In this document: in pieces, positions 1-64,000 of the stretch
How the letters are laid out: every line of letters begins with the position of its first letter
How positions within the stretch are numbered: the stretch's first letter is position 1
DNA from: a virus
Virus record (IMG/VR): IMGVR_UViG_3300007735_000793
Coordinates: 1 to 64,000 of that record
Strand: one strand, 5' to 3'
Length of the DNA stretch: 64,000 nt
The notes under the pieces: model-generated
The model's input: the letters and a program-made list of their open reading frames with translations, nothing else
What the model was told of the DNA's origin: nothing
Database searches by the model: none
Made by a program: the position numbers and the translations under genes

Positions 1-2233
1 AACCATTTCTTTGTTGAATTGATTCCAAATAAGGATTAACAATGGATAAGAAACGATTTCGGGTTGCTGCTGTGTTATTTTCAAACACCAAATATCTCGA
101 AGAAGATGCGATAAACTTCTTAACTGCTATCAACAACCTTCTTACATTGATTCTATCCAACGCAGATGGTTTAGCTTGTAGCGTTTTCTGTCCAAATACA
201 GTTGCTCCCTGACCAGGAAATGTTGCGATTGGATTCACTCTACCAACATACAATTCGTCTCTCTCATCATGCGTCAATCTTGTCTTAACTTCAATTACAT
301 TTGATAATCCACCACGATTCAATCCAGCAGGTGCGTACCATTCGGCTGCAACTTGGTCATTAAATGCGATAACACCAGGTAGAACTACGGATGGTGGGAC
401 CCAGACAGGCTTATTCTTATCCGTATCCAATATCTTAACCCAAGGGTGGTATGTTGCTACATAATTGGAATCAAACGAAGAAAGTGAATTTACAACGGTT
501 GATATGTTATCACTCCAAGCACCACCATCCATTACAAAGAATGTATCACCTCTATCCTCACAAAGGTCTTTTGCGTATGTGGTTACTGAAGAATGTAATC
601 TATTAATTACACCAGGAATAACAATCATATTCATATCAAACTCATCAGGATTTGATACTGCGTTTATTGCTTTTCTCAATGCAACAGTTCCTGCAGCGGT
701 CGCCGAAGAACAATCTAATCCCTGTGTGTTTCCTTCTACAATATCATTACCAACCAACACTTTTCTATTAGGTTGGAATCCATCAAAACCACCTTGGAAT
801 GGTATCATAAATTTCCTAGCATCCAATTGAGCGGTTGTGGCACTATCAGTTAGAACAATACTTTGTGTGATGTTAAATACACAAGTAGCCAAATCAAAAT
901 CAGAACCAACAGTAGTAGTGCTTGTATCGGGAAGTGGATTCAAAAAGTTTAAGTTATCAGTTGTAACAAAATCAAAAGAATAACCTAAATATACATTTTT
1001 ATTGTATGAACCCGCCAATGATTGAGATGCTATATAAGTAGGAGATGGAACAGTATAAGTTGATGGGATTGGTGATGTTAAGGCACCAAATCCAAAAGGA
1101 ACTAATGTTGAATCAATTGCCCCAGCATCTACATCGGAATCAACTTCTACTCTAATGTAAACTGAATTGTTTGCATAATCACCATTTGTAGATAATTTTC
1201 CATTTGCATCTACAGTAATATATCTATCACCAATTACCCTCTTAATATAATTTGGTGAATTTGGGTCTAAATTTACATTATTGAACTGCTCTAATGTGTT
1301 TGGACGAGTATCTGAATCTTGTACCCCTTGTCCAAAAATTGAATAAGGGATTTTAGAAGTATCTACTCTTCTTACTATAACAGTAAATGTACCATAATCA
1401 GAGCCTGGAACATCTGCAGCAGTTTTAATATCTCTGATACCCACTTTGATTTCATAGTTCGTTGAATTACCATGTGATAGTGTGTGGAATTTAAATAAGT
1501 TTACAGCAGTTCCACCAATCTTTTGTGATTTAATCCAAGGGGTTGATGCTACTGAATATTCTTTGGTAAAATCAAAATCTACAAGTGATGCAGTTTGAAC
1601 TAAAACAACCTCACCAGTCGCAAATGATGCAGATTGGAATGTATTAAAGTTTAGGTATGTATATGCTTGCTTACTGCTTTTTGGTAAGTATCCAAATGTT
1701 TTTGTAAAGTAATTTGCATTACTTGGGTTTAAGGAAGATGTTGTTGTGTTATTTCCTGTAAACGCAGAACCTGAAAGAATTAATCCAAATGATGATGCGG
1801 TTACATTCGTTGTTGTACCACCTACTAAATTTCTAACAATAGATGTTTGAAACAAATCACTAGTAGCATTCGGAATAGAACCACTTAAAGATGGATAAAG
1901 AACCGCTGCTACTCTATTTCCTTGTGAAGATGAAATAGTTAAAACTAATGGTTTTTTAAATGTGTACCCCTCAGTTCCCAATACTCTAACGATTGTTGCA
2001 TTAGGAGCATCCTGCAAATAAGCTTGTGCCGTATAAGGAAGGTATGAATCCTCCGTTAAACCACCAAACTTTTGTTGGAACTCATTAAATGATTCAACCC
2101 GCGTTGGTACAAACGCAGGTCCTTTGATAGTTTGTCCAATAAGGACAGCACCTATTTCTGCTACTCCTTGTGGTAAAAATGATAAATCCCGCTCTCTTGT
2201 GAAAACGCCAGGACTAACAATTCTTTCAGCCAT
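1..2233 (-). CDS. gp18: Contractile tail sheath protein (gp18-like), 3' end outside window
   Basis: The frame runs off the left edge, so about 744 codons are visible and the extreme C terminus is missing. It opens MAERIVSPGVFTRERDLS, the usual N terminus of T4-type sheath subunits. The last visible residues, PYLESIQQRNG, match the conserved C-terminal core of the family. Sheath subunits form helical rings round the tail tube and contract to drive it through the host envelope. AGGAG lies about 6 bases before the ATG and fixes the start. The visible part is already longer than T4 gp18 (659 residues), so the outer domains are enlarged. The gene follows the neck genes, as in T4 where 13-14-15 precede 18. 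Confidence 0.93.
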   Translation of the reverse strand, partial: MAERIVSPGVFTRERDLSFLPQGVAEIGAVLIGQTIKGPAFVPTRVESFNEFQQKFGGLTEDSYLPYTAQAYLQDAPNATIVRVLGTEGYTFKKPLVLTISSSQGNRVAAVLYPSLSGSIPNATSDLFQTSIVRNLVGGTTTNVTASSFGLILSGSAFTGNNTTTSSLNPSNANYFTKTFGYLPKSSKQAYTYLNFNTFQSASFATGEVVLVQTASLVDFDFTKEYSVASTPWIKSQKIGGTAVNLFKFHTLSHGNSTNYEIKVGIRDIKTAADVPGSDYGTFTVIVRRVDTSKIPYSIFGQGVQDSDTRPNTLEQFNNVNLDPNSPNYIKRVIGDRYITVDANGKLSTNGDYANNSVYIRVEVDSDVDAGAIDSTLVPFGFGALTSPIPSTYTVPSPTYIASQSLAGSYNKNVYLGYSFDFVTTDNLNFLNPLPDTSTTTVGSDFDLATCVFNITQSIVLTDSATTAQLDARKFMIPFQGGFDGFQPNRKVLVGNDIVEGNTQGLDCSSATAAGTVALRKAINAVSNPDEFDMNMIVIPGVINRLHSSVTTYAKDLCEDRGDTFFVMDGGAWSDNISTVVNSLSSFDSNYVATYHPWVKILDTDKNKPVWVPPSVVLPGVIAFNDQVAAEWYAPAGLNRGGLSNVIEVKTRLTHDERDELYVGRVNPIATFPGQGATVFGQKTLQAKPSALDRINVRRLLIAVKKFIASSSRYLVFENNTAATRNRFLSIVNPYLESIQQRNG

Positions 2234-2264
2234 TATATTCTCCTAATAGTTTTTGTTTCTATAT

Positions 2265-2272
2265 AATAAATA
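2265..2272 (-). promoter_or_regulatory. Candidate phage promoter element TATTTATT
   Basis: Lies in the 64-base gap ahead of the sheath gene, 31 bases before its ATG. Confidence 0.45.
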
Positions 2273-2297
2273 CAAAAAAGATTAGGGAAACCTATAT

Positions 2298-2579
2298 TTA
2301 TTGGGTAGAAGTAAAGGTATTTGTATCAATATCGTAAGAACCTACACCATATTTTTGGGTTAATTCTTTACCAAATTCATTTTGTGATTTAACTAATTCT
2401 TTGTAATTTGATATTAATTCGTTTTTTTCTTCCCGCAAGTTTGCAAAGATTTCCTCTAGCTCTTTGGATTGTATTTCAATTTCTCCAAGTCTTGCCGTAA
2501 CTGCGATACCTTTTTGGCGGAACTCTAAAAGCCGCTCTCTTTCAGTTTCTTCAAATTGTTTTACTAATGTTTCTTCCAT
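2298..2579 (-). CDS. Small coiled-coil protein, unknown function
   Basis: A 93-residue, highly charged protein. Residues 1-70 are rich in Glu, Lys, Leu and Gln with heptad-like spacing (EETERERLLEF, LEEIFANLREEK), so a long alpha-helical coiled coil is likely. No signal peptide or membrane segment is seen. It lies between the tail completion gene and the sheath gene and has its own upstream promoter-like octamer, so a role in tail or neck assembly is possible. I do not recognise the family. Confidence 0.75.
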   Translation of the reverse strand: MEETLVKQFEETERERLLEFRQKGIAVTARLGEIEIQSKELEEIFANLREEKNELISNYKELVKSQNEFGKELTQKYGVGSYDIDTNTFTSTQ

Positions 2580-2606
2580 AGATTTTTATATGTTTTAAGT
2601 GTTGTA

Positions 2607-2614
2607 TATAAATA
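2607..2614 (-). promoter_or_regulatory. Candidate phage promoter element TATTTATA
   Basis: In the 66-base gap after the gp15-like gene, 27 bases ahead of the coiled-coil protein start at 2579. Confidence 0.5.
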
Positions 2615-2645
2615 TAGAAATTTTTTTTTATAAATGTTTATTTCA

Positions 2646-3407
2646 CTACATATTTTGATTTTCATCAAACACAATTCTACCAATACTATAAACCTTGCGA
2701 TTGTTGTTTTTAATCCCCACCCACTCCGGCACTATATATGCCTTTGTTACTAAGTTAATACTTGCTCTTACAATTCTATCATCACTCGTATCTGAAAGGG
2801 TTTCAAAACTATAACTATCACCCTTTATCTGAAATTTGAACCTATCACCAAATGACCTACCTTGAAAGAAGATGATTTGCTCTACTATCTTATTCAACTG
2901 CTGCATGTAATCACACCAAATATTCATTTCATACTGAACATCCAAATAATCAGGTCTTTCAACTGCAATAAACTCTTTTTTTGGTTTTGCACCTGTCAAT
3001 ATGGAAAATTGGTCATATCTATTTGATTTTGTGTAATTCACCTCAACAAATTGATGCGCATCCTCTGAATTCAAAACCTTTAACTTTGCAGCCTGTTGAT
3101 TTACGGATAATCCTGTCCTTTTAAACACTATAATAGGTGTTTGTATTCTACCATTTTCATCTTTGAAAAAGCTATCCTTTTGAGCAGATACCCACTTTTC
3201 GGGATTTGCATACCTTACTACTACGGGGATTATCTTACCATCTTCTTCTACAAAGGGTTTAACATCGTTTACCAAAAACTCTCTAAATGCCATATCTATA
3301 TCGTATATGCCAATGGATATATTTTTTGTTAAATCCCCATCACGCCTTACATCATAGGCCTTATTTCTTGTATCTTTATCGGATACATTATTTGAGTATC
3401 TATCCAT
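2646..3407 (-). CDS. gp15: Tail sheath stabiliser / tail completion protein (gp15-like)
   Basis: 253 residues. In T4, gp15 caps the tail tube and sheath and joins the tail to the neck. The central part shows the family pattern: IIPVVVRYANPEKWVSAQ (compare T4 IRVPITYASKEHF) and later YEMNIWCDYMQQLNKIVEQI (compare YELSIFTRYEDDMFQIVEQI), followed by a beta-rich end. It sits directly after gp14-like (3-base gap) and before the sheath gene, the T4 order. The assignment rests on these motifs plus position. Distant homology is expected. Confidence 0.75.
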   Translation of the reverse strand: MDRYSNNVSDKDTRNKAYDVRRDGDLTKNISIGIYDIDMAFREFLVNDVKPFVEEDGKIIPVVVRYANPEKWVSAQKDSFFKDENGRIQTPIIVFKRTGLSVNQQAAKLKVLNSEDAHQFVEVNYTKSNRYDQFSILTGAKPKKEFIAVERPDYLDVQYEMNIWCDYMQQLNKIVEQIIFFQGRSFGDRFKFQIKGDSYSFETLSDTSDDRIVRASINLVTKAYIVPEWVGIKNNNRKVYSIGRIVFDENQNM

Positions 3408-3410
3408 TTT

Positions 3411-3944
3411 TTAAATCCCCATAGGTAGGTTATATTCCCGCTGCTGATTAGAGTTACCAAATCTTACATTAATCAACTTAATGGATGTTTGACGGGTTAC
3501 ATGCGCATTGCATATTATTGAAAGAGATGTTCCATGTCCATCTCCCCCATCCCAAGTTTGAGGATTCTTACCCACAAATAACCTATTTTCGTTTACATTA
3601 TCAACCATATAATACTCATTATCCCATTGAATAATATCACCCACATCGGGCTTTACATCCTTATCATCTTTTAGGGTATCCCTTAAAAAGTTGAATGTAG
3701 CAGTATGTTGATACGATTGTCCAAAATCATCCGAAACCTGTTCCGTATCCTGTCTATCAATTAAGCATGGGATTTTAACAGGATTATAAAAAACTTTGTC
3801 CGGTGATTCTCCATAAACATTTACCAATGATTCATCTAATACAGGCTTATAATAATACACCTCCGTATCAATTATTTCATTGATAAGTTCTTTGTTTAAC
3901 CTTCTGATTAAACTAACATCTCTCGCCGAACCAAATAACGCCAT
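3411..3944 (-). CDS. gp14: Neck / head completion protein (gp14-like)
   Basis: 177 residues starting MALFGSARDVSLIRRLNKELINEIIDTEVYYYKP. The hydrophobic helix leading into EVYYYKP corresponds to the gp14 pattern VLVAESIQMRGVEFYYVP. The middle holds GDIIQWDNEYYMVDNVNEN, a beta-hairpin segment typical of T4-type neck proteins. It is shorter than T4 gp14 (256 residues). It lies 5 bases after gp13-like and 3 bases before gp15-like, so the three are probably co-translated and build the head-tail connector collar together. Confidence 0.7.
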   Translation of the reverse strand: MALFGSARDVSLIRRLNKELINEIIDTEVYYYKPVLDESLVNVYGESPDKVFYNPVKIPCLIDRQDTEQVSDDFGQSYQHTATFNFLRDTLKDDKDVKPDVGDIIQWDNEYYMVDNVNENRLFVGKNPQTWDGGDGHGTSLSIICNAHVTRQTSIKLINVRFGNSNQQREYNLPMGI

Positions 3945-3949
3945 CTTAA

Positions 3950-5113
3950 CTATCCTACATAAATTGGTAATGGAATACGGGTAAGTGATGATTCCAAAAA
4001 TTCAGTTTCATCCTTTTTTGCTTCCAAAAGGGCTCTTCTGCTCGTTGCCTCCAACATCTCCCTAATTTGAGTTATCAATGTTTCTTTTTCAGTTGCAGCC
4101 TGAGTCTTTAAATCAGAACCATCCAATGTTACTTCTGCACCCGGTATGGGTATTGAACTATATTTTGAACGAACCGTCCCTAATACCTCTTTTACCAATG
4201 CAAGTGTGTATTTGAATATCCACTGCCTACCATGTGCGTTTATATCAGAGTAATTCAACCTACCAAATGGAGCATTTGAAAAATCTGAAACAACCCCAGA
4301 TTTTGCTATTGGGTTATTCCGTTCTGAATCTAATGTATACTCAAAGTGTATTTTTGTTTGATTGTATAAATCGGATGGGATAGGGAATACTCTAATTCGT
4401 TTCCCATATATTTTAAACCCATATTGAGATTTTCTAATTTTATCGTTGAATTCAATCGCCTGCAATCTAAGTAGGTCATCATACATAGGTTGCATTAAAA
4501 ACGATACACCTGGTGAGTAATTACCCCATCCAAAGGTTTCCATCATTTGCTGCGAACCCATACCTGTCCCTATAAATGGGTCGAAGTAACGAACAATTGC
4601 GGGTGGATTTTCATGATAAACTTTACGAATGGTTATGCTATCAGTTGATAAGTTACCTGCTTCTAAGTTTGTAATAGAACTATCACTCAAATCATATATT
4701 TGCTTACCACCCTGCATTGAAAATGAACCGGTGTAATACGATAACCTACCACCAGTTGATGCTTCAGTTCCATAGTCAAGAGCAAGGTTTATAATACCAC
4801 TAAAATTATTATTTATTAATTTCCCGCTCAAATTGTTGGTCAATAGTGAACCCTGTAAGCTCAACATATTTTCCTTTGTCCGATACTGATTTAATTGGGA
4901 TGAAAACTCATCCACCGCCTCCTCAAAACATGCGTAAAAATCTATATCCTGCAGTTCAATATCTACCAATGGGTAACCAAGCCTTAAAGCAGACCATTTT
5001 GTTACCGAATCAGCATCAACCTGAAAATCATAATCATTATCAAACCACCCAAAAGGGGTTTTACCTGGAAAGAATGATGATGAGCCAGGATATATTGAGA
5101 TATTAACTGCCAT
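3950..5113 (-). CDS. gp13: Neck protein (gp13-like)
   Basis: 387 residues, longer than T4 gp13 (309). Residues about 39-75 hold LRLGYPLVDIELQDIDFYAC, matching the T4 gp13 opening LGAPIINVELTPDQIYDCI. The C-terminal third has HGRQWIFKYTLALVKEVLG and PGAEVTLDGSDLKTQAATEK, matching the gp13 segment W(V)KDYATALAKE...PGGVTIDGQRLIEEA. The protein ends in PLPIYVG, like the T4 ending PFGILVG. gp13 binds gp14 and the portal to close the filled head. Confidence 0.85.
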   Translation of the reverse strand: MAVNISIYPGSSSFFPGKTPFGWFDNDYDFQVDADSVTKWSALRLGYPLVDIELQDIDFYACFEEAVDEFSSQLNQYRTKENMLSLQGSLLTNNLSGKLINNNFSGIINLALDYGTEASTGGRLSYYTGSFSMQGGKQIYDLSDSSITNLEAGNLSTDSITIRKVYHENPPAIVRYFDPFIGTGMGSQQMMETFGWGNYSPGVSFLMQPMYDDLLRLQAIEFNDKIRKSQYGFKIYGKRIRVFPIPSDLYNQTKIHFEYTLDSERNNPIAKSGVVSDFSNAPFGRLNYSDINAHGRQWIFKYTLALVKEVLGTVRSKYSSIPIPGAEVTLDGSDLKTQAATEKETLITQIREMLEATSRRALLEAKKDETEFLESSLTRIPLPIYVG

Positions 5114-5118
5114 TTTTG

Positions 5119-5622
5119 TTATTCTCCTTCAGTTGTTACCTCACCACCTTCGGTTGTTGGGTCAGGTGTTACCTCACCACCTTCGGTTGTTGGTTCAGGT
5201 GTTACCTCACCACCTTCGGTTGTTGGGTCAGGTGTTACTTCACCACCTTCGGTTGTTGGCTCAGGTGTTACTTCACCACCTTCGGTTGTTGGTTCGGTTG
5301 GTTCGGTTGTTGGTTCAATTACAGGTGCTACATAGTGTTCAAATGTCGCTGCAGCATTTACATCGTTTGATGATTGTAAATGGCTTATAACATAAGTTTC
5401 TAACGCATCAATAAGCTGTGAATAACCATCCGTAATTTCGGGATTGTAAACTAATGCATTCTTATCAATTGATTGATATGCTACCGTTCCACCATTGTCA
5501 ATATGCACATCCATCGTCATACCACCTCTATATGTTAAATGTGGTACAAGTGTTAAAAGAGGTGATTGGTGAATAAGACCTGTTGTTGGGTTTTGGAAAT
5601 ATCCAGTTACTTTAATTGCCAT
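5119..5622 (-). CDS. Unknown protein with five Thr/Glu-rich C-terminal repeats
   Basis: 167 residues. The first ~110 look like a compact folded domain of no family I recognise. The C terminus is five copies of an 11-residue unit, PTTEGGEVTP(E/D), with no hydrophobic core, so it is an acidic, extended stalk or linker. Spacing to gp13-like is 5 bases. The place next to lectin-like genes suggests a virion surface or decoration role, which is inference only. A GGAG lies close to the ATG. Confidence 0.75.
   Translation of the reverse strand: MAIKVTGYFQNPTTGLIHQSPLLTLVPHLTYRGGMTMDVHIDNGGTVAYQSIDKNALVYNPEITDGYSQLIDALETYVISHLQSSNDVNAAATFEHYVAPVIEPTTEPTEPTTEGGEVTPEPTTEGGEVTPDPTTEGGEVTPEPTTEGGEVTPDPTTEGGEVTTEGE
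5135..5299. repeat. 33-bp tandem repeat, five units
   Basis: Units begin at 5135, 5168, 5201, 5234 and 5267 and differ by a few third-position or E/D changes. Each encodes 11 residues. There are no unique spacers, so it is a coding minisatellite prone to copy-number change. Confidence 0.9.
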
Positions 5623-5639
5623 ATATTTTCTCCGTTTTA

Positions 5640-5647
5640 TATAAATA
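5640..5647 (-). promoter_or_regulatory. Candidate phage promoter element TATTTATA
   Basis: 17 bases ahead of the 5622 start, in a 50-base gap after the LamG-like gene. It reads CTATTTATATAA followed by CGGAG before the ATG. Confidence 0.5.
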
Positions 5648-5672
5648 GTTTTTTATTTCATTTCCCATTTGG

Positions 5673-6368
5673 TTATGTTAAACCAAATCTTACTTTAGTT
5701 GCGTTGTAGTTTTGTTGGATTTGAGGTAATGTTAGAGCAGTATTATACATTTTATAACTTGCTATGCTGCCAGTAAAAAATTGATATGAATTATTGTTAT
5801 CTCTTCCCAAATTCCAAGTATTTGTAGGCCATATTGTATTTCCTAACCAAGTTAAACTTCGAGATGCTTTTAATTCACCATTTAGATAAATATATGAATT
5901 TGTAGGAGTAGCTTGAAATACTATATTATTCCAAGAACCATCATCTCTAATATTAGTGTTATGAGTATATGTTAAATTTTGCAATGTTGAGCCTGAAGTT
6001 GCTGAGAATACTACACGATTAGTTAAGTCAAAGTGTGCTCTAATACCATAAGTAAATCCAAATAAACCAGGTGCTGTTCCTGTTGTAGGTACAGTACCTT
6101 TACTTTGAAACCATAAATCTATTGTAAAATTAGTTAATGGGAAAAATGTGTTTCCTGTTCCAAAGGAAATAGTATCGTTTATACCATCAAAATTAAACAC
6201 CCCACCATTTTGGGAACCATATGTTGCTCCTGATGTAGTTCCATTTTTACTATTTCCACTTAAATCTCTCCAAGTAGTACCTGTACCTGAGTATGATATC
6301 TTATTAGCAGCATCCAAGTACAGCACTAACCCGTTTGTTACTATATTATTTCTTGTTAAAATTGCCAT
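5673..6368 (-). CDS. LamG / concanavalin A-like lectin domain protein 1
   Basis: 231 residues forming one jelly-roll domain. Hallmarks: NIVTNGLVLYLDAANKISY at the N terminus, TWRDLSGNSKNGT, GVFNFDGINDTISFG, then IYLNGELKASRS and the ending YNATKVRFGLT. Such domains bind glycans and occur in phage adhesins. It is one of three adjacent paralogues sharing both termini. No signal peptide is visible, which fits a virion protein and not a secreted enzyme. The glycan ligand cannot be told from sequence. Confidence 0.85.
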   Translation of the reverse strand: MAILTRNNIVTNGLVLYLDAANKISYSGTGTTWRDLSGNSKNGTTSGATYGSQNGGVFNFDGINDTISFGTGNTFFPLTNFTIDLWFQSKGTVPTTGTAPGLFGFTYGIRAHFDLTNRVVFSATSGSTLQNLTYTHNTNIRDDGSWNNIVFQATPTNSYIYLNGELKASRSLTWLGNTIWPTNTWNLGRDNNNSYQFFTGSIASYKMYNTALTLPQIQQNYNATKVRFGLT

Positions 6369-6374
6369 ATTTTT

Positions 6375-7067
6375 TTAGGTTAATCCAAATCGGGTTTTAG
6401 TTGCATTGTAGTTTTGAGTAATTTCAGATGGGGAGAGGGCGCGGTTGTATATTGATAGATTTGCCAAACTAAAAGTTCTACCTAGTGTATTATTACATAT
6501 TCTTTGGAAATCTGCTGTGGAAGAATCAATCAGATAATTACTAAGCCCTGTTAATTGTATCGATGATGCTGCTACTCCATTTTTATAAATTATAGAAAAT
6601 CTTGTATTGCTATCATAAGTATAAATTATTGAATACCACTGTCCATCAAAAGGAAGTTGAGTTGTAACAGCCCCCCGTCTAACTCCATCTATAAACACTT
6701 CTCCTCTATAGAAACCAGAATTGTAAGAATCATAAAAGTACCAGGCAGGTGGTCTTGAAATAAAAAAGGTATCCGATAATTGATTAAATCCGGATGTTCT
6801 TTTTAAAATGATAGATAATGTAATACCTGTCCTTATATTAAAAGTAGAATTATAAGCAGGTGGTTGTACATAATCATTACTACCATCAAAAACTATACTA
6901 CCACCCCCATCAGTACTAAAAGTTGGTCCATTTACTAATGAGCCACTATTATTATTCCCACTTAAATCCCGCCAAGTAGTAGAACCACTAACGTAGGATA
7001 GTGTGTTACCTGCATCCAATGCAAGTACTAATCCATTTGTTACTATAGGGGGCGTTCCGTAATACAT
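6375..7067 (-). CDS. LamG / concanavalin A-like lectin domain protein 2
   Basis: 230 residues, second of the three paralogues: PPIVTNGLVLALDAGNTLSY, TWRDLSGNNNSGSLVNGP, GSIVFDGSNDYVQPP and the shared ending NYNATKTRFGLT. The middle (Ser/Phe/Tyr-rich strands) differs strongly from its neighbours, so the presumed binding face has diverged while the framework is kept. Its ATG overlaps the stop of paralogue 3 at 7067. Confidence 0.85.
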   Translation of the reverse strand: MYYGTPPIVTNGLVLALDAGNTLSYVSGSTTWRDLSGNNNSGSLVNGPTFSTDGGGSIVFDGSNDYVQPPAYNSTFNIRTGITLSIILKRTSGFNQLSDTFFISRPPAWYFYDSYNSGFYRGEVFIDGVRRGAVTTQLPFDGQWYSIIYTYDSNTRFSIIYKNGVAASSIQLTGLSNYLIDSSTADFQRICNNTLGRTFSLANLSIYNRALSPSEITQNYNATKTRFGLT

Positions 7068-7843
7068 TATGTTAGTCCAAATCGGGTTTTAGTTGCGTTG
7101 TAGTTTTGGAGGATTTCTTGTGGGGTAAGGATACGATTGTATAATGTAAAAATAGAGGTATTACCATTATATGGTCTCCATGTCCCCCCAGAACCTTGAT
7201 TTAAAGTTGGAGCATAACTTAAAGAACTACAAAGAACAATATTTGTATCTCCATTTGTGTTAATAGTGCCATTACCATATATAATTGAAGATACAAATCT
7301 AGTGGCTGATGATTTTTGCACACCATTTACATAGAGTATTATGGTATCCCCAACCGATACAGTGATTTGATTCCAAATCCCCCAATCTATAGTTACCCCA
7401 GTGGTAGAATTAAACGAATAGCTATTTGTGGTTGAGTATGAAAAAGAAGCCCCAACTTGACAATTTCCAGATGATTTTATTAAATGAATAAAATAACCAC
7501 CAGATGTATTATAATTACCTCTAGAAATTATCGAACATTGATTACCATTACTAAATGTATCGTTTGCTCGTAACCACATAGTAAATGTTGCCACAGATGG
7601 ACTTAATATTTGAGATGTTACAGAGTTATTAATTGTTATATAATCATTACTTCCATCAAGCACAATACTACCACCAGTATCAGTGCTAAATGTAGGCCCA
7701 TTTACTAAAGTTCCGCTGAACCCGTTTCCGCTTAAATCACTCCAAGTAGTACCTGTACCTGGATATGATATCTTATTAGCAGCATCTAAATACAACACTA
7801 ATCCGTTTGTTATTATTGGTGGGTTATTCTTAAATATTGCCAT
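7067..7843 (-). CDS. LamG / concanavalin A-like lectin domain protein 3
   Basis: 258 residues, first of the lectin trio to be transcribed. It has PPIITNGLVLYLDAANKISY, TWSDLSGNGFSGTLVNGP, GSIVLDGSNDYITIN, the strand pair DTIILYVNGVQKSS and the ending YNATKTRFGLT. It follows the 1437-residue fibre gene with a 12-base gap. Probably the trio are alternative or co-assembled receptor-binding tips, an inference from tandem paralogy beside a fibre gene. Confidence 0.85.
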   Translation of the reverse strand: MAIFKNNPPIITNGLVLYLDAANKISYPGTGTTWSDLSGNGFSGTLVNGPTFSTDTGGSIVLDGSNDYITINNSVTSQILSPSVATFTMWLRANDTFSNGNQCSIISRGNYNTSGGYFIHLIKSSGNCQVGASFSYSTTNSYSFNSTTGVTIDWGIWNQITVSVGDTIILYVNGVQKSSATRFVSSIIYGNGTINTNGDTNIVLCSSLSYAPTLNQGSGGTWRPYNGNTSIFTLYNRILTPQEILQNYNATKTRFGLT

Positions 7844-7855
7844 AACTATTTATTT

Positions 7856-10800
7856 TTATATCACCTGCGTTGTTATAGTTGCTCCCCATTGGTATGTTCT
7901 TGAACCTGTACCAAATACCCTTAATGAGCCGGATGTTCCACCTGCTACCACATTGAAAGAAACATCACTATTATCAGTATTTGAAAATGATTGGTTAGAT
8001 CCAACAATTGATGCTACTCCACTTCTATATCGAATAGTTGCTTTCACATCCCCCGTTATTGTATCTCGAGATGCGGTATCATATCCCGTAACAACTGCGT
8101 TTACATAAACTGATGATGATACTGAACCAAATGTAATATTCCATAAAGATGATGTTACTGCCCCAGAGGTAGAACCCGATACTTGCGTTGTCCTATATGT
8201 AAATCCATATCCTTCATTTAATATTGTGTCTGCGTAAAATGTAAGAACTGAACCGGTATTGCTTTGAACTCCAAGTTCAATGTTGTTGCCGGATTTTCTG
8301 AACACAGTATTTGGAAAATTATATATGTTTACATCCCACCCAGAATTTGCTTCTATAATAGGTAATCCCGAAACATCGTTTACCATATAAATTGAACCCG
8401 AAGTAATATCAGTAACTGTTAGTTGAGAACCAACCGAAGATGCTCCAAAATCTGCTATTATATTAGTACCCGAAGTTGCTACAGCTGATGATTGTGTAAA
8501 GGTTGCTGCTACTCTAAATGCTGTTTCGGTTTGGGAGCCGGTTGTTTGAAAGAATGTTGGTGTTATGTTTACACCATAATACTGCCCACCAACTACATTA
8601 GATGCGGATATAACAGGTGATATGGTATATGCCGATTGTGATGCGGGAAGTATAATCGTTGGAGTTGTATATGTAAATTGCCCATTATCTAAAATGGTCA
8701 TTAGGTTTGTTGGGGTGCTATTTTGAACTAAAAGTGCCGTTGTTGCGGAAGTTGCCCCACTACCTCGTACTGTTGTCTGTCCACCTTGTAGTAATGTTGT
8801 ACCATTTACATTTAGGGTTGTTGTTGGTGTTGTAGTGCCGATACCCACATTACCACTACCAGATACAAATAAAGCGTTTGCGGCTGATGGTGAACTTACC
8901 CTAAATAAAGTATCAGCATTAGCACCACTTACAAATAATCTTGCATTTGGTGCAGAGCCTGTTCCTATTCCTAAACTGCCTGAAATATCTATTACACTTT
9001 GAGCGTTCCCACCAAATTCCCAAGTTTGTAATAGTTTACTTCCCGTACCTGCTGTTGTAGCGTGAGTAGCATTTACTCTTAATACCGTATAACCACCCCC
9101 GCCAGCAGAACTTTGGTTAGCATTAAAGGTTATAGACATTGGGTTTTGTATTGCTGTTGGCGATATTCCACCCATTGAGACGTTAAACATCTCACTTTGA
9201 ACAGTAGCTCCTCTATTAACTGAAGCTACACTGCCAAATTGCCAAGTAGTTGAATTACCTAATATTCTTACTGAGCCACCATTTGCTGTTCCTGTTCCTT
9301 GGATATCTAAATCAAAATTTGAGGTTGGCGCCACTCCAGTTCCAGCAAAAAATACTGCACTATTACTTCTAACATTTAATATGTTTTGTGAGCCACTTGT
9401 TATTCTTAAAAATTCATTACCGCTTGATGCTGATATGTGAAGGAGAGATAAAGGATTAGATGTTCCTATGCCTACATTGCCACTACCACTTACAAATAAT
9501 ATATTAGCATTTGTTGGGCTATTAATACGCATCATTTGTGCGCCATCAGAACCACTTATATGAAGAAGAGCAGTTGCAGCATGTTCACCACCTATTCTAG
9601 CATTATTATACATTACTGCGCTAGTAAAAAAGCTAGTTGTGCCTACTACGTTACCACTGCTCCATATAGTTCTAGCTCTTACTGCTGATGTTCCAATATC
9701 ATAGGTGTTATGAGTATCAAATATAATATTTCGTAATGAAGAAGTTCCTGCTACTTGAAGTGTTGTGCTTGGTGTTGTAGTTCCAATGCCTACATTACCA
9801 TCATCCAACACCACCAAACTTGCAGTTGCATTGCTATTTTCTACTCTAAGTGTTGTTGTTGCGGAGGTTGTTCCACTACCTCTAATTTCTAATTTTGCCG
9901 ATGGTGAACTTTCCCCAATACCTACAAACCCAGTAGAACCTACTATTCTCATTATTTCAGGCTGAGTAAATGCACCTGCATAAAATGATATATCATTTGT
10001 TCCAAATAAGCCACCTGCATCCGATAACATATATGCAGTAGTATGTCCGAAACTTGAACTTACTATACCTGCGTTTGTATTATAGCGTATAAAGGGAGTG
10101 TATGAACCTACATTATTTCCACCTATACCATATCCAGTATTTATGTTTATATCCCCGCCAGCTACTGTTAAAGTTGATATTGGTGATGTTGTTCCTATAC
10201 CCACATTACCATTGTTACCAATATGCACCCTCACCGAACCACTTGTTTCTAATTGTAGGTTTTGGTTATCGTTAGTGCCTAAAAGTGCCGTAGCCCCAAA
10301 TGAGTTGCCATCTTGTACAAATGCGTTAGTACCCGTTGGGGTTATAAAGGATGCAGTTAGTGCGTTACTTGCAGTTCCGAATAGTGAGCCTGTTATTGAA
10401 CCATCTACCCTTAATGAGCCTGTAAAGATATGGGTATCATCCGAACTATTACCAAATTGAGTAGAGCCCGATTGATAAATGATACTTGCAGACACAAATT
10501 CGGTGTGAAACTCTTCTGCGGTTATTCTACCAGTTACTAACAAATTACCATCTACATGCAACCTTTCGGTTGGTGAGGTTGTTCCAATACCTACATTACC
10601 AGATGATGAAATAAATACTCGTGTGGTATTGTTAGTTTCTAATTGTAGGTTTTGGTTATCGTTTGTTCCGAGAGTCATTACTCCACCTATGGTATTACCC
10701 CCATTGAGGATAATCGGATTAGAACCATAAAATAATCTATTAGATGAGTTTGTCCATAAAAATGTAGAACCGGGAGATGCGGTTTGCTCTGATAGTGAAA

Positions 10801-12169
10801 AATTAATTCCTCTATGGTCTAACCTCACCGAAGCCTTTAGAACATCTTCATAACCCTCACCCGGCGCGTTTTGAATCCTATAAAAATTACTTGTAAAAGA
10901 ACCTGTTGTTATTGTTCCAAGTTCTGGGTCAAAAATCGTTTTTCCATCTACACCAACAGCATTAAAATCAATAGATGAACCAGTAACACCACTATGAAAT
11001 ATGGTTTTCCCCCAAACATTAAACCCATCAATAGTCGATGTATTTTGTGTTGGTGATGTGTTTATTTCCACCCCAACAGTACTTGCACCAGATCCACCAT
11101 AAACTCTAAACAAGTTTTTGCGTAAATTTGTGGTTATACCCGAACCCCCACCTACTACAAATAAATTGTTGAAATCCCCCAACCCTAAATTATAGTGACC
11201 AACAACAGTTTGCCCAGACGCAGATGCAATTGTTCCAATACCCATAGCCACAGTAGCAGTTCCTCTTGCCCACGAACCTGAACCTGCTGCAAAAGATGCC
11301 ATTCCATCCGCATCCGTTTCCACACCCACGCTAAATGCCGCCTGACCACTTGCGGTTGTGTTTAACCCCGCCGCATGAGCAGCAAAACCGGACGCGAGAG
11401 AACCAATACCTTCGGAAAATGATGCAGTTCCAATTGCTTTACTACCCGAACCATATGCTGAAGCATAGGGTGCTGAACCTGATGAGTTGATACCAGTCGT
11501 TATTGAATCGGTAAAAATTCGTGTATCACTACCATCATTACTTGATAATAATAATCCAGTACTACCCTCTATTGGTGATAAAGTAGCAGTTACTGAACCA
11601 TTTGTTACCGTAAGATTGGTTGCAGTTACTGAACCATTTGTTACCGTAAGATTGTTTGCAGTTATACTTCCGTTTACCTGAAGAGTGCTTGTAGGTGTTG
11701 TTGTACCTATACCCACATTACCATTGTTACCAATATGAACTCTTACTGAGCCACTTGTTTCTAATTGTAGGTTTTGGTTATCGTTAGTGCCTAAAAGTGC
11801 CGTTGTACCAAATGAGTTGCCACCTTGTACAAATGCGTTAGTACCCGTTGGGGTTATAAAGGATGCAGTTAGTGCGTTACTTGCAGTTCCGAATAGTGAG
11901 CCTGTGAATGATTGCGCTGTTACACTACTACTAACCTCCAACGAACCCGTAATATAAACTGAACCGCTTAATGATGCCTGCTCACCCTTCTCACCCCTAT
12001 CACCCTTAGGTCCTTTAGAAACAATGGTAACAACCGAAGTTTCGTTTTGAATTACATTAACATTGGTATCCTGCTTTTTATCAGTTACAATAACCTTATT
12101 TTCAGTATTTGTTACTTCTACCGAATTTTGATTTGATGTTATATTTACCCTAATTCTATCATTACTCAC
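7856..12169 (-). CDS. Large tail fibre protein with GIGTTTPT and YadA-like repeats
   Basis: 1437 residues. The N terminus is beta-rich and followed by a short collagen-like stretch GPKGDRGEKGEQ near residue 55. Then come many units of the type GNVGIGTTTPTSTLQVNGS, each closing a beta-helical or triple-stranded shaft segment. A YadA-like head region near residues 240-330 (SFSEGIGSLASGFAAHAAG) and the block GRITAEEFHTEFVSASIIYQ follow. The C-terminal ~250 residues are a Ser/Thr-rich beta domain. I see no peptidase S74 chaperone ending. A 36-bp unit encoding LTVTNGSVTAT is duplicated near 11590-11660. The start overlaps the stop of the upstream 129-residue gene (4 bases). Confidence 0.85.
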   Translation of the reverse strand: MSNDRIRVNITSNQNSVEVTNTENKVIVTDKKQDTNVNVIQNETSVVTIVSKGPKGDRGEKGEQASLSGSVYITGSLEVSSSVTAQSFTGSLFGTASNALTASFITPTGTNAFVQGGNSFGTTALLGTNDNQNLQLETSGSVRVHIGNNGNVGIGTTTPTSTLQVNGSITANNLTVTNGSVTATNLTVTNGSVTATLSPIEGSTGLLLSSNDGSDTRIFTDSITTGINSSGSAPYASAYGSGSKAIGTASFSEGIGSLASGFAAHAAGLNTTASGQAAFSVGVETDADGMASFAAGSGSWARGTATVAMGIGTIASASGQTVVGHYNLGLGDFNNLFVVGGGSGITTNLRKNLFRVYGGSGASTVGVEINTSPTQNTSTIDGFNVWGKTIFHSGVTGSSIDFNAVGVDGKTIFDPELGTITTGSFTSNFYRIQNAPGEGYEDVLKASVRLDHRGINFSLSEQTASPGSTFLWTNSSNRLFYGSNPIILNGGNTIGGVMTLGTNDNQNLQLETNNTTRVFISSSGNVGIGTTSPTERLHVDGNLLVTGRITAEEFHTEFVSASIIYQSGSTQFGNSSDDTHIFTGSLRVDGSITGSLFGTASNALTASFITPTGTNAFVQDGNSFGATALLGTNDNQNLQLETSGSVRVHIGNNGNVGIGTTSPISTLTVAGGDININTGYGIGGNNVGSYTPFIRYNTNAGIVSSSFGHTTAYMLSDAGGLFGTNDISFYAGAFTQPEIMRIVGSTGFVGIGESSPSAKLEIRGSGTTSATTTLRVENSNATASLVVLDDGNVGIGTTTPSTTLQVAGTSSLRNIIFDTHNTYDIGTSAVRARTIWSSGNVVGTTSFFTSAVMYNNARIGGEHAATALLHISGSDGAQMMRINSPTNANILFVSGSGNVGIGTSNPLSLLHISASSGNEFLRITSGSQNILNVRSNSAVFFAGTGVAPTSNFDLDIQGTGTANGGSVRILGNSTTWQFGSVASVNRGATVQSEMFNVSMGGISPTAIQNPMSITFNANQSSAGGGGYTVLRVNATHATTAGTGSKLLQTWEFGGNAQSVIDISGSLGIGTGSAPNARLFVSGANADTLFRVSSPSAANALFVSGSGNVGIGTTTPTTTLNVNGTTLLQGGQTTVRGSGATSATTALLVQNSTPTNLMTILDNGQFTYTTPTIILPASQSAYTISPVISASNVVGGQYYGVNITPTFFQTTGSQTETAFRVAATFTQSSAVATSGTNIIADFGASSVGSQLTVTDITSGSIYMVNDVSGLPIIEANSGWDVNIYNFPNTVFRKSGNNIELGVQSNTGSVLTFYADTILNEGYGFTYRTTQVSGSTSGAVTSSLWNITFGSVSSSVYVNAVVTGYDTASRDTITGDVKATIRYRSGVASIVGSNQSFSNTDNSDVSFNVVAGGTSGSLRVFGTGSRTYQWGATITTQVI

Positions 12170-12555
12170 CTGGTTACCTCTTTTGAAAGTTTAACTATAC
12201 CTTCCAATAATCTCGTAACTACTCCTGTCGAAGATTGTAGTTCTATATCATACACCCCTTCACTAAAAGTTAAAGCAGATGAACTTGCAGCGGAAATAAA
12301 CAAACCAATACTACCCGAAGTGGGGGGTAAAGTAACTGAACCTGATTGGGGAGTTAGATTTAATCCTGTACCATCTGATGCGGTAACATTTGTTATTGAT
12401 AGGTAAGTAGTGGATGAATCTACTGATGGTCTTATTTGCATCCTTGCCTGATACCCATTTAAGTCAATAGGACTTCCATTGGAATCTTTATATTCCAACA
12501 ATAAATCAGTAGTTGCCCCCTGCTCAATAGTAAATAAGTATCTTCCTGCTGCCAT
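12166..12555 (-). CDS. Small beta-sandwich structural protein, probable baseplate or fibre attachment
   Basis: 129 residues. It opens MAAGRYLFTIEQGATTDLLLEYKDSNGSPIDLNGYQARMQIR in type: alternating strands, a (Y)KDSNGSPIDLNGY turn and Gln-Ile-Arg, the pattern of N-terminal domains in phage upper-baseplate and fibre adaptor proteins. It is directly upstream of the 1437-residue fibre gene and overlaps it by 4 bases, so coupled translation and partnership are likely. AGGAG lies about 8 bases before the ATG. Confidence 0.7.
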   Translation of the reverse strand: MAAGRYLFTIEQGATTDLLLEYKDSNGSPIDLNGYQARMQIRPSVDSSTTYLSITNVTASDGTGLNLTPQSGSVTLPPTSGSIGLFISAASSSALTFSEGVYDIELQSSTGVVTRLLEGIVKLSKEVTR

Positions 12556-12585
12556 TTTTTAAACTCCTATTATGTGTGTTATTAA

Positions 12586-12593
12586 TATAAATA
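12586..12593 (-). promoter_or_regulatory. Candidate phage promoter element TATTTATA
   Basis: 30 bases ahead of the 12555 start, directly after the PhoH-like stop. It would drive the adaptor and fibre pair. Confidence 0.5.
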
Positions 12594-12594
12594 T

Positions 12595-13269
12595 CTAATA
12601 TTCATATAATAACTTAAAGATTTCCTCCAAAGCAGGGTGTCTATGATTATCTTTTAATGTTACAGTATAAACATACCCACTTGGTTTTAATTTTGCTACC
12701 TCGTGAATAGCTGAATCGTTGGATGATTTTAAATCTATTTGCTGTGGGTCTCCACACAGTATCATCTTTGAATTCTTACCCAACCTCCCCAATACCATCG
12801 CAAGTTGGGATTTCGTAAGATTTTGAAACTCATCCACTATACACACACAATCATCAAATGTCCTACCCCTAAAGTGTGTAAGTGATACCAACTCTATTTT
12901 TTCATCCTGCTCCATCTTATCCAATATCGCAGATTTATCATATACCTTACGCATATTAGAACGAATGGGAACTAACCAGGGTTCTAACTTTTCTTCCAAA
13001 GAACCGGGTAAAAACCCATTATCCTCATTTGATACGGTTGGCCTTGTTACAATTATTTTGTTGTATTCCCGCTTAAAAAACGAGTCTAACGCAATTTGGC
13101 AAGCAAGGAGTGTTTTACCACTACCCGCCTTACCTAACACAAAATTGAATGGATGATTTAATATGTGTTGTTTTGCTACCTTTTGCTCTTCTGATAGGGT
13201 GATTGAAAACTTAATATCACCTTTGGGTACTCTTTTCTCTATATTCTCTGACATTGATGTAACCCCCAT
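12595..13269 (-). CDS. phoH: PhoH-like P-loop ATPase
   Basis: 224 residues. Walker A is GKAGSGKTLL near residue 47, preceded by the family's SEEQKVAKQHILNHPFNFVLG. Walker B is CVCIVDEFQNL near residue 143, and GDPQQIDL supplies the sensor motif. PhoH-like ATPases are common in T4-type marine phages. Their biochemical role there is unsettled (an RNA helicase-like function has been proposed). Two starts are possible: 13269 (MGVTSM) or 13254 (MSENIEK), the second with GGGGG about 8 bases ahead. It has its own promoter-like octamer after the capsid terminator. Confidence 0.93.
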   Translation of the reverse strand: MGVTSMSENIEKRVPKGDIKFSITLSEEQKVAKQHILNHPFNFVLGKAGSGKTLLACQIALDSFFKREYNKIIVTRPTVSNEDNGFLPGSLEEKLEPWLVPIRSNMRKVYDKSAILDKMEQDEKIELVSLTHFRGRTFDDCVCIVDEFQNLTKSQLAMVLGRLGKNSKMILCGDPQQIDLKSSNDSAIHEVAKLKPSGYVYTVTLKDNHRHPALEEIFKLLYEY

Positions 13270-13278
13270 TTATTTTAC

Positions 13279-13286
13279 AATAAATA
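13279..13286 (-). promoter_or_regulatory. Candidate phage promoter element TATTTATT
   Basis: Between the capsid gene terminator and phoH, 9 bases before the 13269 ATG or 24 before the 13254 ATG. The latter distance is closer to that seen at other genes and favours the downstream start. Confidence 0.5.
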
Positions 13287-13292
13287 TCTAAA

Positions 13293-13330
13293 TAAAAAAC
13301 AAAAGGGGAAGGTTTTCACCCTCCCCTTTT
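13293..13330 (-). terminator. Intrinsic terminator after major capsid gene
   Basis: On the minus strand AAAAGGGGAGGG, loop TGAAAA, CCTTCCCCTTTT, then GTTTTTT. The stem is 12 pairs with one mismatch and is followed by a T-run. It lies about 25 bases beyond the gp23 stop and separates the head operon from phoH. T4 also terminates after gene 23. Confidence 0.9.
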
Positions 13331-13354
13331 CAAATAAGGTAACTTTCAGTAAAA

Positions 13355-15022
13355 TTATTGACCTGAAATGGTCTCTAATCCATGCACATATACTTTACCA
13401 TAGAACTCACCCCTTACCATTTCTTTGGCGTAACGGGTCATAACACCCTTACGAGGAGTAAAGTTCTTATAATCGTACACAAGCGGAGTCATAATCAATG
13501 GAATGTATGGAGCGTAAACAGCACCAGTTTCCAAGAATTGTGTTCCTTTGTAACCCAATAATACAACATTCTCTTGCATATATGGGTTCTTATACACTTT
13601 ATAACGATTTGCGAATGAACCTACACGTGTAACTCCCATCGCAAATTCTCTCTCATCACCAGTTCCATCAGCTACATAGCCAGGAATTGATTCCAATACA
13701 GTTGCAACATCAGGAGATACTACTACGAAGTTTGCACCACCACGCATTGTTTTAGCATGAATTTGGTTAGAAACTCTCTGCAATACAGTTCCAAACGTTG
13801 CGAACCAGGTTCCCTGAATGTAAGCTTGTGATGCAGCGTTTGAATTATCTGCTACAAACGAAGATCCATTCCAAACATATCCAATTCGTGCAGACCAGTA
13901 ACCTGTAGTCAATGCGTTTTGAATTAACATATCCAAGATTTCAAAATCAATCTCTTGTGATACATATTCAGATAACATTGAAGTTAATTCTGCTTCTGCA
14001 TCAATAGAGTGATATGCGTTTAAATCCTGCGAAAATTCAGGTGTCCATTGTGCTTTCAACTTACGAGTTTTAGCAACAATCGGAACTGAACGCATTTCAA
14101 TATTCAATTCAGGAATGTTGATATCGGTTTCAGCATTTAGTTGCATTCCAGCCGAAGTTGCCTCAAAATCACCACGAGTTATATCGCTTGGTTGTTTTTG
14201 GTATTTAATTGTCAAACCATTAGTTACATGCCCTTGATTCGAACCACTAACCACAAATGTTATAATCTGAGTACTATCAGTATATGTTGTAAATTGTGGA
14301 TATACGGTATTAAGCCATGCAGCAGTAGGTATAAATGCTCTCACACCCTCAATATCAGGATTAGTAAAAGCAGATGCTGATACTTGAATCGTCAATAAAT
14401 TTGCACTGGAATTTGCACCAAATAATGATGCAGAAAACGCAGTATCATAGTTAATTGCGGCAAGAGTTGTTGCAATACCAGCAGATGCGCTAACATAAGT
14501 GGTTGCACCTAACGAACCGGTACTAAGACCGGCAGTCACAGCATCATTCACCGAATAACCAAAACGACCAGCACCATATAAACCACCCGAAGCCTGGTTA
14601 GCAATTTCGGTAACACCAAATACTGAATCGGCTTGTGAATTTTTACCTGAACCGGTTGTGAAACCTGGCTGACCTGTTCCATACTTAAAATCTAAGTAGA
14701 AAATAAGACCTGAAGGAAGGTTCATCGGTTGAACTGAAACAAACTCTTTCGCAGCGATTTCAGAGAAAATACGACGAACAAGCGGAAGAGCTACACCATT
14801 CCATTCTTCACCATTTGCACCAAACATATTGGTTGCAGATGCTTCGGTTACTAACTGCTTTGCCTGATTTTCCAACAATTGAGCCATTTGATGAACTTCA
14901 ACCTCATTCTTCAATCCTTCTAAAAGGCCTGTCTTTCTCCATTTAGCAGCCAAGCCCTGAGATTCTTTGCGCAAGATTTTTTCAAATCCCGTGCTCTCAT
15001 TTAAAATACTTTTTATATTCAT
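13355..15022 (-). CDS. gp23: Major capsid protein (gp23-like)
   Basis: 555 residues. After a ~60-residue basic N-terminal propeptide comes QLVTEASATNMFGANGEEWNG. Cleavage after Glu60 (LVTE|A) fits the prohead protease consensus. The body follows the gp23 pattern: ALPLVRRIFSEIAAKEFVSVQ, MNLPSGLIFYLDF, RSVPIVAKTRKLKAQWTPE and the C-terminal PLVYDYKNFTPRKGVMTRYAK. It forms the hexamers of the head shell. An AGGA lies ahead of the ATG. It directly follows the scaffold gene (34-base gap), and a strong terminator follows it. Confidence 0.96.
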   Translation of the reverse strand: MNIKSILNESTGFEKILRKESQGLAAKWRKTGLLEGLKNEVEVHQMAQLLENQAKQLVTEASATNMFGANGEEWNGVALPLVRRIFSEIAAKEFVSVQPMNLPSGLIFYLDFKYGTGQPGFTTGSGKNSQADSVFGVTEIANQASGGLYGAGRFGYSVNDAVTAGLSTGSLGATTYVSASAGIATTLAAINYDTAFSASLFGANSSANLLTIQVSASAFTNPDIEGVRAFIPTAAWLNTVYPQFTTYTDSTQIITFVVSGSNQGHVTNGLTIKYQKQPSDITRGDFEATSAGMQLNAETDINIPELNIEMRSVPIVAKTRKLKAQWTPEFSQDLNAYHSIDAEAELTSMLSEYVSQEIDFEILDMLIQNALTTGYWSARIGYVWNGSSFVADNSNAASQAYIQGTWFATFGTVLQRVSNQIHAKTMRGGANFVVVSPDVATVLESIPGYVADGTGDEREFAMGVTRVGSFANRYKVYKNPYMQENVVLLGYKGTQFLETGAVYAPYIPLIMTPLVYDYKNFTPRKGVMTRYAKEMVRGEFYGKVYVHGLETISGQ

Positions 15023-15056
15023 TTTTTTTATCCTTTTATTTTATAGGTTATACAAA

Positions 15057-16202
15057 TTACTTCTTAATGTTAGCGAGTTTTTGGAATCTTGATGCCAATG
15101 AAGAACCTTCAGTAATGATACCAGCCGAAGCGGGTTTTGTTCCTTTAATTGGGTTAGATGCAAATGACTCTCTAACTACTCTTTTTTGTGTTTTTCTTGC
15201 AACATTAAGATTTTCACCCAATGTAGCGAAAACTAATTTTACTTCCCTCAAAGATGATGCTCTATCGAAGTTTTCAACAACTTTAACTTTTTGGTTTTCA
15301 TTCAAATCAAAGTTTCTGAAAAGTTTATTAGTGTATAAAAGTTTTGCATTCAAAAGGTTTACCTCATTAATGGTATTCTTTAATGATTTAATCACTTTAT
15401 ATGCTTCTTCCAAATCACTCTGCAATTCCAAGTTTTGACTTTGTAACTCTTCGGTTTCTTCTTCGGTCATTCCACCCATTTCAGTATCATCCTCTAAATC
15501 AATGTCTAACTCTTCATCTTCTTCCATAGTAGTTTCATCATCATTCATTTCCCTAAGAGCACGGATAACTTCATTTAAATCAAGTTCTTCATCCTCTTCA
15601 GCGATAAAATCACCAGCTTCAGAATATTCAGTGTCCGATGTGTAATCAGCTACCTTATTATCACCAGTACCAATTTCAGATGATTCCAATTCAGATAACC
15701 TTCTACCAATTCTTTCACGCATTTTTCTCAATTCGGTAATTTCAGCTGCAGCTTCATCATCCTCTTCGGTTGTGAACTCATCACCCATTTCACCTTCCAA
15801 CTCTCTGATAATTTCATCCAAATCTAAATCAGAAACATCACCACCCATATCATCCTCTTCACTTTCGAAATCTTCACCTTCAGTTGTGAGCTCATCACCC
15901 ATATCATCATCCTCTTCACTTTCGAACTCATCACCACCCATCATTTCATCCTCTTCAGTTGTGAACTCATCACCCATCATTTCATCCTCTTCAGTTGTGA
16001 ACTCATCACCCATCATTTCATCCTCTTCAGCCGTTAGAGTTTCATCCTCTAATTCTTCAGCCAATTTGTGAGACAACATAGATTGTAGTCTCGGAGTGAA
16101 GGCTTCTTCAAGGGCGATTTTTGCATTTGCCAAAGCAGTTTCTTTAACGGCTTTAGCATCAGCGATTGCTTCTTTAAGCAAATCTTTTTTGCCTGTATTC
16201 AT
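15057..16202 (-). CDS. gp22: Prohead core scaffold protein (gp22-like)
   Basis: 381 residues. The N terminus is helical and basic (KKDLLKEAIADAKAVKE). Residues about 55-270 are extremely acidic, with tandem units such as TTEEDEMMGDEF. A coiled coil runs from about 255 (EETEELQSQNLELQSDLEEA). The end, SLASRFQKLANIKK, is basic. This charge pattern and the place just before gp23 match the gp22 scaffold, which is degraded by gp21 during head maturation. A clear AGGAG lies before the ATG. The acidic block is unusually long for the family. Confidence 0.8.
   Translation of the reverse strand: MNTGKKDLLKEAIADAKAVKETALANAKIALEEAFTPRLQSMLSHKLAEELEDETLTAEEDEMMGDEFTTEEDEMMGDEFTTEEDEMMGGDEFESEEDDDMGDELTTEGEDFESEEDDMGGDVSDLDLDEIIRELEGEMGDEFTTEEDDEAAAEITELRKMRERIGRRLSELESSEIGTGDNKVADYTSDTEYSEAGDFIAEEDEELDLNEVIRALREMNDDETTMEEDEELDIDLEDDTEMGGMTEEETEELQSQNLELQSDLEEAYKVIKSLKNTINEVNLLNAKLLYTNKLFRNFDLNENQKVKVVENFDRASSLREVKLVFATLGENLNVARKTQKRVVRESFASNPIKGTKPASAGIITEGSSLASRFQKLANIKK
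15930..16045. repeat. 36-bp tandem repeat in scaffold gene
   Basis: About three near-identical 36-bp units encoding TTEEDEMMGDEF, with looser copies continuing toward 15780. They expand the acidic core of gp22. Confidence 0.8.
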
Positions 16203-16270
16203 TTAATCTCCTAAATTTTTTTGGAAAAGTAAGATTATTGTAAATCTTAATAAGTGTTATAATAATGTTA

Positions 16271-16295
16271 GCTTCACAATATATAGTGCTGAAGC
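16271..16295 (-). other. Possible leader hairpin ahead of scaffold gene
   Basis: GCTTCA and TGAAGC form a perfect 6-base stem around a 13-base A/T-rich loop, within the 140-base gap between the S21-like gene and gp22. There is no T-run after it, so it is not a convincing terminator. It could be a leader structure or chance. Confidence 0.3.
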
Positions 16296-16306
16296 ATTAA
16301 TTTAGT

Positions 16307-16314
16307 AATAAATA
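16307..16314 (-). promoter_or_regulatory. Candidate phage promoter element TATTTATT
   Basis: Lies 104 bases before the gp22 start, within the 140-base gap. It would give gp22 and gp23 a long-leader transcript of their own, up to the terminator at 13293. Confidence 0.4.
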
Positions 16315-16342
16315 TGGTAACTTTTTTGAAAACGATATTTTT

Positions 16343-16603
16343 TTACATAGATTTACTTCGTAAGTATTGTTTTCTCTTTGCAAGCTCCAATTTTTTAATC
16401 CTAGTAACTGAATTAGGGGTATGTTCGGAGCGTTCTCTTAACTCATCCATTATACCACTATCTTTAACCATTTTTTTGAAAAGTTTTAAAGCAACATCTA
16501 CATTGTTATCCACAACTTTTACACCAAGACCAACGCCTGGATTATACATTTGGTCTCTTCTAATTTTTTTTCTTTTCGGTTTCTCACCACTTTCTTGCAT
16601 CAT
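16343..16603 (-). CDS. rpsU: Ribosomal protein bS21 homologue
   Basis: 86 residues, slightly longer than bacterial bS21 (~70). Core VKVVDNNVDVALKLFKKMV matches the bS21 pattern V.....(D)VALR.FKR...., followed by SGIMDELRERSEH and the basic helix VTRIKKLELAKRKQYLRS (compare KP..RK.....A.KR). bS21 sits at the mRNA exit platform of the 30S subunit and affects Shine-Dalgarno-dependent initiation. Phage copies probably exchange with or replace host bS21. It lies in the late head operon between an unknown small gene and gp22. The N-terminal 20 residues are an added basic extension. Confidence 0.82.
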   Translation of the reverse strand: MMQESGEKPKRKKIRRDQMYNPGVGLGVKVVDNNVDVALKLFKKMVKDSGIMDELRERSEHTPNSVTRIKKLELAKRKQYLRSKSM

Positions 16604-16634
16604 AACTTGTTTGTTTAAGGTTTTTATTGTATTT

Positions 16635-16946
16635 TTAATCTAATATTGTCAATTTATTTCTTTGGGTTTTTACCAATCCATTTTTAGTTCTTACTGTAAT
16701 ATTACTACCGTTGATTTCCATCACAACTCCACCCACACCACTATCATCAACTTCAACCGGAGTTCCAACCTGAATAGGTTCGGTGTTCTCACTAATATCA
16801 TCCAAAACAACCTTAAAAGCACGAATAGCTTTTGATATACCCTGTTGTTGTTTGGTTGGTAGTTTCTTAATATTACCCATATTTGCCTTTATAAAATCGG
16901 AAAATTTGAGTGATAGTTCTTGTATAATATCTATTGGTTTTGCCAT
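16635..16946 (-). CDS. Small internal-head-region protein with KOW-like domain
   Basis: 103 residues. The N-terminal ~50 are helical (LSLKFSDFIKANMGNIKKL). The C-terminal half, VGTPVEVDDSGVGGVVMEI followed by GSNITVRTKNGLVKTQ, looks like a small KOW/SH3-type barrel and resembles the duplicated module in the 694-residue protein (GMVLKVQGNKVTIRTMNG). It lies in the prohead gene cluster, so a capsid-internal or assembly role is plausible but not shown. Confidence 0.7.
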   Translation of the reverse strand: MAKPIDIIQELSLKFSDFIKANMGNIKKLPTKQQQGISKAIRAFKVVLDDISENTEPIQVGTPVEVDDSGVGGVVMEINGSNITVRTKNGLVKTQRNKLTILD

Positions 16947-16979
16947 AATGATGTGTTGTTTATAGTGGTTTTTGTATAA

Positions 16980-17282
16980 TTATTCTTTATGCGATTTATA
17001 TCCCTTACCCTTCATCCACCAAGCTAATGCATAAGGGTTATCAATACCTGGTTCATCCTTCATTGCTTTCACAGTTCCTTCCCAACCTTCCGGCGCAACT
17101 TCGGTTGTTAGTTCAAATTTTTCCATAAATGGCTTAAATGATGATATAACTTTATCTATACTCATACCATCAAATTTGTTCTGCATCTTAACATCACCTG
17201 AATTATATAGTTTTAACAACTTCTCTGCGGTTTTTGTATCAACTTTGGTAGAACCAATACGAGATGTTGAACCATTAACCAC
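16980..17282 (-). CDS. Small conserved phage protein, possible frameshifted end of upstream gene
   Basis: 100 residues read from a GTG start with no evident ribosome site. The C terminus, APEGWEGTVKAMKDEP then NPYALAWWMKGKGYKSH, is a motif found in many aquatic phage proteins. Its function is unknown to me. The frame stays open upstream through the A9 run that ends the 442-residue gene. Losing one A there would fuse the two into a single protein, so this may be that protein's C-terminal domain and not an independent gene. Confidence 0.6.
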   Translation of the reverse strand: MVNGSTSRIGSTKVDTKTAEKLLKLYNSGDVKMQNKFDGMSIDKVISSFKPFMEKFELTTEVAPEGWEGTVKAMKDEPGIDNPYALAWWMKGKGYKSHKE

Positions 17283-17316
17283 CTGTTTTAATTGATCAGA
17301 TAATCTTAAATTTGTC

Positions 17317-18645
17317 TCACTTAACGACTTTTTTTTTAAAAAGAGTTGATAATCTCATACTCTCACCAACGAACTCTTCAGCGTTCTTTTTATCGGCTGG
17401 GTCTACATCAGTTACTTTGTAAGTTTTTCCATCAACAGTAAATGTATCCTTACCTGCTGCTATTGCCCTTGCTCTTTCTGCTCCAAATTCGTTACCTTCT
17501 TCAAGTTCAAACTCATTTACCAATTCATACATGAACGAACCACCATCATGCTCTTTTGCGTTTACAACTGCCAAGTATCCAACTTTTGATTTTGGAACTT
17601 TTAACATAGCGATAGCTTTTTGTTTTGCATCCCAAAGGTCTTTTCCTTCAATCTCATGCTTTTTATTACCCCAAAATGCGTAAAATTTAGTTTCGTTTAC
17701 TGATTGATTTTCTTTAATAGAATACTTCATATGGGATGGTGCTGCACTTTGCAATGCTTTCATAGCAATTAACAAATCACCCTTACCTTTACCAGATAAT
17801 ACTTCGTATCTCTCACCGGTCTTTTCATTGTAAACAATTACTTTTGCCTCGTTCACATTCTCTTTTAACTTTTTTGCTAAAACATCATCAGTATAATATT
17901 GAGTTCTACCACCACCTTGAAACTTATAGCTGTATTTATCTTCTTTTGGTAAATAATCAATTGATACCAATTTCATTTTTACAGGTTTTACCATTCCAGA
18001 ACCATCACCACCTACCATCATAGTAGCGCCAACTTTCATTAGTTTGTCATTTGCTTCGTTTATTGGTAGCATTGATTTTAATTTCATATTACTCATATTT
18101 TCTCCTACGAATTGTTTTGCATTTTGTTTATCGGCTGCATCTACACCAGTTACTTTAAATTTTTTACCACTAACATTAAAACTACTTTCCCCGCCTGCAA
18201 TTGCTTTTGCTCTTTCTGCTCCAAAGGTGTTACCTTCTCTTATTTCATAATATTTACTCAATACCTCCCCAATTTCATCATATGTAGATTCCAACCTTTG
18301 TTGTAAGGGAGCAACCTCTTTGATTGTATTGGAAAAAACTTTGAATGATTCATTCATTGATTTCATATGGCGATTTACTGTTACCTTATCAAACCAATCC
18401 GTTGTTTCTTTCAATGTTAATGTTTGTGCAGTTTCTACAATTTTTTTGATGTTTTCATACGCCTCAATCAAATTACCATTGTGATAAATTGCTTCACCGA
18501 TTTTTCTATAAGATGCAACTGCTTCAAGAAACTCTAACTTTTCTTCGGGTGTCATTTCAGTATTACCCAAACCATCCTCACCGATATTCAATCTGCGATA
18601 ATCCAAGTATTGAGATTCCTTAAGTAAGCTTGATAATTTTTTCAT
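17317..18645 (-). CDS. Modular internal head protein with two FGAERA domains
   Basis: 442 residues. It starts MKKLSSLLKES, resembling the gp23 N terminus MNIKSILNES. A ~45-residue module occurs twice: near 137-181 (GNTFGAERAKAIAGGESSF...GKKFKV...) and near 387-430 (GNEFGAERARAIAAGKDTF...GKTYKV...). Between them are beta-rich segments separated by INEA, VNEA and VNET, which fit prohead protease sites. It lies among genes 21-22-23, so processing by gp21 and packaging inside the head are likely but inferred. It ends just after a nine-A run where the frame may be interrupted. Confidence 0.7.
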   Translation of the reverse strand: MKKLSSLLKESQYLDYRRLNIGEDGLGNTEMTPEEKLEFLEAVASYRKIGEAIYHNGNLIEAYENIKKIVETAQTLTLKETTDWFDKVTVNRHMKSMNESFKVFSNTIKEVAPLQQRLESTYDEIGEVLSKYYEIREGNTFGAERAKAIAGGESSFNVSGKKFKVTGVDAADKQNAKQFVGENMSNMKLKSMLPINEANDKLMKVGATMMVGGDGSGMVKPVKMKLVSIDYLPKEDKYSYKFQGGGRTQYYTDDVLAKKLKENVNEAKVIVYNEKTGERYEVLSGKGKGDLLIAMKALQSAAPSHMKYSIKENQSVNETKFYAFWGNKKHEIEGKDLWDAKQKAIAMLKVPKSKVGYLAVVNAKEHDGGSFMYELVNEFELEEGNEFGAERARAIAAGKDTFTVDGKTYKVTDVDPADKKNAEEFVGESMRLSTLFKKKVVK

Positions 18646-18670
18646 TTATTGACCTTTGTTATTTCAATTA

Positions 18671-19636
18671 TTAATAAATATCTAACTTTCCATTATTAGA
18701 TATGCGGGCAACCCTATTATATGTGGATTTTTTTACATTTTCATTTAACTCATATTTTGATGACATTGAAGCAATAAGCTTTTTAATTGTAGTTGCATCC
18801 CCACTCATAGTGTGTGTCCTTCCCACAAATCCCGGTAGTTGTTTGGATGTTCTTGTAAAATATACTTCACCACCGGATGTTTTTAATGAAAAATCACCAA
18901 AACCGACATGAGCCAAATTACCAAACTTATTTGAATACTGGATAAATGGGGTGTCTACATAATACTCATTAGATACCTTTTTAAGATGCGGTAGAGTTTC
19001 AGCATCATATGCTTCATTTACTGATTCTAACTTCAAATTTCTTTGTGCGTTAGTTAAACCACTAACGATGGATTTGATAGCTTTTTTAGTTGCATCTACA
19101 TCTTTAGCAAGAACTCTTTTTTCCAATTCTTTAGTATTTGCTTTTAAAAACTTAACAAATACGTTATGAACAACATCCCAATTTAAATCAGCTTCATTTG
19201 TAAGTTGGGTATCTTCTTTTACATATTTCATTGATGAATTAGAACCATCGGTAAAGAATACATTATCACCAGCAATCATTTTAACTTTTCTTTTGAATGG
19301 GCCTTTTTTACCTAATGCGGCTTCCCAATATGGATTATCAACAATCTTAACCATTTTACCAACTGCGATTGCTTCTTTTACCGATTTTAATTTCATAGTA
19401 TGCTTACCTTCATTTTGAGATTTTTTCAACTTAACTATTTTATGAACTAAATCATTTATTTCCGAAAAAAGGTCTGCTATTTCCTTATCCAACTTTTTTT
19501 CATCTGATGATTTTGGTGTGGTGATATCCACATCACTATACAACTTTTTCTTTTTTGCTATTAAAGGGTCTACTTGTTTTAGTAAATCGTTTTTTTGCTT
19601 TTGCAAAGTTTCAATTTCTTTTGTATTTATACTCAT
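18671..19636 (-). CDS. Internal head protein with coiled coil and predicted gp21 sites
   Basis: About 321 residues from the chosen start. An upstream in-frame ATG at 19678 exists, but 19636 has GGAGAAACAAA directly ahead and avoids overlapping gp21. The first ~75 residues form a charged coiled coil. Then come NEGKHTMKLKSVKEAIAVGK, LTNEADLN and SVNEAYDAE, each a plausible gp21 cleavage point between short domains. The segment VGKMVKIVDNPYWEAALG begins a KOW-like fold. It lies directly after the protease gene. No enzymatic motif is seen. Confidence 0.68.
   Translation of the reverse strand: MSINTKEIETLQKQKNDLLKQVDPLIAKKKKLYSDVDITTPKSSDEKKLDKEIADLFSEINDLVHKIVKLKKSQNEGKHTMKLKSVKEAIAVGKMVKIVDNPYWEAALGKKGPFKRKVKMIAGDNVFFTDGSNSSMKYVKEDTQLTNEADLNWDVVHNVFVKFLKANTKELEKRVLAKDVDATKKAIKSIVSGLTNAQRNLKLESVNEAYDAETLPHLKKVSNEYYVDTPFIQYSNKFGNLAHVGFGDFSLKTSGGEVYFTRTSKQLPGFVGRTHTMSGDATTIKKLIASMSSKYELNENVKKSTYNRVARISNNGKLDIY
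18673..18680 (-). promoter_or_regulatory. Candidate phage promoter element TATTTATT
   Basis: Overlaps the stop codon of the preceding gene and lies 27 bases before the 18645 start. Confidence 0.45.
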
Positions 19637-19670
19637 TTTGTTTCTCCGATTTATTTTGTTTCTCCGATTT
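19635..19670. repeat. 18-bp perfect tandem duplication at gp21 / next gene junction
   Basis: The unit ATTTTGTTTCTCCGATTT occupies 19635-19652 and 19653-19670. On the minus strand it carries the end of gp21 and a GGAG ribosome site, so the duplication appears to have supplied the ribosome site for the following gene. Confidence 0.85.
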
Positions 19671-20295
19671 GAGGACACTCACAATACCCACCAATTTCGC
19701 AAATGATATCTCTCATAATATCACCTGCTTTTTTATACTTATCAACCTTATTAGTTACTTTAGAAATTACACCCTCATTCATAGGGGACATAAAAGCACC
19801 ATAGGTAGATGGATTACTTACAAAATCCCAACATATCAAATCGAAATCCCCCTCAACTGCCACTGTCCCATCTTCTTTGATTTGACGAACCGAACCCATA
19901 CCCCGCGATGATATACCAACCGTACACCCAGCCTCTACCAACTCTTTAAGTATTCTGCCCGATGGAGTATTTAATATCTCTACCTTACCCATTACATCAT
20001 CACCATCCCACCAAACATCTCTGATAATATGTGATGTGTTTTTTAACTCAACAACGGATGATTCAGGATGGTCTAACTCACCATAAGCACGATTTTCGGC
20101 TATTTCCCTACCCTTATACTTTTGAACTTCACGCTTCAATATATTTTCAGGATATATTCTACCATTTTGGTTTTTTTCATTTGCTCTTTGTAGGACACCG
20201 GTTACAATAAGCCTACCATCTCCCTTCATTGCCGCTTCTTTAAGCTGCTGTGGTTTAACATCAAATACAATAGTATCTACTAATAGCTGTTTCAT
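19651..20295 (-). CDS. gp21: Prohead core protease (gp21-like)
   Basis: 214 residues of the herpes/T4-type serine protease fold. The catalytic His is in AYGELDHPESS near residue 76 and the catalytic Ser in VGISSRGMGS near residue 130. The opening GRLIVTGVLQRANEKNQNGRIYP is the standard family N terminus, and DFDLICWDFVSNPSTYGAF follows the Ser as expected. The enzyme digests the scaffold and trims capsid propeptides after Glu, as at LVTE|A in gp23. It is encoded after gp20 and two small genes, with 3-base spacing. Confidence 0.95.
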   Translation of the reverse strand: MKQLLVDTIVFDVKPQQLKEAAMKGDGRLIVTGVLQRANEKNQNGRIYPENILKREVQKYKGREIAENRAYGELDHPESSVVELKNTSHIIRDVWWDGDDVMGKVEILNTPSGRILKELVEAGCTVGISSRGMGSVRQIKEDGTVAVEGDFDLICWDFVSNPSTYGAFMSPMNEGVISKVTNKVDKYKKAGDIMRDIICEIGGYCECPQIGETK

Positions 20296-20298
20296 TTT

Positions 20299-20814
20299 TT
20301 ACGCACCCAATTGTTTAATTTTAAGTGAAATACGATTTAACCTCTCCGATATTTTGGAAAAGTTATTTCTTGTCTTTTTCCAATAAGTATTAGATGAAAC
20401 ACCCATCTCAGTTTTTAATTTTATGTTTTGATTCACTAAATGCTCTACTTCGTATATTTTTCTATTGATTTCTTTGATTGCTTTATTGATTTTTAATTGA
20501 GGGGAGCCTGTTTCATTTTTACGATATTGACGATAATTCATTTCACCAATAACACCCTCAATCTCACGCTCCCATCTCTCTAAAAAATTTCTCTTTACAT
20601 TTTTTATCTTTTTGTAACCCAACACCTCAATATGGTCATTATCCATATCCTTTTCAGTTTTCGCAAAAGCGTGCGGAGTTCGAGGTGGACCAGCACCACC
20701 ATCCAAATTAGAGGTAACATTTTGTTCTTCCAAATCATCATCACTCACCTCAGGTTCAATCGCTTCTAGCTGCTTGAATTTCTTATCAAGTTCTTCAATT
20801 AAAAATCTACTCAT
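20299..20814 (-). CDS. Conserved head-cluster protein between portal and protease
   Basis: 171 residues. The N-terminal segment holds the signature SNLDGGAGPPRTPHAFAK near residues 35-52, which I associate with a conserved gene at this place in T4-type aquatic phages. The rest is charged and helical (ERWEREIEGVIGEMNYRQYR, then two coiled-coil stretches). It may be a core or scaffold component comparable in position to T4 gp67/gp68. Similarity to those is not visible by eye, so the role is inference. Confidence 0.7.
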   Translation of the reverse strand: MSRFLIEELDKKFKQLEAIEPEVSDDDLEEQNVTSNLDGGAGPPRTPHAFAKTEKDMDNDHIEVLGYKKIKNVKRNFLERWEREIEGVIGEMNYRQYRKNETGSPQLKINKAIKEINRKIYEVEHLVNQNIKLKTEMGVSSNTYWKKTRNNFSKISERLNRISLKIKQLGA

Positions 20815-20817
20815 ATA

Positions 20818-21651
20818 TTAGATACCTTTTAACTCGTTTAACAACTGATAATAACGTAAAAGTCCCAAAGCTTGTGTTTCAGAAACTATTTTTGAATTGG
20901 ATAGGTTATCTATCAACCCAATTACCTCTTTAAGCTTTATAGAATAAACCTTATCGGAAACTTTTATCTTACTAAACTCATTTTTAAGTTTATTTGTTTC
21001 CCTCAAAATAAATCGTTTCAAATTATCCGAATTATCAATATTGTTGATGTAGTTTCTTAAAACCGATTTTTGTTCGGTGGTCAATACCTTATACTTATCA
21101 TTGAACTTATCAACCAAAAACTTATACGCTAATAAACGAACATCTTTGGATTCTTTGGTGTATTCATCAGTAGTTACTTCTTTAAGGGATTTTACCTTTT
21201 TAGTAACATTTTCCAAAATAACGGTCTTACAATCAACCCACTCCTTTGGAGATACACTTTCAGTATTTTCAAACAATTTGTAAATAGAAGCAAGTGATTT
21301 ATAATTATTCACCCTATACTTAAAAAAATCGGTAGCGTTGAACCTTTCGTTAATAGCTTTAATCAAATTGTATTTCTCACGTTTCAGCAAACTCTCATTT
21401 AACTTCTTTCTTTCTGAAAGTATGATGTTCAAAAACTCACCGGCTTTATAATCACTATCAAATGTTTCTTTTACCAAAAATTGATATAATTTAAGCTCTT
21501 TATTCAGTTCACTTCCATTCTTAAAATGCTTTTTAATAATTGAAAGGGCTGATGAGTTTTTCTCATTCAAGGTATCAGATGCAATTTGTCTGACAAGTAA
21601 TTCAAACAAAACACCTGTATTTTTATATTTTGAATGTTTGAGTTTGTTCAT
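20818..21651 (-). CDS. Conserved helical head-cluster protein, unknown function
   Basis: 277 residues, almost wholly alpha-helical and Lys/Leu/Asn-rich. The N terminus KHSKYKNTGVLFELLVRQIA is a conserved opening of a gene placed between portal and protease in many T4-type phages. No catalytic motif or membrane segment is seen. The 3-base spacing to the next gene points to an assembly cofactor made together with the portal and protease. Confidence 0.75.
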   Translation of the reverse strand: MNKLKHSKYKNTGVLFELLVRQIASDTLNEKNSSALSIIKKHFKNGSELNKELKLYQFLVKETFDSDYKAGEFLNIILSERKKLNESLLKREKYNLIKAINERFNATDFFKYRVNNYKSLASIYKLFENTESVSPKEWVDCKTVILENVTKKVKSLKEVTTDEYTKESKDVRLLAYKFLVDKFNDKYKVLTTEQKSVLRNYINNIDNSDNLKRFILRETNKLKNEFSKIKVSDKVYSIKLKEVIGLIDNLSNSKIVSETQALGLLRYYQLLNELKGI

Positions 21652-21672
21652 TTTATCCCTTATATATCATTT

Positions 21673-21680
21673 AATAAATA
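21673..21680 (-). promoter_or_regulatory. Candidate phage promoter element TATTTATT
   Basis: In the 41-base gap after the portal gene, 21 bases before the 21651 start. Confidence 0.45.
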
Positions 21681-21692
21681 TATGAAATTTAA

Positions 21693-23633
21693 TTAAACCA
21701 TATCATTTAATATGTTTTTCTCATCTAACATACCAACTTCTTGCTTTTTTTCACCAATTTCAAGAGATTCCATCAGTATTTCTTTGGTTTTTACTTTATA
21801 GGACTTCAAATTTGATTGTAATTGTAGGTTTTCAATTGATAGTGGTGATTTTCTATAATTGTGATATGGTGATTCGGGTGATATGTTTTTTTCATATCCT
21901 AACGGATTTCTCCCAAAATTACTCCTATCCGCCCCAATACTACTACCCTTTTTAGGTCTACCTGCTCCCGGCCACCCACCCTTTGGTGAACCACCTAAAT
22001 TTTCAGGCACTACTTGATTATCATCCGTTTGCGGTGGAGCTTCTTCACCACCATCAGCACCTGCCGGTGGTTGTTCCGCTGGCATTCTATTCATATAAGC
22101 CATATCATGCGGTGTTCCGAATGACTCACCAGTTTTGACAGGGTCATTACCCTCATTTTCAATTTGAGCTTGCCTAAACCCTAACTTCAAATCATCAATA
22201 ACTTTTTGTTGCTCTGCTTTCCACTCATCATCAGACATATTAAATACATTTTTGTATATCCACTCCTGCGACAACATTTTTGATGTTTTAATATCAGTTG
22301 CCAATCTAACATTTTCAACCCACAAAGCAACTTTTTCTTGCTGATAAATAATAGATGGTGGTGTTAAATCCAATGTAAAGTTTGCTAAATCTTCATTTTC
22401 ATACCCCTGCGCATAAAGGTGAATAACAGCGATTTTCGTTAATTCGGAAAGAACGATTTTTTGAACCCTTTCAATACTCCGTGCAAAACGAATATCTTGT
22501 TGCGCAAGTGTTGCCTTACCTTCAACTGCTTCCTCATACCCAATAAATGCCTTTGGAACTTTAAGAGCAGCCATCATTCGGTTTTTAAGATAGTTTATAT
22601 CGTCAATCCCCGTAAACTCCATACCACTCAATGTTTCGATTTCAGTACCGGATTGACCACCCCTAACAGGTAGGTAATAATCCTCCAACATATTCTGCAA
22701 ATTAAATTTTAGGTTGTAATCCCCAGTATTTTGGTCTACAAAAGCAGTTTTTTTAGTGTTATCTATAATGTTACGCATGTGTTGGTCTACTTCGGTAGGT
22801 GGTATATTACCAACATCTACTTTGAATATCCGTTTTTCAGGTGCACGCATAATACGATGTATCAACATCGCATCTTCCATTAAAATCAATTGTTTCCAAC
22901 TTTTTCTTGCAGGCTCCAAAAGTGACCTACCATATGGTAAAAAGTTTGTATCTGAAAATAATCGGAAATGGGCTATTCTATAAAATGGTATATAGTTTTT
23001 TGGGTCATTTTGTGATTTTTGATAATTAAATCCGGTAGAACCTCCCCCAAAATTGGTCATCTTAAATCTAACTTCAAATGGGTTTTCTGGATTAAATCCT
23101 TCTTCCCTCTCAACCTCATACGCAGATATAGGTGATGCGTTTACAATACCAACACCCTCATGAATATCCAAATCCAAATAATAATCACCATATTTATTCA
23201 TTCCCCTAATCCACGCCCATAAATTAAACTCAATGTTTAAGACATCATAGAAAAGGTTGTATAGTATTTTCTTTATGTTTTCATCATCAGAGTTAATTCG
23301 TAGAACATCACCCACATCGTTTTTAAGAGTGCACTCATCCGAATATATATCTAACACCGATGCGATAATAGAATCCTTATCCATTGCTTCATAATCAGTA
23401 TATAACTCCAATCTATTAGATGAATAGTTGTATTGGTTATTATATGTTTCCCAATTTTGGCGAGAAGTGTGTAACCTACCATATCTATCATAGTAGGATG
23501 TTCCTTTTATATTACCCTGCGATTGTAATCTTTGAGTATCAATTGCTCGAGTTTTACCCTTACCAATTCTACGGACTACAACCTGAGTTGAAAATAATCT
23601 TTGTAATCTACCAAATAATGATTTATCTACCAT
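21693..23633 (-). CDS. gp20: Portal vertex protein (gp20-like)
   Basis: 646 residues, longer than T4 gp20 (524) because of a Pro/Gly-rich C-terminal tail. Family landmarks: ASVLDIYSDECTLKNDVGDVL, the DxDIHEG strand, PYGRSLLEPARKSWKQL with MEDAMLIHRIMRAPEKRIF (the most conserved gp20 stretch), and GMEFTGIDDINYLKNRM followed by LKVPKAFIGYEE. The portal dodecamer forms the DNA entry pore, nucleates head assembly and docks the terminase. It follows the C-terminal half of the terminase gene after 19 bases. Confidence 0.95.
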   Translation of the reverse strand: MVDKSLFGRLQRLFSTQVVVRRIGKGKTRAIDTQRLQSQGNIKGTSYYDRYGRLHTSRQNWETYNNQYNYSSNRLELYTDYEAMDKDSIIASVLDIYSDECTLKNDVGDVLRINSDDENIKKILYNLFYDVLNIEFNLWAWIRGMNKYGDYYLDLDIHEGVGIVNASPISAYEVEREEGFNPENPFEVRFKMTNFGGGSTGFNYQKSQNDPKNYIPFYRIAHFRLFSDTNFLPYGRSLLEPARKSWKQLILMEDAMLIHRIMRAPEKRIFKVDVGNIPPTEVDQHMRNIIDNTKKTAFVDQNTGDYNLKFNLQNMLEDYYLPVRGGQSGTEIETLSGMEFTGIDDINYLKNRMMAALKVPKAFIGYEEAVEGKATLAQQDIRFARSIERVQKIVLSELTKIAVIHLYAQGYENEDLANFTLDLTPPSIIYQQEKVALWVENVRLATDIKTSKMLSQEWIYKNVFNMSDDEWKAEQQKVIDDLKLGFRQAQIENEGNDPVKTGESFGTPHDMAYMNRMPAEQPPAGADGGEEAPPQTDDNQVVPENLGGSPKGGWPGAGRPKKGSSIGADRSNFGRNPLGYEKNISPESPYHNYRKSPLSIENLQLQSNLKSYKVKTKEILMESLEIGEKKQEVGMLDEKNILNDMV

Positions 23634-23636
23634 AAG

Positions 23637-23644
23637 TATAAATA
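23637..23644 (-). promoter_or_regulatory. Candidate phage promoter element TATTTATA
   Basis: Only 3 bases before the portal ATG, too close to act by normal initiation at that codon unless transcripts are nearly leaderless. It may be a chance hit or serve a downstream start. Confidence 0.25.
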
Positions 23645-23652
23645 TGATTTTT

Positions 23653-24840
23653 TTATAATAACCAACTTAAATCAACATCATTACCACGAACATCCTTCAT
23701 TGAGTAAGGATTTTGCTGATATGCGTTGTTAGAATACACTCCCTTATCACCTGATACTTTGATTATACTACCCAATGTGCTACGAGTTAAGTCCATACCT
23801 TGCTTTCGTAATTTTAAAGCAGTATCTCTTACCCATAAACCAGTTGAAAATGATATTACCAAATCATCATTGTAACCCCGTTGTGCTTCTGCCTTTGAAC
23901 CATTCCAAATAAAGACAAATAACTCATCTAACAATCTTTTAGAGTGAATTATTGGAGATTTTTCTCTCATATAAGTATCTAATTTAGACACTATTAGAGG
24001 ACGAGTTCTTTGGGTCATTGAAAATCCTGGCACCATATCCTCTTTTAATTTTAGGTCCCATCCCCTCCGCAGATGAATATCATCATCCACATAACCCAAC
24101 TCCCTATATGAATAATAAAGGTTTTGATAATTACGGTCAATTGCCTCCTGAATAACTGCCCACCCAATGTTTGCATTCTCAATTACCAAAAGAGCATTGT
24201 TCCATTCCGTTGCAACTGATGTTAAGAATGCCCCATATTGCTTTGTTTCTATCTTACCCCTATACTCTGCCACCTGTTCAACTCGTTCCACATCAATAAC
24301 ATGAAAAGCAGAGTAATCCGCACCATCACCCCTTGCAACATCCGCAACCACAACATAATCTTTTTCGTAATTTGGATAATCCCATATCCAATAGTTTGCA
24401 TCAAACCCACGCTTTTCAACCGGTTCGGTGATGTAGGTTTCCCTATACCACTCCAAAACGCTACCATCTACAACGGTATAACCTGATGATATGAAATCGC
24501 AATTATGTGATACAACGCCATCTACATTAAATATATTACCCCCACAAACCTCAACAATATCATACAATGTAGTGTCCATATCAGTACATTCAATAGATAC
24601 CACATCAACATACCGATTATCAGCTGATGATATTTTAGAACCTATTACCAAATCGGAAGCCAATATCTTTTCACCATCCAACATAAATGAGTGGTTATCT
24701 GAACATTTTAGTGTTTTTCCGTTTGAAAAGGTTATTGTATAAATTGAGGTCTTGTTTAAGCATCTCATTCCACCAAATGGTTGAAAACCGCTTGGTGTCA
24801 TTATTTCAAACCTATTATTTGCTTTAAATCTATAGTTCAT
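23653..24840 (-). CDS. gp17: Large terminase C-terminal half with C-intein (gp17-like nuclease domain)
   Basis: 395 residues. Residues 1-113 are a C-intein: block B-like TFSNGKTLKCSDNHSFM, block F-like LYDIVEVCGGNIFNVDG and block G VVSHN, followed by Cys114 as +1 residue. Residues 114-395 are the terminase RNase H-type nuclease: VVVADVARGDGADYSAFHVID (first Asp), LVIENANIG (Glu) and GYNDDLVISFSTG (last acidic pair). Protein splicing with the product of 25612-26436 would give ...AAQECD-CDFISSGYTVV..., a continuous terminase of about 526 residues. The ATG lies inside the end of the homing endonuclease gene. Confidence 0.92.
   Translation of the reverse strand: MNYRFKANNRFEIMTPSGFQPFGGMRCLNKTSIYTITFSNGKTLKCSDNHSFMLDGEKILASDLVIGSKISSADNRYVDVVSIECTDMDTTLYDIVEVCGGNIFNVDGVVSHNCDFISSGYTVVDGSVLEWYRETYITEPVEKRGFDANYWIWDYPNYEKDYVVVADVARGDGADYSAFHVIDVERVEQVAEYRGKIETKQYGAFLTSVATEWNNALLVIENANIGWAVIQEAIDRNYQNLYYSYRELGYVDDDIHLRRGWDLKLKEDMVPGFSMTQRTRPLIVSKLDTYMREKSPIIHSKRLLDELFVFIWNGSKAEAQRGYNDDLVISFSTGLWVRDTALKLRKQGMDLTRSTLGSIIKVSGDKGVYSNNAYQQNPYSMKDVRGNDVDLSWLL
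24502..24840 (-). other. C-intein (113 residues) of atypically split terminase intein
   Basis: Carries splicing blocks B, F and G. It ends His-Asn before Cys, the canonical C-terminal junction. The length and opening (a short charged lead then IMTPSGFQPFGG) resemble the known AceL-TerL intein C-fragment (ILSPNGFSNFNG), as recalled from established knowledge. Confidence 0.9.
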
Positions 24841-25570
24841 TATGTTTTACTCTGATAAAGTTACATGCTAACAATTTCTCTATTTCATATTGGCGTATTA
24901 AATCTTTTTGTTTAAGTTTACCATTTTCATCAAAGTGGTGTTTTTCATCGTATTCTATTACAATATTTTTTTCCTTACTATATCCATCGACAAAGTAACC
25001 AAGTTCTTTTATGTAGTATTCACCACCATTTTCAGCATGTTGTAAGTCGGTTATGCCTAATTTTTTTGCAGCTTTCTCAATTTCCGTAATTGAGTTATAG
25101 TTGTATCTTGGAACAGCCTTACCTTTTAGATTTTCAATATATTTTAATGTAGATAATCTCATTTTATTTTTAGTGGCATTTGTATGTTTTTTACCAAAAA
25201 ACGATTTTTTTGGTTCTGGGCACTGCCTACAATATTTTACCCAATTGTAAACTTTTCCGCATTCACATTTTAGTTTTTCCAAATCACCATTATTTTCTGC
25301 CAAAAAAATCATTCGATACTTAAAGTTGTATTTTCCCTTATATGTGTTTTGTGCTTTTAGGGTATCTTCGAGAAGCTGCGTATGATAGTAAATTGATTTA
25401 TATAATTTTGGGTTTTCACATATCATTGTTCTATTTTTAGCTCTACCAAAATAATTTTTATAATAATATTCCCCCAATAGCAGTTGAATTGTATCTTCAA
25501 TTGAATATAATTCCGATATACTATCTATATTACTTTTTATTTTTTTCCAACCATCTTTTATATACTGCAT
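24830..25570 (-). CDS. Free-standing homing endonuclease (EDxHD / Vsr-like) inside split terminase
   Basis: 246 residues. The mid-region has a four-Cys zinc ribbon (CECGK ... YCRQCP, about residues 108-125) and a NUMOD3-type DNA-binding motif FFGKKHTNATKNKM. The C terminus carries the nuclease pattern GYFVDGYSKEKNIVIEYDEK with HH after it, then KDLIRQYEIEKLLACNFIRV, typical of the EDxHD/Vsr-like group known in split-intein loci. It probably cuts intein-less terminase genes to spread the locus. It overlaps the C-intein start by 11 bases and has its own promoter-like octamer upstream. Confidence 0.88.
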   Translation of the reverse strand: MQYIKDGWKKIKSNIDSISELYSIEDTIQLLLGEYYYKNYFGRAKNRTMICENPKLYKSIYYHTQLLEDTLKAQNTYKGKYNFKYRMIFLAENNGDLEKLKCECGKVYNWVKYCRQCPEPKKSFFGKKHTNATKNKMRLSTLKYIENLKGKAVPRYNYNSITEIEKAAKKLGITDLQHAENGGEYYIKELGYFVDGYSKEKNIVIEYDEKHHFDENGKLKQKDLIRQYEIEKLLACNFIRVKHNEL

Positions 25571-25598
25571 AAGCCCCTTTCATTCGCACTCTTGTGTT

Positions 25599-25606
25599 AA
25601 TAAATA
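25599..25606 (-). promoter_or_regulatory. Candidate phage promoter element TATTTATT
   Basis: In the 41-base gap after the N-terminal terminase half, 28 bases before the homing endonuclease ATG. It would let the endonuclease and C-terminal terminase half be transcribed apart from the N-terminal half. Confidence 0.5.
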
Positions 25607-25611
25607 TGAAA

Positions 25612-26436
25612 TTATAATTTATTATATAACTCAAATAAGGATATTTCACAAATTTCACCTGTATGGGTATCTTTTACAACCACATTTGAATCACCCCACA
25701 AGCAATCGCATTCTTGAGCAGCACCTTTTTCACCCAATAATCGGGTTTGCTCATCTCTCCACCGTTTACTTCTTTCAGGATGAACCGTCCAATGTAACCT
25801 TGTAGGATGCCACTTATCACCACTTTCCCCCTGCAACCATATTTTATGAAAAAAGTTACCTACTCCATTGGGTGTTGAAAGAACAATAGCACCACCACCC
25901 GTTGAAAGTGTGGATTGCGCTGATAACCATATTTCCTCAATACCTTTGATAAAAGCGGCCTCATCAATAATCAATAACGACAGTGCTTCAGAACGTCCTG
26001 CCGTTTCAGTTGCGGATACTGCTTTAATTTGAGAACCATTTTTCAATCTAAGCGATAGCTTGTTATCTTCAGCGGCAGCAACTTTTAACCAACTTGGTAG
26101 ATTATCATACATAAACCTAACTTTGGTTACAAGGTTTTTTGCAACATCCTGGTTAGTTGCAATTACAAGTATGTTTTTATCCCGCTGAAATATCATCAAC
26201 CACAATGAATACCCCGCCGATATGGTTGATATACCCAATTGGCGCGATTTAAGAATAACATTGAATCGGTGATTTTTAAAATCATCAATAAGGTTTTCTT
26301 GAAAATCGTAAAGGTTGAATAGTATCTTACCTTTATGCGGATGTTGTATGTAACAATACTTTTTGAAAAAATATATAGGGTCTGTAGCGCATTTTACATA
26401 CTCATCCGATATTATTTCTTTAAGGCTTTTTGACAT
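25612..26436 (-). CDS. gp17: Large terminase N-terminal half with N-intein (gp17-like ATPase domain)
   Basis: 274 residues. Residues 1-244 are the packaging ATPase: Q-motif region NLYDFQENLIDDF, Walker A variant VILKSRQLGIST near 59-71, Walker B LSLLIIDEAAF near 153-162 and coupling motif IVLSTPNG near 184. Residues 245-274 are a 30-residue N-intein beginning CLWGDSNVVVKDTHTG (block A only). The stop directly after it splits the intein before block B. The ATPase drives DNA into the prohead, and the nuclease half encoded at 23653-24840 must be joined by trans-splicing or act as a partner. Confidence 0.93.
   Translation of the reverse strand: MSKSLKEIISDEYVKCATDPIYFFKKYCYIQHPHKGKILFNLYDFQENLIDDFKNHRFNVILKSRQLGISTISAGYSLWLMIFQRDKNILVIATNQDVAKNLVTKVRFMYDNLPSWLKVAAAEDNKLSLRLKNGSQIKAVSATETAGRSEALSLLIIDEAAFIKGIEEIWLSAQSTLSTGGGAIVLSTPNGVGNFFHKIWLQGESGDKWHPTRLHWTVHPERSKRWRDEQTRLLGEKGAAQECDCLWGDSNVVVKDTHTGEICEISLFELYNKL
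25615..25704 (-). other. N-intein (30 residues) of atypically split terminase intein
   Basis: Starts with Cys245, the splicing nucleophile, and contains block A only. It is comparable in size and shape to the 25-residue N-fragment of AceL-TerL (CVYGDTMVETEDG...). The extein before it ends QECD. Confidence 0.9.
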
Positions 26437-27041
26437 TACTTACCAATTCTCCAATAAAGTTTTGCGGTAAATGTGGGATTAAACCTATTATCCAAACCAA
26501 TTCCAATCCCGTATGCTTTTCTTTTTTTAGTTCTAACTAACATCTCACCATTCACCATCATAAACTCACGATTTCCTGCTAATGAACCACCTAAATAAAG
26601 TTCTCTTTTATCAATAAAAATGGTATTGGTTACAATTTTAGTTGGTATGCGTATAGTAGATGTTGTTTGTCTGGATTCTATTTTGTTTTGTGATATAGTA
26701 TCGTTTATTGTTACATATCCAAATGTATCCACTAATACAGTATCTTTGTAATTATATTTTGCGTAGTAATCCCCCAAAAGTGCCATAGTATCAACAGGTT
26801 CGGTTTGGGATATGAATATACTATCAACATCAACAACTACCCTATCTTTCCATTGTGGGGTATATACCGTTGATACATTGTTGATTGTATCATACTTATA
26901 CTCTATTGTGGTTACAGTATCCATAATGGGTTCATTTTTGAAAACATCTTTAATGGCCCCAAATGGTATTCTATCCCTCAATAAAAATAAGGCGATTAAT
27001 ACAACTACTATTACTCCAATAAATTTAGATACTTTGCTCAT
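26436..27041 (-). CDS. Membrane-anchored protein with periplasmic-type beta domain
   Basis: About 201 residues from MSKVSKFIG. The start at 27041 is chosen because AGAGGAAA lies ahead; an upstream ATG at 27122 would overlap the previous gene by ~100 bases. One N-terminal membrane segment, FIGVIVVVLIALFLL, is followed by a Thr/Asp/Val-rich exported region and a C-terminal strand set (LYLGGSLAGNREFMMVNG, GIGIGLDNRFNPTFTAKLYW) ending in aromatic Trp-Arg. The topology resembles an inner-membrane spanin or envelope protein, but no family is recognised. Its stop overlaps the terminase start. Confidence 0.75.
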   Translation of the reverse strand: MSKVSKFIGVIVVVLIALFLLRDRIPFGAIKDVFKNEPIMDTVTTIEYKYDTINNVSTVYTPQWKDRVVVDVDSIFISQTEPVDTMALLGDYYAKYNYKDTVLVDTFGYVTINDTISQNKIESRQTTSTIRIPTKIVTNTIFIDKRELYLGGSLAGNREFMMVNGEMLVRTKKRKAYGIGIGLDNRFNPTFTAKLYWRIGK

Positions 27042-27342
27042 TTGTGGGTTTCCTCTTTTTATGGCGTGACTTATACCTTTTTGATTTTGGTTTTGTGGTA
27101 GTATTTTCTGCCGGTGTTTCAATAGGTGTAATTACCTTATCATCTTTAACATCACCCTTCAATTTACCAACTGAACTGGTAGCTGATGTAGATGTTTTCC
27201 GTTTCAATTCCTTTACAGGTGATTGTGGTGGTTCTACCTTCGGAATGTGAATGGTTTGGATTTCCTTTACAGGTTCAGCAACCTGCGTTGAAACAGGCTC
27301 ACCCATCACCCAATTAAATAATTTTTTAAAAATGTTTATCAT
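27025..27342 (-). CDS. Small basic, disordered protein, unknown function
   Basis: 105 residues. The N terminus has an amphipathic stretch IFKKLFNWVMGEP. The remainder is rich in Pro, Lys, Thr and Ser, and the end is strongly basic (KPKSKRYKSRHKKRKP). The composition suggests an unstructured, nucleic-acid- or membrane-contacting protein. It overlaps the next gene by 17 bases, so the pair may act together. GGAGG lies before the ATG. Confidence 0.65.
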   Translation of the reverse strand: MINIFKKLFNWVMGEPVSTQVAEPVKEIQTIHIPKVEPPQSPVKELKRKTSTSATSSVGKLKGDVKDDKVITPIETPAENTTTKPKSKRYKSRHKKRKPTNEQSI

Positions 27343-27363
27343 AACAATTTCCTCCGTTTTTTA

Positions 27364-27371
27364 TATAAATA
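27364..27371 (-). promoter_or_regulatory. Candidate phage promoter element TATTTATA
   Basis: 21 bases before the 27342 start. It would drive the 27342-25612 run ending with the terminase N-terminal half. Confidence 0.5.
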
Positions 27372-27378
27372 GTTAAAA

Positions 27379-28338
27379 TTAATCTAAATTGTTTATAATC
27401 AACTCTACCTTATCTTTGAGTAGAGAACTATACTTACCATCAGTAGCAATTGATAATGCTCCTAATATCTCTGATTTTGTTTTTTGATACTGCTCACTAT
27501 CAGTATCACTCATATACTTTTTTGCCCCCCATAGATGATACATACTGCTATCTATGAGGTTAGATGAATTATCATCTAAGTTATATAACAACTCATTTAC
27601 TGAGTAAAAATCTTCACTAGTAAAGATAACTGGTATTAGTGATTTTGATTTTATATGTTTTTTGTTTATTACCCTTTTATAGTTGATAAGGGCTGATAGT
27701 AACCACTGCTCTGCAATTATTTGAGGTGATGATGAAGCATAAAATGCTTCCTTTTCTCTGGTCATATTTTTTACTTCCCCACTACCACCCAATACAAACT
27801 TAAAGTAGTTATCAACATACTCTTTTCTAAATTCATCGTTGAATACCCCAAATACCGCAGTATTCATCGGAAATGTATCTTTAAACGATTTAACCATATC
27901 CTCATCCCACTCCCACTTATCCGAATGTTCAATATCTAATGGGTTTCCATAACTAATACCCGATTCCAAATGTAGATACATAATATCAACCCCAACCGAA
28001 TCCTTTTTCAAATTACGATATAAAACCAAATCGGTATCATAAATAACAAATGGTGCTTTTAATTTGGACATAGCCCATATCTTTGGAGATGCCCAAAAGT
28101 TAGAGGATATATCATCATAAGGATAATCATCAAAATAATCGGTAATAACCCCATCATAAAGTGGTGTTATATTCCAACCATCATAAAACTCTTTTGATTT
28201 TTTATCGGTAATCAAATAAAGTGGGGTATCACCATTAACCCTTTTGTGGTAGATGCATGAATACATCTGAACCAATAACTCTAATCCGTTGGGGGGTGAT
28301 TTCGTATTTACTATAAAGACATGATACGCATTCATCAA
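27379..28338 (-). CDS. Glycosyltransferase-like (GT-A fold) protein
   Basis: 319 residues. The opening YHVFIVNTKSPP and LYLITDKKSKEFY fit the first strands of a nucleotide-sugar transferase. FVIYDTDLVLYRN carries a DxD-type metal-binding motif near residue 100, and the acceptor-side region includes MNTAVFGVFNDEF and IAEQWLLSALINY. It may glycosylate virion proteins, DNA or host surface glycans. The substrate cannot be read from sequence. It is an accessory gene lying between a cupin gene and structural genes. Confidence 0.65.
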   Translation of the reverse strand: MMNAYHVFIVNTKSPPNGLELLVQMYSCIYHKRVNGDTPLYLITDKKSKEFYDGWNITPLYDGVITDYFDDYPYDDISSNFWASPKIWAMSKLKAPFVIYDTDLVLYRNLKKDSVGVDIMYLHLESGISYGNPLDIEHSDKWEWDEDMVKSFKDTFPMNTAVFGVFNDEFRKEYVDNYFKFVLGGSGEVKNMTREKEAFYASSSPQIIAEQWLLSALINYKRVINKKHIKSKSLIPVIFTSEDFYSVNELLYNLDDNSSNLIDSSMYHLWGAKKYMSDTDSEQYQKTKSEILGALSIATDGKYSSLLKDKVELIINNLD

Positions 28339-28349
28339 AACTCATTTGC

Positions 28350-28357
28350 AATAAATA
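28350..28357 (-). promoter_or_regulatory. Candidate phage promoter element TATTTATT
   Basis: 11 bases before the 28338 ATG (14 before the second Met codon), in a 34-base gap after the cupin gene. Confidence 0.4.
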
Positions 28358-28372
28358 TGATTTTAGATTTAA

Positions 28373-28645
28373 TTAATCCAAAAATGTAATTAAAACTTTA
28401 AGGGGTGTATTTCCTCTGATAACCCTATGATAAGTTTCTTTTCGGATTTTTAATCTATCTCCGGGCTTTAATTCAACTGGAACCTGATTATCCAACTGAA
28501 CCATCCAACCCCTACCACTAACCACTTCTATCAACCTATCTTCCTTGTCTCTATGCCATACCAATTCCGAAATATCTACATTTGGGTTAAATACCCTATG
28601 AAGTTTATTTTGTAATTTGGTTTCAGAATACGGTCTTTTTATCAT
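28373..28645 (-). CDS. Small cupin-fold protein
   Basis: 90 residues. Cupin motif 1 is LVWHRDKEDRLIEVVSGRG (His, Asp, Glu and Gly spacing), and motif 2 is LKPGDRLKIRKETYHRVI (PGD ... His). Similar small cupins occur near terminase genes of T4-type aquatic phages. The metal ligands would be His32 and His74 with Glu as a third. No catalytic activity can be assigned. It overlaps nothing but is only one base from the next gene, so coupled expression is likely. Confidence 0.75.
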   Translation of the reverse strand: MIKRPYSETKLQNKLHRVFNPNVDISELVWHRDKEDRLIEVVSGRGWMVQLDNQVPVELKPGDRLKIRKETYHRVIRGNTPLKVLITFLD

Positions 28646-28646
28646 A

Positions 28647-29168
28647 CTACCAATATGCGTTTATATCCTCACCACCACCGATTTTAGACCAATGACGGGG
28701 TAAATTACAAGACCAATATCCTGGCGTTGTTTTATCTTTTTTATCAGGGCAGTTATGCCTATCTGAAAATGCTCGTCTTGCTTCTGGGTTACTTATTTTT
28801 GCGGTCAATCCACCCTTTACATCACCAAAGGTTACTTTTCGTATATTGCCGCTTGATGGGTCTTTAACATATACCACATACTTTTTACCTTCACCTGTGT
28901 TTCTTTTCGGTGAATTTAATTCTACTTCCTTTCCCTGATATTCGGCTTCTACTAACATTGGAAAATCCAATAAAACTTTCTTACCCTCATAAACCCCAAC
29001 TTTACCTAAATCCGAATCTAAAAACCACTCATCACTTTCATTCATTGGCATGAATTTACCACTTTTCCACATCTCTCTACACTCATTCACTAATTTGAAA
29101 AATCCGGAGGAGCCCCACCTAAACACATTTTCCGAAATTGGCACCTCATTTTTTAAGTGCCAACTCAA
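28647..29168 (-). CDS. Conserved phage protein with HNC / PGYWSC motif
   Basis: 173 residues. The C-terminal ~80 carry a pattern seen in many T4-type phage proteins: GKKYVVYVKDPSSGNIRKV, then FGD, NPEARRAFSDRHNC and DKTTPGYWSCNLPRHW. The two Cys and several Asp/His could bind metal. The N-terminal half (FFKLVNECREMWKSGKFMP) is variable. The function is unknown. The gene follows the intein-bearing 694-residue gene and probably shares its transcript. Confidence 0.7.
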   Translation of the reverse strand: MSWHLKNEVPISENVFRWGSSGFFKLVNECREMWKSGKFMPMNESDEWFLDSDLGKVGVYEGKKVLLDFPMLVEAEYQGKEVELNSPKRNTGEGKKYVVYVKDPSSGNIRKVTFGDVKGGLTAKISNPEARRAFSDRHNCPDKKDKTTPGYWSCNLPRHWSKIGGGEDINAYW

Positions 29169-29176
29169 ACCCTCAC

Positions 29177-31261
29177 TTAAATTCTGACTTTTTTTTTACT
29201 TTCACCCAATGGGTTTCCGTTCACATTCAACTCACCATTCAAATAGTGTTTTGCGTTTACCATCAGCTCTTTGGCACGAATGATATCCGATTGCCACCAA
29301 TGGGGAAAATCAACTTCTTCATCGGTATTATCAAATTGTTTTAACATCTCACCCAATTCGGTCGCATATTTTACTATACGATATAAATCAGCTCTTAACA
29401 TATTTGGTTCATCATCTTGATGCCCCAAATCAATATCTTCAGTTAGGGTTTTTAATTTTTTCAATTTTGCTGTTAAATCAGCCATTTTCTTCAAATGTGC
29501 CGTTTGCTTTGGAGTTCTATCGTTTTGTGGTATTTTGGTAAATGCAGCAGTATCTTTGGCGTTATCTTTTAATGTTTTCTGAATTTTTAACATCTCCCGC
29601 TTTTGCGCTACTTGCTCTTTACCTGCTTTTCTAATTGATGAAGCAGATGGTTCTTCATCATCATCTATTTCGTTTATAACGGGGTATTTCTTTCCACCAA
29701 ACTCAAACTCACTCAACCCTTGCTTTCTTGCATTGAAAAGTGCCCCAGTGAACGCATTACCTTCGTTTATGTTATCCTGTGCCAAAATCATTACATCATC
29801 CAAAGTGCTTGTAACAGGCCCATTCATTGTTCTGATTGTTACTTTGTTACCCTGCACTTTAAGCACCATTCCGGTTTTGTTTTTGGACTTTAAGTGAACA
29901 AAATCACCACGCTCAAAGCCTAAATCTCGTTTTGCCTCATTTACACCATCTTGTGCCAAAATCATTACATCATCCAAAGTGCTTGTAACAGGCCCATTCA
30001 TTGTTCTGATTGTTACTTTGTTACCCTGCACTTTAAGCACCATTCCGGTTTTGTTTTTGGACTTTAAGTGAACAAAATCACCACGCTCAAAGCCTAAATC
30101 TCGTTTACCTTCGTTTTTGGGTTGTCCAAATTTACTTAATATTTTAAATGCGGTTGATTGCATTTTTAATAAGCCTGAATTAACAAACTTATCTTTGTTA
30201 CCAGATTGATTTAACCCATCATATACACTAATAATAGCAGATGCAGAATAACTATCAACTCGCATCTTTCTACCTGTTGCAGGGTCTGTTAATACCTTTG
30301 AACCTGATTTTACAATATCTCTTAACTGAGAAATGATTTTAGGGTCATTCTTTGCTTCATTTACAACAGACTCTTCAGTTCTCCAACCACCACCTGCATC
30401 CTTATATTGTTTCGCAGCCCAAGCATTGGCATATGCTGAATTGCCTGTTATAGTAAACCAGCCATTTTGCATCATAACCCAAGTTTTATTATCAGTTTCA
30501 GGACACCAAACATTCTCTCTTTCACCCAATTGAGTTTTTATAACATTTTGACTTCCATGAGTTTTCTTACCCCTAATTATAGTAACACTAACAACATCAT
30601 TATCAAAATCATTTACAGATACATAATAACCATTCAAATAAGCAGCATATATTGTTGCTAACAAATGGTCTCTATTTTTTTGAGAAAATCCAAAAGTTCT
30701 TCGGCCAACCGCTTTAGTAGATTTACCTTTTTCCCACCCATCATAAACTATGGCACTACTTAACCAAATTTCTCTTTGCTGTGTTGACATTTTTACAATT
30801 TTTTCAACCCAAGAATCGTGCTTTCCCCAATTTTCATTTATCAAATTTAAATCAGTATCGTTTTGCATTGTAGATGAAAATACAATTCTCATATGAGTTG
30901 TTATATCTTTTGCTTCAACCAATTCAGGAGTTCTATTTTCATCACGCCTTATAACCCATTTGTGATTTGGAGTACACCTAAATCTAAATCCTGTTGCTTT
31001 TTTTATTTCCATAAGTGGCGCATCTTCAAAATAATGTATATTTTTTATGGGCGACCATTCAAGATTATCCTTTTCTAAATTGTATGTAAGTATATCTTCT
31101 CCAACTTCTAACTCATCATATGATTTTAACCCATCTTTTGTAACCGCAAGCGAATCAAGAGGAACACATGGGTAAACGTCAAACTTTTTCTTTGCTTGCG
31201 ATTTATAATAAGACCATTTTGATGGGTCTGTTGGAACATTTTTTTCTATTAGTAGTTTCAT
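29177..31261 (-). CDS. Modular phage protein interrupted by a contiguous intein
   Basis: 694 residues as translated, 451 after splicing. Residues 1-31 end KKKFDVYP, residues 32-274 are the intein, and SAYANAWAAKQYK resumes at 275. The rejoined motif YPSAYANAW is widespread in phage and some bacterial proteins of unknown function. After it come a two-copy 58-residue KOW-like module (FERGDFVHLKSKNKTGMVL), an EGNAF...GGKKYPV module like those in the 442-residue head protein, and a helical C terminus. Junctions read VNEA, VNEA and INEG, resembling gp21 sites. An internal virion role is inferred. Confidence 0.8.
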   Translation of the reverse strand: MKLLIEKNVPTDPSKWSYYKSQAKKKFDVYPCVPLDSLAVTKDGLKSYDELEVGEDILTYNLEKDNLEWSPIKNIHYFEDAPLMEIKKATGFRFRCTPNHKWVIRRDENRTPELVEAKDITTHMRIVFSSTMQNDTDLNLINENWGKHDSWVEKIVKMSTQQREIWLSSAIVYDGWEKGKSTKAVGRRTFGFSQKNRDHLLATIYAAYLNGYYVSVNDFDNDVVSVTIIRGKKTHGSQNVIKTQLGERENVWCPETDNKTWVMMQNGWFTITGNSAYANAWAAKQYKDAGGGWRTEESVVNEAKNDPKIISQLRDIVKSGSKVLTDPATGRKMRVDSYSASAIISVYDGLNQSGNKDKFVNSGLLKMQSTAFKILSKFGQPKNEGKRDLGFERGDFVHLKSKNKTGMVLKVQGNKVTIRTMNGPVTSTLDDVMILAQDGVNEAKRDLGFERGDFVHLKSKNKTGMVLKVQGNKVTIRTMNGPVTSTLDDVMILAQDNINEGNAFTGALFNARKQGLSEFEFGGKKYPVINEIDDDEEPSASSIRKAGKEQVAQKREMLKIQKTLKDNAKDTAAFTKIPQNDRTPKQTAHLKKMADLTAKLKKLKTLTEDIDLGHQDDEPNMLRADLYRIVKYATELGEMLKQFDNTDEEVDFPHWWQSDIIRAKELMVNAKHYLNGELNVNGNPLGESKKKVRI
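29778..29932. repeat. 155-bp perfect direct repeat, copy 1
   Basis: Identical base for base to 29952-30106. The period is 174 bp (58 codons), so the duplication is in frame. It encodes the KOW-like module. Confidence 0.95.
29952..30106. repeat. 155-bp perfect direct repeat, copy 2
   Basis: Partner of 29778-29932. The lack of any third-position change implies a very recent duplication or ongoing conversion. Confidence 0.95.
30440..31168 (-). other. Contiguous intein (243 residues) with degenerate endonuclease region
   Basis: Block A CVPLDSLAVTKDG starts at residue 32, and block B is RFRCTPNHKWVI with the TxxH motif. The middle (IWLSSAIVYDGWEKG ... LATIYAAYLNGYYVS) looks like the remains of a LAGLIDADG-type domain. 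The C-terminal blocks are VWCPETDNKTWVMMQNG and FTITGN, then Ser275. The penultimate residue is Gly where His is usual, a variant known in phage inteins ending GN. Confidence 0.88.
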
Positions 31262-31276
31262 TTACTTCCTCAAAAA

Positions 31277-31798
31277 TTATGGGTTGTAATTTTTAATGTT
31301 TAATTTAACAAATTGTTCAAAATCTTTTGGTGATAAATATGTGTTAATTTCATATCCTGTTAAGTGTTTATTTCCCAAAATTAAATAACCTTTGGCAGTT
31401 TCCCAATTTTGAGGTATATCATCATTTATATTATCAAACTCACCCGGCAAATAAGTTACCAATACATTAAACACTGTCTGATTACCACCAAATAACCAAC
31501 CACTCGGGGGTTTAATGGGTGTATTTCCAACCCTAAACTTTCTAATCATTATACCATATCCCTTAGCAGGGTTTTCATATCTTCTAAACCAATTATCGGT
31601 TTCTAACCTGTAAACAGCAGTTTGTCCCGATATTTTTCGCATAAGAACCAACTTAACAAGGGATGCCCAATCTGGGTCACCAGGCTTACTTCTTAAATCT
31701 TTAACCGTTCCAATATCATCCGATGGATTATCATTTTCGTTTATCATTTGAGATTTTATGGCTTTCCTAATAAGATGTCTTAATTCCGATACTTTCAT
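31277..31798 (-). CDS. Unknown protein with capsid-targeting-like N terminus
   Basis: 173 residues. The N terminus MKVSELRHLIRKAIKSQMIN followed by Glu-Asn is a short amphipathic basic helix ending in I-N-E, like the propeptides that target proteins into T4-type proheads and are removed by gp21. The rest is a mixed fold (VYRLETDNWFRRYENP, GWLFGGNQTVFNVLVTYLPGE) with no family I recognise. A virion-packaged protein is possible, based only on the N-terminal tag. Confidence 0.65.
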   Translation of the reverse strand: MKVSELRHLIRKAIKSQMINENDNPSDDIGTVKDLRSKPGDPDWASLVKLVLMRKISGQTAVYRLETDNWFRRYENPAKGYGIMIRKFRVGNTPIKPPSGWLFGGNQTVFNVLVTYLPGEFDNINDDIPQNWETAKGYLILGNKHLTGYEINTYLSPKDFEQFVKLNIKNYNP

Positions 31799-31827
31799 TG
31801 TTTGTTTCCTTTTTGATTTATATTATA

Positions 31828-31835
31828 TAAATATA
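31828..31835 (-). promoter_or_regulatory. Candidate phage promoter element TATTTATA
   Basis: 29 bases before the 31798 start. The leader then reads AAAGGAAAC before the ATG, a reasonable ribosome site. Confidence 0.5.
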
Positions 31836-31859
31836 GTGTTTATTTATTTCCGTTAATTT

Positions 31860-32261
31860 TTATGCACCAGTTTTAACAAAAATCGGAGTTTGCCCCTTTG
31901 ATTGTTCACCGCCCTTTTTAGCATCCCCTGCTTTCTTTTGAGCAGCCCTTTTTCGTTTTACAAACTTAGCCCTTCCTTCCGGTCCTAACTTATTAGCTTT
32001 TTCTTTAGAAAGACATGCTGAGTATGCTTCACCTTCTTCCGCATCCCCACACTTACCCAACTTTTTGCCGGTGGTAGAATACCTATCCCAACCACCACCT
32101 GATGTTGAACCGGTCTTACCCTTACCAAACCACTTTCTTAAATCCTCTCTGATAATTTCTCTTACTACAATTTGGATTAATTCTCTAAGTTGTTGTTTCT
32201 TGTTCAAGTTCTTTCTCCAATTTTTCGATATATTCCTCACGCAACTTTTCAAAATCGGCAT
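31860..32261 (-). CDS. Small basic protein, DUF5872-like
   Basis: 133 residues from the first ATG. That start lies well inside the upstream gene, and a TTG at about 32207 (NKKQQLRELIQ...) is a plausible alternative giving ~115 residues with a propeptide-like helix LRELIQIVVREIIRED. The body, DLRKWFGKGKTGSTSGGGWD, then KLGKCG, AYSACLSKEKANKLGPEG and VKRKRAAQ, matches a short Gly/Cys/Lys domain common in aquatic phages. The function is unknown. Its strong basic charge would suit DNA or capsid-interior contact. Confidence 0.68.
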   Translation of the reverse strand: MPILKSCVRNISKNWRKNLNKKQQLRELIQIVVREIIREDLRKWFGKGKTGSTSGGGWDRYSTTGKKLGKCGDAEEGEAYSACLSKEKANKLGPEGRAKFVKRKRAAQKKAGDAKKGGEQSKGQTPIFVKTGA

Positions 32262-32784
32262 CTATTTTAGACAAAACTGCTTCAATATCAACCCCATTCC
32301 ATTCCTCAACCGAACCATTTTCGTTGATAAACTTCATTTTTAGCGCAACTTTAAGAGCATCCTTTTCAAATTGAGCCTGCTTTAACCATGCTTTCGCATT
32401 CTCCAGCATTTTCTTTTTTTCATACCTATCATACTCCCCACTCATTCGTAATTTTGATTCCATACTCAATACACAATCAAAACACATACCATGAAAAGCA
32501 CGCATTTTTTCATCTAACCTCTTTGGGTTTTTGCATTCGCAGGTTTCCTTCATACAATTAGGGAACTTTTTCAAGTCCTGCCTAAGCTGATGAAGCTTAC
32601 CGAGTTTTACTTTATACCCGGCTTTCTGCTCCCACATATCCCCATTTGTATCCTGCCATTGTTCACCTACTTCCCGACGAACATAACCTGATGTTTCTTC
32701 AAACCCAATAGTTGTTTTTGTTTGGGTTCGGTGTACACCATCCAACATCTCCGAAACCGCTTTTGTATTTTTTAACTTGCTCAT
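32185..32784 (-). CDS. Unknown protein with possible zinc site
   Basis: 199 residues. A Cys cluster, CMKETCEC near residue 77 and GMCFDCVLS near 98, gives five closely spaced Cys and suggests a zinc-binding knuckle. The N-terminal part reads MLDGVHRTQTKTTIGFE, and the C-terminal ~60 residues form a charged coiled coil ending LEKELEQETTT. Genes of this look occur in T4-type phage late regions, but I cannot name a function. Its 3' end overlaps the next gene by about 77 bases if that gene's first ATG is used. Confidence 0.68.
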   Translation of the reverse strand: MSKLKNTKAVSEMLDGVHRTQTKTTIGFEETSGYVRREVGEQWQDTNGDMWEQKAGYKVKLGKLHQLRQDLKKFPNCMKETCECKNPKRLDEKMRAFHGMCFDCVLSMESKLRMSGEYDRYEKKKMLENAKAWLKQAQFEKDALKVALKMKFINENGSVEEWNGVDIEAVLSKIDADFEKLREEYIEKLEKELEQETTT

Positions 32785-32796
32785 AACTTATTTTAC

Positions 32797-32804
32797 TATA
32801 AATA
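32797..32804 (-). promoter_or_regulatory. Candidate phage promoter element TATTTATA
   Basis: 12 bases before the 32784 start, in the 26-base gap after the ligase-like C-terminal half. Confidence 0.4.
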
Positions 32805-32810
32805 TCGAAA

Positions 32811-33995
32811 TTAATAGAATAAACCCAAAATTTGATTAAGTGGGGCGAAAGTTCCAGTTAACTTGAGCGTCATACCTTTGTATACAAAAACTATTCCCTC
32901 ATTTGGAACAATCTTATCAGGACCACCTATTGTCGCCATTCTTTCAAGCTCTAATTGTAACTTTCTTATCTTTTTTTCATCCCCACCACTTTTAACATCT
33001 TTAATGGTTTGGTCTAATCGTTGTTTCATATTACGAACTGCTTCATCTGGGTTCACTGTCAATACTGAACTCATAAACGATAATACATCTGCGCCAACCC
33101 CTAAAAATATATCTTCAAATGGTCGAATATTATCTTTTGATATTTTTTGATGATCATTCTTATCCACACCCTTCGCCCACTCTAATACCTTATCCGATTT
33201 TATGTTGTTACTATTTAAGACAAAACTTTTGTCGTAGAATGCCCATCTTTTTATCAAACCTTCTCGTGTAAATTTATCTAATTTTTCGGGTGAGTTTTTA
33301 TCTATGTATTCACCCCACCACGCCTGATGATATTCTGCCATACCATCACTATCTTTTAAACCATATTTTGATTGTAGTTTGTTTAACATCCCCAAATACT
33401 TTGATTGTAATTTTTCCAAGTTTATTTCCTTTGGTAGCTGTGTAATAGGTGGTCCTTGTATTGTGTATTTATCCTGCACATTCTGATTGATTTGTTTAAT
33501 CATTCCCGCTAATACCTTTGCATCAGATTGGTCTGCCCCAATCGCAACACCGGATTCATCGTATTCGGTAGTGTTGTGAAACACCAAAAGAGCCTGACCA
33601 TAAGGTATTACATTTACTGATGTTGGATATATCACTTCCAAATTCATAAACTTTGCACCCTGTTTGAAAATCTTATCCCTTTGTGCTTTTGATAATCGCT
33701 TTATTGCCACTTCTAAATCCCGCATAGCAAAGTTGTAAGCATCAGTTAGCCCACCCCTACCTCCGAACTTTGAAGCAACATCTGCGGCGTTCATTGCGTT
33801 TTCACCCCGATTAGCAAGGTGTCCTTTGTTTCTTGCGGCAATTAACCCCTTATCATCTCGCCAACTAATAGCAAGTGCCTGTCCATCTGTATTATGAACC
33901 AATATACCATTTGCGTAATAACATGAAAAATTATCAACTTTTATGTCATACCTGGTCTGAACTTTGTTTACTGGTTTTATTGATTTAATTTTCAT
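32811..33995 (-). CDS. Ligase-like nucleotidyltransferase C-terminal half with C-intein
   Basis: 394 residues. Residues 1-35 are a C-intein (YDIKVDNFSCYYANGILVHN), and Thr36 is the +1 residue. The extein starts TDGQALAISW, which after splicing to ...LTREK gives K-T-D-G, motif I of the DNA/RNA ligase superfamily. Further along, NEGIVFVYKGMTLKLTGTF supplies motif IV (EGIVF) and motif V (KLTG). The family resembles a conserved T4-type aquatic phage protein (DUF6267-like by memory). It may be an RNA- or DNA-repair nucleotidyltransferase, with the substrate unknown. The half cannot form the active site without the N-terminal half. Confidence 0.85.
   Translation of the reverse strand: MKIKSIKPVNKVQTRYDIKVDNFSCYYANGILVHNTDGQALAISWRDDKGLIAARNKGHLANRGENAMNAADVASKFGGRGGLTDAYNFAMRDLEVAIKRLSKAQRDKIFKQGAKFMNLEVIYPTSVNVIPYGQALLVFHNTTEYDESGVAIGADQSDAKVLAGMIKQINQNVQDKYTIQGPPITQLPKEINLEKLQSKYLGMLNKLQSKYGLKDSDGMAEYHQAWWGEYIDKNSPEKLDKFTREGLIKRWAFYDKSFVLNSNNIKSDKVLEWAKGVDKNDHQKISKDNIRPFEDIFLGVGADVLSFMSSVLTVNPDEAVRNMKQRLDQTIKDVKSGGDEKKIRKLQLELERMATIGGPDKIVPNEGIVFVYKGMTLKLTGTFAPLNQILGLFY
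33891..33995 (-). other. C-intein (35 residues) of canonical split intein
   Basis: Blocks F (TRYDIKVDNFSCYYANG) and G (ILVHN) only, ending His-Asn before Thr. This is the conventional split position used by known split inteins such as gp41-1 and NrdJ-1. Confidence 0.92.
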
Positions 33996-34007
33996 AGTTT
34001 ATTTCCC

Positions 34008-35582
34008 TCAAAGTGTTTTCAATTCCATATCTTCGGTCAAATCTTTAGCCTGAACATATCCTATACCATCTACATACATTCTATGATTTGGGGTTACTTG
34101 AATGGTTTTACCATCTTCCATTTCGATTTCTAACCACTCATCAGTATCATCGTTATTAAAATATGCTATAACATCCATAAATTCACTATTTCCAGTTTCT
34201 TCATTAAATGATAATACCGAATCGGTAAGTTTATTATCTACAAACTCTGATATGGGTATATTTCCATTATTTTTAGTTTGTATAACACTATCACCCGCTA
34301 TGCACTTTTCTCGAGTTAATTCCAAATCACCTTTTAAGGCCTTTGCTATTATGTTTTTTAAATCACCAAAAGTTAAACCCAACTCTAAATCAAACGGATG
34401 ATTCATATGACCGTATGCCCCGCCTTCTGTCAAATAATCGTTGAACTTTCTACCAATTCTTTCTAATAACTTATATTGCTTTCTATCTATTACTTCTAAT
34501 TTTTTTCCAATCACCCATTCAACAACCTCATATCCTAACCCCCTAAATACTTCCTGCAACTCCTTGTCCTCTACACCAGTAATATCAACCTCTACTTCGG
34601 GTGGAGCTTCAGGTGGTGCAACATCCAATGGAGTAGTAGCAATATCAGCAGTTACATAATCTTCCGTTTCGGGTATATCTAAAAGGTCATCCATTGTGAA
34701 TACCTTTCTTCTACTTGCATATTGATAAAAATCACCCGTACCTTTTGCCGATTTTTTAACCATCGCATCTGCTTTTGGAAACTCTATTTGTGTATATCCA
34801 CCACTAACAAACCAATAATCGTTTTTTTGCGCATCTTTACCCAAACCCAATACTCGTTTTTTACCTGGCGGAACATAAATTGCATCAGGCTCACCTGGAT
34901 CTGCACCATATCCACCTCCCAATGATGATTCAATAAGGGGAATTAAATTATACTTACTGAAGAAGTCTGATATAATTTCGTTTACTCCACCCAGCTTTTG
35001 GGTTATCATATTGTATATTTTTGGATTAAATTTTGGATATGCTTTTTTAAATCCCCCTTTTCTTTGTGATTCATCTCCCGCTGATAACCATTTTCTTACA
35101 TCCGTTCCACTTATTGGATTTGGTTGAGCAGGTGATGTATAAACATAACCACTTTCTTCATATCCACTTACAGGTTTAAATCCGGCACCACTATGAAATT
35201 TTTTGAAATATTTACCACCTAATCGTTGTGCATCTTTTTCCCCTACCACAGTTACAAATGCCGTTGTTTGAGGTGAAAATCCACTTAATATTTCAATTGG
35301 ATTATATGGGTTTTTTACCTGCACTACCTTATTCTTTGGAATATTAAACATTGTAGTCATTATTGTTTTTTTCTCCAAAAAATTAAAGGGGTCTTTAGGT
35401 CCACCACTTTTGTTGGATGTCCCAATCCAAACGGCATCCTTACCAAACTTTTGAACTAAATGTGAATAGGTAGCATAATGCCCCTTATGGAAAGGTTGAA
35501 ACCTACCCGCATATACCACCACTATATCTTTGACTTCTTCGGTTAATATCTCTTTAACCCATTCTTTTATTAAATTTCCCAT
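34008..35582 (-). CDS. Cytidylyltransferase-like / ligase-like fusion, N-terminal half with N-intein
   Basis: 524 residues. Residues about 20-190 are an NMN-adenylyltransferase/cytidylyltransferase-type domain: VVVYAGRFQPFHKGHY (HxGH) and the late motif ISGTDVRKWLSAGD. A linker and a Pro-rich stretch (APPEAPPEVEVD) follow. Then TEGGAYGHMNHPFDLELGLT and LKGDLELTREK lead up to the ligase motif I lysine (Lys426). Residues 427-524 are the N-intein. Splicing with the 33995 product restores K|TDG and gives a ~785-residue two-domain enzyme. The start has a promoter-like octamer 3 bases upstream and no obvious ribosome site. Confidence 0.87.
   Translation of the reverse strand: MGNLIKEWVKEILTEEVKDIVVVYAGRFQPFHKGHYATYSHLVQKFGKDAVWIGTSNKSGGPKDPFNFLEKKTIMTTMFNIPKNKVVQVKNPYNPIEILSGFSPQTTAFVTVVGEKDAQRLGGKYFKKFHSGAGFKPVSGYEESGYVYTSPAQPNPISGTDVRKWLSAGDESQRKGGFKKAYPKFNPKIYNMITQKLGGVNEIISDFFSKYNLIPLIESSLGGGYGADPGEPDAIYVPPGKKRVLGLGKDAQKNDYWFVSGGYTQIEFPKADAMVKKSAKGTGDFYQYASRRKVFTMDDLLDIPETEDYVTADIATTPLDVAPPEAPPEVEVDITGVEDKELQEVFRGLGYEVVEWVIGKKLEVIDRKQYKLLERIGRKFNDYLTEGGAYGHMNHPFDLELGLTFGDLKNIIAKALKGDLELTREKCIAGDSVIQTKNNGNIPISEFVDNKLTDSVLSFNEETGNSEFMDVIAYFNNDDTDEWLEIEMEDGKTIQVTPNHRMYVDGIGYVQAKDLTEDMELKTL
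34011..34304 (-). other. N-intein (98 residues) of canonical split intein
   Basis: Block A CIAGDSVIQTKNNGNIP begins at Cys427. Block B is GKTIQVTPNHRMYVDGIGYV with the TxxH motif, and the fragment ends DLTEDMELKTL. No endonuclease domain is present. Confidence 0.92.
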
Positions 35583-35585
35583 ATA

Positions 35586-35593
35586 GATAAATA
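35586..35593 (-). promoter_or_regulatory. Weak promoter-like element TATTTATC
   Basis: One mismatch to the octamer and only 3 bases before the 35582 start. Low weight. Confidence 0.2.
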
Positions 35594-35599
35594 TACAGT

Positions 35600-35764
35600 T
35601 TATTTTTGTTTATTGTTTTGTTTTAACTTCCCCATCGCTTCTTTGGATGTAAGTAACTTACCCATACTTGCCATTTTTTGAAATTCCTCCATAGTAATAC
35701 TGATAATGGGTTTACCACTATCTTTAATTTGTTGGAGGAGTTGAGGTGTGGGTTTAAGGAACAT
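35600..35764 (-). CDS. Small unknown protein (54 residues)
   Basis: Opens MFLKPTPQLLQQIKDSGKPI, continues ISITMEEFQKMASMGKLL and ends KEAMGKLKQNNKQK. It is a small helical, basic protein. It fills the gap between the ligase-like N-terminal half and a fibre gene with proper stop and start codons and phage-like codon use, so I accept it despite its size. No family is recognised. Confidence 0.6.
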   Translation of the reverse strand: MFLKPTPQLLQQIKDSGKPIISITMEEFQKMASMGKLLTSKEAMGKLKQNNKQK

Positions 35765-35774
35765 AGTGTTAGGG

Positions 35775-37574
35775 TTAGTTAGGTAAATAACAGGGGATTA
35801 GGACAGTATTTCCATTTAATTTTATTTCCATCCAATAATCAGGTGTTCCTAACGCAAAATCATCAGCAGTTTGCCCATATATTTCCTTAGCGGGAACATC
35901 TGGTAGGTATCTTGGTGGGGGATTACTAGCTTGTGCAGCATCAATTTGAATCCATTTTGTACTTGCAGGGTCTGATGTTATGTGTACATATTCAGCAGGT
36001 GATGATTGTTGTAACCCAACAAAACCACTATCTGTAGTTACAAGTATTCTTGGATTTCCACCCGTAAAAACCTCAATTACTCCAGTTGGTGTTTCAGTTC
36101 CTATACCAACATTACCATCACCCTGTACAAATAATGCTGCCGATGCTGATGGTGAAGATACCCGCAGTAATGATTGATTATTTGCCCCACTTACATGCAA
36201 TCTTGCAGAAGGGGTTAATAATCCTACACCCACATTACCACTAGCACTTATAAAGAAGTATTCTGCACCTGTTGTGCTTTGCACTCTCATTAAATTATCA
36301 GTAGCAACTGTGCCGCTAATGTGCAAAGACGCGGTTGGAAATCTTGTTCCAATTCCTACTCTTGATGATCCTACAGTAGTTCCTACTGAATCTATAGTTA
36401 GTACTGAATCAGTTAAAGCAGTTGCGGAGGTTGAACTATTATTATTTAATAAAAAGTGTATTTTACCACTTGCATTACCACCGCCACCATGCCCATCTGT
36501 CCTTTCAAATACAAGTGCCGATTTTCTATAAGATGCGTTTGTTTGCTCAACATATCCAAAAGATATGCCTGAAAAGTTATTAATGGAGACTTGCGCTCCA
36601 AAACTCGCTGCTATACCAGATATACTACCATTATAGACATCAAAAAGACGTTGGGGGGTTGATATTCCAATACCAACTCTACCACTACCACTTACAAATA
36701 ATATATTAGCGTTTGTTGGTGAACCTACCCTTAATAAAGCATCAGCATTAGCGCCACTTATGTGAAGTTCTGCGGTTGGTGATGTTGTGCCTATGCCCAC
36801 CTCAGTTGTTGGAGTTATTTTAACATTATTTGTAAATGTAGATGTAAAGTCATTCCAACTTCTTAATAACATACCACCATCGGTACTATCACGATGTATG
36901 TTAGGGAATGTAGCTCCATTAGCATTTATACTAACACCGGTGTTTCCATTAACAACTAAATTATGAACAGGTGTTGTAGTTCCAATGCCTATATTACCAC
37001 TGCTACTTACATACAGGTGATTAGTGTTAAATGCTGATGTGCCATCATTTAGTATAGTTAAACTTGCGCTTGCATTACTATTTTCTACCCTAAATGCTGT
37101 CGTTGCGGAGGTTGCTCCACTGCCTCTAATTTCTAATTTTGCCGATGGCGAACTTTCTCCAATACCTACAAACCCAGTAGAACCCACAATTCTCATTATT
37201 TCAGGTTGGGTAACTGCGCCTGCGTAAAATGATATATCATTTGCTCCAAATACCCCACCAAGCTCTGATAACATATAAGCCCCAGCATGTCCGAAACTTG
37301 AACTTGCTACTATGTTATTGGTATTATATCTGATATATGGAGTAAACTGCCCTGCCGTAAGAGCACCAATAGTTGATGCCGTTATAGAGGTTACAGTTAT
37401 ACCCCCGTTTACTTGAAGAGTGTTTGTTGGTGTCCCCGTTCCAATACCAACTCTACCACTACCTGATACGAATAAAGCAGAAGGTGCGGATGGTGATGAT
37501 ACTTGTAATAAATTGGCGTTATTTGAGCCAGTTATTAAAGCATTATCTAATATGGTAGGTGAAAATATATCCAT
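35775..37574 (-). CDS. Tail fibre protein with GIGT-TP repeats
   Basis: 599 residues made largely of units such as SGSGRVGIGTGTPTNTLQV, about eight in all, joined by Ala/Ser-rich strands (RVSSPSASAALFVQGDGN). The C-terminal ~70 residues (EYVHITSDPASTKWIQID ... FALGTPDYWMEIKLNGNTVL) form a separate beta domain that may be the tip or a trimerisation cap. It shares long stretches with the 1437- and 794-residue fibres (EIMRIVGSTGFVGIGESSP). Five bases separate it from the 935-residue gene upstream. Confidence 0.82.
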   Translation of the reverse strand: MDIFSPTILDNALITGSNNANLLQVSSPSAPSALFVSGSGRVGIGTGTPTNTLQVNGGITVTSITASTIGALTAGQFTPYIRYNTNNIVASSSFGHAGAYMLSELGGVFGANDISFYAGAVTQPEIMRIVGSTGFVGIGESSPSAKLEIRGSGATSATTAFRVENSNASASLTILNDGTSAFNTNHLYVSSSGNIGIGTTTPVHNLVVNGNTGVSINANGATFPNIHRDSTDGGMLLRSWNDFTSTFTNNVKITPTTEVGIGTTSPTAELHISGANADALLRVGSPTNANILFVSGSGRVGIGISTPQRLFDVYNGSISGIAASFGAQVSINNFSGISFGYVEQTNASYRKSALVFERTDGHGGGGNASGKIHFLLNNNSSTSATALTDSVLTIDSVGTTVGSSRVGIGTRFPTASLHISGTVATDNLMRVQSTTGAEYFFISASGNVGVGLLTPSARLHVSGANNQSLLRVSSPSASAALFVQGDGNVGIGTETPTGVIEVFTGGNPRILVTTDSGFVGLQQSSPAEYVHITSDPASTKWIQIDAAQASNPPPRYLPDVPAKEIYGQTADDFALGTPDYWMEIKLNGNTVLIPCYLPN

Positions 37575-37579
37575 TTTTA

Positions 37580-40387
37580 TTAATAGAATATTAAGGTTCT
37601 GAAGTGCGGTGTATCATTACTTCTTAAATAGTATAAGTAATCTAATCCATCATCACTCGTTTTTAATATCATTCTTTGAGCTTGTCTTGCGGTTGAGTTA
37701 CCTGCTGGTAATGTGGTTGCGCCATTTTCCATAATATCTCTATCAGTATCTATGTAAACAAACTGAGCGGAGATGTTAGGTTGAATATAAATTCGGTTTT
37801 TACCATCATAAGTAATATTAGTTCCATCAGTTAAGTTAAAGTTGGTAGCGTGATGCCAAGGTGGTATAAACGGATACTCATACATCATTGTTGCTATATT
37901 GTATTTTACAAACCTCAATGTAGAGTTTGCTTCAAACATATAAATGTATTTTCCTAATGAGCTAGTTGGTGTTAGGTTACTACCACTTTCTCTACCATAT
38001 ATCCATTTCATATCAGCACCCGCAGCACCTGTTACTGTAGAAGTTGTATTTCTTCTACCAGTTGGTAAAATACTATATACAGTTGTTGTATCAGGCGTTG
38101 CAGTTGTAGCACCAGCAGTATTAGTAGTACCAAAAGTTATTGTATTATTGGTATTTGATGAAATAGTTGCTTCTTGCCCCACACCCGTTCCTGCTAAAAA
38201 TCTAATTTGAGCACCCACCCAAAAGTTAGTAGGCCAGTTTTTAGTAGCATCTACAAGAGTGGATGCAGTACCTCCCGTTGCAGTTCCAAAGCCACGCGAT
38301 GATGATAACTCAAATGATACAACAAAGTTATTGGCAGTTGCTGCAGCATTTGCTGATAACGAAGCAGTTACAAATAATCCATTAGAACTTGTTTCAAATG
38401 AACGGAAGAATGTTGGAGAAGCAAAGTTTGTGCTGCTTGTTATAGGTGAACCAATGGGAACTTGTGATAATGTAGCAAACTGCGAAGCACTCATATAAAG
38501 AAATGGTTGACCACTAATCGTACTACCTGTTAAATAAAAGCTACTTGTTCCCGTTGTTATACCAGTATCTAATCCGTAACTTGCTCCAAATGCTTGAGGG
38601 CTTAATATGTTATATCCCCATACTGCCGTATTACCTGTTAAAGTAGTAGCGGATGCTTGTGCTGTTGCCAATGTTAGAGATTGCGAAGTATTTGCAGTAA
38701 TTCTTGAATAGTTAGTTGTAGGTGCGGTTGGTGAGCTACTCCATACTTGCACTATATTACCTACATGCTCATTTGTTACCCAGTTTTTAGATGTATCAAA
38801 TAATAGTGTAGTTGTATGTGCGTTTAATACCGCATTTGCTGAAGGTGTACTACCCATCGCATAAGTAAATGCAGTTGGTTGTGAAGTACCTGTTAAAGTA
38901 GCTGATAGTGGATATGATGATGTTGCTATAAATGTTCCATTGTAAATTGCAGCATCAGCACCAGTTGCACCTGTAATTGTTATTCTATCTCCAGTTTCAA
39001 AAGGATGTCCTGTGATTGTGGTTACAGTAGCAATATTACCTGTTCTTGTAATTGCTGATATAGGAACTTGAAAACTAAAAGATGAAGAATATCTAACTGA
39101 TGCAACATTCGCTACACCCTCATCTAACCTTTGAGATGGATAAAATGAGTTATTTAGGTTAGAGAATTGACCAACAGTAGCAAAGTTACCACCATTTATA
39201 TAGGATTTATCATCATCTACTATAATTTGGTATTGATTTGAACCGCTTGGTGCTACATCTAAATCAGCAGCAAATTGAAGAGTGTTGCTAGTATTTGAAG
39301 TTATTAATCTTTCAATACCATTTGTTTGGTTTACAAACCTATAATTTCTCCATTGATTAATTCCCCAGTTTTGGGTAGTATCTACTGCTACTCTAGCTGA
39401 ACCACTTGTTAAAGTTCCAGTAACAAATGGCGGTACTAATTCAGATGAAAGGGGTTCATATTGTAGGGTAGTTAAAGCTAAATAACTAGGCATTACACCT
39501 GTTTGACTATGTAATGGAAACCAGTTAGCATATAATGGGTCATATCTATATGCTAAAAAGAATGCGTTAGTAGATATATTTTGAACACTAACTAATGAAC
39601 CAATTATTATTTCAAAACGTGAACTTTTATCTAAATTGGTAGTCCAAGGGCTATCTACTGTAATAGTACTTCGTTGAATAACACAGCGAGTAGCAGTTCC
39701 TACTGAGATTGCGTTAGCATCATATACATGGTTATATGCCTGATTGGGGTCGGTTACATGCCATTCTGCGTTAGCGAAGTATAAAGTATCATTGTTGTTA
39801 TATAATACCCTTCTAACAAAGTATTGTTGTGAAGTTCCTAAATATGCTCTTACTTGATAACCTCTCCATTGATTTACCATCCACTTTTTGGTAGTATCAG
39901 TTATTGAGGTTACACCTGTTGTGGTGTTTGTATAAGTTGCAGTCGGAGTTAGATATTCTAAGTTTTCAGGTTGAGTACAAGCGGTAATAGTTCTTTCCTG
40001 TCCTCTACCTAATCCAGCTACTACTTTTATTTTTAATCCTACCACAGCACTTTCGTTGATAAATCCACCTGTTGCAGTTGAACTACCACTTGTCCCTGCT
40101 ATAAAGTTACCATAGTGTCCTTGGCTTAAATCCCATGAACCATTTACAGTTGATGCTGGTGAGTTAGGTAATAAAGAACCTAATGTTGTCCAAGAATCAC
40201 TATAAGTGTCATATAGATACATTGTTGTAGCTGAAGTGTGGAATGTGTATCTATTATATCTACTTCCAGTTGCTGCAGCAGGGAAGTTATAAACACAAGA
40301 GTTTGCTGCGGTAGTATAAGGTGAATACCTCATCCATTCCCATACGGGCTGGTCTACCATTGTTTTTAATCGTTTTGTTAGTGCCAT
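37580..40387 (-). CDS. Large virion structural protein with repeated 'KNW..N.W' beta modules
   Basis: 935 residues. The N terminus MALTKRLKTMVDQPVWEWMR is charged and Trp-rich, likely the attachment part. At least four ~70-residue modules follow, roughly at 145-215, 320-390, 525-600 and 720-800, each with (D)TTKKWMVNQWRGYQVRAYLG-like cores and a later NTxxTL strand. The C terminus has a kelch-like run (YIYMFEANSTLRFVKYNIAT). It probably forms a baseplate or fibre base component because it opens the fibre array together with two small genes. No enzyme motif is seen. Confidence 0.75.
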   Translation of the reverse strand: MALTKRLKTMVDQPVWEWMRYSPYTTAANSCVYNFPAAATGSRYNRYTFHTSATTMYLYDTYSDSWTTLGSLLPNSPASTVNGSWDLSQGHYGNFIAGTSGSSTATGGFINESAVVGLKIKVVAGLGRGQERTITACTQPENLEYLTPTATYTNTTTGVTSITDTTKKWMVNQWRGYQVRAYLGTSQQYFVRRVLYNNNDTLYFANAEWHVTDPNQAYNHVYDANAISVGTATRCVIQRSTITVDSPWTTNLDKSSRFEIIIGSLVSVQNISTNAFFLAYRYDPLYANWFPLHSQTGVMPSYLALTTLQYEPLSSELVPPFVTGTLTSGSARVAVDTTQNWGINQWRNYRFVNQTNGIERLITSNTSNTLQFAADLDVAPSGSNQYQIIVDDDKSYINGGNFATVGQFSNLNNSFYPSQRLDEGVANVASVRYSSSFSFQVPISAITRTGNIATVTTITGHPFETGDRITITGATGADAAIYNGTFIATSSYPLSATLTGTSQPTAFTYAMGSTPSANAVLNAHTTTLLFDTSKNWVTNEHVGNIVQVWSSSPTAPTTNYSRITANTSQSLTLATAQASATTLTGNTAVWGYNILSPQAFGASYGLDTGITTGTSSFYLTGSTISGQPFLYMSASQFATLSQVPIGSPITSSTNFASPTFFRSFETSSNGLFVTASLSANAAATANNFVVSFELSSSRGFGTATGGTASTLVDATKNWPTNFWVGAQIRFLAGTGVGQEATISSNTNNTITFGTTNTAGATTATPDTTTVYSILPTGRRNTTSTVTGAAGADMKWIYGRESGSNLTPTSSLGKYIYMFEANSTLRFVKYNIATMMYEYPFIPPWHHATNFNLTDGTNITYDGKNRIYIQPNISAQFVYIDTDRDIMENGATTLPAGNSTARQAQRMILKTSDDGLDYLYYLRSNDTPHFRTLIFY

Positions 40388-40390
40388 AAT

Positions 40391-40909
40391 TTAACTGAAT
40401 TCTAATTGGTTTCTTAAAGTTGCGTATGCTATTCTGGATTGTAGTACAAATGTGGACTCGGGTGCTGATATTGTAGATGCGCCTGATGGTCCGTTTATCA
40501 TAGTACTTTGCATTACTGTTGCTGTTCCTGTACTACCCCCAATATCAATAGTTTGCCTACCCGCACTATCTTGTCTTGATGATGGTTCTAATAATTTAAC
40601 CATCCTACCTAATAGTGCCGTTTGGTCACTCAAATATTGTAGAGTTTCTTGTGATGCAGGGGTGTATTGATTTTCTAAAAATATCTGTAAACTATCACTA
40701 TCACTCATTAATGATGTATTGTATGTTAATGTTAATACATTACCACTTATAGTTCCCCCATAATTTGGGTCTGCGAAGTTATAAATAATAAGATTATCAG
40801 TTACATTTGTAATAAGTAGTAATTGTGGTAATGATATAGTTTCCGATGTATTAAATGTAATTTGCTTTGCAGCCGCATTAAATGTATAATCTTCAAATAA
40901 TATTTTCAT
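40391..40909 (-). CDS. Structural protein in fibre cluster
   Basis: 172 residues. The N-terminal ~85 are a beta-sandwich beginning KILFEDYTFNAAAKQITFNT and ending DSLQIFLENQY. A helix QETLQYLSDQTALLGRMVKLL follows, then a Gly/Ser/Thr linker and the end YATLRNQLEFS. This looks like a small adaptor that joins a fibre to the 935-residue protein, whose gene starts 3 bases downstream. The function is inferred from context. Confidence 0.65.
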   Translation of the reverse strand: MKILFEDYTFNAAAKQITFNTSETISLPQLLLITNVTDNLIIYNFADPNYGGTISGNVLTLTYNTSLMSDSDSLQIFLENQYTPASQETLQYLSDQTALLGRMVKLLEPSSRQDSAGRQTIDIGGSTGTATVMQSTMINGPSGASTISAPESTFVLQSRIAYATLRNQLEFS

Positions 40910-41100
40910 AATCCTCCCCCTTCTTTTATAATTCTACATAGTTTTGGGTAGTTTTCAATTTGTAGTTTTTCAATACACCTCTCCGCCTCCTCATAAGAAG
41001 TAAATAGATAAATTGGTTTATTTTCCCCATCAACTAATGAAGCCCATATAGAGCTATTACCATCTAAAAATTGTATTTGTATTTCGTATCGTTCATTCAT
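40906..41100 (-). CDS. Small unknown protein (64 residues)
   Basis: Short protein: MNERYEIQIQFLDGNSSIW and FTSYEEAERCIEKLQIENY give a beta-beta-alpha pattern. The stop overlaps the next gene's ATG by 4 bases, which supports real translation. No family is recognised. Confidence 0.6.
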   Translation of the reverse strand: MNERYEIQIQFLDGNSSIWASLVDGENKPIYLFTSYEEAERCIEKLQIENYPKLCRIIKEGGGL

Positions 41101-41118
41101 ATCTATTATATATAGTTT

Positions 41119-44100
41119 TTATAAAACAATTGAATATGCTATCATTAAAGAAAGTGCGTTGTTAGGTAATACACTACCCACTGTCGCACTTGCATATCCA
41201 GCTCTTGCCGTTGAAAATGTTATAACTGATTGATTATCTGATGTTCCTTGAATTGAATCAGGAACCACCACTTGATAACTATTATCGTATACTGTTATTA
41301 CAGGTGTTCTAAAATTAAGGTTATGATTAAAAGTCCAAGTGGTTGAAGCAACTGATTGTGTAAATGTTGCAAAGTTTTGACCGGAAAATGATGATGCGGT
41401 TAATGCGAGTGTAGCTGTTTGTGCGTTTTCTGCCCAACTTGCCGTTCCATAGAGTGAGCCTGTTATTGAACCACTTACACTTAAAGAACCTGTAATTTGT
41501 ATTTCCGAACCTGAAGCAAATAGTAAATTACTTCTATTACTATCATCAATACCATTACCTATTATAAAAGCAGATTGATCTGGTAATGATATATTATATT
41601 GACCTATTGTTAATTGATAGTCGCCTTGTGCTATTGTTCCTAATCCCTCTGCATGGGAAGCTATTCCTAATGCTAGTGTTCCTGATCCCTCTGCATGTGA
41701 ATACGCCCCAGATGCTATTGTTGAAATCCCTTCGGCATGAGAGCTATAGCCGGAAGATAAAGTACTAGATCCTTCAGCATGAGATGTAGCTCCCGATGAT
41801 ATAGAACTTGCACCTTCGGCGTGTGAATAGTTACCAGATGCTACAGTTTCTGTTCCTTCGGCATGAGAAGCTTCACCGGTGGTCAATGTATCTACACCCT
41901 CGGCATGCGAATAATTACCTGTTGCAGTTGTTGCTTGTCCTTGTACAACTGTCCCTGCTACATCTAATGTTGCTTTTGGAGTAGTTGTTCCAATACCTAC
42001 ATTACTGCCCGTAATTGTTAATTGTGTGGTATCTGCAGTTTGTAAAAATAATGAGCCTGAACCTCTTGCATTTATACTTAAATTTTGGTTATTTGATGTT
42101 CTGATTTCATTAAAGTTGGGTGTTGAATCATATAATGTTCCTATAATAGCCCCACCAATATTAAGTGTAACGGCACCACTACCATCTGATAAAAAGCTTA
42201 AATTAGTGCCACCACCATTTTTAAATATTGTAGCTAATCTAACAGAACCATTTACATCTAATTCTCTTTGTGGTGTTGCAGTTCCAACACCTACTCTACC
42301 ACTACCAGATACAAATAAAGCCGAAGGTGCGGTGGATGAAGAAGCTATTAATAATGCTTCATTATTAGCTCCCGATATATGAAGTCTTGCATTTGGTGAT
42401 GTGGTGTTTATACCAATAAGACCCGATGTATTGTTTATTTGAAATCTTACCGTACTATATGATACATCTTCAATTGTAAAGTTAGAATTAGGAACAACAC
42501 CCATTCTCCAACTATAACTGCTACCTCTATTAAATCTAATTGCACTTCCCTGCGATGCATCCCCCGTCAAATACACTAACTCATTTGTAGCGGATGTTCC
42601 ACTTATATGTAATCTTACAGATGGTGTTGTAGTGCCGATACCAACATTACCACTACTACTAATGGTCATTCTTACAGAACCACTTGTTTCTAATTGTAAA
42701 TCTTGAGTATCGTTAGTGCCTAAAAGTGCCGTAGCCCCAAATGAGTTGCCACCTTGCACAAATGCGTTAGTGCCTGTTGGGGCTATGAATGAAGATGTTA
42801 GTGCGTTTTGAGCCCAAGATGATGTTCCAAATAGTGAACCTGTTATTGAACCATTTACCCTTAATGAGCCTGTAAAGATATGGGTATCATCGGATGAATT
42901 ACCAAATTGAGTTGAGCCTGATTGGTATATTATACTCGCAGATACAAACTCCGTATGAAACTCTTCTGCGGTTATTCTACCAGTTACTAACAAATTACCA
43001 TCTACATGCAACCTTTCAGTTGGTGTTGTAGTGCCTATACCTACATTGCCTGAACTGGATATGAATACTCGTGTAGTATTGTTAGTTTCTAATTGTAGAT
43101 TACTCGCATTAATTGTTCCAATTGTTAGCGGACTACCAACTGCTCCCGTATTATTACCATCATTTAGGATTACTGCATTAGAACCATAAAACAACCTATT
43201 AGATGAGTTTGTCCATAAGTGAGTTGAACTTGGTGCAGTTGTTTGAGATGAATTATTAAAATCAATACCCTTATAATTTAATAAGGTTCTACCCCTCAAT
43301 TGTCCCAAACTGTCATAAGTTTCTGCTATGTAAGAAGCGCTGGTATGAGTAATTCCGCCAAAATCACCATCTATTGTTATAATATTTTTGCTTTGTGTAA
43401 CAGGTCCCCAAAAATTAGTTTTTCCGTAAACTTGAAACCCATCAATAGTGGTTGTGCTTGTAGGCGATGGTGCAGTATCAATTTTTATACCCCTACTAAT
43501 TGCACCAATCCCACCATATACTTCAAATATGTTTTTTCTATTTGCAGACGAAGGACCTGTTCCATCACCCACCACAAATATATTGTTAAAATCAGTCATT
43601 GCTTCATTGTAATGACCTACTACCAATTGACCCGATGATGATGCGATAGTTCCAATACCAAATGCTACTGTCGCAGTTCCTCTTGCCCACGAACCCGAAC
43701 CGGCTGCAAAAGAACCCGAACCATCTGCATCAGTTTCAATACCCACACTAAATGCAGCATATCCACTTGCGGTCGTATTTACACCAGCAGCATGAGCAGC
43801 AAATCCGGAGGCAAGTGTTCCCACACCTTCTGCAAATGAAGCAGTTCCGGTTGTAGTATTATTAAACCCAAAAACGGAAGAGCTTGGAGCATTTACTGCG
43901 GGGTTTATACCCGATAATATTGAATTTACACCTAATTGGTCAGATACCCTTGTCAGATTAGCCGCCAATGTGGGCATCCTAATATCAAAGTTTTGGAAAA
44001 CATCACCACTACCACTTGCGAACTCATTATACCAATCTTCATCAGTATCCAATGTAAATGAACCAGTAGACATACCACTTGCGGTTATGCTTAATATAAG

Positions 44101-44349
44101 TGTACCGTTGTTTACTGTCCAATTAGAACCGGTATTAAAAAATCCTACATTTAATTTTTTATCTTTTTGTAAAAATGATACGGTAGTAGAAATCCCCGCA
44201 TTAACATCTTTTACTATAACCCCACCAGGAACATTAAACTTAAGGGAAACTGCGCCAATATTTACAGATGAAGTATTGCTTAATACACTAATGGTGTAGT
44301 TATCAAGTGTTGTGTTTAATGAGCCTGAATTTGTTAGTGTTACTGCCAT
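41119..44349 (-). CDS. Large tail fibre with N-terminal cohesin-like domain and YadA-like repeats
   Basis: 1076 residues. Residues 1-130 form a beta-sandwich with a cohesin-type pattern: SVNIGAVSLKFNVPGGVIV, then LNVGFFNTGSNWTVNNGTL, SITASGMSTGSFTL and EFASGSGDVFQNFDIRMP. YadA-like repeats lie near 165-260, GIGTTTPT units and the ITAEEFHTEFVSASIIYQSG block are central, and a second YadA-like run of SHAEG units (YSHAEGASSISSGATSHAEG) occupies about 790-900. The C-terminal ~110 residues are a beta domain. Homologous to the 794-residue fibre over the first ~150 residues. Confidence 0.8.
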   Translation of the reverse strand: MAVTLTNSGSLNTTLDNYTISVLSNTSSVNIGAVSLKFNVPGGVIVKDVNAGISTTVSFLQKDKKLNVGFFNTGSNWTVNNGTLILSITASGMSTGSFTLDTDEDWYNEFASGSGDVFQNFDIRMPTLAANLTRVSDQLGVNSILSGINPAVNAPSSSVFGFNNTTTGTASFAEGVGTLASGFAAHAAGVNTTASGYAAFSVGIETDADGSGSFAAGSGSWARGTATVAFGIGTIASSSGQLVVGHYNEAMTDFNNIFVVGDGTGPSSANRKNIFEVYGGIGAISRGIKIDTAPSPTSTTTIDGFQVYGKTNFWGPVTQSKNIITIDGDFGGITHTSASYIAETYDSLGQLRGRTLLNYKGIDFNNSSQTTAPSSTHLWTNSSNRLFYGSNAVILNDGNNTGAVGSPLTIGTINASNLQLETNNTTRVFISSSGNVGIGTTTPTERLHVDGNLLVTGRITAEEFHTEFVSASIIYQSGSTQFGNSSDDTHIFTGSLRVNGSITGSLFGTSSWAQNALTSSFIAPTGTNAFVQGGNSFGATALLGTNDTQDLQLETSGSVRMTISSSGNVGIGTTTPSVRLHISGTSATNELVYLTGDASQGSAIRFNRGSSYSWRMGVVPNSNFTIEDVSYSTVRFQINNTSGLIGINTTSPNARLHISGANNEALLIASSSTAPSALFVSGSGRVGVGTATPQRELDVNGSVRLATIFKNGGGTNLSFLSDGSGAVTLNIGGAIIGTLYDSTPNFNEIRTSNNQNLSINARGSGSLFLQTADTTQLTITGSNVGIGTTTPKATLDVAGTVVQGQATTATGNYSHAEGVDTLTTGEASHAEGTETVASGNYSHAEGASSISSGATSHAEGSSTLSSGYSSHAEGISTIASGAYSHAEGSGTLALGIASHAEGLGTIAQGDYQLTIGQYNISLPDQSAFIIGNGIDDSNRSNLLFASGSEIQITGSLSVSGSITGSLYGTASWAENAQTATLALTASSFSGQNFATFTQSVASTTWTFNHNLNFRTPVITVYDNSYQVVVPDSIQGTSDNQSVITFSTARAGYASATVGSVLPNNALSLMIAYSIVL

Positions 44350-44410
44350 TTTTTTATTTTATTTCACCCACATTTAGTATAAATATACCCATTATAAATT
44401 AACATTTGGG
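44350..44410. repeat. 61-bp perfect intergenic repeat, copy 1
   Basis: Identical to 46066-46126 and 52085-52145. It contains the end of a dockerin-type gene, a promoter octamer and the leader of the next gene. Confidence 0.93.
44378..44385 (-). promoter_or_regulatory. Candidate phage promoter element TATTTATA
   Basis: 28 bases before the 1076-residue fibre ATG, inside the 61-bp repeat. Confidence 0.5.
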
Positions 44411-45162
44411 ATGTAACTTCCGTCTACATCACCCAAACATAATGCCAAATATTGTAAGTTTGTGTTATTAGCTGAAGCAGTTAGTGGTATACCCATAGAT
44501 GATACTGCACCATTTAATGATGATGTAACACCATTTTGTGTCGCAGTACTATCCAAAGCAGTAGCATTTATCCCATACCAACCTCTAAAATTTGCACCGG
44601 AACCTGAACCAAATACCCAATTACCTCTATAATTAGATACACCCGATGTTGATGATTGCAGAAATGCAGTGTCAATTAAATCGATATCAAGAAGATCTAT
44701 GATATCATCACCATTTACATCTGCTGCCAATTGTCTAATACCAGTTAATACATTTCCCACAGCGGCGTGTTGAGATATACGTGACTCATCGACCATGTTT
44801 ACTCCACCCCAAGGTTTACTCGTTTCAAATTGAACATAATAGTTTCCAATAGGAACTGGTCCAAAGTTAAAATCACCAGTAGTTGCGTTTGTATCAACTG
44901 ATGTAAGTTGAGTACCACTTTCATCGAATAATGTCACCCTAGTATTTGTCATTGGTGTTAGGGCGGTATTATCATACCTAACAGTACCAGATTGTTGTAC
45001 ATATACCCTATTATCTAAACTTGATGTAAAATATGTTATTACACCACTTGCGGTGTTATACATCAAAACATGGTTTTTATAAAGGTTGGGTAAGTTACTT
45101 GCAGTTATGTTTAAAACATGCGCAGAACTACCTGATACAATAACCTTTTTCCATGATGGCAT
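44392..45162 (-). CDS. Dockerin-type fibre accessory protein 1
   Basis: 256 residues from MPSWKKVIVSGSSAHVLN. An ATG at 45192 adds ten residues not shared by the paralogues. Order: N-terminal tag and short shaft (res. 1-60), a carboxypeptidase-regulatory-like Ig domain (VRYDNTALTPMTNTRVTLF ... KPWGGVNMVD), a dockerin-like Ca loop LAADVNGDDIIDLLD with Asp, Asn, Asp and Asp at coordinating spacing, and a shared C-terminal beta domain (GNWVFGSGSGANFRGW ... GDVDGSYIPNVNL). The domain set is typical of Bacteroidota surface proteins. It is one of three tandem paralogues. Confidence 0.8.
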   Translation of the reverse strand: MPSWKKVIVSGSSAHVLNITASNLPNLYKNHVLMYNTASGVITYFTSSLDNRVYVQQSGTVRYDNTALTPMTNTRVTLFDESGTQLTSVDTNATTGDFNFGPVPIGNYYVQFETSKPWGGVNMVDESRISQHAAVGNVLTGIRQLAADVNGDDIIDLLDIDLIDTAFLQSSTSGVSNYRGNWVFGSGSGANFRGWYGINATALDSTATQNGVTSSLNGAVSSMGIPLTASANNTNLQYLALCLGDVDGSYIPNVNL

Positions 45163-45290
45163 ATAACACTCACTAATTTTTAAATCATACAATATGGTTG
45201 GTTACACATACTAAGTGAGTAGTATATGAGCCCACTTCCTTATTCAGGCCAATATTGTAGTTTTTTGGTTAATTTATACTCAATATATAG

Positions 45291-45298
45291 TATAAATA
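45291..45298 (-). promoter_or_regulatory. Candidate phage promoter element TATTTATA
   Basis: Within the 142-base gap between dockerin-type genes 2 and 1, 128 bases before the 45162 start. The rest of that gap is A/T-rich leader with a weak AAGTGGG...CTCACTT stem and no gene. Confidence 0.4.
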
Positions 45299-45334
45299 TA
45301 GAAAAAAAATAATAAATGTTTATTTCCTCAAAAG

Positions 45335-46051
45335 TTATTGAGGGGTGTAACTTCCGTTTACATCACCCAAACATAATGCCAAATATTGTAAGTTTGTGTT
45401 ATTAGCTGAAGCAGTTAGTGGTATACCCATAGATGATACCACGCCTAAACTTGGTGAAACGGCTTGAATCGATACCATTCGCCAACCTCTAAAATTTGCA
45501 CCGGAGCCTGAGCCAAATACCCAATTACCTGCGGGGAATGAAAGGATTGAATTATTTATTCTATTATTAACCGAACTATAATCGTCATTATCTATATCAC
45601 CATCACCATCTACATCTGCTGCTAATTTTCTGATGTTGGTTAGTGGGTTACCATTAATATGTGCTTCTATTAGACTAGCATCATTTGTATTTACTCCACC
45701 CCAAGGTTTACTCGTTTCAAATTGAACATAATAGTTTCCAACAGGAACTTGTCCAAAGTTAAAATTACCATTGGAATCTGTAATAACTAATCTAAATTGA
45801 GTACCATTACTTTTTAATAATTTCACAGTAGTATTTGTCATTGATGTTTGTGCAGTATTATCATACTTAACACTACCAGATTGTTGTACATATACCCTAT
45901 TATCTAAACTTGATGAAAAATATGTTATTACACCACTTGCCGTATCATACATCAATACATTATTTTTGTAAATATTGGGTAAGTTACTTGCAGTTATGTT
46001 TAGTAAGTGAGCTGCACTACCTGATAATATTACTTTTTTCCATGATGGCAT
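45335..46051 (-). CDS. Dockerin-type fibre accessory protein 2
   Basis: 238 residues: MPSWKKVILSGSAAHLLNIT tag, Ig-like domain (VKYDNTAQTSMTNTTVKLL ... KPWGGVNTND), dockerin-like loop LAADVDGDGDIDNDDYSSV, the most canonical Ca-binding sequence of the four, and the common C-terminal domain ending CLGDVNGSYTPQ. The region between tag and Ig domain is nearly identical to its neighbours. The segment after the Ca loop differs (INNSILSFPAGNW). It lacks the PNVNL end of its paralogues. Confidence 0.82.
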   Translation of the reverse strand: MPSWKKVILSGSAAHLLNITASNLPNIYKNNVLMYDTASGVITYFSSSLDNRVYVQQSGSVKYDNTAQTSMTNTTVKLLKSNGTQFRLVITDSNGNFNFGQVPVGNYYVQFETSKPWGGVNTNDASLIEAHINGNPLTNIRKLAADVDGDGDIDNDDYSSVNNRINNSILSFPAGNWVFGSGSGANFRGWRMVSIQAVSPSLGVVSSMGIPLTASANNTNLQYLALCLGDVNGSYTPQ

Positions 46052-46065
46052 ATAATAGTTATTAT

Positions 46066-46126
46066 TTTTTTATTTTATTTCACCCACATTTAGTATAAAT
46101 ATACCCATTATAAATTAACATTTGGG
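46066..46126. repeat. 61-bp perfect intergenic repeat, copy 2
   Basis: Second copy of the unit at 44350-44410. Here it precedes dockerin-type gene 2 and overlaps the end of gene 3. Confidence 0.93.
46094..46101 (-). promoter_or_regulatory. Candidate phage promoter element TATTTATA
   Basis: 42 bases before the 46051 start, inside the 61-bp repeat. Confidence 0.45.
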
Positions 46127-46830
46127 GTGTAACTCCCATTTACATCACCAACTGAAAGTGCCCAATATTGCAAGTATATGTTATCAGCTGAAGCAGTTAG
46201 TGGTATACCAATTGAAGATACTGCCCTATATAATGAGGATGTTTGTCCATTCATAAACCAACCTCTAAAATTTGCACCGGAACCTGAACCAAACACCCAA
46301 TCACCTGCGATGAATGATGAACGCAGGAGTCCGAAACGTTGGTTGGCTTGGAGTGCATCGGTAGTGGTTATAGTATTACTTGCATTTATATCTGCTGCCA
46401 ATTGTCTGATACCAGTTAATAGTTGAGTGTTGCTGAAGTGTCTTGAAATAAGTAATGCATCAGTTGCGGTTACACCACCCCAAGGTTTACTCGTTTGAAA
46501 TCGAACATAATAGTTTCCAACAGGAACTGGTCCAAAGTTAAAATTACCCATCGCGTTTGTAATAACTGATCTAACTTGAGTACCACTTTCATCGAATAAT
46601 TTAACAGTAGTATTTGTCATTGGTGTTAGGCCGGTATTATCATACCTAACAGTACCAGATTGTTGTACATATACCCTATTATCTAAACTTGATGTAAAAT
46701 ATGTTACTGCACCACTTGCCGTATCATAGATTAAAATCGCCTGTTCAAAAGTATTAGATAAATTACTTGCGGTGATGTTTAATACTGATAACGCACTACC
46801 TGATGATATTACTTTTTTCCATGAGGGCAT
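46108..46830 (-). CDS. Dockerin-type fibre accessory protein 3
   Basis: 240 residues. MPSWKKVISSGSALSVLNIT tag, Ig-like domain (VRYDNTGLTPMTNTTVKLF), first F-hand helix KPWGGVTATDALLISRHF, second loop LAADINASNTITTTDALQAN, then GDWVFGSGSGANFRGW and the ending DVNGSYTPNVNL. The second loop has Ser at a usual Asp position, so calcium binding may be weaker. The pair of helices with TDALL motifs is the clearest dockerin type I signature in the window. Confidence 0.83.
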   Translation of the reverse strand: MPSWKKVISSGSALSVLNITASNLSNTFEQAILIYDTASGAVTYFTSSLDNRVYVQQSGTVRYDNTGLTPMTNTTVKLFDESGTQVRSVITNAMGNFNFGPVPVGNYYVRFQTSKPWGGVTATDALLISRHFSNTQLLTGIRQLAADINASNTITTTDALQANQRFGLLRSSFIAGDWVFGSGSGANFRGWFMNGQTSSLYRAVSSIGIPLTASADNIYLQYWALSVGDVNGSYTPNVNL

Positions 46831-46888
46831 ATAACACTTATTATATAATTACTACTTTATAAGTATATTTTTTTAATAATATTAGTGT

Positions 46889-47113
46889 TTATTTCTCCCC
46901 ATTTAAATCAATATACTGTGATTGGAGTTTGATAATGGTATTATATACCAATTCAACATCACCTACCTTAAAAGTTAAATCTTTTATTGATGTCAGTAAA
47001 AAGGTTATTTCTTCTACATTTAGATTACTTTCATTTAGGGTTGTAGTTTTAACCAATTCTTCCGCCGGAGTTCCAGTAGATGATTTCATTCTTATTTTAT
47101 TTAATAATGACAT
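46889..47113 (-). CDS. Small helical protein in fibre cluster
   Basis: 74 residues: SLLNKIRMKSSTGTPAEEL, then LNVEEITFLLTSIKDLTFK and VELVYNTIIKLQSQYIDLNG. It is amphipathic and helical, possibly a chaperone or adaptor for neighbouring fibres. Short proteins of this kind recur in T4-type fibre clusters, but I cannot name it. Confidence 0.6.
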   Translation of the reverse strand: MSLLNKIRMKSSTGTPAEELVKTTTLNESNLNVEEITFLLTSIKDLTFKVGDVELVYNTIIKLQSQYIDLNGEK

Positions 47114-47155
47114 TTTTTATAACCTTTCATTTTAAATGAGTAATTTTAGTTTTTA

Positions 47156-48931
47156 TTACCCCGCATACACTATATTATCTTGATTATCTGCTAAGTCTGG
47201 ACTCCAAAACCAAATATCACCATTATTCTGAATATACATATTACCAAATCCAAGAAGTTGACCACCAAATTCAGGTGCAGCTGTTGGAACTAAACTTGAT
47301 CTTGTTACGGAAACCAAATAATCAGTTGGGTTTAGTGTAGTTTGAGTGTGCCCTACACTATTGTTCAATCCCCATCTCGCACTAAAAGTTTGATTATTTG
47401 GGGAGGTAACCTCCACTTTTGAATTTAAGAAAAGTGCCGAACCTGTCGGTGAACCACCACTACCCGTTGTATACTGAACGATAATACCACCATCCGTATG
47501 AGTTGCAGAACCTGATATAGAGCCTGAAGCAAGTAGGATAAATCTATCTTCTACCATTACATCTGTAACATTCAATATTGTAGTATTTCCGTTTACTGTC
47601 AGGTCACCACCAACTACAACATTTCCCGTTGTGGTTATACTAGCAGCATTTACAACTCCTGCTGTTGTCGCAGTGAAGCCTGTGGATACTGCAAATGTCG
47701 TACCATTAAAAGTTAAATCATTTTCACCATTTAAAGAATTCCCATCAGTAAATGTTGCGATTCTGTTATCAGCACCATTTGTAGCATCTACTAAACTGGT
47801 GCCGAATACACGGCTATCAATGGCTCGAGTAAACACCTGCCCACTCGAACCCGTAACTAAAACTGCGAGCTCCGATGAACCTACTGGTAAATTTAATATA
47901 TTTACTCTACCCGCGTTTATTGATGCAGTGTCTGCTGCAGCATTTCCTAATGTAGTATTACCTTCTACTGATAAATCACCACCAATAGTTCCATTACCAC
48001 TTGTTGTTAGTATTGCACCTATTAACCCGGCAGAAGAACTTATGTTACCCGATGCTGTCAAGTTTGTGGTTGCAATACCACTACCAGCAACTTGAAGGGT
48101 GTTTGTTGGAGTTCCTGTTCCTATACCCACATTACCACTACCACTTACAACAAACGCATTTGGAGAACCGAGTGAAGATGCCCTTAATATAATGGTGGGG
48201 TTAGTACCAACAACAGATAAAAAAGCATCTGGAGTTGTAGTATTTATACCTACTCTACCACTACCCGATACAAATAGAAAGGCCTGGCTAGCATCTGGTG
48301 CGCCCACTTGTAATAGTGATTGATTAGTGGTGCCAACTACATGTAGTAAAGCGGTTGGTGTAGTAACACCTATACCTACCCTACCCGATGAGTTTATTCG
48401 CATTCTTTCTTGTGCCAAAGAACCACTTTGTGCAGTACCGAATGCAAGGAAAGTATCGGGACTAGCATCTTCAGAAACTGCTTCTATAAAAGCTCTTACT
48501 AATTGTGAATTATTAGAACCAGAGGTATCAGTATCAGATGATTCAAATGCTATTCTACCTATTGATTGAGTTACATCAGATGTTGTATCGGTATCTCTAA
48601 AAGTTATGGTGTTTAGTGATGCGGTTGTACCACCATTTGTACTATACTGCCTACCATTATTATCATTAGCTAATATAACTGAATTTAAATTACCAGTAAA
48701 TGTTCCTGCAAAAGAACCAGTAAAAGAACCCGTTAATATTGAATTAGTACCAGTTGAATTTATATTGGCACCGCCAATTGCTAAAGTAGTTCCGTTATAA
48801 GTTAATCCACTATTTTCAATTTGACCGACATTACCCGCGATAAGTAAATTATCATTTGTTAATACTGATGATGTTATTCCGGATAAGTGGGCTTGTGAAC
48901 CGGATACTATAACCTTTTTCCATGATGGCAT
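47156..48931 (-). CDS. Tail fibre protein with MPSWKKV tag and GIGT-TP repeats
   Basis: 591 residues. It begins MPSWKKVIVSGSQAHLSGIT, the tag shared with the three dockerin-type proteins. The shaft has several VGIGVTTPTALLHVVG units. From about 340 a different beta-helical region follows (NTTILNVTDVMVEDRFILL). The end is a compact domain FGNMYIQNNGDIWFWSPDLA. The shared tag implies attachment at the same virion site as the dockerin-type proteins. A promoter octamer pair lies upstream at 48972 and 49001. Confidence 0.82.
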   Translation of the reverse strand: MPSWKKVIVSGSQAHLSGITSSVLTNDNLLIAGNVGQIENSGLTYNGTTLAIGGANINSTGTNSILTGSFTGSFAGTFTGNLNSVILANDNNGRQYSTNGGTTASLNTITFRDTDTTSDVTQSIGRIAFESSDTDTSGSNNSQLVRAFIEAVSEDASPDTFLAFGTAQSGSLAQERMRINSSGRVGIGVTTPTALLHVVGTTNQSLLQVGAPDASQAFLFVSGSGRVGINTTTPDAFLSVVGTNPTIILRASSLGSPNAFVVSGSGNVGIGTGTPTNTLQVAGSGIATTNLTASGNISSSAGLIGAILTTSGNGTIGGDLSVEGNTTLGNAAADTASINAGRVNILNLPVGSSELAVLVTGSSGQVFTRAIDSRVFGTSLVDATNGADNRIATFTDGNSLNGENDLTFNGTTFAVSTGFTATTAGVVNAASITTTGNVVVGGDLTVNGNTTILNVTDVMVEDRFILLASGSISGSATHTDGGIIVQYTTGSGGSPTGSALFLNSKVEVTSPNNQTFSARWGLNNSVGHTQTTLNPTDYLVSVTRSSLVPTAAPEFGGQLLGFGNMYIQNNGDIWFWSPDLADNQDNIVYAG

Positions 48932-48971
48932 AAATGAACTCCCTTATGATTTTTGACTTTATTCTACCTTA

Positions 48972-48979
48972 TATAAATA
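48972..48979 (-). promoter_or_regulatory. Candidate phage promoter element TATTTATA
   Basis: 40 bases before the 48931 start. A second TATTTATA lies at 49001-49008 in the same 125-base gap, which otherwise holds only A/T-rich leader. Confidence 0.45.
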
Positions 48980-49056
48980 GTTGTATATTTTATTTTCCCT
49001 TATAAATAAGTAGTGTTTATTTTTTTTAATGTTACTAATAATTAGTAATTATTTTT

Positions 49057-49701
49057 TTATTCATATCCCAAATAAAAGTTACCATCCGCACTATAATACA
49101 TCCCCCCAGTTACCGGAGTTGGTGGGGTATCAAACTTACCTAAAACCATAACACCCTCTGAATTGATTTGTGCTGCAAGGAAACTACCTGATTTGATAAT
49201 AAAGAAATCAGGCATTTCCGATGATATCTTTGTTTGGATTTGATTTGATTGATTATATATTACTACACTTGATGTGTTTATTCTTACATTTCCTAATTGA
49301 ATATATTCATCTCCCCCAAAAACCTCAGCAGTTGTTACACCATTATCATCCACAAAACTCAAACTTCTGCTTACATAAACATCACTCCAAGCAGCAGTAG
49401 AGCTACCTAATGAGTGTGGGGATGTATTACCCGAAGAAACATGGGGAATTAAAGAACCTGAAAAATTAGCAGAACCTGAAAACGAACTTCTACCAATTAT
49501 CAGTAAATCACCTAAAAGATTAACCGAACCCGTTGTGGTTGTATTGGTGGTAACAGCTGCTTCAATTGATTGACCAGCACTACCTGATTTTTTTAAGAAT
49601 ATTTTACCATCGGCAGTATTTACAGCTAACTCACCCAGCTCTAATGAGGATGTGGTTGGTACATTTCCACTTGTAAGATTTCTTCTAAGTAAAATTGACA
49701 T
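49057..49701 (-). CDS. Fibre-related protein with tropism-determinant-like N terminus
   Basis: 214 residues. The N terminus SSLELGELAVNTADGKIFLK is a motif found at the start of many phage fibre and tropism-determinant proteins. A strand-rich body follows (HSLGSSTAAWSDVYVSRSL), then a C-terminal domain ending GGMYYSADGNFYLGYE. Its ATG overlaps the stop of the 794-residue fibre by one base. It probably forms a short spike or a tip for that fibre. Confidence 0.72.
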   Translation of the reverse strand: MSILLRRNLTSGNVPTTSSLELGELAVNTADGKIFLKKSGSAGQSIEAAVTTNTTTTGSVNLLGDLLIIGRSSFSGSANFSGSLIPHVSSGNTSPHSLGSSTAAWSDVYVSRSLSFVDDNGVTTAEVFGGDEYIQLGNVRINTSSVVIYNQSNQIQTKISSEMPDFFIIKSGSFLAAQINSEGVMVLGKFDTPPTPVTGGMYYSADGNFYLGYE

Positions 49702-52085
49702 TAATAAAATCCCCCATCAACATTTAATGCAAAGGATGCGGTTATAGAATACGAACTACTTATAGGTGTTCCATTTTCCCATACACCTTCATTATATATC
49801 AACGCCTGCCCATCTGTGGCGGATGTAATGGTTACATTTGTTAAATCATCCAAAGTAGTTACAGCGCTTCCACCACCACCAGCAGCACCACCACCTCTAA
49901 ATAATCCAGCAGGAATTATTTTATTATCAGTAGTGTTGGTTATATCGTTTGTATTACTTTTTAGTACTAAAAACCCTAAAAAGGTTGTAAAATCAAAAGT
50001 ATCACCTTCGGAAAATGAATCGGTTGATAAATTTGCTATTGCGTTTTGATAATCAGGATATATATTCCGGCCATAATAGATATACAACACACCTGTTCTT
50101 GGGTCGGAATACACCCGTTGTATTGTCCAATCATTGTTATTGACTGAACTGGTTGTACCTGTACCTGGATCATAAAATCCAGGTTTTAGTGATGTGTAAA
50201 AAGTATCATTATTCGTATCAAACCTAATTCCAGAACCTGAACTATAAACATATGCTATACTTGCTGTTTCCTGTGCGTTTGTGTTATATTGTGAGGGGAA
50301 TTGTAAATTACTGTCATAAAACCCACCGTGAATATAAGATACACCCGAACCAACAGATAATCTTAAACTTGAAGATTGTCCCGTTAATCCATATCCCGAT
50401 AATTTTAATGGACCGAAAGCATCTATAAAGTTTACTATTTGAGCGGTTTGGTTATACGCGGTCTGAACTGCTCCACCAAAAGCAGAAATACTACTATAAT
50501 TAAAATGCGCCACTGCCCCTAATGGGATATCATCGTGGAATTGCTGTGAGGTAAATCTTGTTGATTGTTGTTGCAATTCCCCATCTTCATCAATGTAGAT
50601 GTATGTTACCTGCTGCGTTGCAATATTTGTTATACTTTGTGTTATAGGTCCCCAAGTTACATAATCTACAATAGGGCCTACTTCAGAATTTGCGGTTACA
50701 TTGTGATTTACAATAATACCACTACCAGGAGAAACAAACACATTACTACCACTATAAGTTACTATACCACCATAAAGTAACCCAGTTTCCAACATCCCCT
50801 CAAACCATTTCCACTTTACTACATTACCATTTTGTCTAAAATATAAATCATTCCCCAAAAGAGTATTGGATGAACTTTGAAATAAAATGGTTGAATTGGA
50901 ATCTAATCCCGATGGATCCGGGTCTTGTGTTGGCTCAAACTTTATACTACCATCAAATACACTATTACCCTTTACTAATAGTGAGCCTGTAAATATGTGG
51001 GTATCATCGGATGAATTACCAAATTGGGTTGAACCACTTTGATAAATGATACTTGCAGACACAAATTCGGTGTGAAACTCTTCTGCGGTTATGCGGCCTG
51101 TTACTAATAGGTTTCCATTTACATGAAGTTTTTCGGTTGGTGCTCCAGTTCCTATACCTACAAACCCAGTAGAACCCGCAATTCTCATTATTTCAGGTTG
51201 GGTAACTGCGCCTGCGTAAAATGATATATCATTTGTTCCAAATAAGCCACCAAGCTCTGATAGCATATAAGCTCCAGTATGTCCGAAACTTGAACTTGCT
51301 ACGGATATATTATTAGTATTATATCTAATATATGGAGTAAACTGTCCTGCGATTAATCCACCTTGTGTGGAAGAGGTTACTGAAGTTACAGTTATACCTC
51401 CGTTTACTTGAAGGGTATTTGTTGGTGTTGTAGTTCCAATACCCACATTACCACTACTACTAATGGTCATTCTCACCGAACCACTTGTCTCTAATCGTAG
51501 GTTTTGATTATCATTTGTTCCGATGGTCATTTCACTACCTAAAGTGTTACCATCGTTTAATATTAATGCGCTAGAACTATAAAACAACCGATTGGATGAG
51601 TTTGTCCATAAGTGAGTTGAACTTGGTGCAGTTGTTTGAGATGAACTATTAAATAATATTGAGTTTAAGCCTAATTGGTCTGATACTCGCGCTATGTCAG
51701 TTACCAACACCGGCATTTTAATATCAAAGTTTTCGAAAACATCGCCACTACCACTTGCGAACTCATTATACGAATCTTCATCAGTATCTAATGTAAATGA
51801 GCCGGTGGACATACCACTTGCGGTTATACTTAATATTGTGTTATTTGTATTTACTGTCCAATTTGAAGTTGTATATAGAGCAATATATAAGTTTTTATCT
51901 TTTTGTAAAAATGATACAGTAGCAGAAATTCCTGCATTAACATCTTTTACTATAACCCCACCAGGAACATTAAACTTAAGATTAACTGCACCAAGATTTA
52001 CAGACGATGTATTACTTAATACACTAATACCATAATTATCAAGTGTTGTGTTTAATGAGCCTGAATTTGTTAGTGTTACTGCCAT
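49701..52085 (-). CDS. Tail fibre with N-terminal cohesin-like domain and long C-terminal tip
   Basis: 794 residues. Residues 1-130 are the same cohesin-like sandwich as in the 1076-residue fibre (SVNLGAVNLKFNVPGGVIV, ITASGMSTGSFTL, EFASGSGDVFENFDIKMP). A short shaft with GIGTTTPT units and the block GRITAEEFHTEFVSASIIYQ follow. From about 400 the sequence is unlike the other fibres: a ~390-residue beta-rich tip (GSGIIVNHNVTANSEVGPIV, DWTIQRVYSDPRTGVLYIYY). The two fibres thus share base and shaft but carry different tips. Confidence 0.8.
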   Translation of the reverse strand: MAVTLTNSGSLNTTLDNYGISVLSNTSSVNLGAVNLKFNVPGGVIVKDVNAGISATVSFLQKDKNLYIALYTTSNWTVNTNNTILSITASGMSTGSFTLDTDEDSYNEFASGSGDVFENFDIKMPVLVTDIARVSDQLGLNSILFNSSSQTTAPSSTHLWTNSSNRLFYSSSALILNDGNTLGSEMTIGTNDNQNLRLETSGSVRMTISSSGNVGIGTTTPTNTLQVNGGITVTSVTSSTQGGLIAGQFTPYIRYNTNNISVASSSFGHTGAYMLSELGGLFGTNDISFYAGAVTQPEIMRIAGSTGFVGIGTGAPTEKLHVNGNLLVTGRITAEEFHTEFVSASIIYQSGSTQFGNSSDDTHIFTGSLLVKGNSVFDGSIKFEPTQDPDPSGLDSNSTILFQSSSNTLLGNDLYFRQNGNVVKWKWFEGMLETGLLYGGIVTYSGSNVFVSPGSGIIVNHNVTANSEVGPIVDYVTWGPITQSITNIATQQVTYIYIDEDGELQQQSTRFTSQQFHDDIPLGAVAHFNYSSISAFGGAVQTAYNQTAQIVNFIDAFGPLKLSGYGLTGQSSSLRLSVGSGVSYIHGGFYDSNLQFPSQYNTNAQETASIAYVYSSGSGIRFDTNNDTFYTSLKPGFYDPGTGTTSSVNNNDWTIQRVYSDPRTGVLYIYYGRNIYPDYQNAIANLSTDSFSEGDTFDFTTFLGFLVLKSNTNDITNTTDNKIIPAGLFRGGGAAGGGGSAVTTLDDLTNVTITSATDGQALIYNEGVWENGTPISSSYSITASFALNVDGGFY

Positions 52086-52145
52086 TTTTTATTTTATTTC
52101 ACCCACATTTAGTATAAATATACCCATTATAAATTAACATTTGGG
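52085..52145. repeat. 61-bp perfect intergenic repeat, copy 3
   Basis: Third copy of the unit at 44350-44410, here between the 651-residue dockerin-type fibre and the 794-residue cohesin-like fibre. Confidence 0.93.
52113..52120 (-). promoter_or_regulatory. Candidate phage promoter element TATTTATA
   Basis: 27 bases before the 52085 start, inside the 61-bp repeat. Confidence 0.5.
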
Positions 52146-54082
52146 ATGTAACTCCCATTTACATCGCCAACTGAAAGTGCAAAGTATGGTAAGTTAATAT
52201 TACCACGAGATGCCGTTAGTGGTATACCAATTGAAGATACTGCCCAATTTGATGGAGATGTTTGTCCATTCATAAACCAACCTCTGAAGGTTGTATCAGT
52301 TGCCGTTGTCCCAAACACCCAATTACCTGCGGTGAATGAAGAACGATTGAAAGTGATTCTTTGCACAATTTGAAGTGGATCGGTGGCGTTTATAGTATTA
52401 CTTGCATTTATATCTGCTGCCAATCTTCTGATACCAGTTAATAGTTGAGTGTTGCTGAAGTGTCTTGCAATATTTAACGCGTCAGCTGCGGTTACTCCAC
52501 GCCAAGGTTTATTCGTATAAAAATCGATATAATAACTTCCCGTTGGAATATTACCACCAAAGTTAAAATCACCAGTCGCGTTTGTAGTAACTGATGCAAT
52601 TGTTTGATAACTACCCACATTTATAGTATCTTCGCGTAATAATCTCACAGTAGTATTTGTCATTGGTGTTTGGCCGGTATTATCATACCTAACAGTACCA
52701 CTTATAGATGCAGTTTCTATTATTGCTGGTGAGATAGGTGGATTACATCCATTAGGGTCATAAAGTGTTATATTATAATTTTGGTTCAATGCGCTTGATG
52801 GGGATGGACTATATTGTGAACATACATATACTATATCGTTAGAACCACCACTAGATGCCCAAGTTTGTGGATTACCATTACAATTGGTATATGTGTATGT
52901 ATCATGCGCACCACGATCTTCTATCAGCCAAGTTACACATAGAGGTGGTAAATTGGAGTATGTAACCTCACCACTTTGGGTATTATACATTAGGTAAAAC
53001 TCTTGCAATTGATTACGTGATTCGGTTAGATATAGTGAACCCGTTATTTCAAAATGTGAGCCGGATGTATATACCAAATTTTTTTGAGAACCCAAACTAC
53101 CTCTACCTATTATAAAAGAACCAGGTGTTTCCATCGGTAAGTTAAATTGACCAATTACACTTTGATAATCTCCTTGTGCTATTGTTGTATTTCCGGCGGC
53201 ATGTGAATAATTACCTGATGCGGATGTGAAATATCCTTCGGCATGAGAATAAGAGCCCGATGCGATTGTTTGGTTTCCTTCGGCATGAGAATAATTACCA
53301 TATGCAGTTGTTCTATCTCCTTCAGCATGAGAAGAAAAACCTAATGCGATTGTTCGGTCTCCTTCAGCATGAGAAATTTGACCAAGTGCTTTTGTTTGTT
53401 GTCCTTCTGTATGAGAAGCATAACCGGATGCGGTTGTAAGATATCCTTCGGCATGAGAACCTTCGTTTGTGGCGGTTGTAAGTAGTCCTTCGGCATGAGA
53501 ATATTGGCCTGATGCGGTTGTGTATTGTCCTTCAGCATGAGAATAAGAGCCTGATGCCAATGTGTACTCTCCTTGTGCATGTGAACCAGTACCTACTGCC
53601 ATTAACCCCAAACCACCCTGCTGAAAACTACCTAATAAATCAAGTTTTGCTGTTGGTGTACTCAACCCAATACCAACTCTTTGAGTTTGATAATTATATA
53701 CAAAATCCGCAGAACCACTAAATTTGCTAGCGCTATTAAATTGAACTGCCATATCGGGTGGTGCTGCACCAGTTGCTGCACCAGTTCCACCTAAAAAATC
53801 TCCCAACTCAACCCAGTCATTAACAGTGTTGGTTCTTTGATTTGGTAAGAACGCAGAACCTGTGTTTATGTATACATAATATTTACTTACATCTTGTTGA
53901 TAACACAATAAACCTTCAAAGCACAAACTATAATCTATAGCAAGTCTGTTACTTTGAGATAGTGCCAACATTCTAAAATCTAATGCCCACGACGGGTTAG
54001 TTAATGGGGAATAGTATGAACCTCCACTCGGAGTTTGTTGAAACTGATTTGGGTTGTTTGGGCTTATTTGTATTTGAGACAT
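52127..54082 (-). CDS. YadA-like tail fibre with C-terminal dockerin-type domain
   Basis: 651 residues. The N-terminal ~110 are an attachment region (NPSWALDFRMLALSQSNRL). At about 165-310 lie eleven or more 14-residue units of the YadA head type, SHAEGxxTxASGxY, predicted to form a trimeric left-handed beta-roll. Then come an Ig-like part (VRYDNTGQTPMTNTTVRLL), dockerin-type helices (RGVTAADALNIARHF, LAADINASNTINATDPLQ) and the shared C-terminal domain ending VGDVNGSYIPNVNL. It joins a fibre shaft and a dockerin in one chain, unlike the three short paralogues. Confidence 0.83.
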   Translation of the reverse strand: MSQIQISPNNPNQFQQTPSGGSYYSPLTNPSWALDFRMLALSQSNRLAIDYSLCFEGLLCYQQDVSKYYVYINTGSAFLPNQRTNTVNDWVELGDFLGGTGAATGAAPPDMAVQFNSASKFSGSADFVYNYQTQRVGIGLSTPTAKLDLLGSFQQGGLGLMAVGTGSHAQGEYTLASGSYSHAEGQYTTASGQYSHAEGLLTTATNEGSHAEGYLTTASGYASHTEGQQTKALGQISHAEGDRTIALGFSSHAEGDRTTAYGNYSHAEGNQTIASGSYSHAEGYFTSASGNYSHAAGNTTIAQGDYQSVIGQFNLPMETPGSFIIGRGSLGSQKNLVYTSGSHFEITGSLYLTESRNQLQEFYLMYNTQSGEVTYSNLPPLCVTWLIEDRGAHDTYTYTNCNGNPQTWASSGGSNDIVYVCSQYSPSPSSALNQNYNITLYDPNGCNPPISPAIIETASISGTVRYDNTGQTPMTNTTVRLLREDTINVGSYQTIASVTTNATGDFNFGGNIPTGSYYIDFYTNKPWRGVTAADALNIARHFSNTQLLTGIRRLAADINASNTINATDPLQIVQRITFNRSSFTAGNWVFGTTATDTTFRGWFMNGQTSPSNWAVSSIGIPLTASRGNINLPYFALSVGDVNGSYIPNVNL

Positions 54083-54096
54083 AAAATATTACCTTA

Positions 54097-57000
54097 TTAA
54101 GAAAATTTTAAATAATAATTAAAATACATACCCGTTTGATTAGATAGTTGTGCTTGCGTATCTTGAAAAATATAATATTTAAACGGAGAAACTACACCAG
54201 CATAACCAGGAACTGTCCAAGCATTTTTATTGGGTGTACCGCCCGATTGCCAAGAGTTATCAAGATTAATATTTTCATTTACTATTATGTACAACCATTT
54301 TGAACCATCGCCACTAAAATCTGGCCAAAAAACTCGTAAATTATTACTATGTGTATTATTAGGATATGGTGTTATTCCAGAAAAGTAATATTTTTGATTA
54401 TTAACTATTCCCAAAGTAGGGTCGCTTTGATTATGTGTATAAACAATTTTACCCCGATTACTATTTGGAGTAGATGCATATCCAGGATCTTCATTTCCCG
54501 CACCACTATATGTCCAATTAACTAAATTATAAAAAATAGAACCCGTTATATCAGGATGCCCACCAAGTCTAATATCCCATCTTTTCACATCTAATAATGA
54601 TTGTTCTGTAAAATATAGAGTTATAGCATTAGTTACATTACCGGTAGCTGCAGGTAAAACCCCCCATCGTAAACTTATAGTTTTATTTATATTTACGGTT
54701 TCAGTAAAATCATTACAAATTTTGGGTGGTTGATTCAAATTAAAGTATGGTACTCCAGTTGAATTTGCGGAAGAAGTATATGATGAACTTATTAAAATTT
54801 TAAGATAAGAACGATTTGTAGATGTTGCACGAGGGAAGGTTGGATTATAAGGATAGGTTGTATCAATTGGTATATTCAAACTACTGGTCTGAGTATTACC
54901 TAATGAACCACTATATAAACCCGTTAAGTTTAAAAGATATCTATATTCATTTCCTGCAATGGTATTAAAATTACGTTGAAGGTTTTGTGTAGTAATGTTA
55001 TCTTTACGGTATTGTTGTGTCCATGGAGATAAATTTCTAAATTGATAACCAGTTGTGTTAGTAGGCCACTCTGATTGGTTTGTATTATATATAGATGCTG
55101 TAACTCCAATACTACCAGACAATCCTAATTCAACTGCCATATATCTAATGTCACCACCCAATTCGGACGGCGGTGTTCCAAGTTGAAAGTTTGTATTATA
55201 ATTTACAAATGTAGCGGGATTAAATGTAGCGGGATTTGGACACGGTCTTTCACTAACATTCAAAGTGAGTACCGATGAACACCTAGCCCAAGTAGTACTA
55301 TCAAACCGGGATTCAGATAGGGATGCGGTCACCTGTAAGGTGTGTGTTACCGAACCAAATGATTGGGTTGGTAATGTGTGAATTGATAAAAGTGAGTTAA
55401 ATAATGTATTTAAATAGTTTACACTACCAGTTTCCCATATCTTTGAACTTCCCGAAAAAAGTGATGCAGATATCAAAGTTATATTTGTGGGATTGGTACA
55501 AGGACTTTGCCATGGGTTGTTTGTTCTTCTAAATTTTGCCACTAAATTATAATCATCCAATTCTCTATTATGGCGCGTTGGTAAAAAACCAGTTTGGGTT
55601 AATTCACACGCAATTGCTAAATTAGCAGGTGGAGTTATTGTAAACGGTGTAGGACCACATTCCAAAGTTCTCCATGCAGTCGGATTAGTAACTTCCGATG
55701 TATAACTGGCAGTAACTATAAACCTATAAGTAACATTTCCAATTGATGATGTTGAAATTGTCCATGTTATTGGTAACGAAGAATACGATTGATTATCTAT
55801 AGACCATATTTGCGAACTTCCTGAAAATAGTGATGCCGAAATTACAGTTATAGATGGAATTGGTGATGGTGCTGATGATAAACTAAACCCAAATGTTAAA
55901 TTGTAATCATCACTTTCGTTTGGAAATCTGCATCGATTAAATGAATTATTATCTGTTATTGGTTGACAAATAATATTAAAATCAGGTGGAGTAGAACTTA
56001 CTTCAGCCGATGCAGTGCCATATGTAAACACCCCACTTTGAGAATTATATAAAATAACCCAAGGTTGTTGCACCTTTGGTAATCGCGCAATTACCCCACC
56101 CTCAATGTGTATTTTTTGCTGTGGATTAGAAGTACCAATACCAACATCTCCTGAGTTTTTTATCACAAATGGGTTATCACTCACCTGCGGCCATAAAACC
56201 GACTGTGAGCCTATAAAAGTACCAATAGATGAACTTATGAAGAAAGCATCTCTATCACGATTTCTAAAATCAAAAAATCCAGAATAAGAGGATGTATAAG
56301 GAGCCAATGAGGGTGTTTCGATAATGATAATCTTATCAGAGTTTACTAATTGTCCTGTTGTAGTTGCTCCCGGCGTACCACCAACTCTATATTTTGAAAA
56401 ACTACCTCCAATTATAGATGCAGAATCACTTAATTTTATAGATGTGAAAATGGAATTATCACCTGCTTGTGTGGGGGATGGGAATAATGAACGAATATAA
56501 TCATTACTCAACCCACCATTAAAATCCATAACCACTAAATTTTTAGCAGGAGGTGTAAAAGAAATGCTTGTTCCTGCTGTAAACGAGCCACCTACTAATA
56601 ATTTCGCTGAAGTATTTCCAATAAAATGAATTGTTCTAATTGAATTATTGGGTCTATCTTTAATTAAATCCCAAAAATCACCACTCTGATTCCAATCAGT
56701 ACGAATTGAACCATTTCCGGGATTTAAACTTGTCATTTTATATTCAACCGAACCCGAATATTTAGTAAAGTTACCACCAATATACAGGTATTCATCCGGC
56801 GCAATGTACGGGTTGTAGATAGTGTATACTGCCGAACCCGATGTTCCACCACTTATAGAACTACTTTGATTGAATGTAGTAATTACACTACCATTATTAT
56901 TTATTTTTAATATCCCGCCGTTACCATACTGATAATCAGATGAGCCTGAATAAGATGTAAATGTTCCACCAACATAAAGGTGTAAATTGGGGTTGTAACC

Positions 57001-58995
57001 TGCTATTGCAAATATTTCAGTATTACTACCAGTATCAAACCCACCCTTAAATGAGTTTATTACACTTCCCGTTCTATCTACTTTTAGTATTCTTCCAGCA
57101 GAACCTGAGTATTGTGTGAACGCCCCACCCAAATAAACCGAACCGCTGTTACCTGTTTCGGTTGATACATATATCGTATTTACCCTACCATCTAACTCAC
57201 CATGCTCTTTAAAGTTAGATGCTATCGTTCCATCAGATTTTAACCTAACAAAGTATTTAACATCCTTTGAACCTGAATATTGTGTAAATTCCCCACCAAC
57301 GTAAATATCACTACTACCGGAAGCAAATTGAATTGCTCTAACAGCCCCATTAAATCCTTTACCGGGATTAAATCCGGTATCAATAGAACCACTCAAATTC
57401 AATCTGATTATTCCATTGTAACTTCTACCTAAATATCGTTCAAATTGACCACCAACATATATGTGGTTACTACCCGATTGTAATAAAGCAAATACTGTCC
57501 CATCAACATTAAACCCAAGCTCATTAAATATTTGCAATTTTGTGCTTGGATTATAAGTTCCAATACCTACATTTTCATAGTTGTAATCATATGTAAGGTC
57601 ATACGAACCTTCAAAAGCATCACTATTATTGTATTGAATTGATTTATCAGGTTGAGCAGGACTACCCATAATGGCCTCTTCAACCAAAAAATCATATATT
57701 ACAATATTGCTATCCGATATATCCTCTTCAATATTTTCAAACTCCACCTTAAAATCGTAAGCAGTATTTCGTCTAAAGTTTTTTACATTGGCGTAAAATG
57801 AAACACTTTCTTCATTTGAAAATAAAGTAGTAGAACCACCAAACTCAAAATCACTTACATTAAATGATGGTCTATAATAAACCTTTACCCTATCTACATT
57901 ACCCCCTAATGGATTTATACCATCAACAGTTACTAAAATGGTGGGGTTTTCAAATGGTGAGTCCGTATAACTGCCCGTAGAAACATACCTAATTACCCAT
58001 TCAGCATCTTTGAATTCAGTAAAATATGTCCGGTTTCGTTCCTCGCCCCCCACATAATTGGATGCTGTCAATGGATAGGATATACTCAATGTAGAGTAAT
58101 CATCCACCGATAAAATTGAAGCAGTAAAACTTACAGGTTTTGTTATGTATTCAGGTAAACTATCAGGCTTTAATGAGTTGTACGCAGTAGTGGATTGTGA
58201 TAGGTTTATCTCAATTGTCCCACCCGTCATCTTACCTACAAGGTTTTGAGCAAATACTAAACTTGCGGTATTATTTACTAATGCTCTTTTTCTGAATGTT
58301 AATTTGGGGAAATCCGACTGATATGGTGAATATGTATTAGTTCTAACATTACCCGTCGTTCCCAACCCAGCATTATAATCATACGATACCAATATGGGTG
58401 ATAAATCGTTTGAACCGGTATCCCTAAAACTTTGGGTAGTTAATAGTATTGATTCGCTTAAAAGCTCTACTTTTTTATAGTAGTTGGTTACTTCTTCTAA
58501 TTTTACTTTTGGTAGTTCATTTCCCAAAAATATTATTTTTGAAGGGGATTTCTTTTCCCTCGTTACAGGTATTTCCCTAACCCATCTAATGTTTACCTTA
58601 TTTTTCCATTCATTGGGTATGGGTCTACCATCTACCGTTTGTTGCGCAATTCCGCAAATTATTACCTTACCAAGCCCATTTGGTGTGTTAATATTACCAT
58701 TTGTATCATTATAAACCCAAACGGATATATATCTCGTTAAATCGGGCTCTGAATAATTGGGTAGTTCGTGATAAATGGTATTACCATTGACATCTAATAC
58801 CTCAACATATATAGGAGAACCAGGTAGTAAATTACCTGAATTACCTTTTAATCTAACTAAATTTTTACCATTTCCAAAATAGGATGGAAATTCAGTTATG
58901 TTAAAGTAACCTTTAGAATCTAATGATGTGTCTTGTATTAATACCGGTAATCTGTCAAGACCTAATTTAGATTTTCTTTTATATTGTAAACCCAT
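54097..58995 (-). CDS. Very large tail/baseplate adhesin with beta-propeller
   Basis: 1632 residues, the longest protein here. Residues 1-450 are a beta-rich base (GRPIPNEWKNKVNIRWVREI) conserved in style with baseplate-attached fibres. One NVGIGTYNPSTKLQI unit near 480 is followed by about six delta-60-type blades between ~500 and 860, each with (Y)VGGxFTxYSGS (for example DIYVGGEFTQYSGSKD), predicting a beta-propeller. After a second GIGTSNP unit come repeated Ig-like segments (ISASLFSGSSQIWSIDNQSY, ISASLFSGSSKIWETGSVNY) and a unique ~450-residue end. Probably a major receptor-binding or baseplate-wedge fibre. Confidence 0.8.
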   Translation of the reverse strand: MGLQYKRKSKLGLDRLPVLIQDTSLDSKGYFNITEFPSYFGNGKNLVRLKGNSGNLLPGSPIYVEVLDVNGNTIYHELPNYSEPDLTRYISVWVYNDTNGNINTPNGLGKVIICGIAQQTVDGRPIPNEWKNKVNIRWVREIPVTREKKSPSKIIFLGNELPKVKLEEVTNYYKKVELLSESILLTTQSFRDTGSNDLSPILVSYDYNAGLGTTGNVRTNTYSPYQSDFPKLTFRKRALVNNTASLVFAQNLVGKMTGGTIEINLSQSTTAYNSLKPDSLPEYITKPVSFTASILSVDDYSTLSISYPLTASNYVGGEERNRTYFTEFKDAEWVIRYVSTGSYTDSPFENPTILVTVDGINPLGGNVDRVKVYYRPSFNVSDFEFGGSTTLFSNEESVSFYANVKNFRRNTAYDFKVEFENIEEDISDSNIVIYDFLVEEAIMGSPAQPDKSIQYNNSDAFEGSYDLTYDYNYENVGIGTYNPSTKLQIFNELGFNVDGTVFALLQSGSNHIYVGGQFERYLGRSYNGIIRLNLSGSIDTGFNPGKGFNGAVRAIQFASGSSDIYVGGEFTQYSGSKDVKYFVRLKSDGTIASNFKEHGELDGRVNTIYVSTETGNSGSVYLGGAFTQYSGSAGRILKVDRTGSVINSFKGGFDTGSNTEIFAIAGYNPNLHLYVGGTFTSYSGSSDYQYGNGGILKINNNGSVITTFNQSSSISGGTSGSAVYTIYNPYIAPDEYLYIGGNFTKYSGSVEYKMTSLNPGNGSIRTDWNQSGDFWDLIKDRPNNSIRTIHFIGNTSAKLLVGGSFTAGTSISFTPPAKNLVVMDFNGGLSNDYIRSLFPSPTQAGDNSIFTSIKLSDSASIIGGSFSKYRVGGTPGATTTGQLVNSDKIIIIETPSLAPYTSSYSGFFDFRNRDRDAFFISSSIGTFIGSQSVLWPQVSDNPFVIKNSGDVGIGTSNPQQKIHIEGGVIARLPKVQQPWVILYNSQSGVFTYGTASAEVSSTPPDFNIICQPITDNNSFNRCRFPNESDDYNLTFGFSLSSAPSPIPSITVISASLFSGSSQIWSIDNQSYSSLPITWTISTSSIGNVTYRFIVTASYTSEVTNPTAWRTLECGPTPFTITPPANLAIACELTQTGFLPTRHNRELDDYNLVAKFRRTNNPWQSPCTNPTNITLISASLFSGSSKIWETGSVNYLNTLFNSLLSIHTLPTQSFGSVTHTLQVTASLSESRFDSTTWARCSSVLTLNVSERPCPNPATFNPATFVNYNTNFQLGTPPSELGGDIRYMAVELGLSGSIGVTASIYNTNQSEWPTNTTGYQFRNLSPWTQQYRKDNITTQNLQRNFNTIAGNEYRYLLNLTGLYSGSLGNTQTSSLNIPIDTTYPYNPTFPRATSTNRSYLKILISSSYTSSANSTGVPYFNLNQPPKICNDFTETVNINKTISLRWGVLPAATGNVTNAITLYFTEQSLLDVKRWDIRLGGHPDITGSIFYNLVNWTYSGAGNEDPGYASTPNSNRGKIVYTHNQSDPTLGIVNNQKYYFSGITPYPNNTHSNNLRVFWPDFSGDGSKWLYIIVNENINLDNSWQSGGTPNKNAWTVPGYAGVVSPFKYYIFQDTQAQLSNQTGMYFNYYLKFS

Positions 58996-59011
58996 TAAAT
59001 ACTCCCATATA

Positions 59012-62000
59012 CTATAAGTATTTTATAGAAGAAAAAGAGTTTATTTTGTTTATATCAATAATTTCATCCACCATATCCCGCGTTTTATCTATGTGTGATA
59101 TTGTGATAATAAAATCAAATTGGGTTTTTAAATAATCAAATAGTAAATACAAAGAATTGAAGTTATCAGTATCCAGCGAACCAAACCCCTCATCAATAGC
59201 AATAAAGTTTGGTCGAGGTAAGTTAGATACATTGATTAAAGCAGTTCTAATTGCAATTGAACTTACAAACTTTTCCATACCACTTGTCAACTCCAATGGC
59301 CAATACTTATCATCACCATAACAAATATAGGAATTGATGTTTTTACCATCAGTATCTAATATAATCTGAAAATCAGTAATAGGTTGTAATATGTTGTTTA
59401 TTTCCACCTCCAATTTTGGTAGTATCTCCGATATCAACCCATATGGTATACCATCTCGCTTAACCGCTGATAAGTAATACTCATACCCCATATATTTTAA
59501 TTCCATCACAGACAGCTTTTGAATAGAGGTATTTACATTTTGAATGGTGTTTTGCTGAACCTTTAACTCACCCATTAGGTTTATAAGATTGTTTGTTATT
59601 TCTTTGAATTCACGCTCCAACTTACTCCTATCGGATTTTAATGATGTTATTTCATCATTTAATTTTTTGTTTAATTCCAACGATTTCTCTTGCTTTTTAG
59701 CCAATTCAATTTTATGGGTTATCTTATCATACTTTGATTGTAAATCGATATAATCACTTCGAAAATCGGTTACTTGGGAAATCAACGAATAATACTTTCG
59801 GTTTACCTGCTCTTCCTTTTCTTTAACCTGATTTACTTTATCCAAATCAGATTTAACATTATACCCACTTTGCTCCAATTTCAAATTATCCACTTCCGCA
59901 TTTAATTGTTTTATTTTTTGCTCAATATCCACAATCTTTGCCTCTAATTGAAGGCTTTGTTTAGCAAATGGGGTATTTTTGTTTTTAACGCAATGTTCAC
60001 AATTATCATCATAAGTAAAACAACCAATACCATCCAAATGCTTTTTGTTGTGTGATAGTTCTAACTCTAATTTTGTAATTGTGTTTTTAGCTAGTGTTAT
60101 ATCCCTTTCCAATGATTGAAACTTAAAATCTTTTTGTTTTAATTCTTCCAAATTGTATTGGGTGTAAAACTCTGCAATTCGGGTGCGTTTTTCCTCTAAA
60201 GGTGATATCTGCTCTTCAATATCTCTGATGGAAATACTAACCGATTTAACATCTCTATTGCAATTATCCAACTCACGCCGTAAACTATCTAAATCCAACG
60301 AATTATCAACAACAACCAATTTAGTTGCTTTATCTTCAATCTTTTGGGTTATATCTGATATCTTATCACCCCACTCCAACTTATTGCTTTCTAATGTAGC
60401 AATAGAGCCGGTTATGGATTGAACGGCTAATTCAGCATTCGCCAATTTGGTAGGAAAGTCCTGCCCCTTATATTCTTTCAATAAGGTTGATAATTCTTTT
60501 ATTTCCTCACTTGCTACCGAATACAATTGTTCAAAAACATCCATATCCAAAAATTGCGCAAGTAACTCTTTCCGTTCCTTTTGCGATTTATCAATAAACC
60601 CACTATTGTTGAATTGCGTTGATAGCGCCGTCAATATAAAATCATCATATGTCCCAACATATTGTCTGATAACGGAATTAGTATCACGCCTTTCATCACC
60701 ATTCAAACTTTGATTGTTACCTTCCTCATCTATATAGTAAAATTGAGTATCAACCTTTACTGCCCCCTTTTTTGATTTAGTTGCGCTTCTTTCAATTACA
60801 TAATCCAACCCATTTAACTCAAAAGTAAACTTGCAATAAAAATCCTTTTTTGAGTAATTCATCACATCCCCCGCTTTTGATGTGCGGGAACATTTATCAA
60901 AGATGCAAAAAGCAAGGGAGTCCCATAAAGAGGATTTACCACTGGCATTCGGTGCGAACACACCATATGCTCCTTTCATATTTTGAAAGTTTATATAATT
61001 ATCCTCACCATAAGAAAACATATTGGAAAACTCAAAACTCTTTGGTATCCAAACTGAATTACGAACCCCATATGGATTTACTATCTTTGTATTTATATCA
61101 GCGTTTATGCCTTTAACAACTTCAATGGTTTCCTCATCCACTCCAAACTTCGATGTTAGATAATCTATCAATAATTTGTTTTGAAACCCAACATCCCGTA
61201 CATTTTGTAAAATAATTTGTTGTGAGTGCCCACCACCCAAATTAGAAATAACCTTTTGAATACTTAACTCTTCAACCTTATACTTCTTTTTTAGACCTGA
61301 TATAACCTTGTTTAGCTGCGATGTTTGAGTTTCTTTCACCCGTAATCTTAATCTTGGTTTTGGTGGTATGTAATTATCAGATATAATCTTACCATCTTCA
61401 ACATCTACCGTAGCATACCCATAATCATTATGTATTGTAACAAATTGCGATGTTTTACTATCCACATCCCACACTAAAATACCATGATGAGGGTAAACTG
61501 CTTCTGAATGGTTTTGGACAATTAACGAACCAGGATACTTCACAGTATCCACACCAGCAACCGAATTATTGGGAACATGAATATCACCCAAAAGAGTTAA
61601 ATCATATTCTGAAAAACTCATAGTTGTTACATTCTTATTATCAATAACAAATCCATGCTCCGTTTGTATTCCATCAACAGCACCATGATAAAGAGCAATC
61701 TTTGTTAGATTGTTATTGGGTGGTGATGGAAATCCCTTATCACTATCAAAAACCGATTTGTGGGTGAATGAAATATCACCATAAATGAACTCAACAGTAT
61801 CTTTGTAGTAGTATAAGTTTGGATGATTTAATGCGTTTACAATTGGTGTAAGAGCATCTAATCGAGTTGGATTATTTAGGTTAGCATCGTGATTGCCGGG
61901 AATTAAAATAGTTGGTAAAATATCGGAAAGCGATTTTAAGAAGTTTTGGGTCATGTCCACAACCTCCGGTGTCATATCCGTTTTAGCATGAACAATATCA

Positions 62001-62146
62001 CCTGCTAACACAATTATAGAACTCTCATCCTTTTCTGATTTTATGTAATCATACAATCTATTAAAGACCTCAATATACTCTTTATGCCGTTTCAAGTTTC
62101 TGATATGAACATCAGCTATATGAAATATTTTCTTTATTTGTTTCAT
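59012..62146 (-). CDS. Single-chain Mre11-Rad50 type nuclease/ATPase (T4 gp47 + gp46 fusion)
   Basis: 1044 residues. Residues 1-~350 are a calcineurin-type phosphoesterase: IADVHI, IIVLAGDIVH, LIPGNHDAN, ALYHGAVDG and LLGDIHVPN give all the metal ligands. From ~375 the Rad50/SMC ATPase begins: Walker A GVFAPNASGKSSLW (~400), long coiled coils, zinc hook DDNCEHCVKN (~715), signature LTSGMEKFVSSIAIR (~955) and Walker B NFIAIDEGFGSLD (~985). In T4 these are separate gp47 and gp46, which resect DNA ends for recombination-dependent replication and degrade host DNA. Here one frame encodes both with no internal stop. Confidence 0.93.
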   Translation of the reverse strand: MKQIKKIFHIADVHIRNLKRHKEYIEVFNRLYDYIKSEKDESSIIVLAGDIVHAKTDMTPEVVDMTQNFLKSLSDILPTILIPGNHDANLNNPTRLDALTPIVNALNHPNLYYYKDTVEFIYGDISFTHKSVFDSDKGFPSPPNNNLTKIALYHGAVDGIQTEHGFVIDNKNVTTMSFSEYDLTLLGDIHVPNNSVAGVDTVKYPGSLIVQNHSEAVYPHHGILVWDVDSKTSQFVTIHNDYGYATVDVEDGKIISDNYIPPKPRLRLRVKETQTSQLNKVISGLKKKYKVEELSIQKVISNLGGGHSQQIILQNVRDVGFQNKLLIDYLTSKFGVDEETIEVVKGINADINTKIVNPYGVRNSVWIPKSFEFSNMFSYGEDNYINFQNMKGAYGVFAPNASGKSSLWDSLAFCIFDKCSRTSKAGDVMNYSKKDFYCKFTFELNGLDYVIERSATKSKKGAVKVDTQFYYIDEEGNNQSLNGDERRDTNSVIRQYVGTYDDFILTALSTQFNNSGFIDKSQKERKELLAQFLDMDVFEQLYSVASEEIKELSTLLKEYKGQDFPTKLANAELAVQSITGSIATLESNKLEWGDKISDITQKIEDKATKLVVVDNSLDLDSLRRELDNCNRDVKSVSISIRDIEEQISPLEEKRTRIAEFYTQYNLEELKQKDFKFQSLERDITLAKNTITKLELELSHNKKHLDGIGCFTYDDNCEHCVKNKNTPFAKQSLQLEAKIVDIEQKIKQLNAEVDNLKLEQSGYNVKSDLDKVNQVKEKEEQVNRKYYSLISQVTDFRSDYIDLQSKYDKITHKIELAKKQEKSLELNKKLNDEITSLKSDRSKLEREFKEITNNLINLMGELKVQQNTIQNVNTSIQKLSVMELKYMGYEYYLSAVKRDGIPYGLISEILPKLEVEINNILQPITDFQIILDTDGKNINSYICYGDDKYWPLELTSGMEKFVSSIAIRTALINVSNLPRPNFIAIDEGFGSLDTDNFNSLYLLFDYLKTQFDFIITISHIDKTRDMVDEIIDINKINSFSSIKYL

Positions 62147-63081
62147 TTCACCCCAAACATTTTATACTCCACCAAACTTAAAAAATTCAACGAAGGTGTG
62201 TCATATATCATTGTATTTATCTTATCATACCCCACTTCAGAGGCATCCCCCCTATCTAACCTAACCATATGAGTTGTTATACCATAATTCATCAACTTTT
62301 CACATATATCAATTCCGGCTCTTAAAGCATCCGAATCCAAACAAACATATACTTTGGAAACACTCTTACTAACCAATTTGCTTTCTAATTTTTGGGGTAT
62401 GGTTTTACCAAATAATGGTATGGCATTCCTACGAATGGTAATAGCATCAAAAACACCCTCACACAAAACAATCGGTTCTTTCCAATTAACAAACAACTCA
62501 AACCCAATAACATCTTTCGATACCTTTGGATTTTTGTATTTCATAGGCCCATCATAAATTGCTCTACTAACAAAATAGTTTAATACCCCCTCACTATCAT
62601 ATGAAGGTATGATAATCCGATTACTATACTCACCATCCTCACAATACCCAATATTGTATTTCACAATATCGCCCGGTCTAATACCTCTATTCAAAACATA
62701 GTTAATAGCGTGTAAATATGTTGGTGATTTTCTACTTTCCCACAAGGGTAAAAATTCTTCCGGCAATTGAAGTAGGGGTGTATATGTTGGCTGAACATCC
62801 GTTTGGGGTGTATACCTTTTAACATTTTTGAAAATAGAGTTATACTCATCCCATATTTGAGGAGATACATTCAGCTTTTTAAATAATGAACGAATTGTTT
62901 TTCCCTTTGCATCAGATATCCAACAATGCCATGGGTTATCACCACCCATTTTTACATTTATCTCAAGCTTTGGTTTGTAATGTTCCGCAAATGGAGAGTA
63001 AAAAGCATAATTATCCCCAGTGGTTTTTTTACTTTTACCCAAAACTCGTTCCAATAACTCAACTAATCTTTCTTCTGCCAT
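62143..63081 (-). CDS. gp61: DNA primase (gp61-like)
   Basis: 312 residues. The N-terminal domain has HYKPKLEINVKMGGDNPWHC then WISDAKGKTIRSLFKKL, the T4-type phage primase zinc-domain framework, but only one of the usual zinc Cys is present. The Toprim core is PIVLCEGVFDAITIRRNAIP (Glu near 206) and VYVCLDSDALRAG (DxD near 247). It makes RNA primers for lagging-strand synthesis with the gp41-type helicase, which is not in the window. Its stop overlaps the nuclease fusion's ATG (ATGA), suggesting coupled translation. Confidence 0.88.
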   Translation of the reverse strand: MAEERLVELLERVLGKSKKTTGDNYAFYSPFAEHYKPKLEINVKMGGDNPWHCWISDAKGKTIRSLFKKLNVSPQIWDEYNSIFKNVKRYTPQTDVQPTYTPLLQLPEEFLPLWESRKSPTYLHAINYVLNRGIRPGDIVKYNIGYCEDGEYSNRIIIPSYDSEGVLNYFVSRAIYDGPMKYKNPKVSKDVIGFELFVNWKEPIVLCEGVFDAITIRRNAIPLFGKTIPQKLESKLVSKSVSKVYVCLDSDALRAGIDICEKLMNYGITTHMVRLDRGDASEVGYDKINTMIYDTPSLNFLSLVEYKMFGVK

Positions 63082-63673
63082 GTCTTAAATCGTAAGTATA
63101 AATATGTTTTGGTAAGTTAGTAATTATTTTTATGTTTTTATCCCCCTCCTTATATCGCCGGTTTATCTCAACCCCATATGGTCTATCCAACATAGAAAGC
63201 GTTCTGATGTGAAATGATTTACCATCTACCTCCAACGATTTTGAAGGTGATGTTTCACCCAAATAATTGAAATTGGAAGCGCGATAGATAACCCCACTAT
63301 GCCCCTGATTTTGGTCTGCATAACTTATTACATACTCCCAATCCGTATTTTTCTTTAACCACTTAATTGTTTTAGATATGAAATACGATTCAGCATTCTT
63401 TGGTGTATCATCCACTAAACACAACCTCCGCAATTCCAAAACCTTATTGGGGTTTGATGGATGATATGTCTGCCCAGCAGATGGGCCGGCAGGACGAGTG
63501 TAAATACAAACTCCAATTATTTGAGGCATTCCAAAGTTTCCATCCCTAAGTAAAATAAAAGCATGTTTTGTTTGTATATTCACATAATCGGAATAATGCC
63601 ATTTTTTCAAAAAAGCACGAACATTATCATTAAATGTGGTATGTTCTACTTTATATGCCTTTACTAATCCCAT
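63059..63673 (-). CDS. Mom-like DNA modification (GNAT-fold) protein
   Basis: About 204 residues from MGLVKAYKVEHTTFN. An ATG at 63685 is also possible; one at 63799 would overlap the upstream gene by ~100 bases. Signature segments: NVRAFLKKWHYSDYV, IIGVCIYTRPAGPSAG, VLELRRLCLVDDTPKNAES and SYADQNQGHSGVIYRASNF. These match the Mu Mom-like family, which adds a carbamoylmethyl-type group to adenine in phage DNA and blocks restriction. Whether this member makes the same modification is unknown. It overlaps the primase start by 23 bases. Confidence 0.75.
   Translation of the reverse strand: MGLVKAYKVEHTTFNDNVRAFLKKWHYSDYVNIQTKHAFILLRDGNFGMPQIIGVCIYTRPAGPSAGQTYHPSNPNKVLELRRLCLVDDTPKNAESYFISKTIKWLKKNTDWEYVISYADQNQGHSGVIYRASNFNYLGETSPSKSLEVDGKSFHIRTLSMLDRPYGVEINRRYKEGDKNIKIITNLPKHIYTYDLRHGRRKIS
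63097..63104 (-). promoter_or_regulatory. Candidate phage promoter element TATTTATA
   Basis: 15 bases before the primase start but inside the 3' end of the Mom-like gene, so it is less certain than the intergenic copies. Confidence 0.3.
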
Positions 63674-63701
63674 AATACCCAACATACAAAATAAAAGTGA
63701 A

Positions 63702-64000
63702 TTATCCAAACAAAAATGTTTTGGGTTCTTCTGATACCCATTCCAATGGTATCTCTTTTGCAGCCCACTTAAATCCATTTTTATCGGCCCACATTCCATA
63801 TGTAGTTTTTGAGTTTTTTGCTAATTTTGCGTTGGGGTTCTGAAACACAAATCTAATATCTAATTCCGGTTTTTGATTTTGTATCAATAAATGCTTTTTT
63901 CTGTCTGATAAAGTAAACCTACCCTTTGTTTCTATGAAAATACCATTAGGTAATCTAAAATCAGGCTTATATGTGTGATTGGTCGCAGGCTTGGTATATC
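63702..64000 (-). CDS. Endonuclease I / Holliday-junction nuclease-like protein, 5' end outside window
   Basis: The frame is open to the right edge. About 98 C-terminal codons are visible, reading from YTKPATNHTYKPDFRLPNG. PDFRLPNGIFIETKGRF is a PD-(D/E)xK core (Asp, then Glu-x-Lys), as in T7 endonuclease I (TPDFLLNNGIFVEVKG). It continues SDRKKHLLIQNQKPELDIRF and ends LEWVSEEPKTFLFG. Such enzymes cleave branched DNA and may resolve recombination intermediates before packaging. They are common in T4-type aquatic phages. Confidence 0.85.
   Translation of the reverse strand, partial: YTKPATNHTYKPDFRLPNGIFIETKGRFTLSDRKKHLLIQNQKPELDIRFVFQNPNAKLAKNSKTTYGMWADKNGFKWAAKEIPLEWVSEEPKTFLFG

What the first reader, a model, noticed from the sequence alone, without database searches (positions are those of the whole stretch)
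32811..35582. Second split intein inserted inside the KxDG active-site motif of a ligase-like enzyme
Seen: the N-terminal half ends LTREK followed by a 98-residue N-intein. The other half has a 35-residue C-intein ending LVHN, then TDGQ. Splicing restores K-T-D-G, with EGIVF and KLTG motifs later. Known: KxDG is motif I of DNA/RNA ligases, where Lys takes the nucleotide. Inference: the enzyme is inactive until trans-splicing, a post-translational switch. It is also fused to an HxGH cytidylyltransferase-type domain, an unusual two-nucleotidyltransferase chain.
Basis: partly seen in the sequence, partly recalled or inferred. Interest (0 to 1): 0.85.

Follow-up and report, generated by a model that had tools for sequence, protein, structure and literature searches.

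The report
Mobile split intein in ligase-like enzyme
In this virus of bacteria, a self-removing protein segment has cut the gene of an RNA-ligase-like enzyme in two exactly at its catalytic lysine; comparison with hundreds of relatives shows that the segment is a mobile parasite rather than a regulatory switch, and that it sits in a large family of phage enzymes with no curated annotation.

Summary
Two minus-strand ORFs, 12 bp apart, carry a 98-aa N-intein after LTREK and a 35-aa C-intein ending HN before TDGQ. The spliced product is 785 aa. Relatives without the intein read straight through as E-K-[T/L/V]-D-G, so the junction is real. The downstream domain is a covalent-nucleotidyltransferase/RNA-ligase-like fold: a confident AlphaFold model (pLDDT 90) puts only RNA and DNA ligases and capping enzymes in its first 35 PDB matches, though none has E<=1e-3 and Pfam, PHROGs and NCBIfam do not recognise it. 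It is not DUF6267. The N-terminal domain is NMN-adenylyltransferase-like. The 'post-translational switch' is not supported. Eleven other phage loci carry the same split intein at the same site, all with 0.78-0.96 kb between the halves that encodes a homing endonuclease; this window has lost it. One occupied and one empty allele have 97% identical extein DNA, and the intein is far less diverged at silent sites than its exteins (dS 0.0-0.3 against 0.7-1.1). This is a 'fractured gene' of known type in a new host gene. The enzyme, sometimes fused to CCA-adding and HD domains and lying in the late operon, most likely repairs RNA ends; that step is inference.

The parts
34305..35582 (-). N-extein, 426 aa: HxGH (NMNAT-like) nucleotidyltransferase domain, linker, and start of the ligase-like domain up to the catalytic Lys (LTREK, 34305-34319)
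   Evidence: ORF and translation; Pfam CTP_transf_like 30-31 bits against cut-off 21
35478..35507 (-). GRFQPFHKGH active-site motif of the HxGH nucleotidyltransferase; ISGTDVR follows at 35094-35114
   Evidence: 70 of 71 family members with this motif also have the ISGTxxR-type motif
34011..34304 (-). N-intein, 98 aa, Cys1 to ...MELKTL, block B TPNH at 34083-34094
33996..34010 (-). Stop TGA and 12-bp spacer (GGGAAATAAACT) with a second in-frame stop TAA and a GAGG ribosome-binding-like site; in relatives a 0.78-0.96 kb stretch with a homing endonuclease gene lies here
33891..33995 (-). C-intein, 35 aa, ending HN
32811..33890 (-). C-extein, 359 aa plus stop: rest of the ligase-like domain. TDG of motif I 33882-33890; AARN 33828-33839; FMNLEV (motif III-like) 33633-33650; EGIVF (motif IV) 32886-32900; KLTG (motif V-like) 32853-32864

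Best explanation
A class-1 split intein, descended from a mobile 'fractured gene' cassette (N-intein, free-standing homing endonuclease gene, C-intein), sits between the catalytic Lys and the Thr of motif I (EK|TDG) in a phage enzyme that joins an NMN-adenylyltransferase-like domain to an RNA-ligase-like covalent nucleotidyltransferase domain. The halves are translated separately, the intein pieces associate and trans-splice, and the enzyme is restored without a scar; before that the lysine and the rest of its motif are on different chains. The element spread by homing into the most conserved stretch of the gene, where imprecise loss would kill the enzyme. In this window the endonuclease gene has since been deleted. 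The enzyme itself most likely seals or repairs RNA ends (for example cleaved tRNA) during infection. Shown: anatomy, junction, empty and occupied alleles, endonuclease ORFs in relatives, dS contrast. Strongly suggested: ligase-type fold. Inferred: splicing activity, homing activity, RNA as substrate.
For: Exact anatomy. Same split intein at the same K|T site in 11 other loci, including phages whose C-extein is only 62-65% identical (L346, L348) while their C-inteins are 83-89% identical. In all 11 the halves are 0.78-0.96 kb apart; the 244-304 aa ORF there was read in full in six, and those tested match PHROG homing-endonuclease families (best E 3e-10). Its C-terminal ~115 aa are 65-68% identical to the endonuclease in the split terminase gene of the same window. 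L008 (occupied) and L017 (empty) have 97% identical exteins, dS 0.09-0.13; window versus L008 has intein dS 0.20/0.0 against extein dS 0.95/0.76, Fisher p 4e-7 on silent changes. Window flanks mostly follow the empty allele L016, to within about 8 nt upstream and 18 nt downstream of the insertion. Ligase fold: AF2 pLDDT 90.4, pTM 0.85; PDB matches 1-35 are all RNA ligases, DNA ligases or capping enzymes; K38, D40, G41, R58, N59, E123, E369, G370 and K381 invariant across 37 diverse members. CCA-adding and HD domains fused in some members.
Against: No Foldseek PDB match reaches E<=1e-3 (best 4e-3), and TM-scores are about 0.25, partly because of a ~200-residue largely helical insertion between motifs III and IV. 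Motif V has one Lys (KLTG) instead of KxK. No Pfam, PHROG or NCBIfam ligase model matches. No splicing, homing or ligation was measured.
Confidence: 0.75

Rival explanations
1. Regulatory switch: the split intein is kept because trans-splicing times or limits the enzyme's activity in infection.
For: Insertion at the catalytic Lys makes both halves presumably inactive; the split persists in the window without the endonuclease, as a domesticated element might.
Against: Near-identical alleles do without it (L017 against L008); occupied alleles are a small minority of the relatives; the others keep an endonuclease; inteins commonly sit in conserved active-site motifs for homing reasons (general knowledge).
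Confidence: 0.08
2. The KxDG domain is a covalent nucleotidyltransferase of another kind: an RNA capping-type or protein-modifying enzyme, perhaps using NAD+ or an NMN adduct made by the attached NMNAT-like domain, rather than an RNA ligase.
For: Capping enzymes are also among the structural matches; frequent pairing with an NMNAT-like domain; single Lys in motif V.
Against: Best matches are RNA ligases (Trl1, archaeal Rnl, T4 Rnl1 and Rnl2); fusion to CCA-adding and HD domains fits RNA-end repair.
Confidence: 0.25
3. The gap between the halves is an assembly or sequencing error and the gene is one ORF with an ordinary cis-splicing intein.
For: The halves are in one frame and only 12 bp apart.
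Against: Two in-frame stops and a ribosome-binding-like site would have to be errors; 11 other loci are split too.
Confidence: 0.04
4. The enzyme is a virion-packaged 'polyvalent' protein injected with the DNA, and its nucleotidyltransferases act on host molecules at the very start of infection (compatible with the best explanation for the intein).
For: Gene lies in the late operon, beside tail-fibre genes and before a conserved gene, terminase and portal; variable domain content; PMC5512222 reports phage polyvalent proteins near late virion genes.
Against: No virion proteomics; T4 rnlA is an RNA ligase gene linked to tail-fibre attachment without injection (general knowledge).
Confidence: 0.3

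Closest known systems
'Fractured genes' with split inteins and free-standing homing endonucleases (Dassa et al. 2009, NAR 37:2560; not held in the library, known here by title and from memory)
   Same: Split intein at a conserved site, with a free-standing endonuclease ORF between the halves in relatives
   Different: New host gene and new site (EK|TDG); the window copy has lost the endonuclease and kept a 12-bp in-frame spacer
NrdJ-1 split intein (PDB 8ubs)
   Same: Closest solved N-intein by sequence (E 5.9e-9)
   Different: Host protein is a ribonucleotide reductase; identity is low
T4 RNA ligase 1, fungal tRNA ligase Trl1, archaeal Rnl (2c5u, 8rbj, 2vug, 8uce)
   Same: KxDG motif I, motif III Glu, motif IV EG, motif V Lys; best structural matches
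   Different: No sequence-profile match; ~200-residue largely helical insertion between motifs III and IV; fused to an NMNAT-like domain
NadM / NMN adenylyltransferases (MJ0541 1f9a; 2qjt)
   Same: GRFQPFHxGH and ISGTxxR motifs, sequence match E 1.5e-4 to 2.4e-4
   Different: Fused to a ligase-like domain instead of Nudix or kinase
DUF6267 (PF19782) of cyanophages
   Same: KWDG, EGFV and KLVDR motifs by eye, encoded beside a cytidyltransferase gene in P-RSM6
   Different: No detectable profile relationship to the window family

Membership tests
Class-1 split intein | Cys1, block B TxxH, penultimate His and terminal Asn, +1 Cys/Ser/Thr | tested here: met
   CIAGDS, TPNH, LVHN, +1 Thr; Pfam Intein_splicing 45.9 bits, cut-off 35.8
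Class-1 split intein | Trans-splicing activity | not testable with these tools
   needs co-expression
Fractured gene (Dassa type) | Endonuclease ORF between the split halves | tested here: not met
   Window has 12 bp only; the arrangement is met in relatives, so the window copy is a derived remnant of one
EDxHD (Vsr-like) homing endonuclease | EDxHD catalytic motif in the relatives' ORF | tested here: inconclusive
   PHROG homing-endonuclease match E 3e-10, but no EDxHD-specific profile was available; no PDB sequence match
Covalent nucleotidyltransferase (ligase/capping) superfamily | Motif I KxDG, motif III Glu, motif IV EG | tested here: met
   Invariant in 37 diverse members; all homologues with the region present keep motif I
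Covalent nucleotidyltransferase (ligase/capping) superfamily | Motif V KxK | tested here: not met
   Single invariant Lys, K-x-T-G; so the domain is called ligase-like and is not filed as a ligase
Covalent nucleotidyltransferase (ligase/capping) superfamily | Fold with motif-I Lys in the nucleotide pocket | tested here: inconclusive
   PDB matches 1-35 all of this superfamily, but best E 4e-3; coordinates could not be superposed
Known RNA ligase families (Pfam, NCBIfam, PHROGs) | Profile match | tested here: not met
DUF6267 (PF19782) | Profile match | tested here: not met
   No match by Pfam scan, genome scan or profile-profile comparison
NMN adenylyltransferase | GRFQPFHxGH and ISxTxxR motifs, CTP_transf_like profile | tested here: met
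   substrate not tested

The most novel reading that the evidence does not exclude
An undescribed, widespread phage family of RNA-ligase-like enzymes (more than 570 IMG/VR stretches), built as a modular repair protein (NMNAT-like, HD, CCA-adding and ligase-like domains) encoded in the late operon, perhaps packaged in the virion, that restores tRNA cut by host anticodon nucleases; the NMNAT-like and ligase-like domains may work in series.
Probability: 0.3. Interest if true: 0.8.

Novelty: new member of a known kind. Interest (0 to 1): 0.52.

Why it matters
The near-identical empty (L017) and occupied (L008) alleles are a clean natural pair for asking whether a split intein at a catalytic residue costs or controls anything. 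The element family shows four states (empty site, occupied with endonuclease, endonuclease lost, and divergent hosts), which makes the homing cycle of split inteins testable. The larger gain may be the host enzyme: a very common phage domain with no curated family, a ligase-type active site and, in some members, fused tRNA-end-processing domains.

Tried and rejected
DUF6267 as family: rejected by Pfam, genome search and hhalign. PDB sequence searches with the ligase domain and its profiles gave only spurious hits (spike S2, ribosomal eS6). A first AF2 model with 26 close relatives was only moderate (pLDDT 76) and its Foldseek list was insignificant, though RNA ligases were ranks 1 and 2; the more diverse alignment solved this. 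Rfam on L016 and L021 found no intron for the in-frame HNH-like insertion. Literature searches for an intein in an RNA ligase or cytidyltransferase gene of a phage found none, but the library lacks most subscription papers and Dassa 2009. Two collection scans with distant queries found nothing.

Full report
OBSERVATION. The finding is accurate. On the minus strand, ORF 34008-35582 (524 aa) ends in a 98-residue N-intein that starts at Cys427 after LTREK. ORF 32811-33995 (394 aa) starts with a 35-residue C-intein ending LVHN, followed by TDGQ. Removal of both intein pieces leaves 785 aa with EKTDG intact. Pfam's intein profile scores 45.9 bits over both pieces (cut-off 35.8). The halves are in the same frame, separated by TGA, 12 bp that contain a second in-frame stop TAA, and a GAGG site before the second ATG. 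The window belongs to a 97-kb virus record.

JUNCTION TEST. Intein-less relatives read straight through the site: LTREK-TDGQ in L016 and L017, and EK-TDG or EK-LDG in distant ones. The census used an EKxDG pattern, so the loci it left out were checked: they are occupied by the intein, cut by a contig end inside the domain, or were missed by the census for other reasons (L038, L170 and L171 do have EKTDG or EKLDG). The one other case, L056, has a deletion that removes the region. So KxDG is a real, invariant motif of the uninterrupted enzyme.

MOBILITY. Eleven other loci carry the same split intein at the same site: L008-L015, L026, L346 and L348. In each the halves are 0.78-0.96 kb apart; six of these gaps were read in full and encode a 244-304 aa protein. 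Those tested match PHROG homing-endonuclease families. The last ~115 residues are 65-68% identical to the endonuclease lying in the split terminase gene of this same window. The window's 12-bp spacer is therefore best read as endonuclease loss. Between L008 (occupied) and L017 (empty) the exteins are 97% identical in DNA (dS 0.09-0.13). Between the window and L008 the exteins have dS 0.76-0.95, but the intein pieces 0.20 and 0.0; silent differences per conserved codon are 10/124 in the intein against 94/319 in the C-extein, Fisher p = 4e-7. At sites where the empty relative L016 and the occupied L010 differ, the window mostly follows L016, from about 8 nt upstream and 18 nt downstream of the insertion outwards, as expected of precise homing with a very short co-converted tract. 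In L346 and L348 the C-exteins are 62-65% identical to the window but the C-inteins 83-89%. This is a mobile element. Nothing found supports a regulatory role, although unspliced halves are very likely inactive.

ENZYME, C-TERMINAL DOMAIN. No Pfam, PHROG or NCBIfam family matches convincingly. Across 37 diverse members K38, D40, G41, R58, N59, E123, E369, G370 and K381 are invariant: motif I KxDG, AxRN, motif III-like E, motif IV EG[IV]xF, motif V-like K. An AlphaFold model from this alignment has pLDDT 90.4 and pTM 0.85. The first 35 PDB matches are all RNA ligases, DNA ligases or capping enzymes (fungal Trl1 first, E 4e-3, probability 0.96; T4 Rnl1 and Rnl2 included); most of the rest listed look unrelated. 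None reaches E<=1e-3, and TM-scores are low, in part because of a ~200-residue largely helical insertion between motifs III and IV. Motif V lacks the second Lys. I therefore call the domain ligase-like and do not file it in a named ligase family. In the library of viral models the same domain is found in other phage 'cytidyltransferase-like' proteins.

ENZYME, N-TERMINAL DOMAIN. Pfam CTP_transf_like is above its cut-off. GRFQPFHKGH plus ISGTDVR are NMN-adenylyltransferase hallmarks (general knowledge), and the PDB sequence matches of this region are NMNATs. 70 of the 71 members with the first motif keep the second.

DUF6267. The profile does not match the window protein or three related virus records, and profile-profile comparison is negative. 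Yet cyanophage P-RSM6 has a DUF6267 gene directly beside a cytidyltransferase gene, and that protein shows KWDG, EGFV and KLVDR.

ARCHITECTURE AND CONTEXT. The family is large: 578 of the first 600 candidate stretches in IMG/VR encode a relative. Some members insert an HD domain and a CCA-adding/poly(A)-polymerase head between the two nucleotidyltransferases (L053, L068, L077); others have HExxH motifs or, as in L007, the ligase-like domain alone. A homologue of the next gene (32185-32784) occurs in 84 of 91 loci examined, downstream of the ligase gene wherever positions were read, and terminase and portal genes follow in many. PMC7824862 describes phage RNA-repair sets with ligases and CCA-adding enzymes, and PMC5512222 places multi-domain 'polyvalent' phage proteins near late virion genes. 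RNA-end repair is my preferred function (about 0.5), with or without packaging in the virion; it is inference.

VERDICT. Confirmed observation, correct ligase-like reading, wrong emphasis on a switch. A new host gene for a known kind of element, in a large uncharacterised phage enzyme family.

Noticed in passing
window 23653-26436 (-): The large terminase gene is also fractured: N-half 25612-26436 ends in a 30-aa N-intein (CLWGDS..., 25704 downwards), endonuclease ORF 24830-25570, C-half 23653-24840 starts with a 113-aa C-intein ending VVSHN. The short N-intein recalls the atypical TerL split inteins (from memory).
   Followed up: partly
window 30440-31168 (-), within ORF 29177-31261: A third, contiguous intein of 243 aa (CVPLDS ... 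TITGN before SAYANAWA) in a predicted protein with SH3-like repeats; three inteins in about 11 kb.
   Followed up: partly
L016 and L021, within the ligase-gene ORF at about residue 385 (L016 about 4085-4870): An open in-frame insertion of about 250 residues that looks like a zinc-finger plus HNH endonuclease, between the two nucleotidyltransferase domains; Rfam finds no intron there.
   Followed up: partly
L056, near 1540-1590: A deletion with frameshift removes the whole KxDG region of the ligase gene (broken copy or assembly error).
   Followed up: no
L053, L068, L077: HD domain and CCA-adding/poly(A)-polymerase head fused between the NMNAT-like and ligase-like domains.
   Followed up: partly
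L258 1208-3484 (cyanophage P-RSM6): DUF6267 protein with KWDG/EGFV/KLVDR motifs encoded directly beside a cytidyltransferase; its relatives occur in 468 phage records, mostly cyanophages, and may themselves be covalent nucleotidyltransferases.
   Followed up: partly
window 32185-32784 (-): A conserved protein of about 200 aa with a Cys-rich (CxC...CxxC) centre that accompanies the ligase gene in 84 of 91 loci; function unknown.
   Followed up: no

Follow-up and report, generated by a model that had tools for sequence, protein, structure and literature searches.

Fibre genes of a bacteriophage encode modules matched by the dockerin profile and modules with a cohesin fold. The two kinds sit in adjacent genes, have relatives in Bacteroidota-type surface proteins, and vary unevenly. 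We give slightly less than an even chance to the reading that a host adhesin unit was captured, split between two genes, and now joins fibre segments by cohesin–dockerin binding. The window (the whole 64,000-nucleotide stretch analysed) belongs to a viral record of 97,066 bases, which is possibly a fragment. For its major head protein, the match is a PHROG comprising major head proteins and capsids from numerous phages of Escherichia and Synechococcus. The phage is apparently T4-like, with a presumed host among the Bacteroidota.

Arrangement of the module genes

The genes and coordinates given in the earlier note were borne out, all on the minus strand (Table 1). Here X-Doc denotes an Ig-like (X) part together with a dockerin-type module, and Coh the 130-residue N-terminal sandwich. 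The YadA_head match in 52127 has an E-value of 4.3e-12. The layout of 46108 runs from an MPSWKK N-terminal part through an Ig-like X, the dockerin and an insert to a GDVNGSY tail. The frame of 44392 is open from a TTG at 45192; in our judgement the ATG at 45162 (MPSWKK..) is the more likely start.

Table 1. Coh and X-Doc genes of the window, their modules and the gaps between paired genes
Feature	Coordinates	Strand	Description
52127	52127..54082	-	Fibre protein, 651 aa; YadA_head repeats, C-terminal X-Doc; upstream half of pair 1
X-Doc of 52127	52130-52708	-	
Dockerin match of 52127	52355..52495	-	26.6 bits, above cut-off (search of 97,066-base record); 21.2 bits, below cut-off (whole protein)
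Pair 1 gap, X-Doc stop to Coh start	52086..52126	-	41 nt, contains TATATTTATACTA
49701	49701..52085	-	Fibre, 794 aa, Coh module first; downstream half of pair 1
Coh module of 49701 (P0002)	51696..52085	-	
46108	46108..46830	-	Small X-Doc protein, 240 aa; no adjoining Coh gene
45335	45335..46051	-	Small X-Doc protein, 238 aa; no adjoining Coh gene
44392	44392..45162	-	Small X-Doc protein, 256 aa from ATG; upstream half of pair 2
Pair 2 gap, X-Doc stop to Coh start	44350..44391	-	42 nt, in frame, more stops, contains TATATTTATACTA
41119	41119..44349	-	Fibre, 1076 aa, Coh module first; downstream half of pair 2
Coh module of 41119 (P0001)	43960..44349	-	AlphaFold pLDDT 94, pTM 0.87; cohesin fold

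Dockerin-type modules with one conserved calcium loop

The family profile for type I dockerins (Pfam Dockerin_1, PF00404) matched the 97,066-base record at the four places named earlier and at no others (E 1.2e-9 to 3.0e-5). Three of the four matches exceeded the cut-off in this search and two of the four when whole proteins were used; that of 44392 scored 21.4 bits in the record search, below the cut-off of 22.9. The Ig-like part ahead of the dockerin matched SdrD_B or CarboxypepD_reg, above the cut-off in two of four cases. The claim that four proteins end in Ig-like and dockerin-type parts with calcium loops stood for the ends, whereas only the second loop keeps ligand-type residues.

Type I dockerins have a pair of F-hand loops, each of which carries calcium ligands. 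In all six phage dockerins, positions 1, 3, 5 and 12 of the second loop are oxygen-bearing residues (in 45335 this loop is DVDGDGDIDNDD), whereas the first loop is degenerate, with T/S, K/R and W at positions 1, 3 and 5. Because the first loop lacks calcium-ligand residues, we regard these modules as one-loop relatives of dockerins rather than canonical type I members. Judged from the loop residues, calcium dependence is plausible through one loop only. The X-Docs of the window phage also carry an extra segment C-terminal of the dockerin that is absent from host counterparts.

A cohesin fold at the fibre N-terminus

The N-terminal 130 residues of 41119 and 49701 share 84% identity, and the earlier note had proposed that they form a cohesin-like sandwich, naming as counter-evidence a structure prediction outside the cohesin fold. 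Structure prediction and Foldseek instead assigned the cohesin fold. P0001, the sole Coh modelled by itself, gave an AlphaFold model with pLDDT 94 and pTM 0.87, and ranks 1–23 of its Foldseek matches were all cohesins or cohesin-like modules. Of the 50 VIA matches listed for the same model (Z 7.5–11.4), 47 had cohesin, Coh or cohesin complex in their titles, and the titles of the remaining three (3kcp, 4fl4, 2o4e) referred to complexes of a cellulosome or scaffoldin, or to an interaction module. These AlphaFold, Foldseek and VIA results rule out a chance resemblance to cohesin.

At the sequence level, Pfam Cohesin (PF00963) matched none of P0001, P0002 or the Coh modules of two other phages (L057 and L058), and phmmer of P0001 against the PDB gave as its best match a superoxide dismutase at E 0.37. 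The only link to Pfam Cohesin passes through the host relatives: stretches of host sequence matched by Pfam Cohesin are also picked up by the A4 profile, which finds 2xdh as well. Since the fold matches and the PF00963 profile does not, the phage Coh is best termed a cohesin-fold relative.

X-Doc and Coh genes are adjacent in three phages

The two kinds of module had been described as lying on separate proteins of the fibre cluster. They are not scattered: an X-Doc gene directly precedes the Coh gene at all four Coh genes, from three distinct phages, with gaps of 42, 41, 34 and 33 nt. Every phage Coh starts at residue 1 of a fibre, which by reading has no other N-terminal part, and every X-Doc is C-terminal. 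The Coh/X-Doc counts are 2/4 in the window record and 1/1 in each of the two other phage records; a fourth record, which does not differ from L057 across the 17,581 nt compared, was not counted as a distinct phage. A Coh scan of viral contigs with A8 returned three contigs, the same as the X-Doc scan, and none with Coh alone; two of the three were refound by construction, because A8 contains their Cohs.

Three related phages may share this adjacency simply because they inherited one gene cluster, and 45335 and 46108, X-Doc proteins without a Coh neighbour, count against a Coh–dockerin joint. Viral contig scans with P0001, P0004, A1 and A2 and a genome contig scan with A1 gave nothing useful. 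The feature is not common in sequenced phages: in a set of 50,697 phage records, tblastn with P0001, P0003, P0004 or the L057 Coh as query yielded no match or noise at E 4–6. P0005 had no match among 72,556 plasmid records.

Relatives in Bacteroidota-type surface proteins

In sequence, the phage Coh is closest to modules that come right after an X-Doc in the chains of Bacteroidota-type surface proteins. In single hhalign comparisons, it scored 97.2% (E 3.7e-11) against these post-dockerin modules and less, 52.4% (E 1.4e-4), against the N-terminal cohesins of the host (A5). A1 matched 13 of 198 genomes at E up to 0.1, of which two stayed at or below 0.001. The sample was centred on G003, which was thus included by choice, and the second genome at the stricter level, G120, was set aside on account of four stops in frame.

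Four genomes with near relatives contain 25, 20, 23 and 6 X-Doc matches. Sixty-nine of these host matches span at least 200 nt, and behind 40 of the 69 a Coh match lies no more than 250 nt away; the 29 with no Coh match behind them count against a Coh–dockerin joint. Conversely, among the best 45 of 78 host Coh matches, 40 follow one of those 69 X-Docs; of the remaining five, two come after an X-Doc fragment left out as short. A host Coh behind an X-Doc is not known to be the binding partner of that X-Doc. With 0.01 as the upper limit of E, the same genomes have 48, 10, 13 and 18 Pfam Cohesin matches, and in one genome two open frames of 5737 and 5272 aa hold 17 and 15 of them.

These genomes bear on the main rival explanation, which we consider unlikely: the phage X-Docs would plug into cohesins on the host surface, or host X-Docs would receive the phage Cohs, with the host's assembly code then serving as the fibre's receptor. 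The abundance of X-Doc and Pfam Cohesin matches in the four genomes fits such docking, as do the closest host X-Docs (65% and 70% identical to a phage X-Doc over the part present, both cut by contig ends), the two X-Doc genes lacking a Coh neighbour, and the location of dockerins at fibre ends, which usually hold receptor-binding parts. Docking leaves unexplained why both halves are kept side by side in host order with Coh always N-terminal, and the relatives' bacteria are only the presumed host. The six phage X-Docs also group together in a tree, apart from rather than among the different host dockerins (weak support, 76/77, bootstrap not settled).

Uneven variation of the modules

The suggestion that the adhesins are exchangeable gains some support from 44392, 45335 and 46108. 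Among these three small X-Doc genes the dockerin (37–45% identical) is far more variable than its flanks (X part 67–82%, tail 71–83%, N-terminal part 74–88%). The opposite pattern is seen between 46108 and 52127, with the dockerin 75% and the X part 66% identical. On the Coh side, 12 differences between P0001 and P0002 cluster in a single stretch of 20 residues around model strand 65–71 (permutation p 0.0001). In a Coh-Doc structure, as described in an excerpt of its report, the dockerin-binding face comprises strands 8-3-6-5, with loop 6-7 near helix 1 (PMC5429695). By our own strand count in the model, the patch would correspond to strand 6 and the following loops, and hence lie on the binding face; it may be a swapped segment. 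L057 and L058 have Cohs that are 97% identical and dockerins only 59% identical, which, from the sequences, does not look like tight co-variation. A reverse-transcriptase element was rejected as the source of diversity, as RVT_1 has no match in the 97,066-base record (possibly a fragment).

A candidate fibre joint

An AlphaFold model of X-Doc tethered to Coh by a read-through linker reached a pTM of 0.53 and therefore gives no placement of one relative to the other. Foldseek of this model returned cohesins, pilins and Ig-like folds, with no dockerin chain among the 50 matches listed. The proposal that cohesin–dockerin binding assembles or places the adhesins is favoured by gene order, module position and host architecture, and not by the tethered model.

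Ig-like and other sandwich folds are common phage fibre parts, and both modules, borrowed from host adhesins for their stable folds, could now be mere structural spacers that have ceased to bind each other. We think this unlikely, slightly more so than docking. One degenerate calcium loop of two, recognition of none of the four phage modules by the Pfam Cohesin profile, a tethered model without fixed contact, and the near-identical Cohs of L057 and L058 beside divergent dockerins are what spacers might give. Yet a spacer does not need to be split with its halves adjacent at all four Coh genes, the dockerins of the three small genes vary far more than the adjoining X part, as expected of a recognition surface, and the second loop keeps its oxygen-bearing residues in all six.

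Under the preferred reading, a joint built from a captured host unit, the phage would have acquired the C-terminal X-Doc and Coh of a host surface protein and divided them over a pair of adjoining fibre genes. In the product of the upstream gene, a fibre or short adaptor, X-Doc would remain at the far, C-terminal end. A fibre N-terminus is normally the virion-attachment part, and the downstream fibre would open with Coh in that place. Coh would hold on to the helices of the dockerin, with calcium probably present in the second loop, and would thereby link the two segments end to end; were both fibres trimers, the joint would be 3:3. Which segments fit would depend on the variable dockerins and on the Coh patch. 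That both halves of the pair, derived from a host surface module split at its linker, form an exchangeable, calcium-dependent joint, of which at least two pairs have drifted to different partners, is a possibility we hold with more doubt. If true, this would be a viral use of the cohesin–dockerin clip, outside bacteria and archaea, a simple route to fibre tip swapping and a new joint set for protein engineering, and it offers a direct test of how host surface modules become phage fibre parts by splitting. Were docking correct, the phage would use its host's assembly code as receptor.

Comparison with known systems

Cellulosomes assemble through cohesin and dockerin modules on separate proteins; this is so in Clostridia and Ruminococcus, and the phage likewise has the two modules on separate proteins. 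Cellulosomes have a multi-cohesin scaffold and dockerin-bearing enzymes, whereas the phage fibre cluster has one Coh per fibre and no such scaffold: the 97,066-base record (possibly a fragment) holds two Cohs, on two proteins, and the family profile listing gave no carbohydrate-active enzyme family among nine fibre-cluster proteins. The long tail fibres of T4-like phages consist of several proteins joined end to end non-covalently, the layout proposed here. Those joints are phage-specific parts, and we know of no cohesin or dockerin in them.

Our searches of the open-access literature found no described phage cohesin–dockerin system, as the earlier note had stated. Dockerin likeness is mentioned for Gp02 of coliphage vB_EcoS_HSE2 and gene 40 of vibriophage VvAW1 (PMC5967307, PMC3558961); in the excerpts of these papers it is in one case structural, to PDB 2wz8, for a tailspike-like protein, and in the other it comes from BLASTP, noted for a gene that lies at a possible attachment site. 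Unlike the window phage, which has both modules, neither is given a cohesin partner in those excerpts.

The best solved relative of the phage Coh, both by profile (A4, 7e-6; A3, 2.2e-8) and by Foldseek (1.4e-5), is the non-cellulosomal cohesin of Archaeoglobus fulgidus (PDB 2xdh), which is archaeal and only 11% (Foldseek) or 14% (VIA) identical to the phage module. The Bacteroidota-type surface proteins (e.g. L016/L040) have the two modules in the same order as the phage. A T9SS sorting tail follows the unit in four of the five host proteins scanned and is absent from the phage. The phage X-Doc ends in ..GDVDGSYIPNVNL, whereas the host chain reads ..GDVNGSGIPNVNLRES.. and runs on into Coh, so that what is a single chain in the host is two genes in the phage.

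X-Doc and Coh modules in neighbouring phage genes

Four fibre-cluster proteins (44392, 45335, 46108 and 52127, named by window start) share a C-terminal unit in which an Ig-like X part (families SdrD_B / CarboxypepD_reg) and a dockerin, together X-Doc, are followed by an extra segment and a GDVNGSY tail; the segment between dockerin and tail has no counterpart in the aligned host relatives. The earlier note had placed dockerins on these proteins, and a dockerin profile search of the 97,066-base record matched at exactly these four places. The note's proposal of calcium loops is plausible for the second loop, where all six phage dockerins carry oxygen-bearing residues at positions 1, 3, 5 and 12 (45335, for instance, has D at all four, and 52127 has D, N, S and D), but not for the first, which has T/S, K/R and W at positions 1, 3 and 5 in 6/6. 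Fibres 41119 and 49701 carry, from residue 1 onward, 130-residue Coh modules (P0001 and P0002, respectively) that are 84% identical to each other.

In the window phage the X-Doc ends in ..GDVDGSYIPNVNL followed by a stop, and the Coh opens the next gene. Scanning viral contigs with phage and host X-Docs gave three further contigs, of which two showed no difference across 17,581 compared nt; in both of the resulting distinct contigs (loci L057 and L058) the X-Doc closes a fibre and a Coh begins the next gene, with gaps of 34 and 33 nt. Thus, an X-Doc gene directly precedes the Coh gene at all four Coh genes of three distinct phages. A profile scan of the viral contigs with Cohs that included those of L057 and L058 recovered those three contigs again and turned up no contig having a Coh without an X-Doc; scans with only the window Cohs gave no matches. 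The small X-Doc genes 45335 and 46108 have no Coh gene next downstream. The element TATATTTATACTA recurs in the gaps around X-Doc genes. It has four exact matches, where the expected number, allowing one mismatch, is 0.72; four were reached in 2 of 100 shuffles. It could act as a promoter-like box or be a trace left by cassette copying.

Module genes, gaps and nearby features (window coordinates)
Feature	Position	Strand	Detail
Gene 41119	41119	minus	Coh
Gene 44392	44392	minus	X-Doc
Gene 45335	45335	minus	X-Doc
Gene 46108	46108	minus	X-Doc
Gene 49701	49701	minus	Coh
Gene 52127	52127	minus	X-Doc
Gap, X-Doc stop to Coh start	44392 to 44349	minus	42 nt
Gap, X-Doc stop to Coh start	52127 to 52085	minus	41 nt
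TATATTTATACTA	44375-44387
TATATTTATACTA	45288-45300
TATATTTATACTA	46091-46103
TATATTTATACTA	52110-52122
Protein with DUF5122 propeller repeats	54097-58995		1632 aa; E 9.8e-16
DNA modification protein, Mom-like	63059-63799		E 1.9e-46
Protein with cytidyltransferase family match at start, PHROG named DNA helicase at end	34008-35582		524 aa

Predicted fold of the Coh modules

By predicted fold, modelled for P0001, the phage Coh module is a cohesin; by direct profile it is not. Pfam Cohesin matched none of the four (P0001, P0002 and those of L057 and L058), and phmmer with P0001 against the PDB found nothing sensible. An AlphaFold model of P0001, built on an input alignment of host relatives (pLDDT 94, pTM 0.87), retrieved only cohesins or cohesin-like modules at Foldseek ranks 1-23 (top 2xdh, 1.4e-5). 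Among 50 VIA rows (Z 7.5-11.4), 47 have cohesin in the title, and the titles of the other three (3kcp, 4fl4, 2o4e) refer to complexes of a cellulosome or scaffoldin, or to an interaction module. The cohesin-like sandwich read from the sequence is borne out by the model of P0001.

Intermediate sequences also identify the modules as cohesins. A profile of the two window Cohs, run on 198 genomes of the host-like phylum, had its top match (E 1.1e-8) immediately after the X-Doc of a G003 protein, G003 being the host-like genome around which the 198 were sampled. A profile of 16 host modules behind X-Docs, containing neither phage rows nor the six N-terminal host cohesins, placed an Archaeoglobus cohesin first in the PDB (7e-6), the second match (0.32) being unrelated.

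Related modules in host-like genomes

Five loci, spread over four metagenome-assembled genomes, were reached through the X-Doc alignment. Two of the genomes are titled Bacteroidetes, one Sphingomonadales and one uncultured bacterium; by their names they are presumably freshwater. These genomes hold 25, 20, 23 and 6 X-Doc matches, and many of their proteins show the order X-Doc then Coh in one chain; in four of five such proteins scanned the chain ends in a T9SS type A sorting domain, none being listed for the fifth (L055). Of 69 host X-Docs of at least 200 nt, 40 have a Coh match within 250 nt behind them and 29 do not. Conversely, 40 of the best 45 of 78 host Coh matches come after one of these 69, and two of the remaining five lie behind a shorter X-Doc fragment.

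Three host-like genomes (2.0-2.2 Mb, 20-25 X-Doc matches each) have a cellulosome-like look. In G001, contigs C10 and C15 contain two open frames, one of 5737 aa with 17 cohesin matches and one of 5272 aa with 15. Loci L006 (Sphingomonadales by title) and L007 (Bacteroidetes) share gene order and closely similar proteins, so the title or bin of L006 is possibly wrong. In both, at about 4100-9270, a protein with cohesins (three by reading) and a dockerin adjoins a second protein, which in L006 matches alpha-amylase and dockerin.

The module relatives point to Bacteroidota as candidate hosts of the phage. The phage is apparently T4-like: its major head protein shares 56.8% identity with the one in Microcystis phage Mel-JY01 and 53.8% with those in Flavobacterium phages of the immuto group, and it also has matches to portal and terminase families.

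Variation of dockerins and Cohs

Among 44392, 45335 and 46108, identity is 37-45% in the dockerin, 67-82% in the X part, 71-83% in the tail and 74-88% in the N-terminal part. Protein 52127 is 33-39%, 54-66% and 63-68% identical to 44392 and 45335 in dockerin, X part and tail, and 75%, 66% and 74% identical to 46108. Genes 44392 and 45335 share 98% DNA identity over 98 nt of tail, whereas their dockerins are 45% identical, which fits a dockerin part that is exchanged between genes, fast-changing, or both. In the X part, nonsynonymous slightly exceeded synonymous change in 6/6 pairs; the sites are few and this is given no weight.

Differences between P0001 and P0002 are densest in residues 65-84 (12 in the densest 20-residue window, permutation p 0.0001). 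Since there are 23 DNA differences in 20 codons (64-84), and 17 in 63 and 17 in 46 in the flanks, a swapped segment is also possible. In a Coh-Doc structure, strands 8-3-6-5 are described as the dockerin-binding face (PMC5429695). The Cohs of L057 and L058 are 97% identical and their dockerins 59%, which argues against tight partner matching.

A possible fibre joint and its relation to known systems

The Cohs stand at fibre starts and the X-Docs at fibre ends, next to each other and ordered as in the host-like chains, which suggests that the two modules clip fibre segments together. The YadA_head repeats of 52127 have a trimeric fold, so such a joint could be 3:3. When X-Doc and Coh were modelled as a single chain with the read-through spacer (pLDDT 80.9, pTM 0.53), the individual domains came out well, the dockerin stretch showing three helices, but their mutual placement was not fixed. 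Because the host-like genomes are rich in both X-Docs and cohesins, the phage modules may instead dock to the host, above all in the unpaired 45335 and 46108; a purely structural role of both modules is a further possibility.

No phage cohesin-dockerin system appeared in the open-access literature searched. Dockerin likeness is mentioned for Gp02 of coliphage vB_EcoS_HSE2 and gene 40 of vibriophage VvAW1, in passages naming no cohesin partner. Cohesins and dockerins outside cellulosomes are known from bacteria and archaea (PMC9012536).
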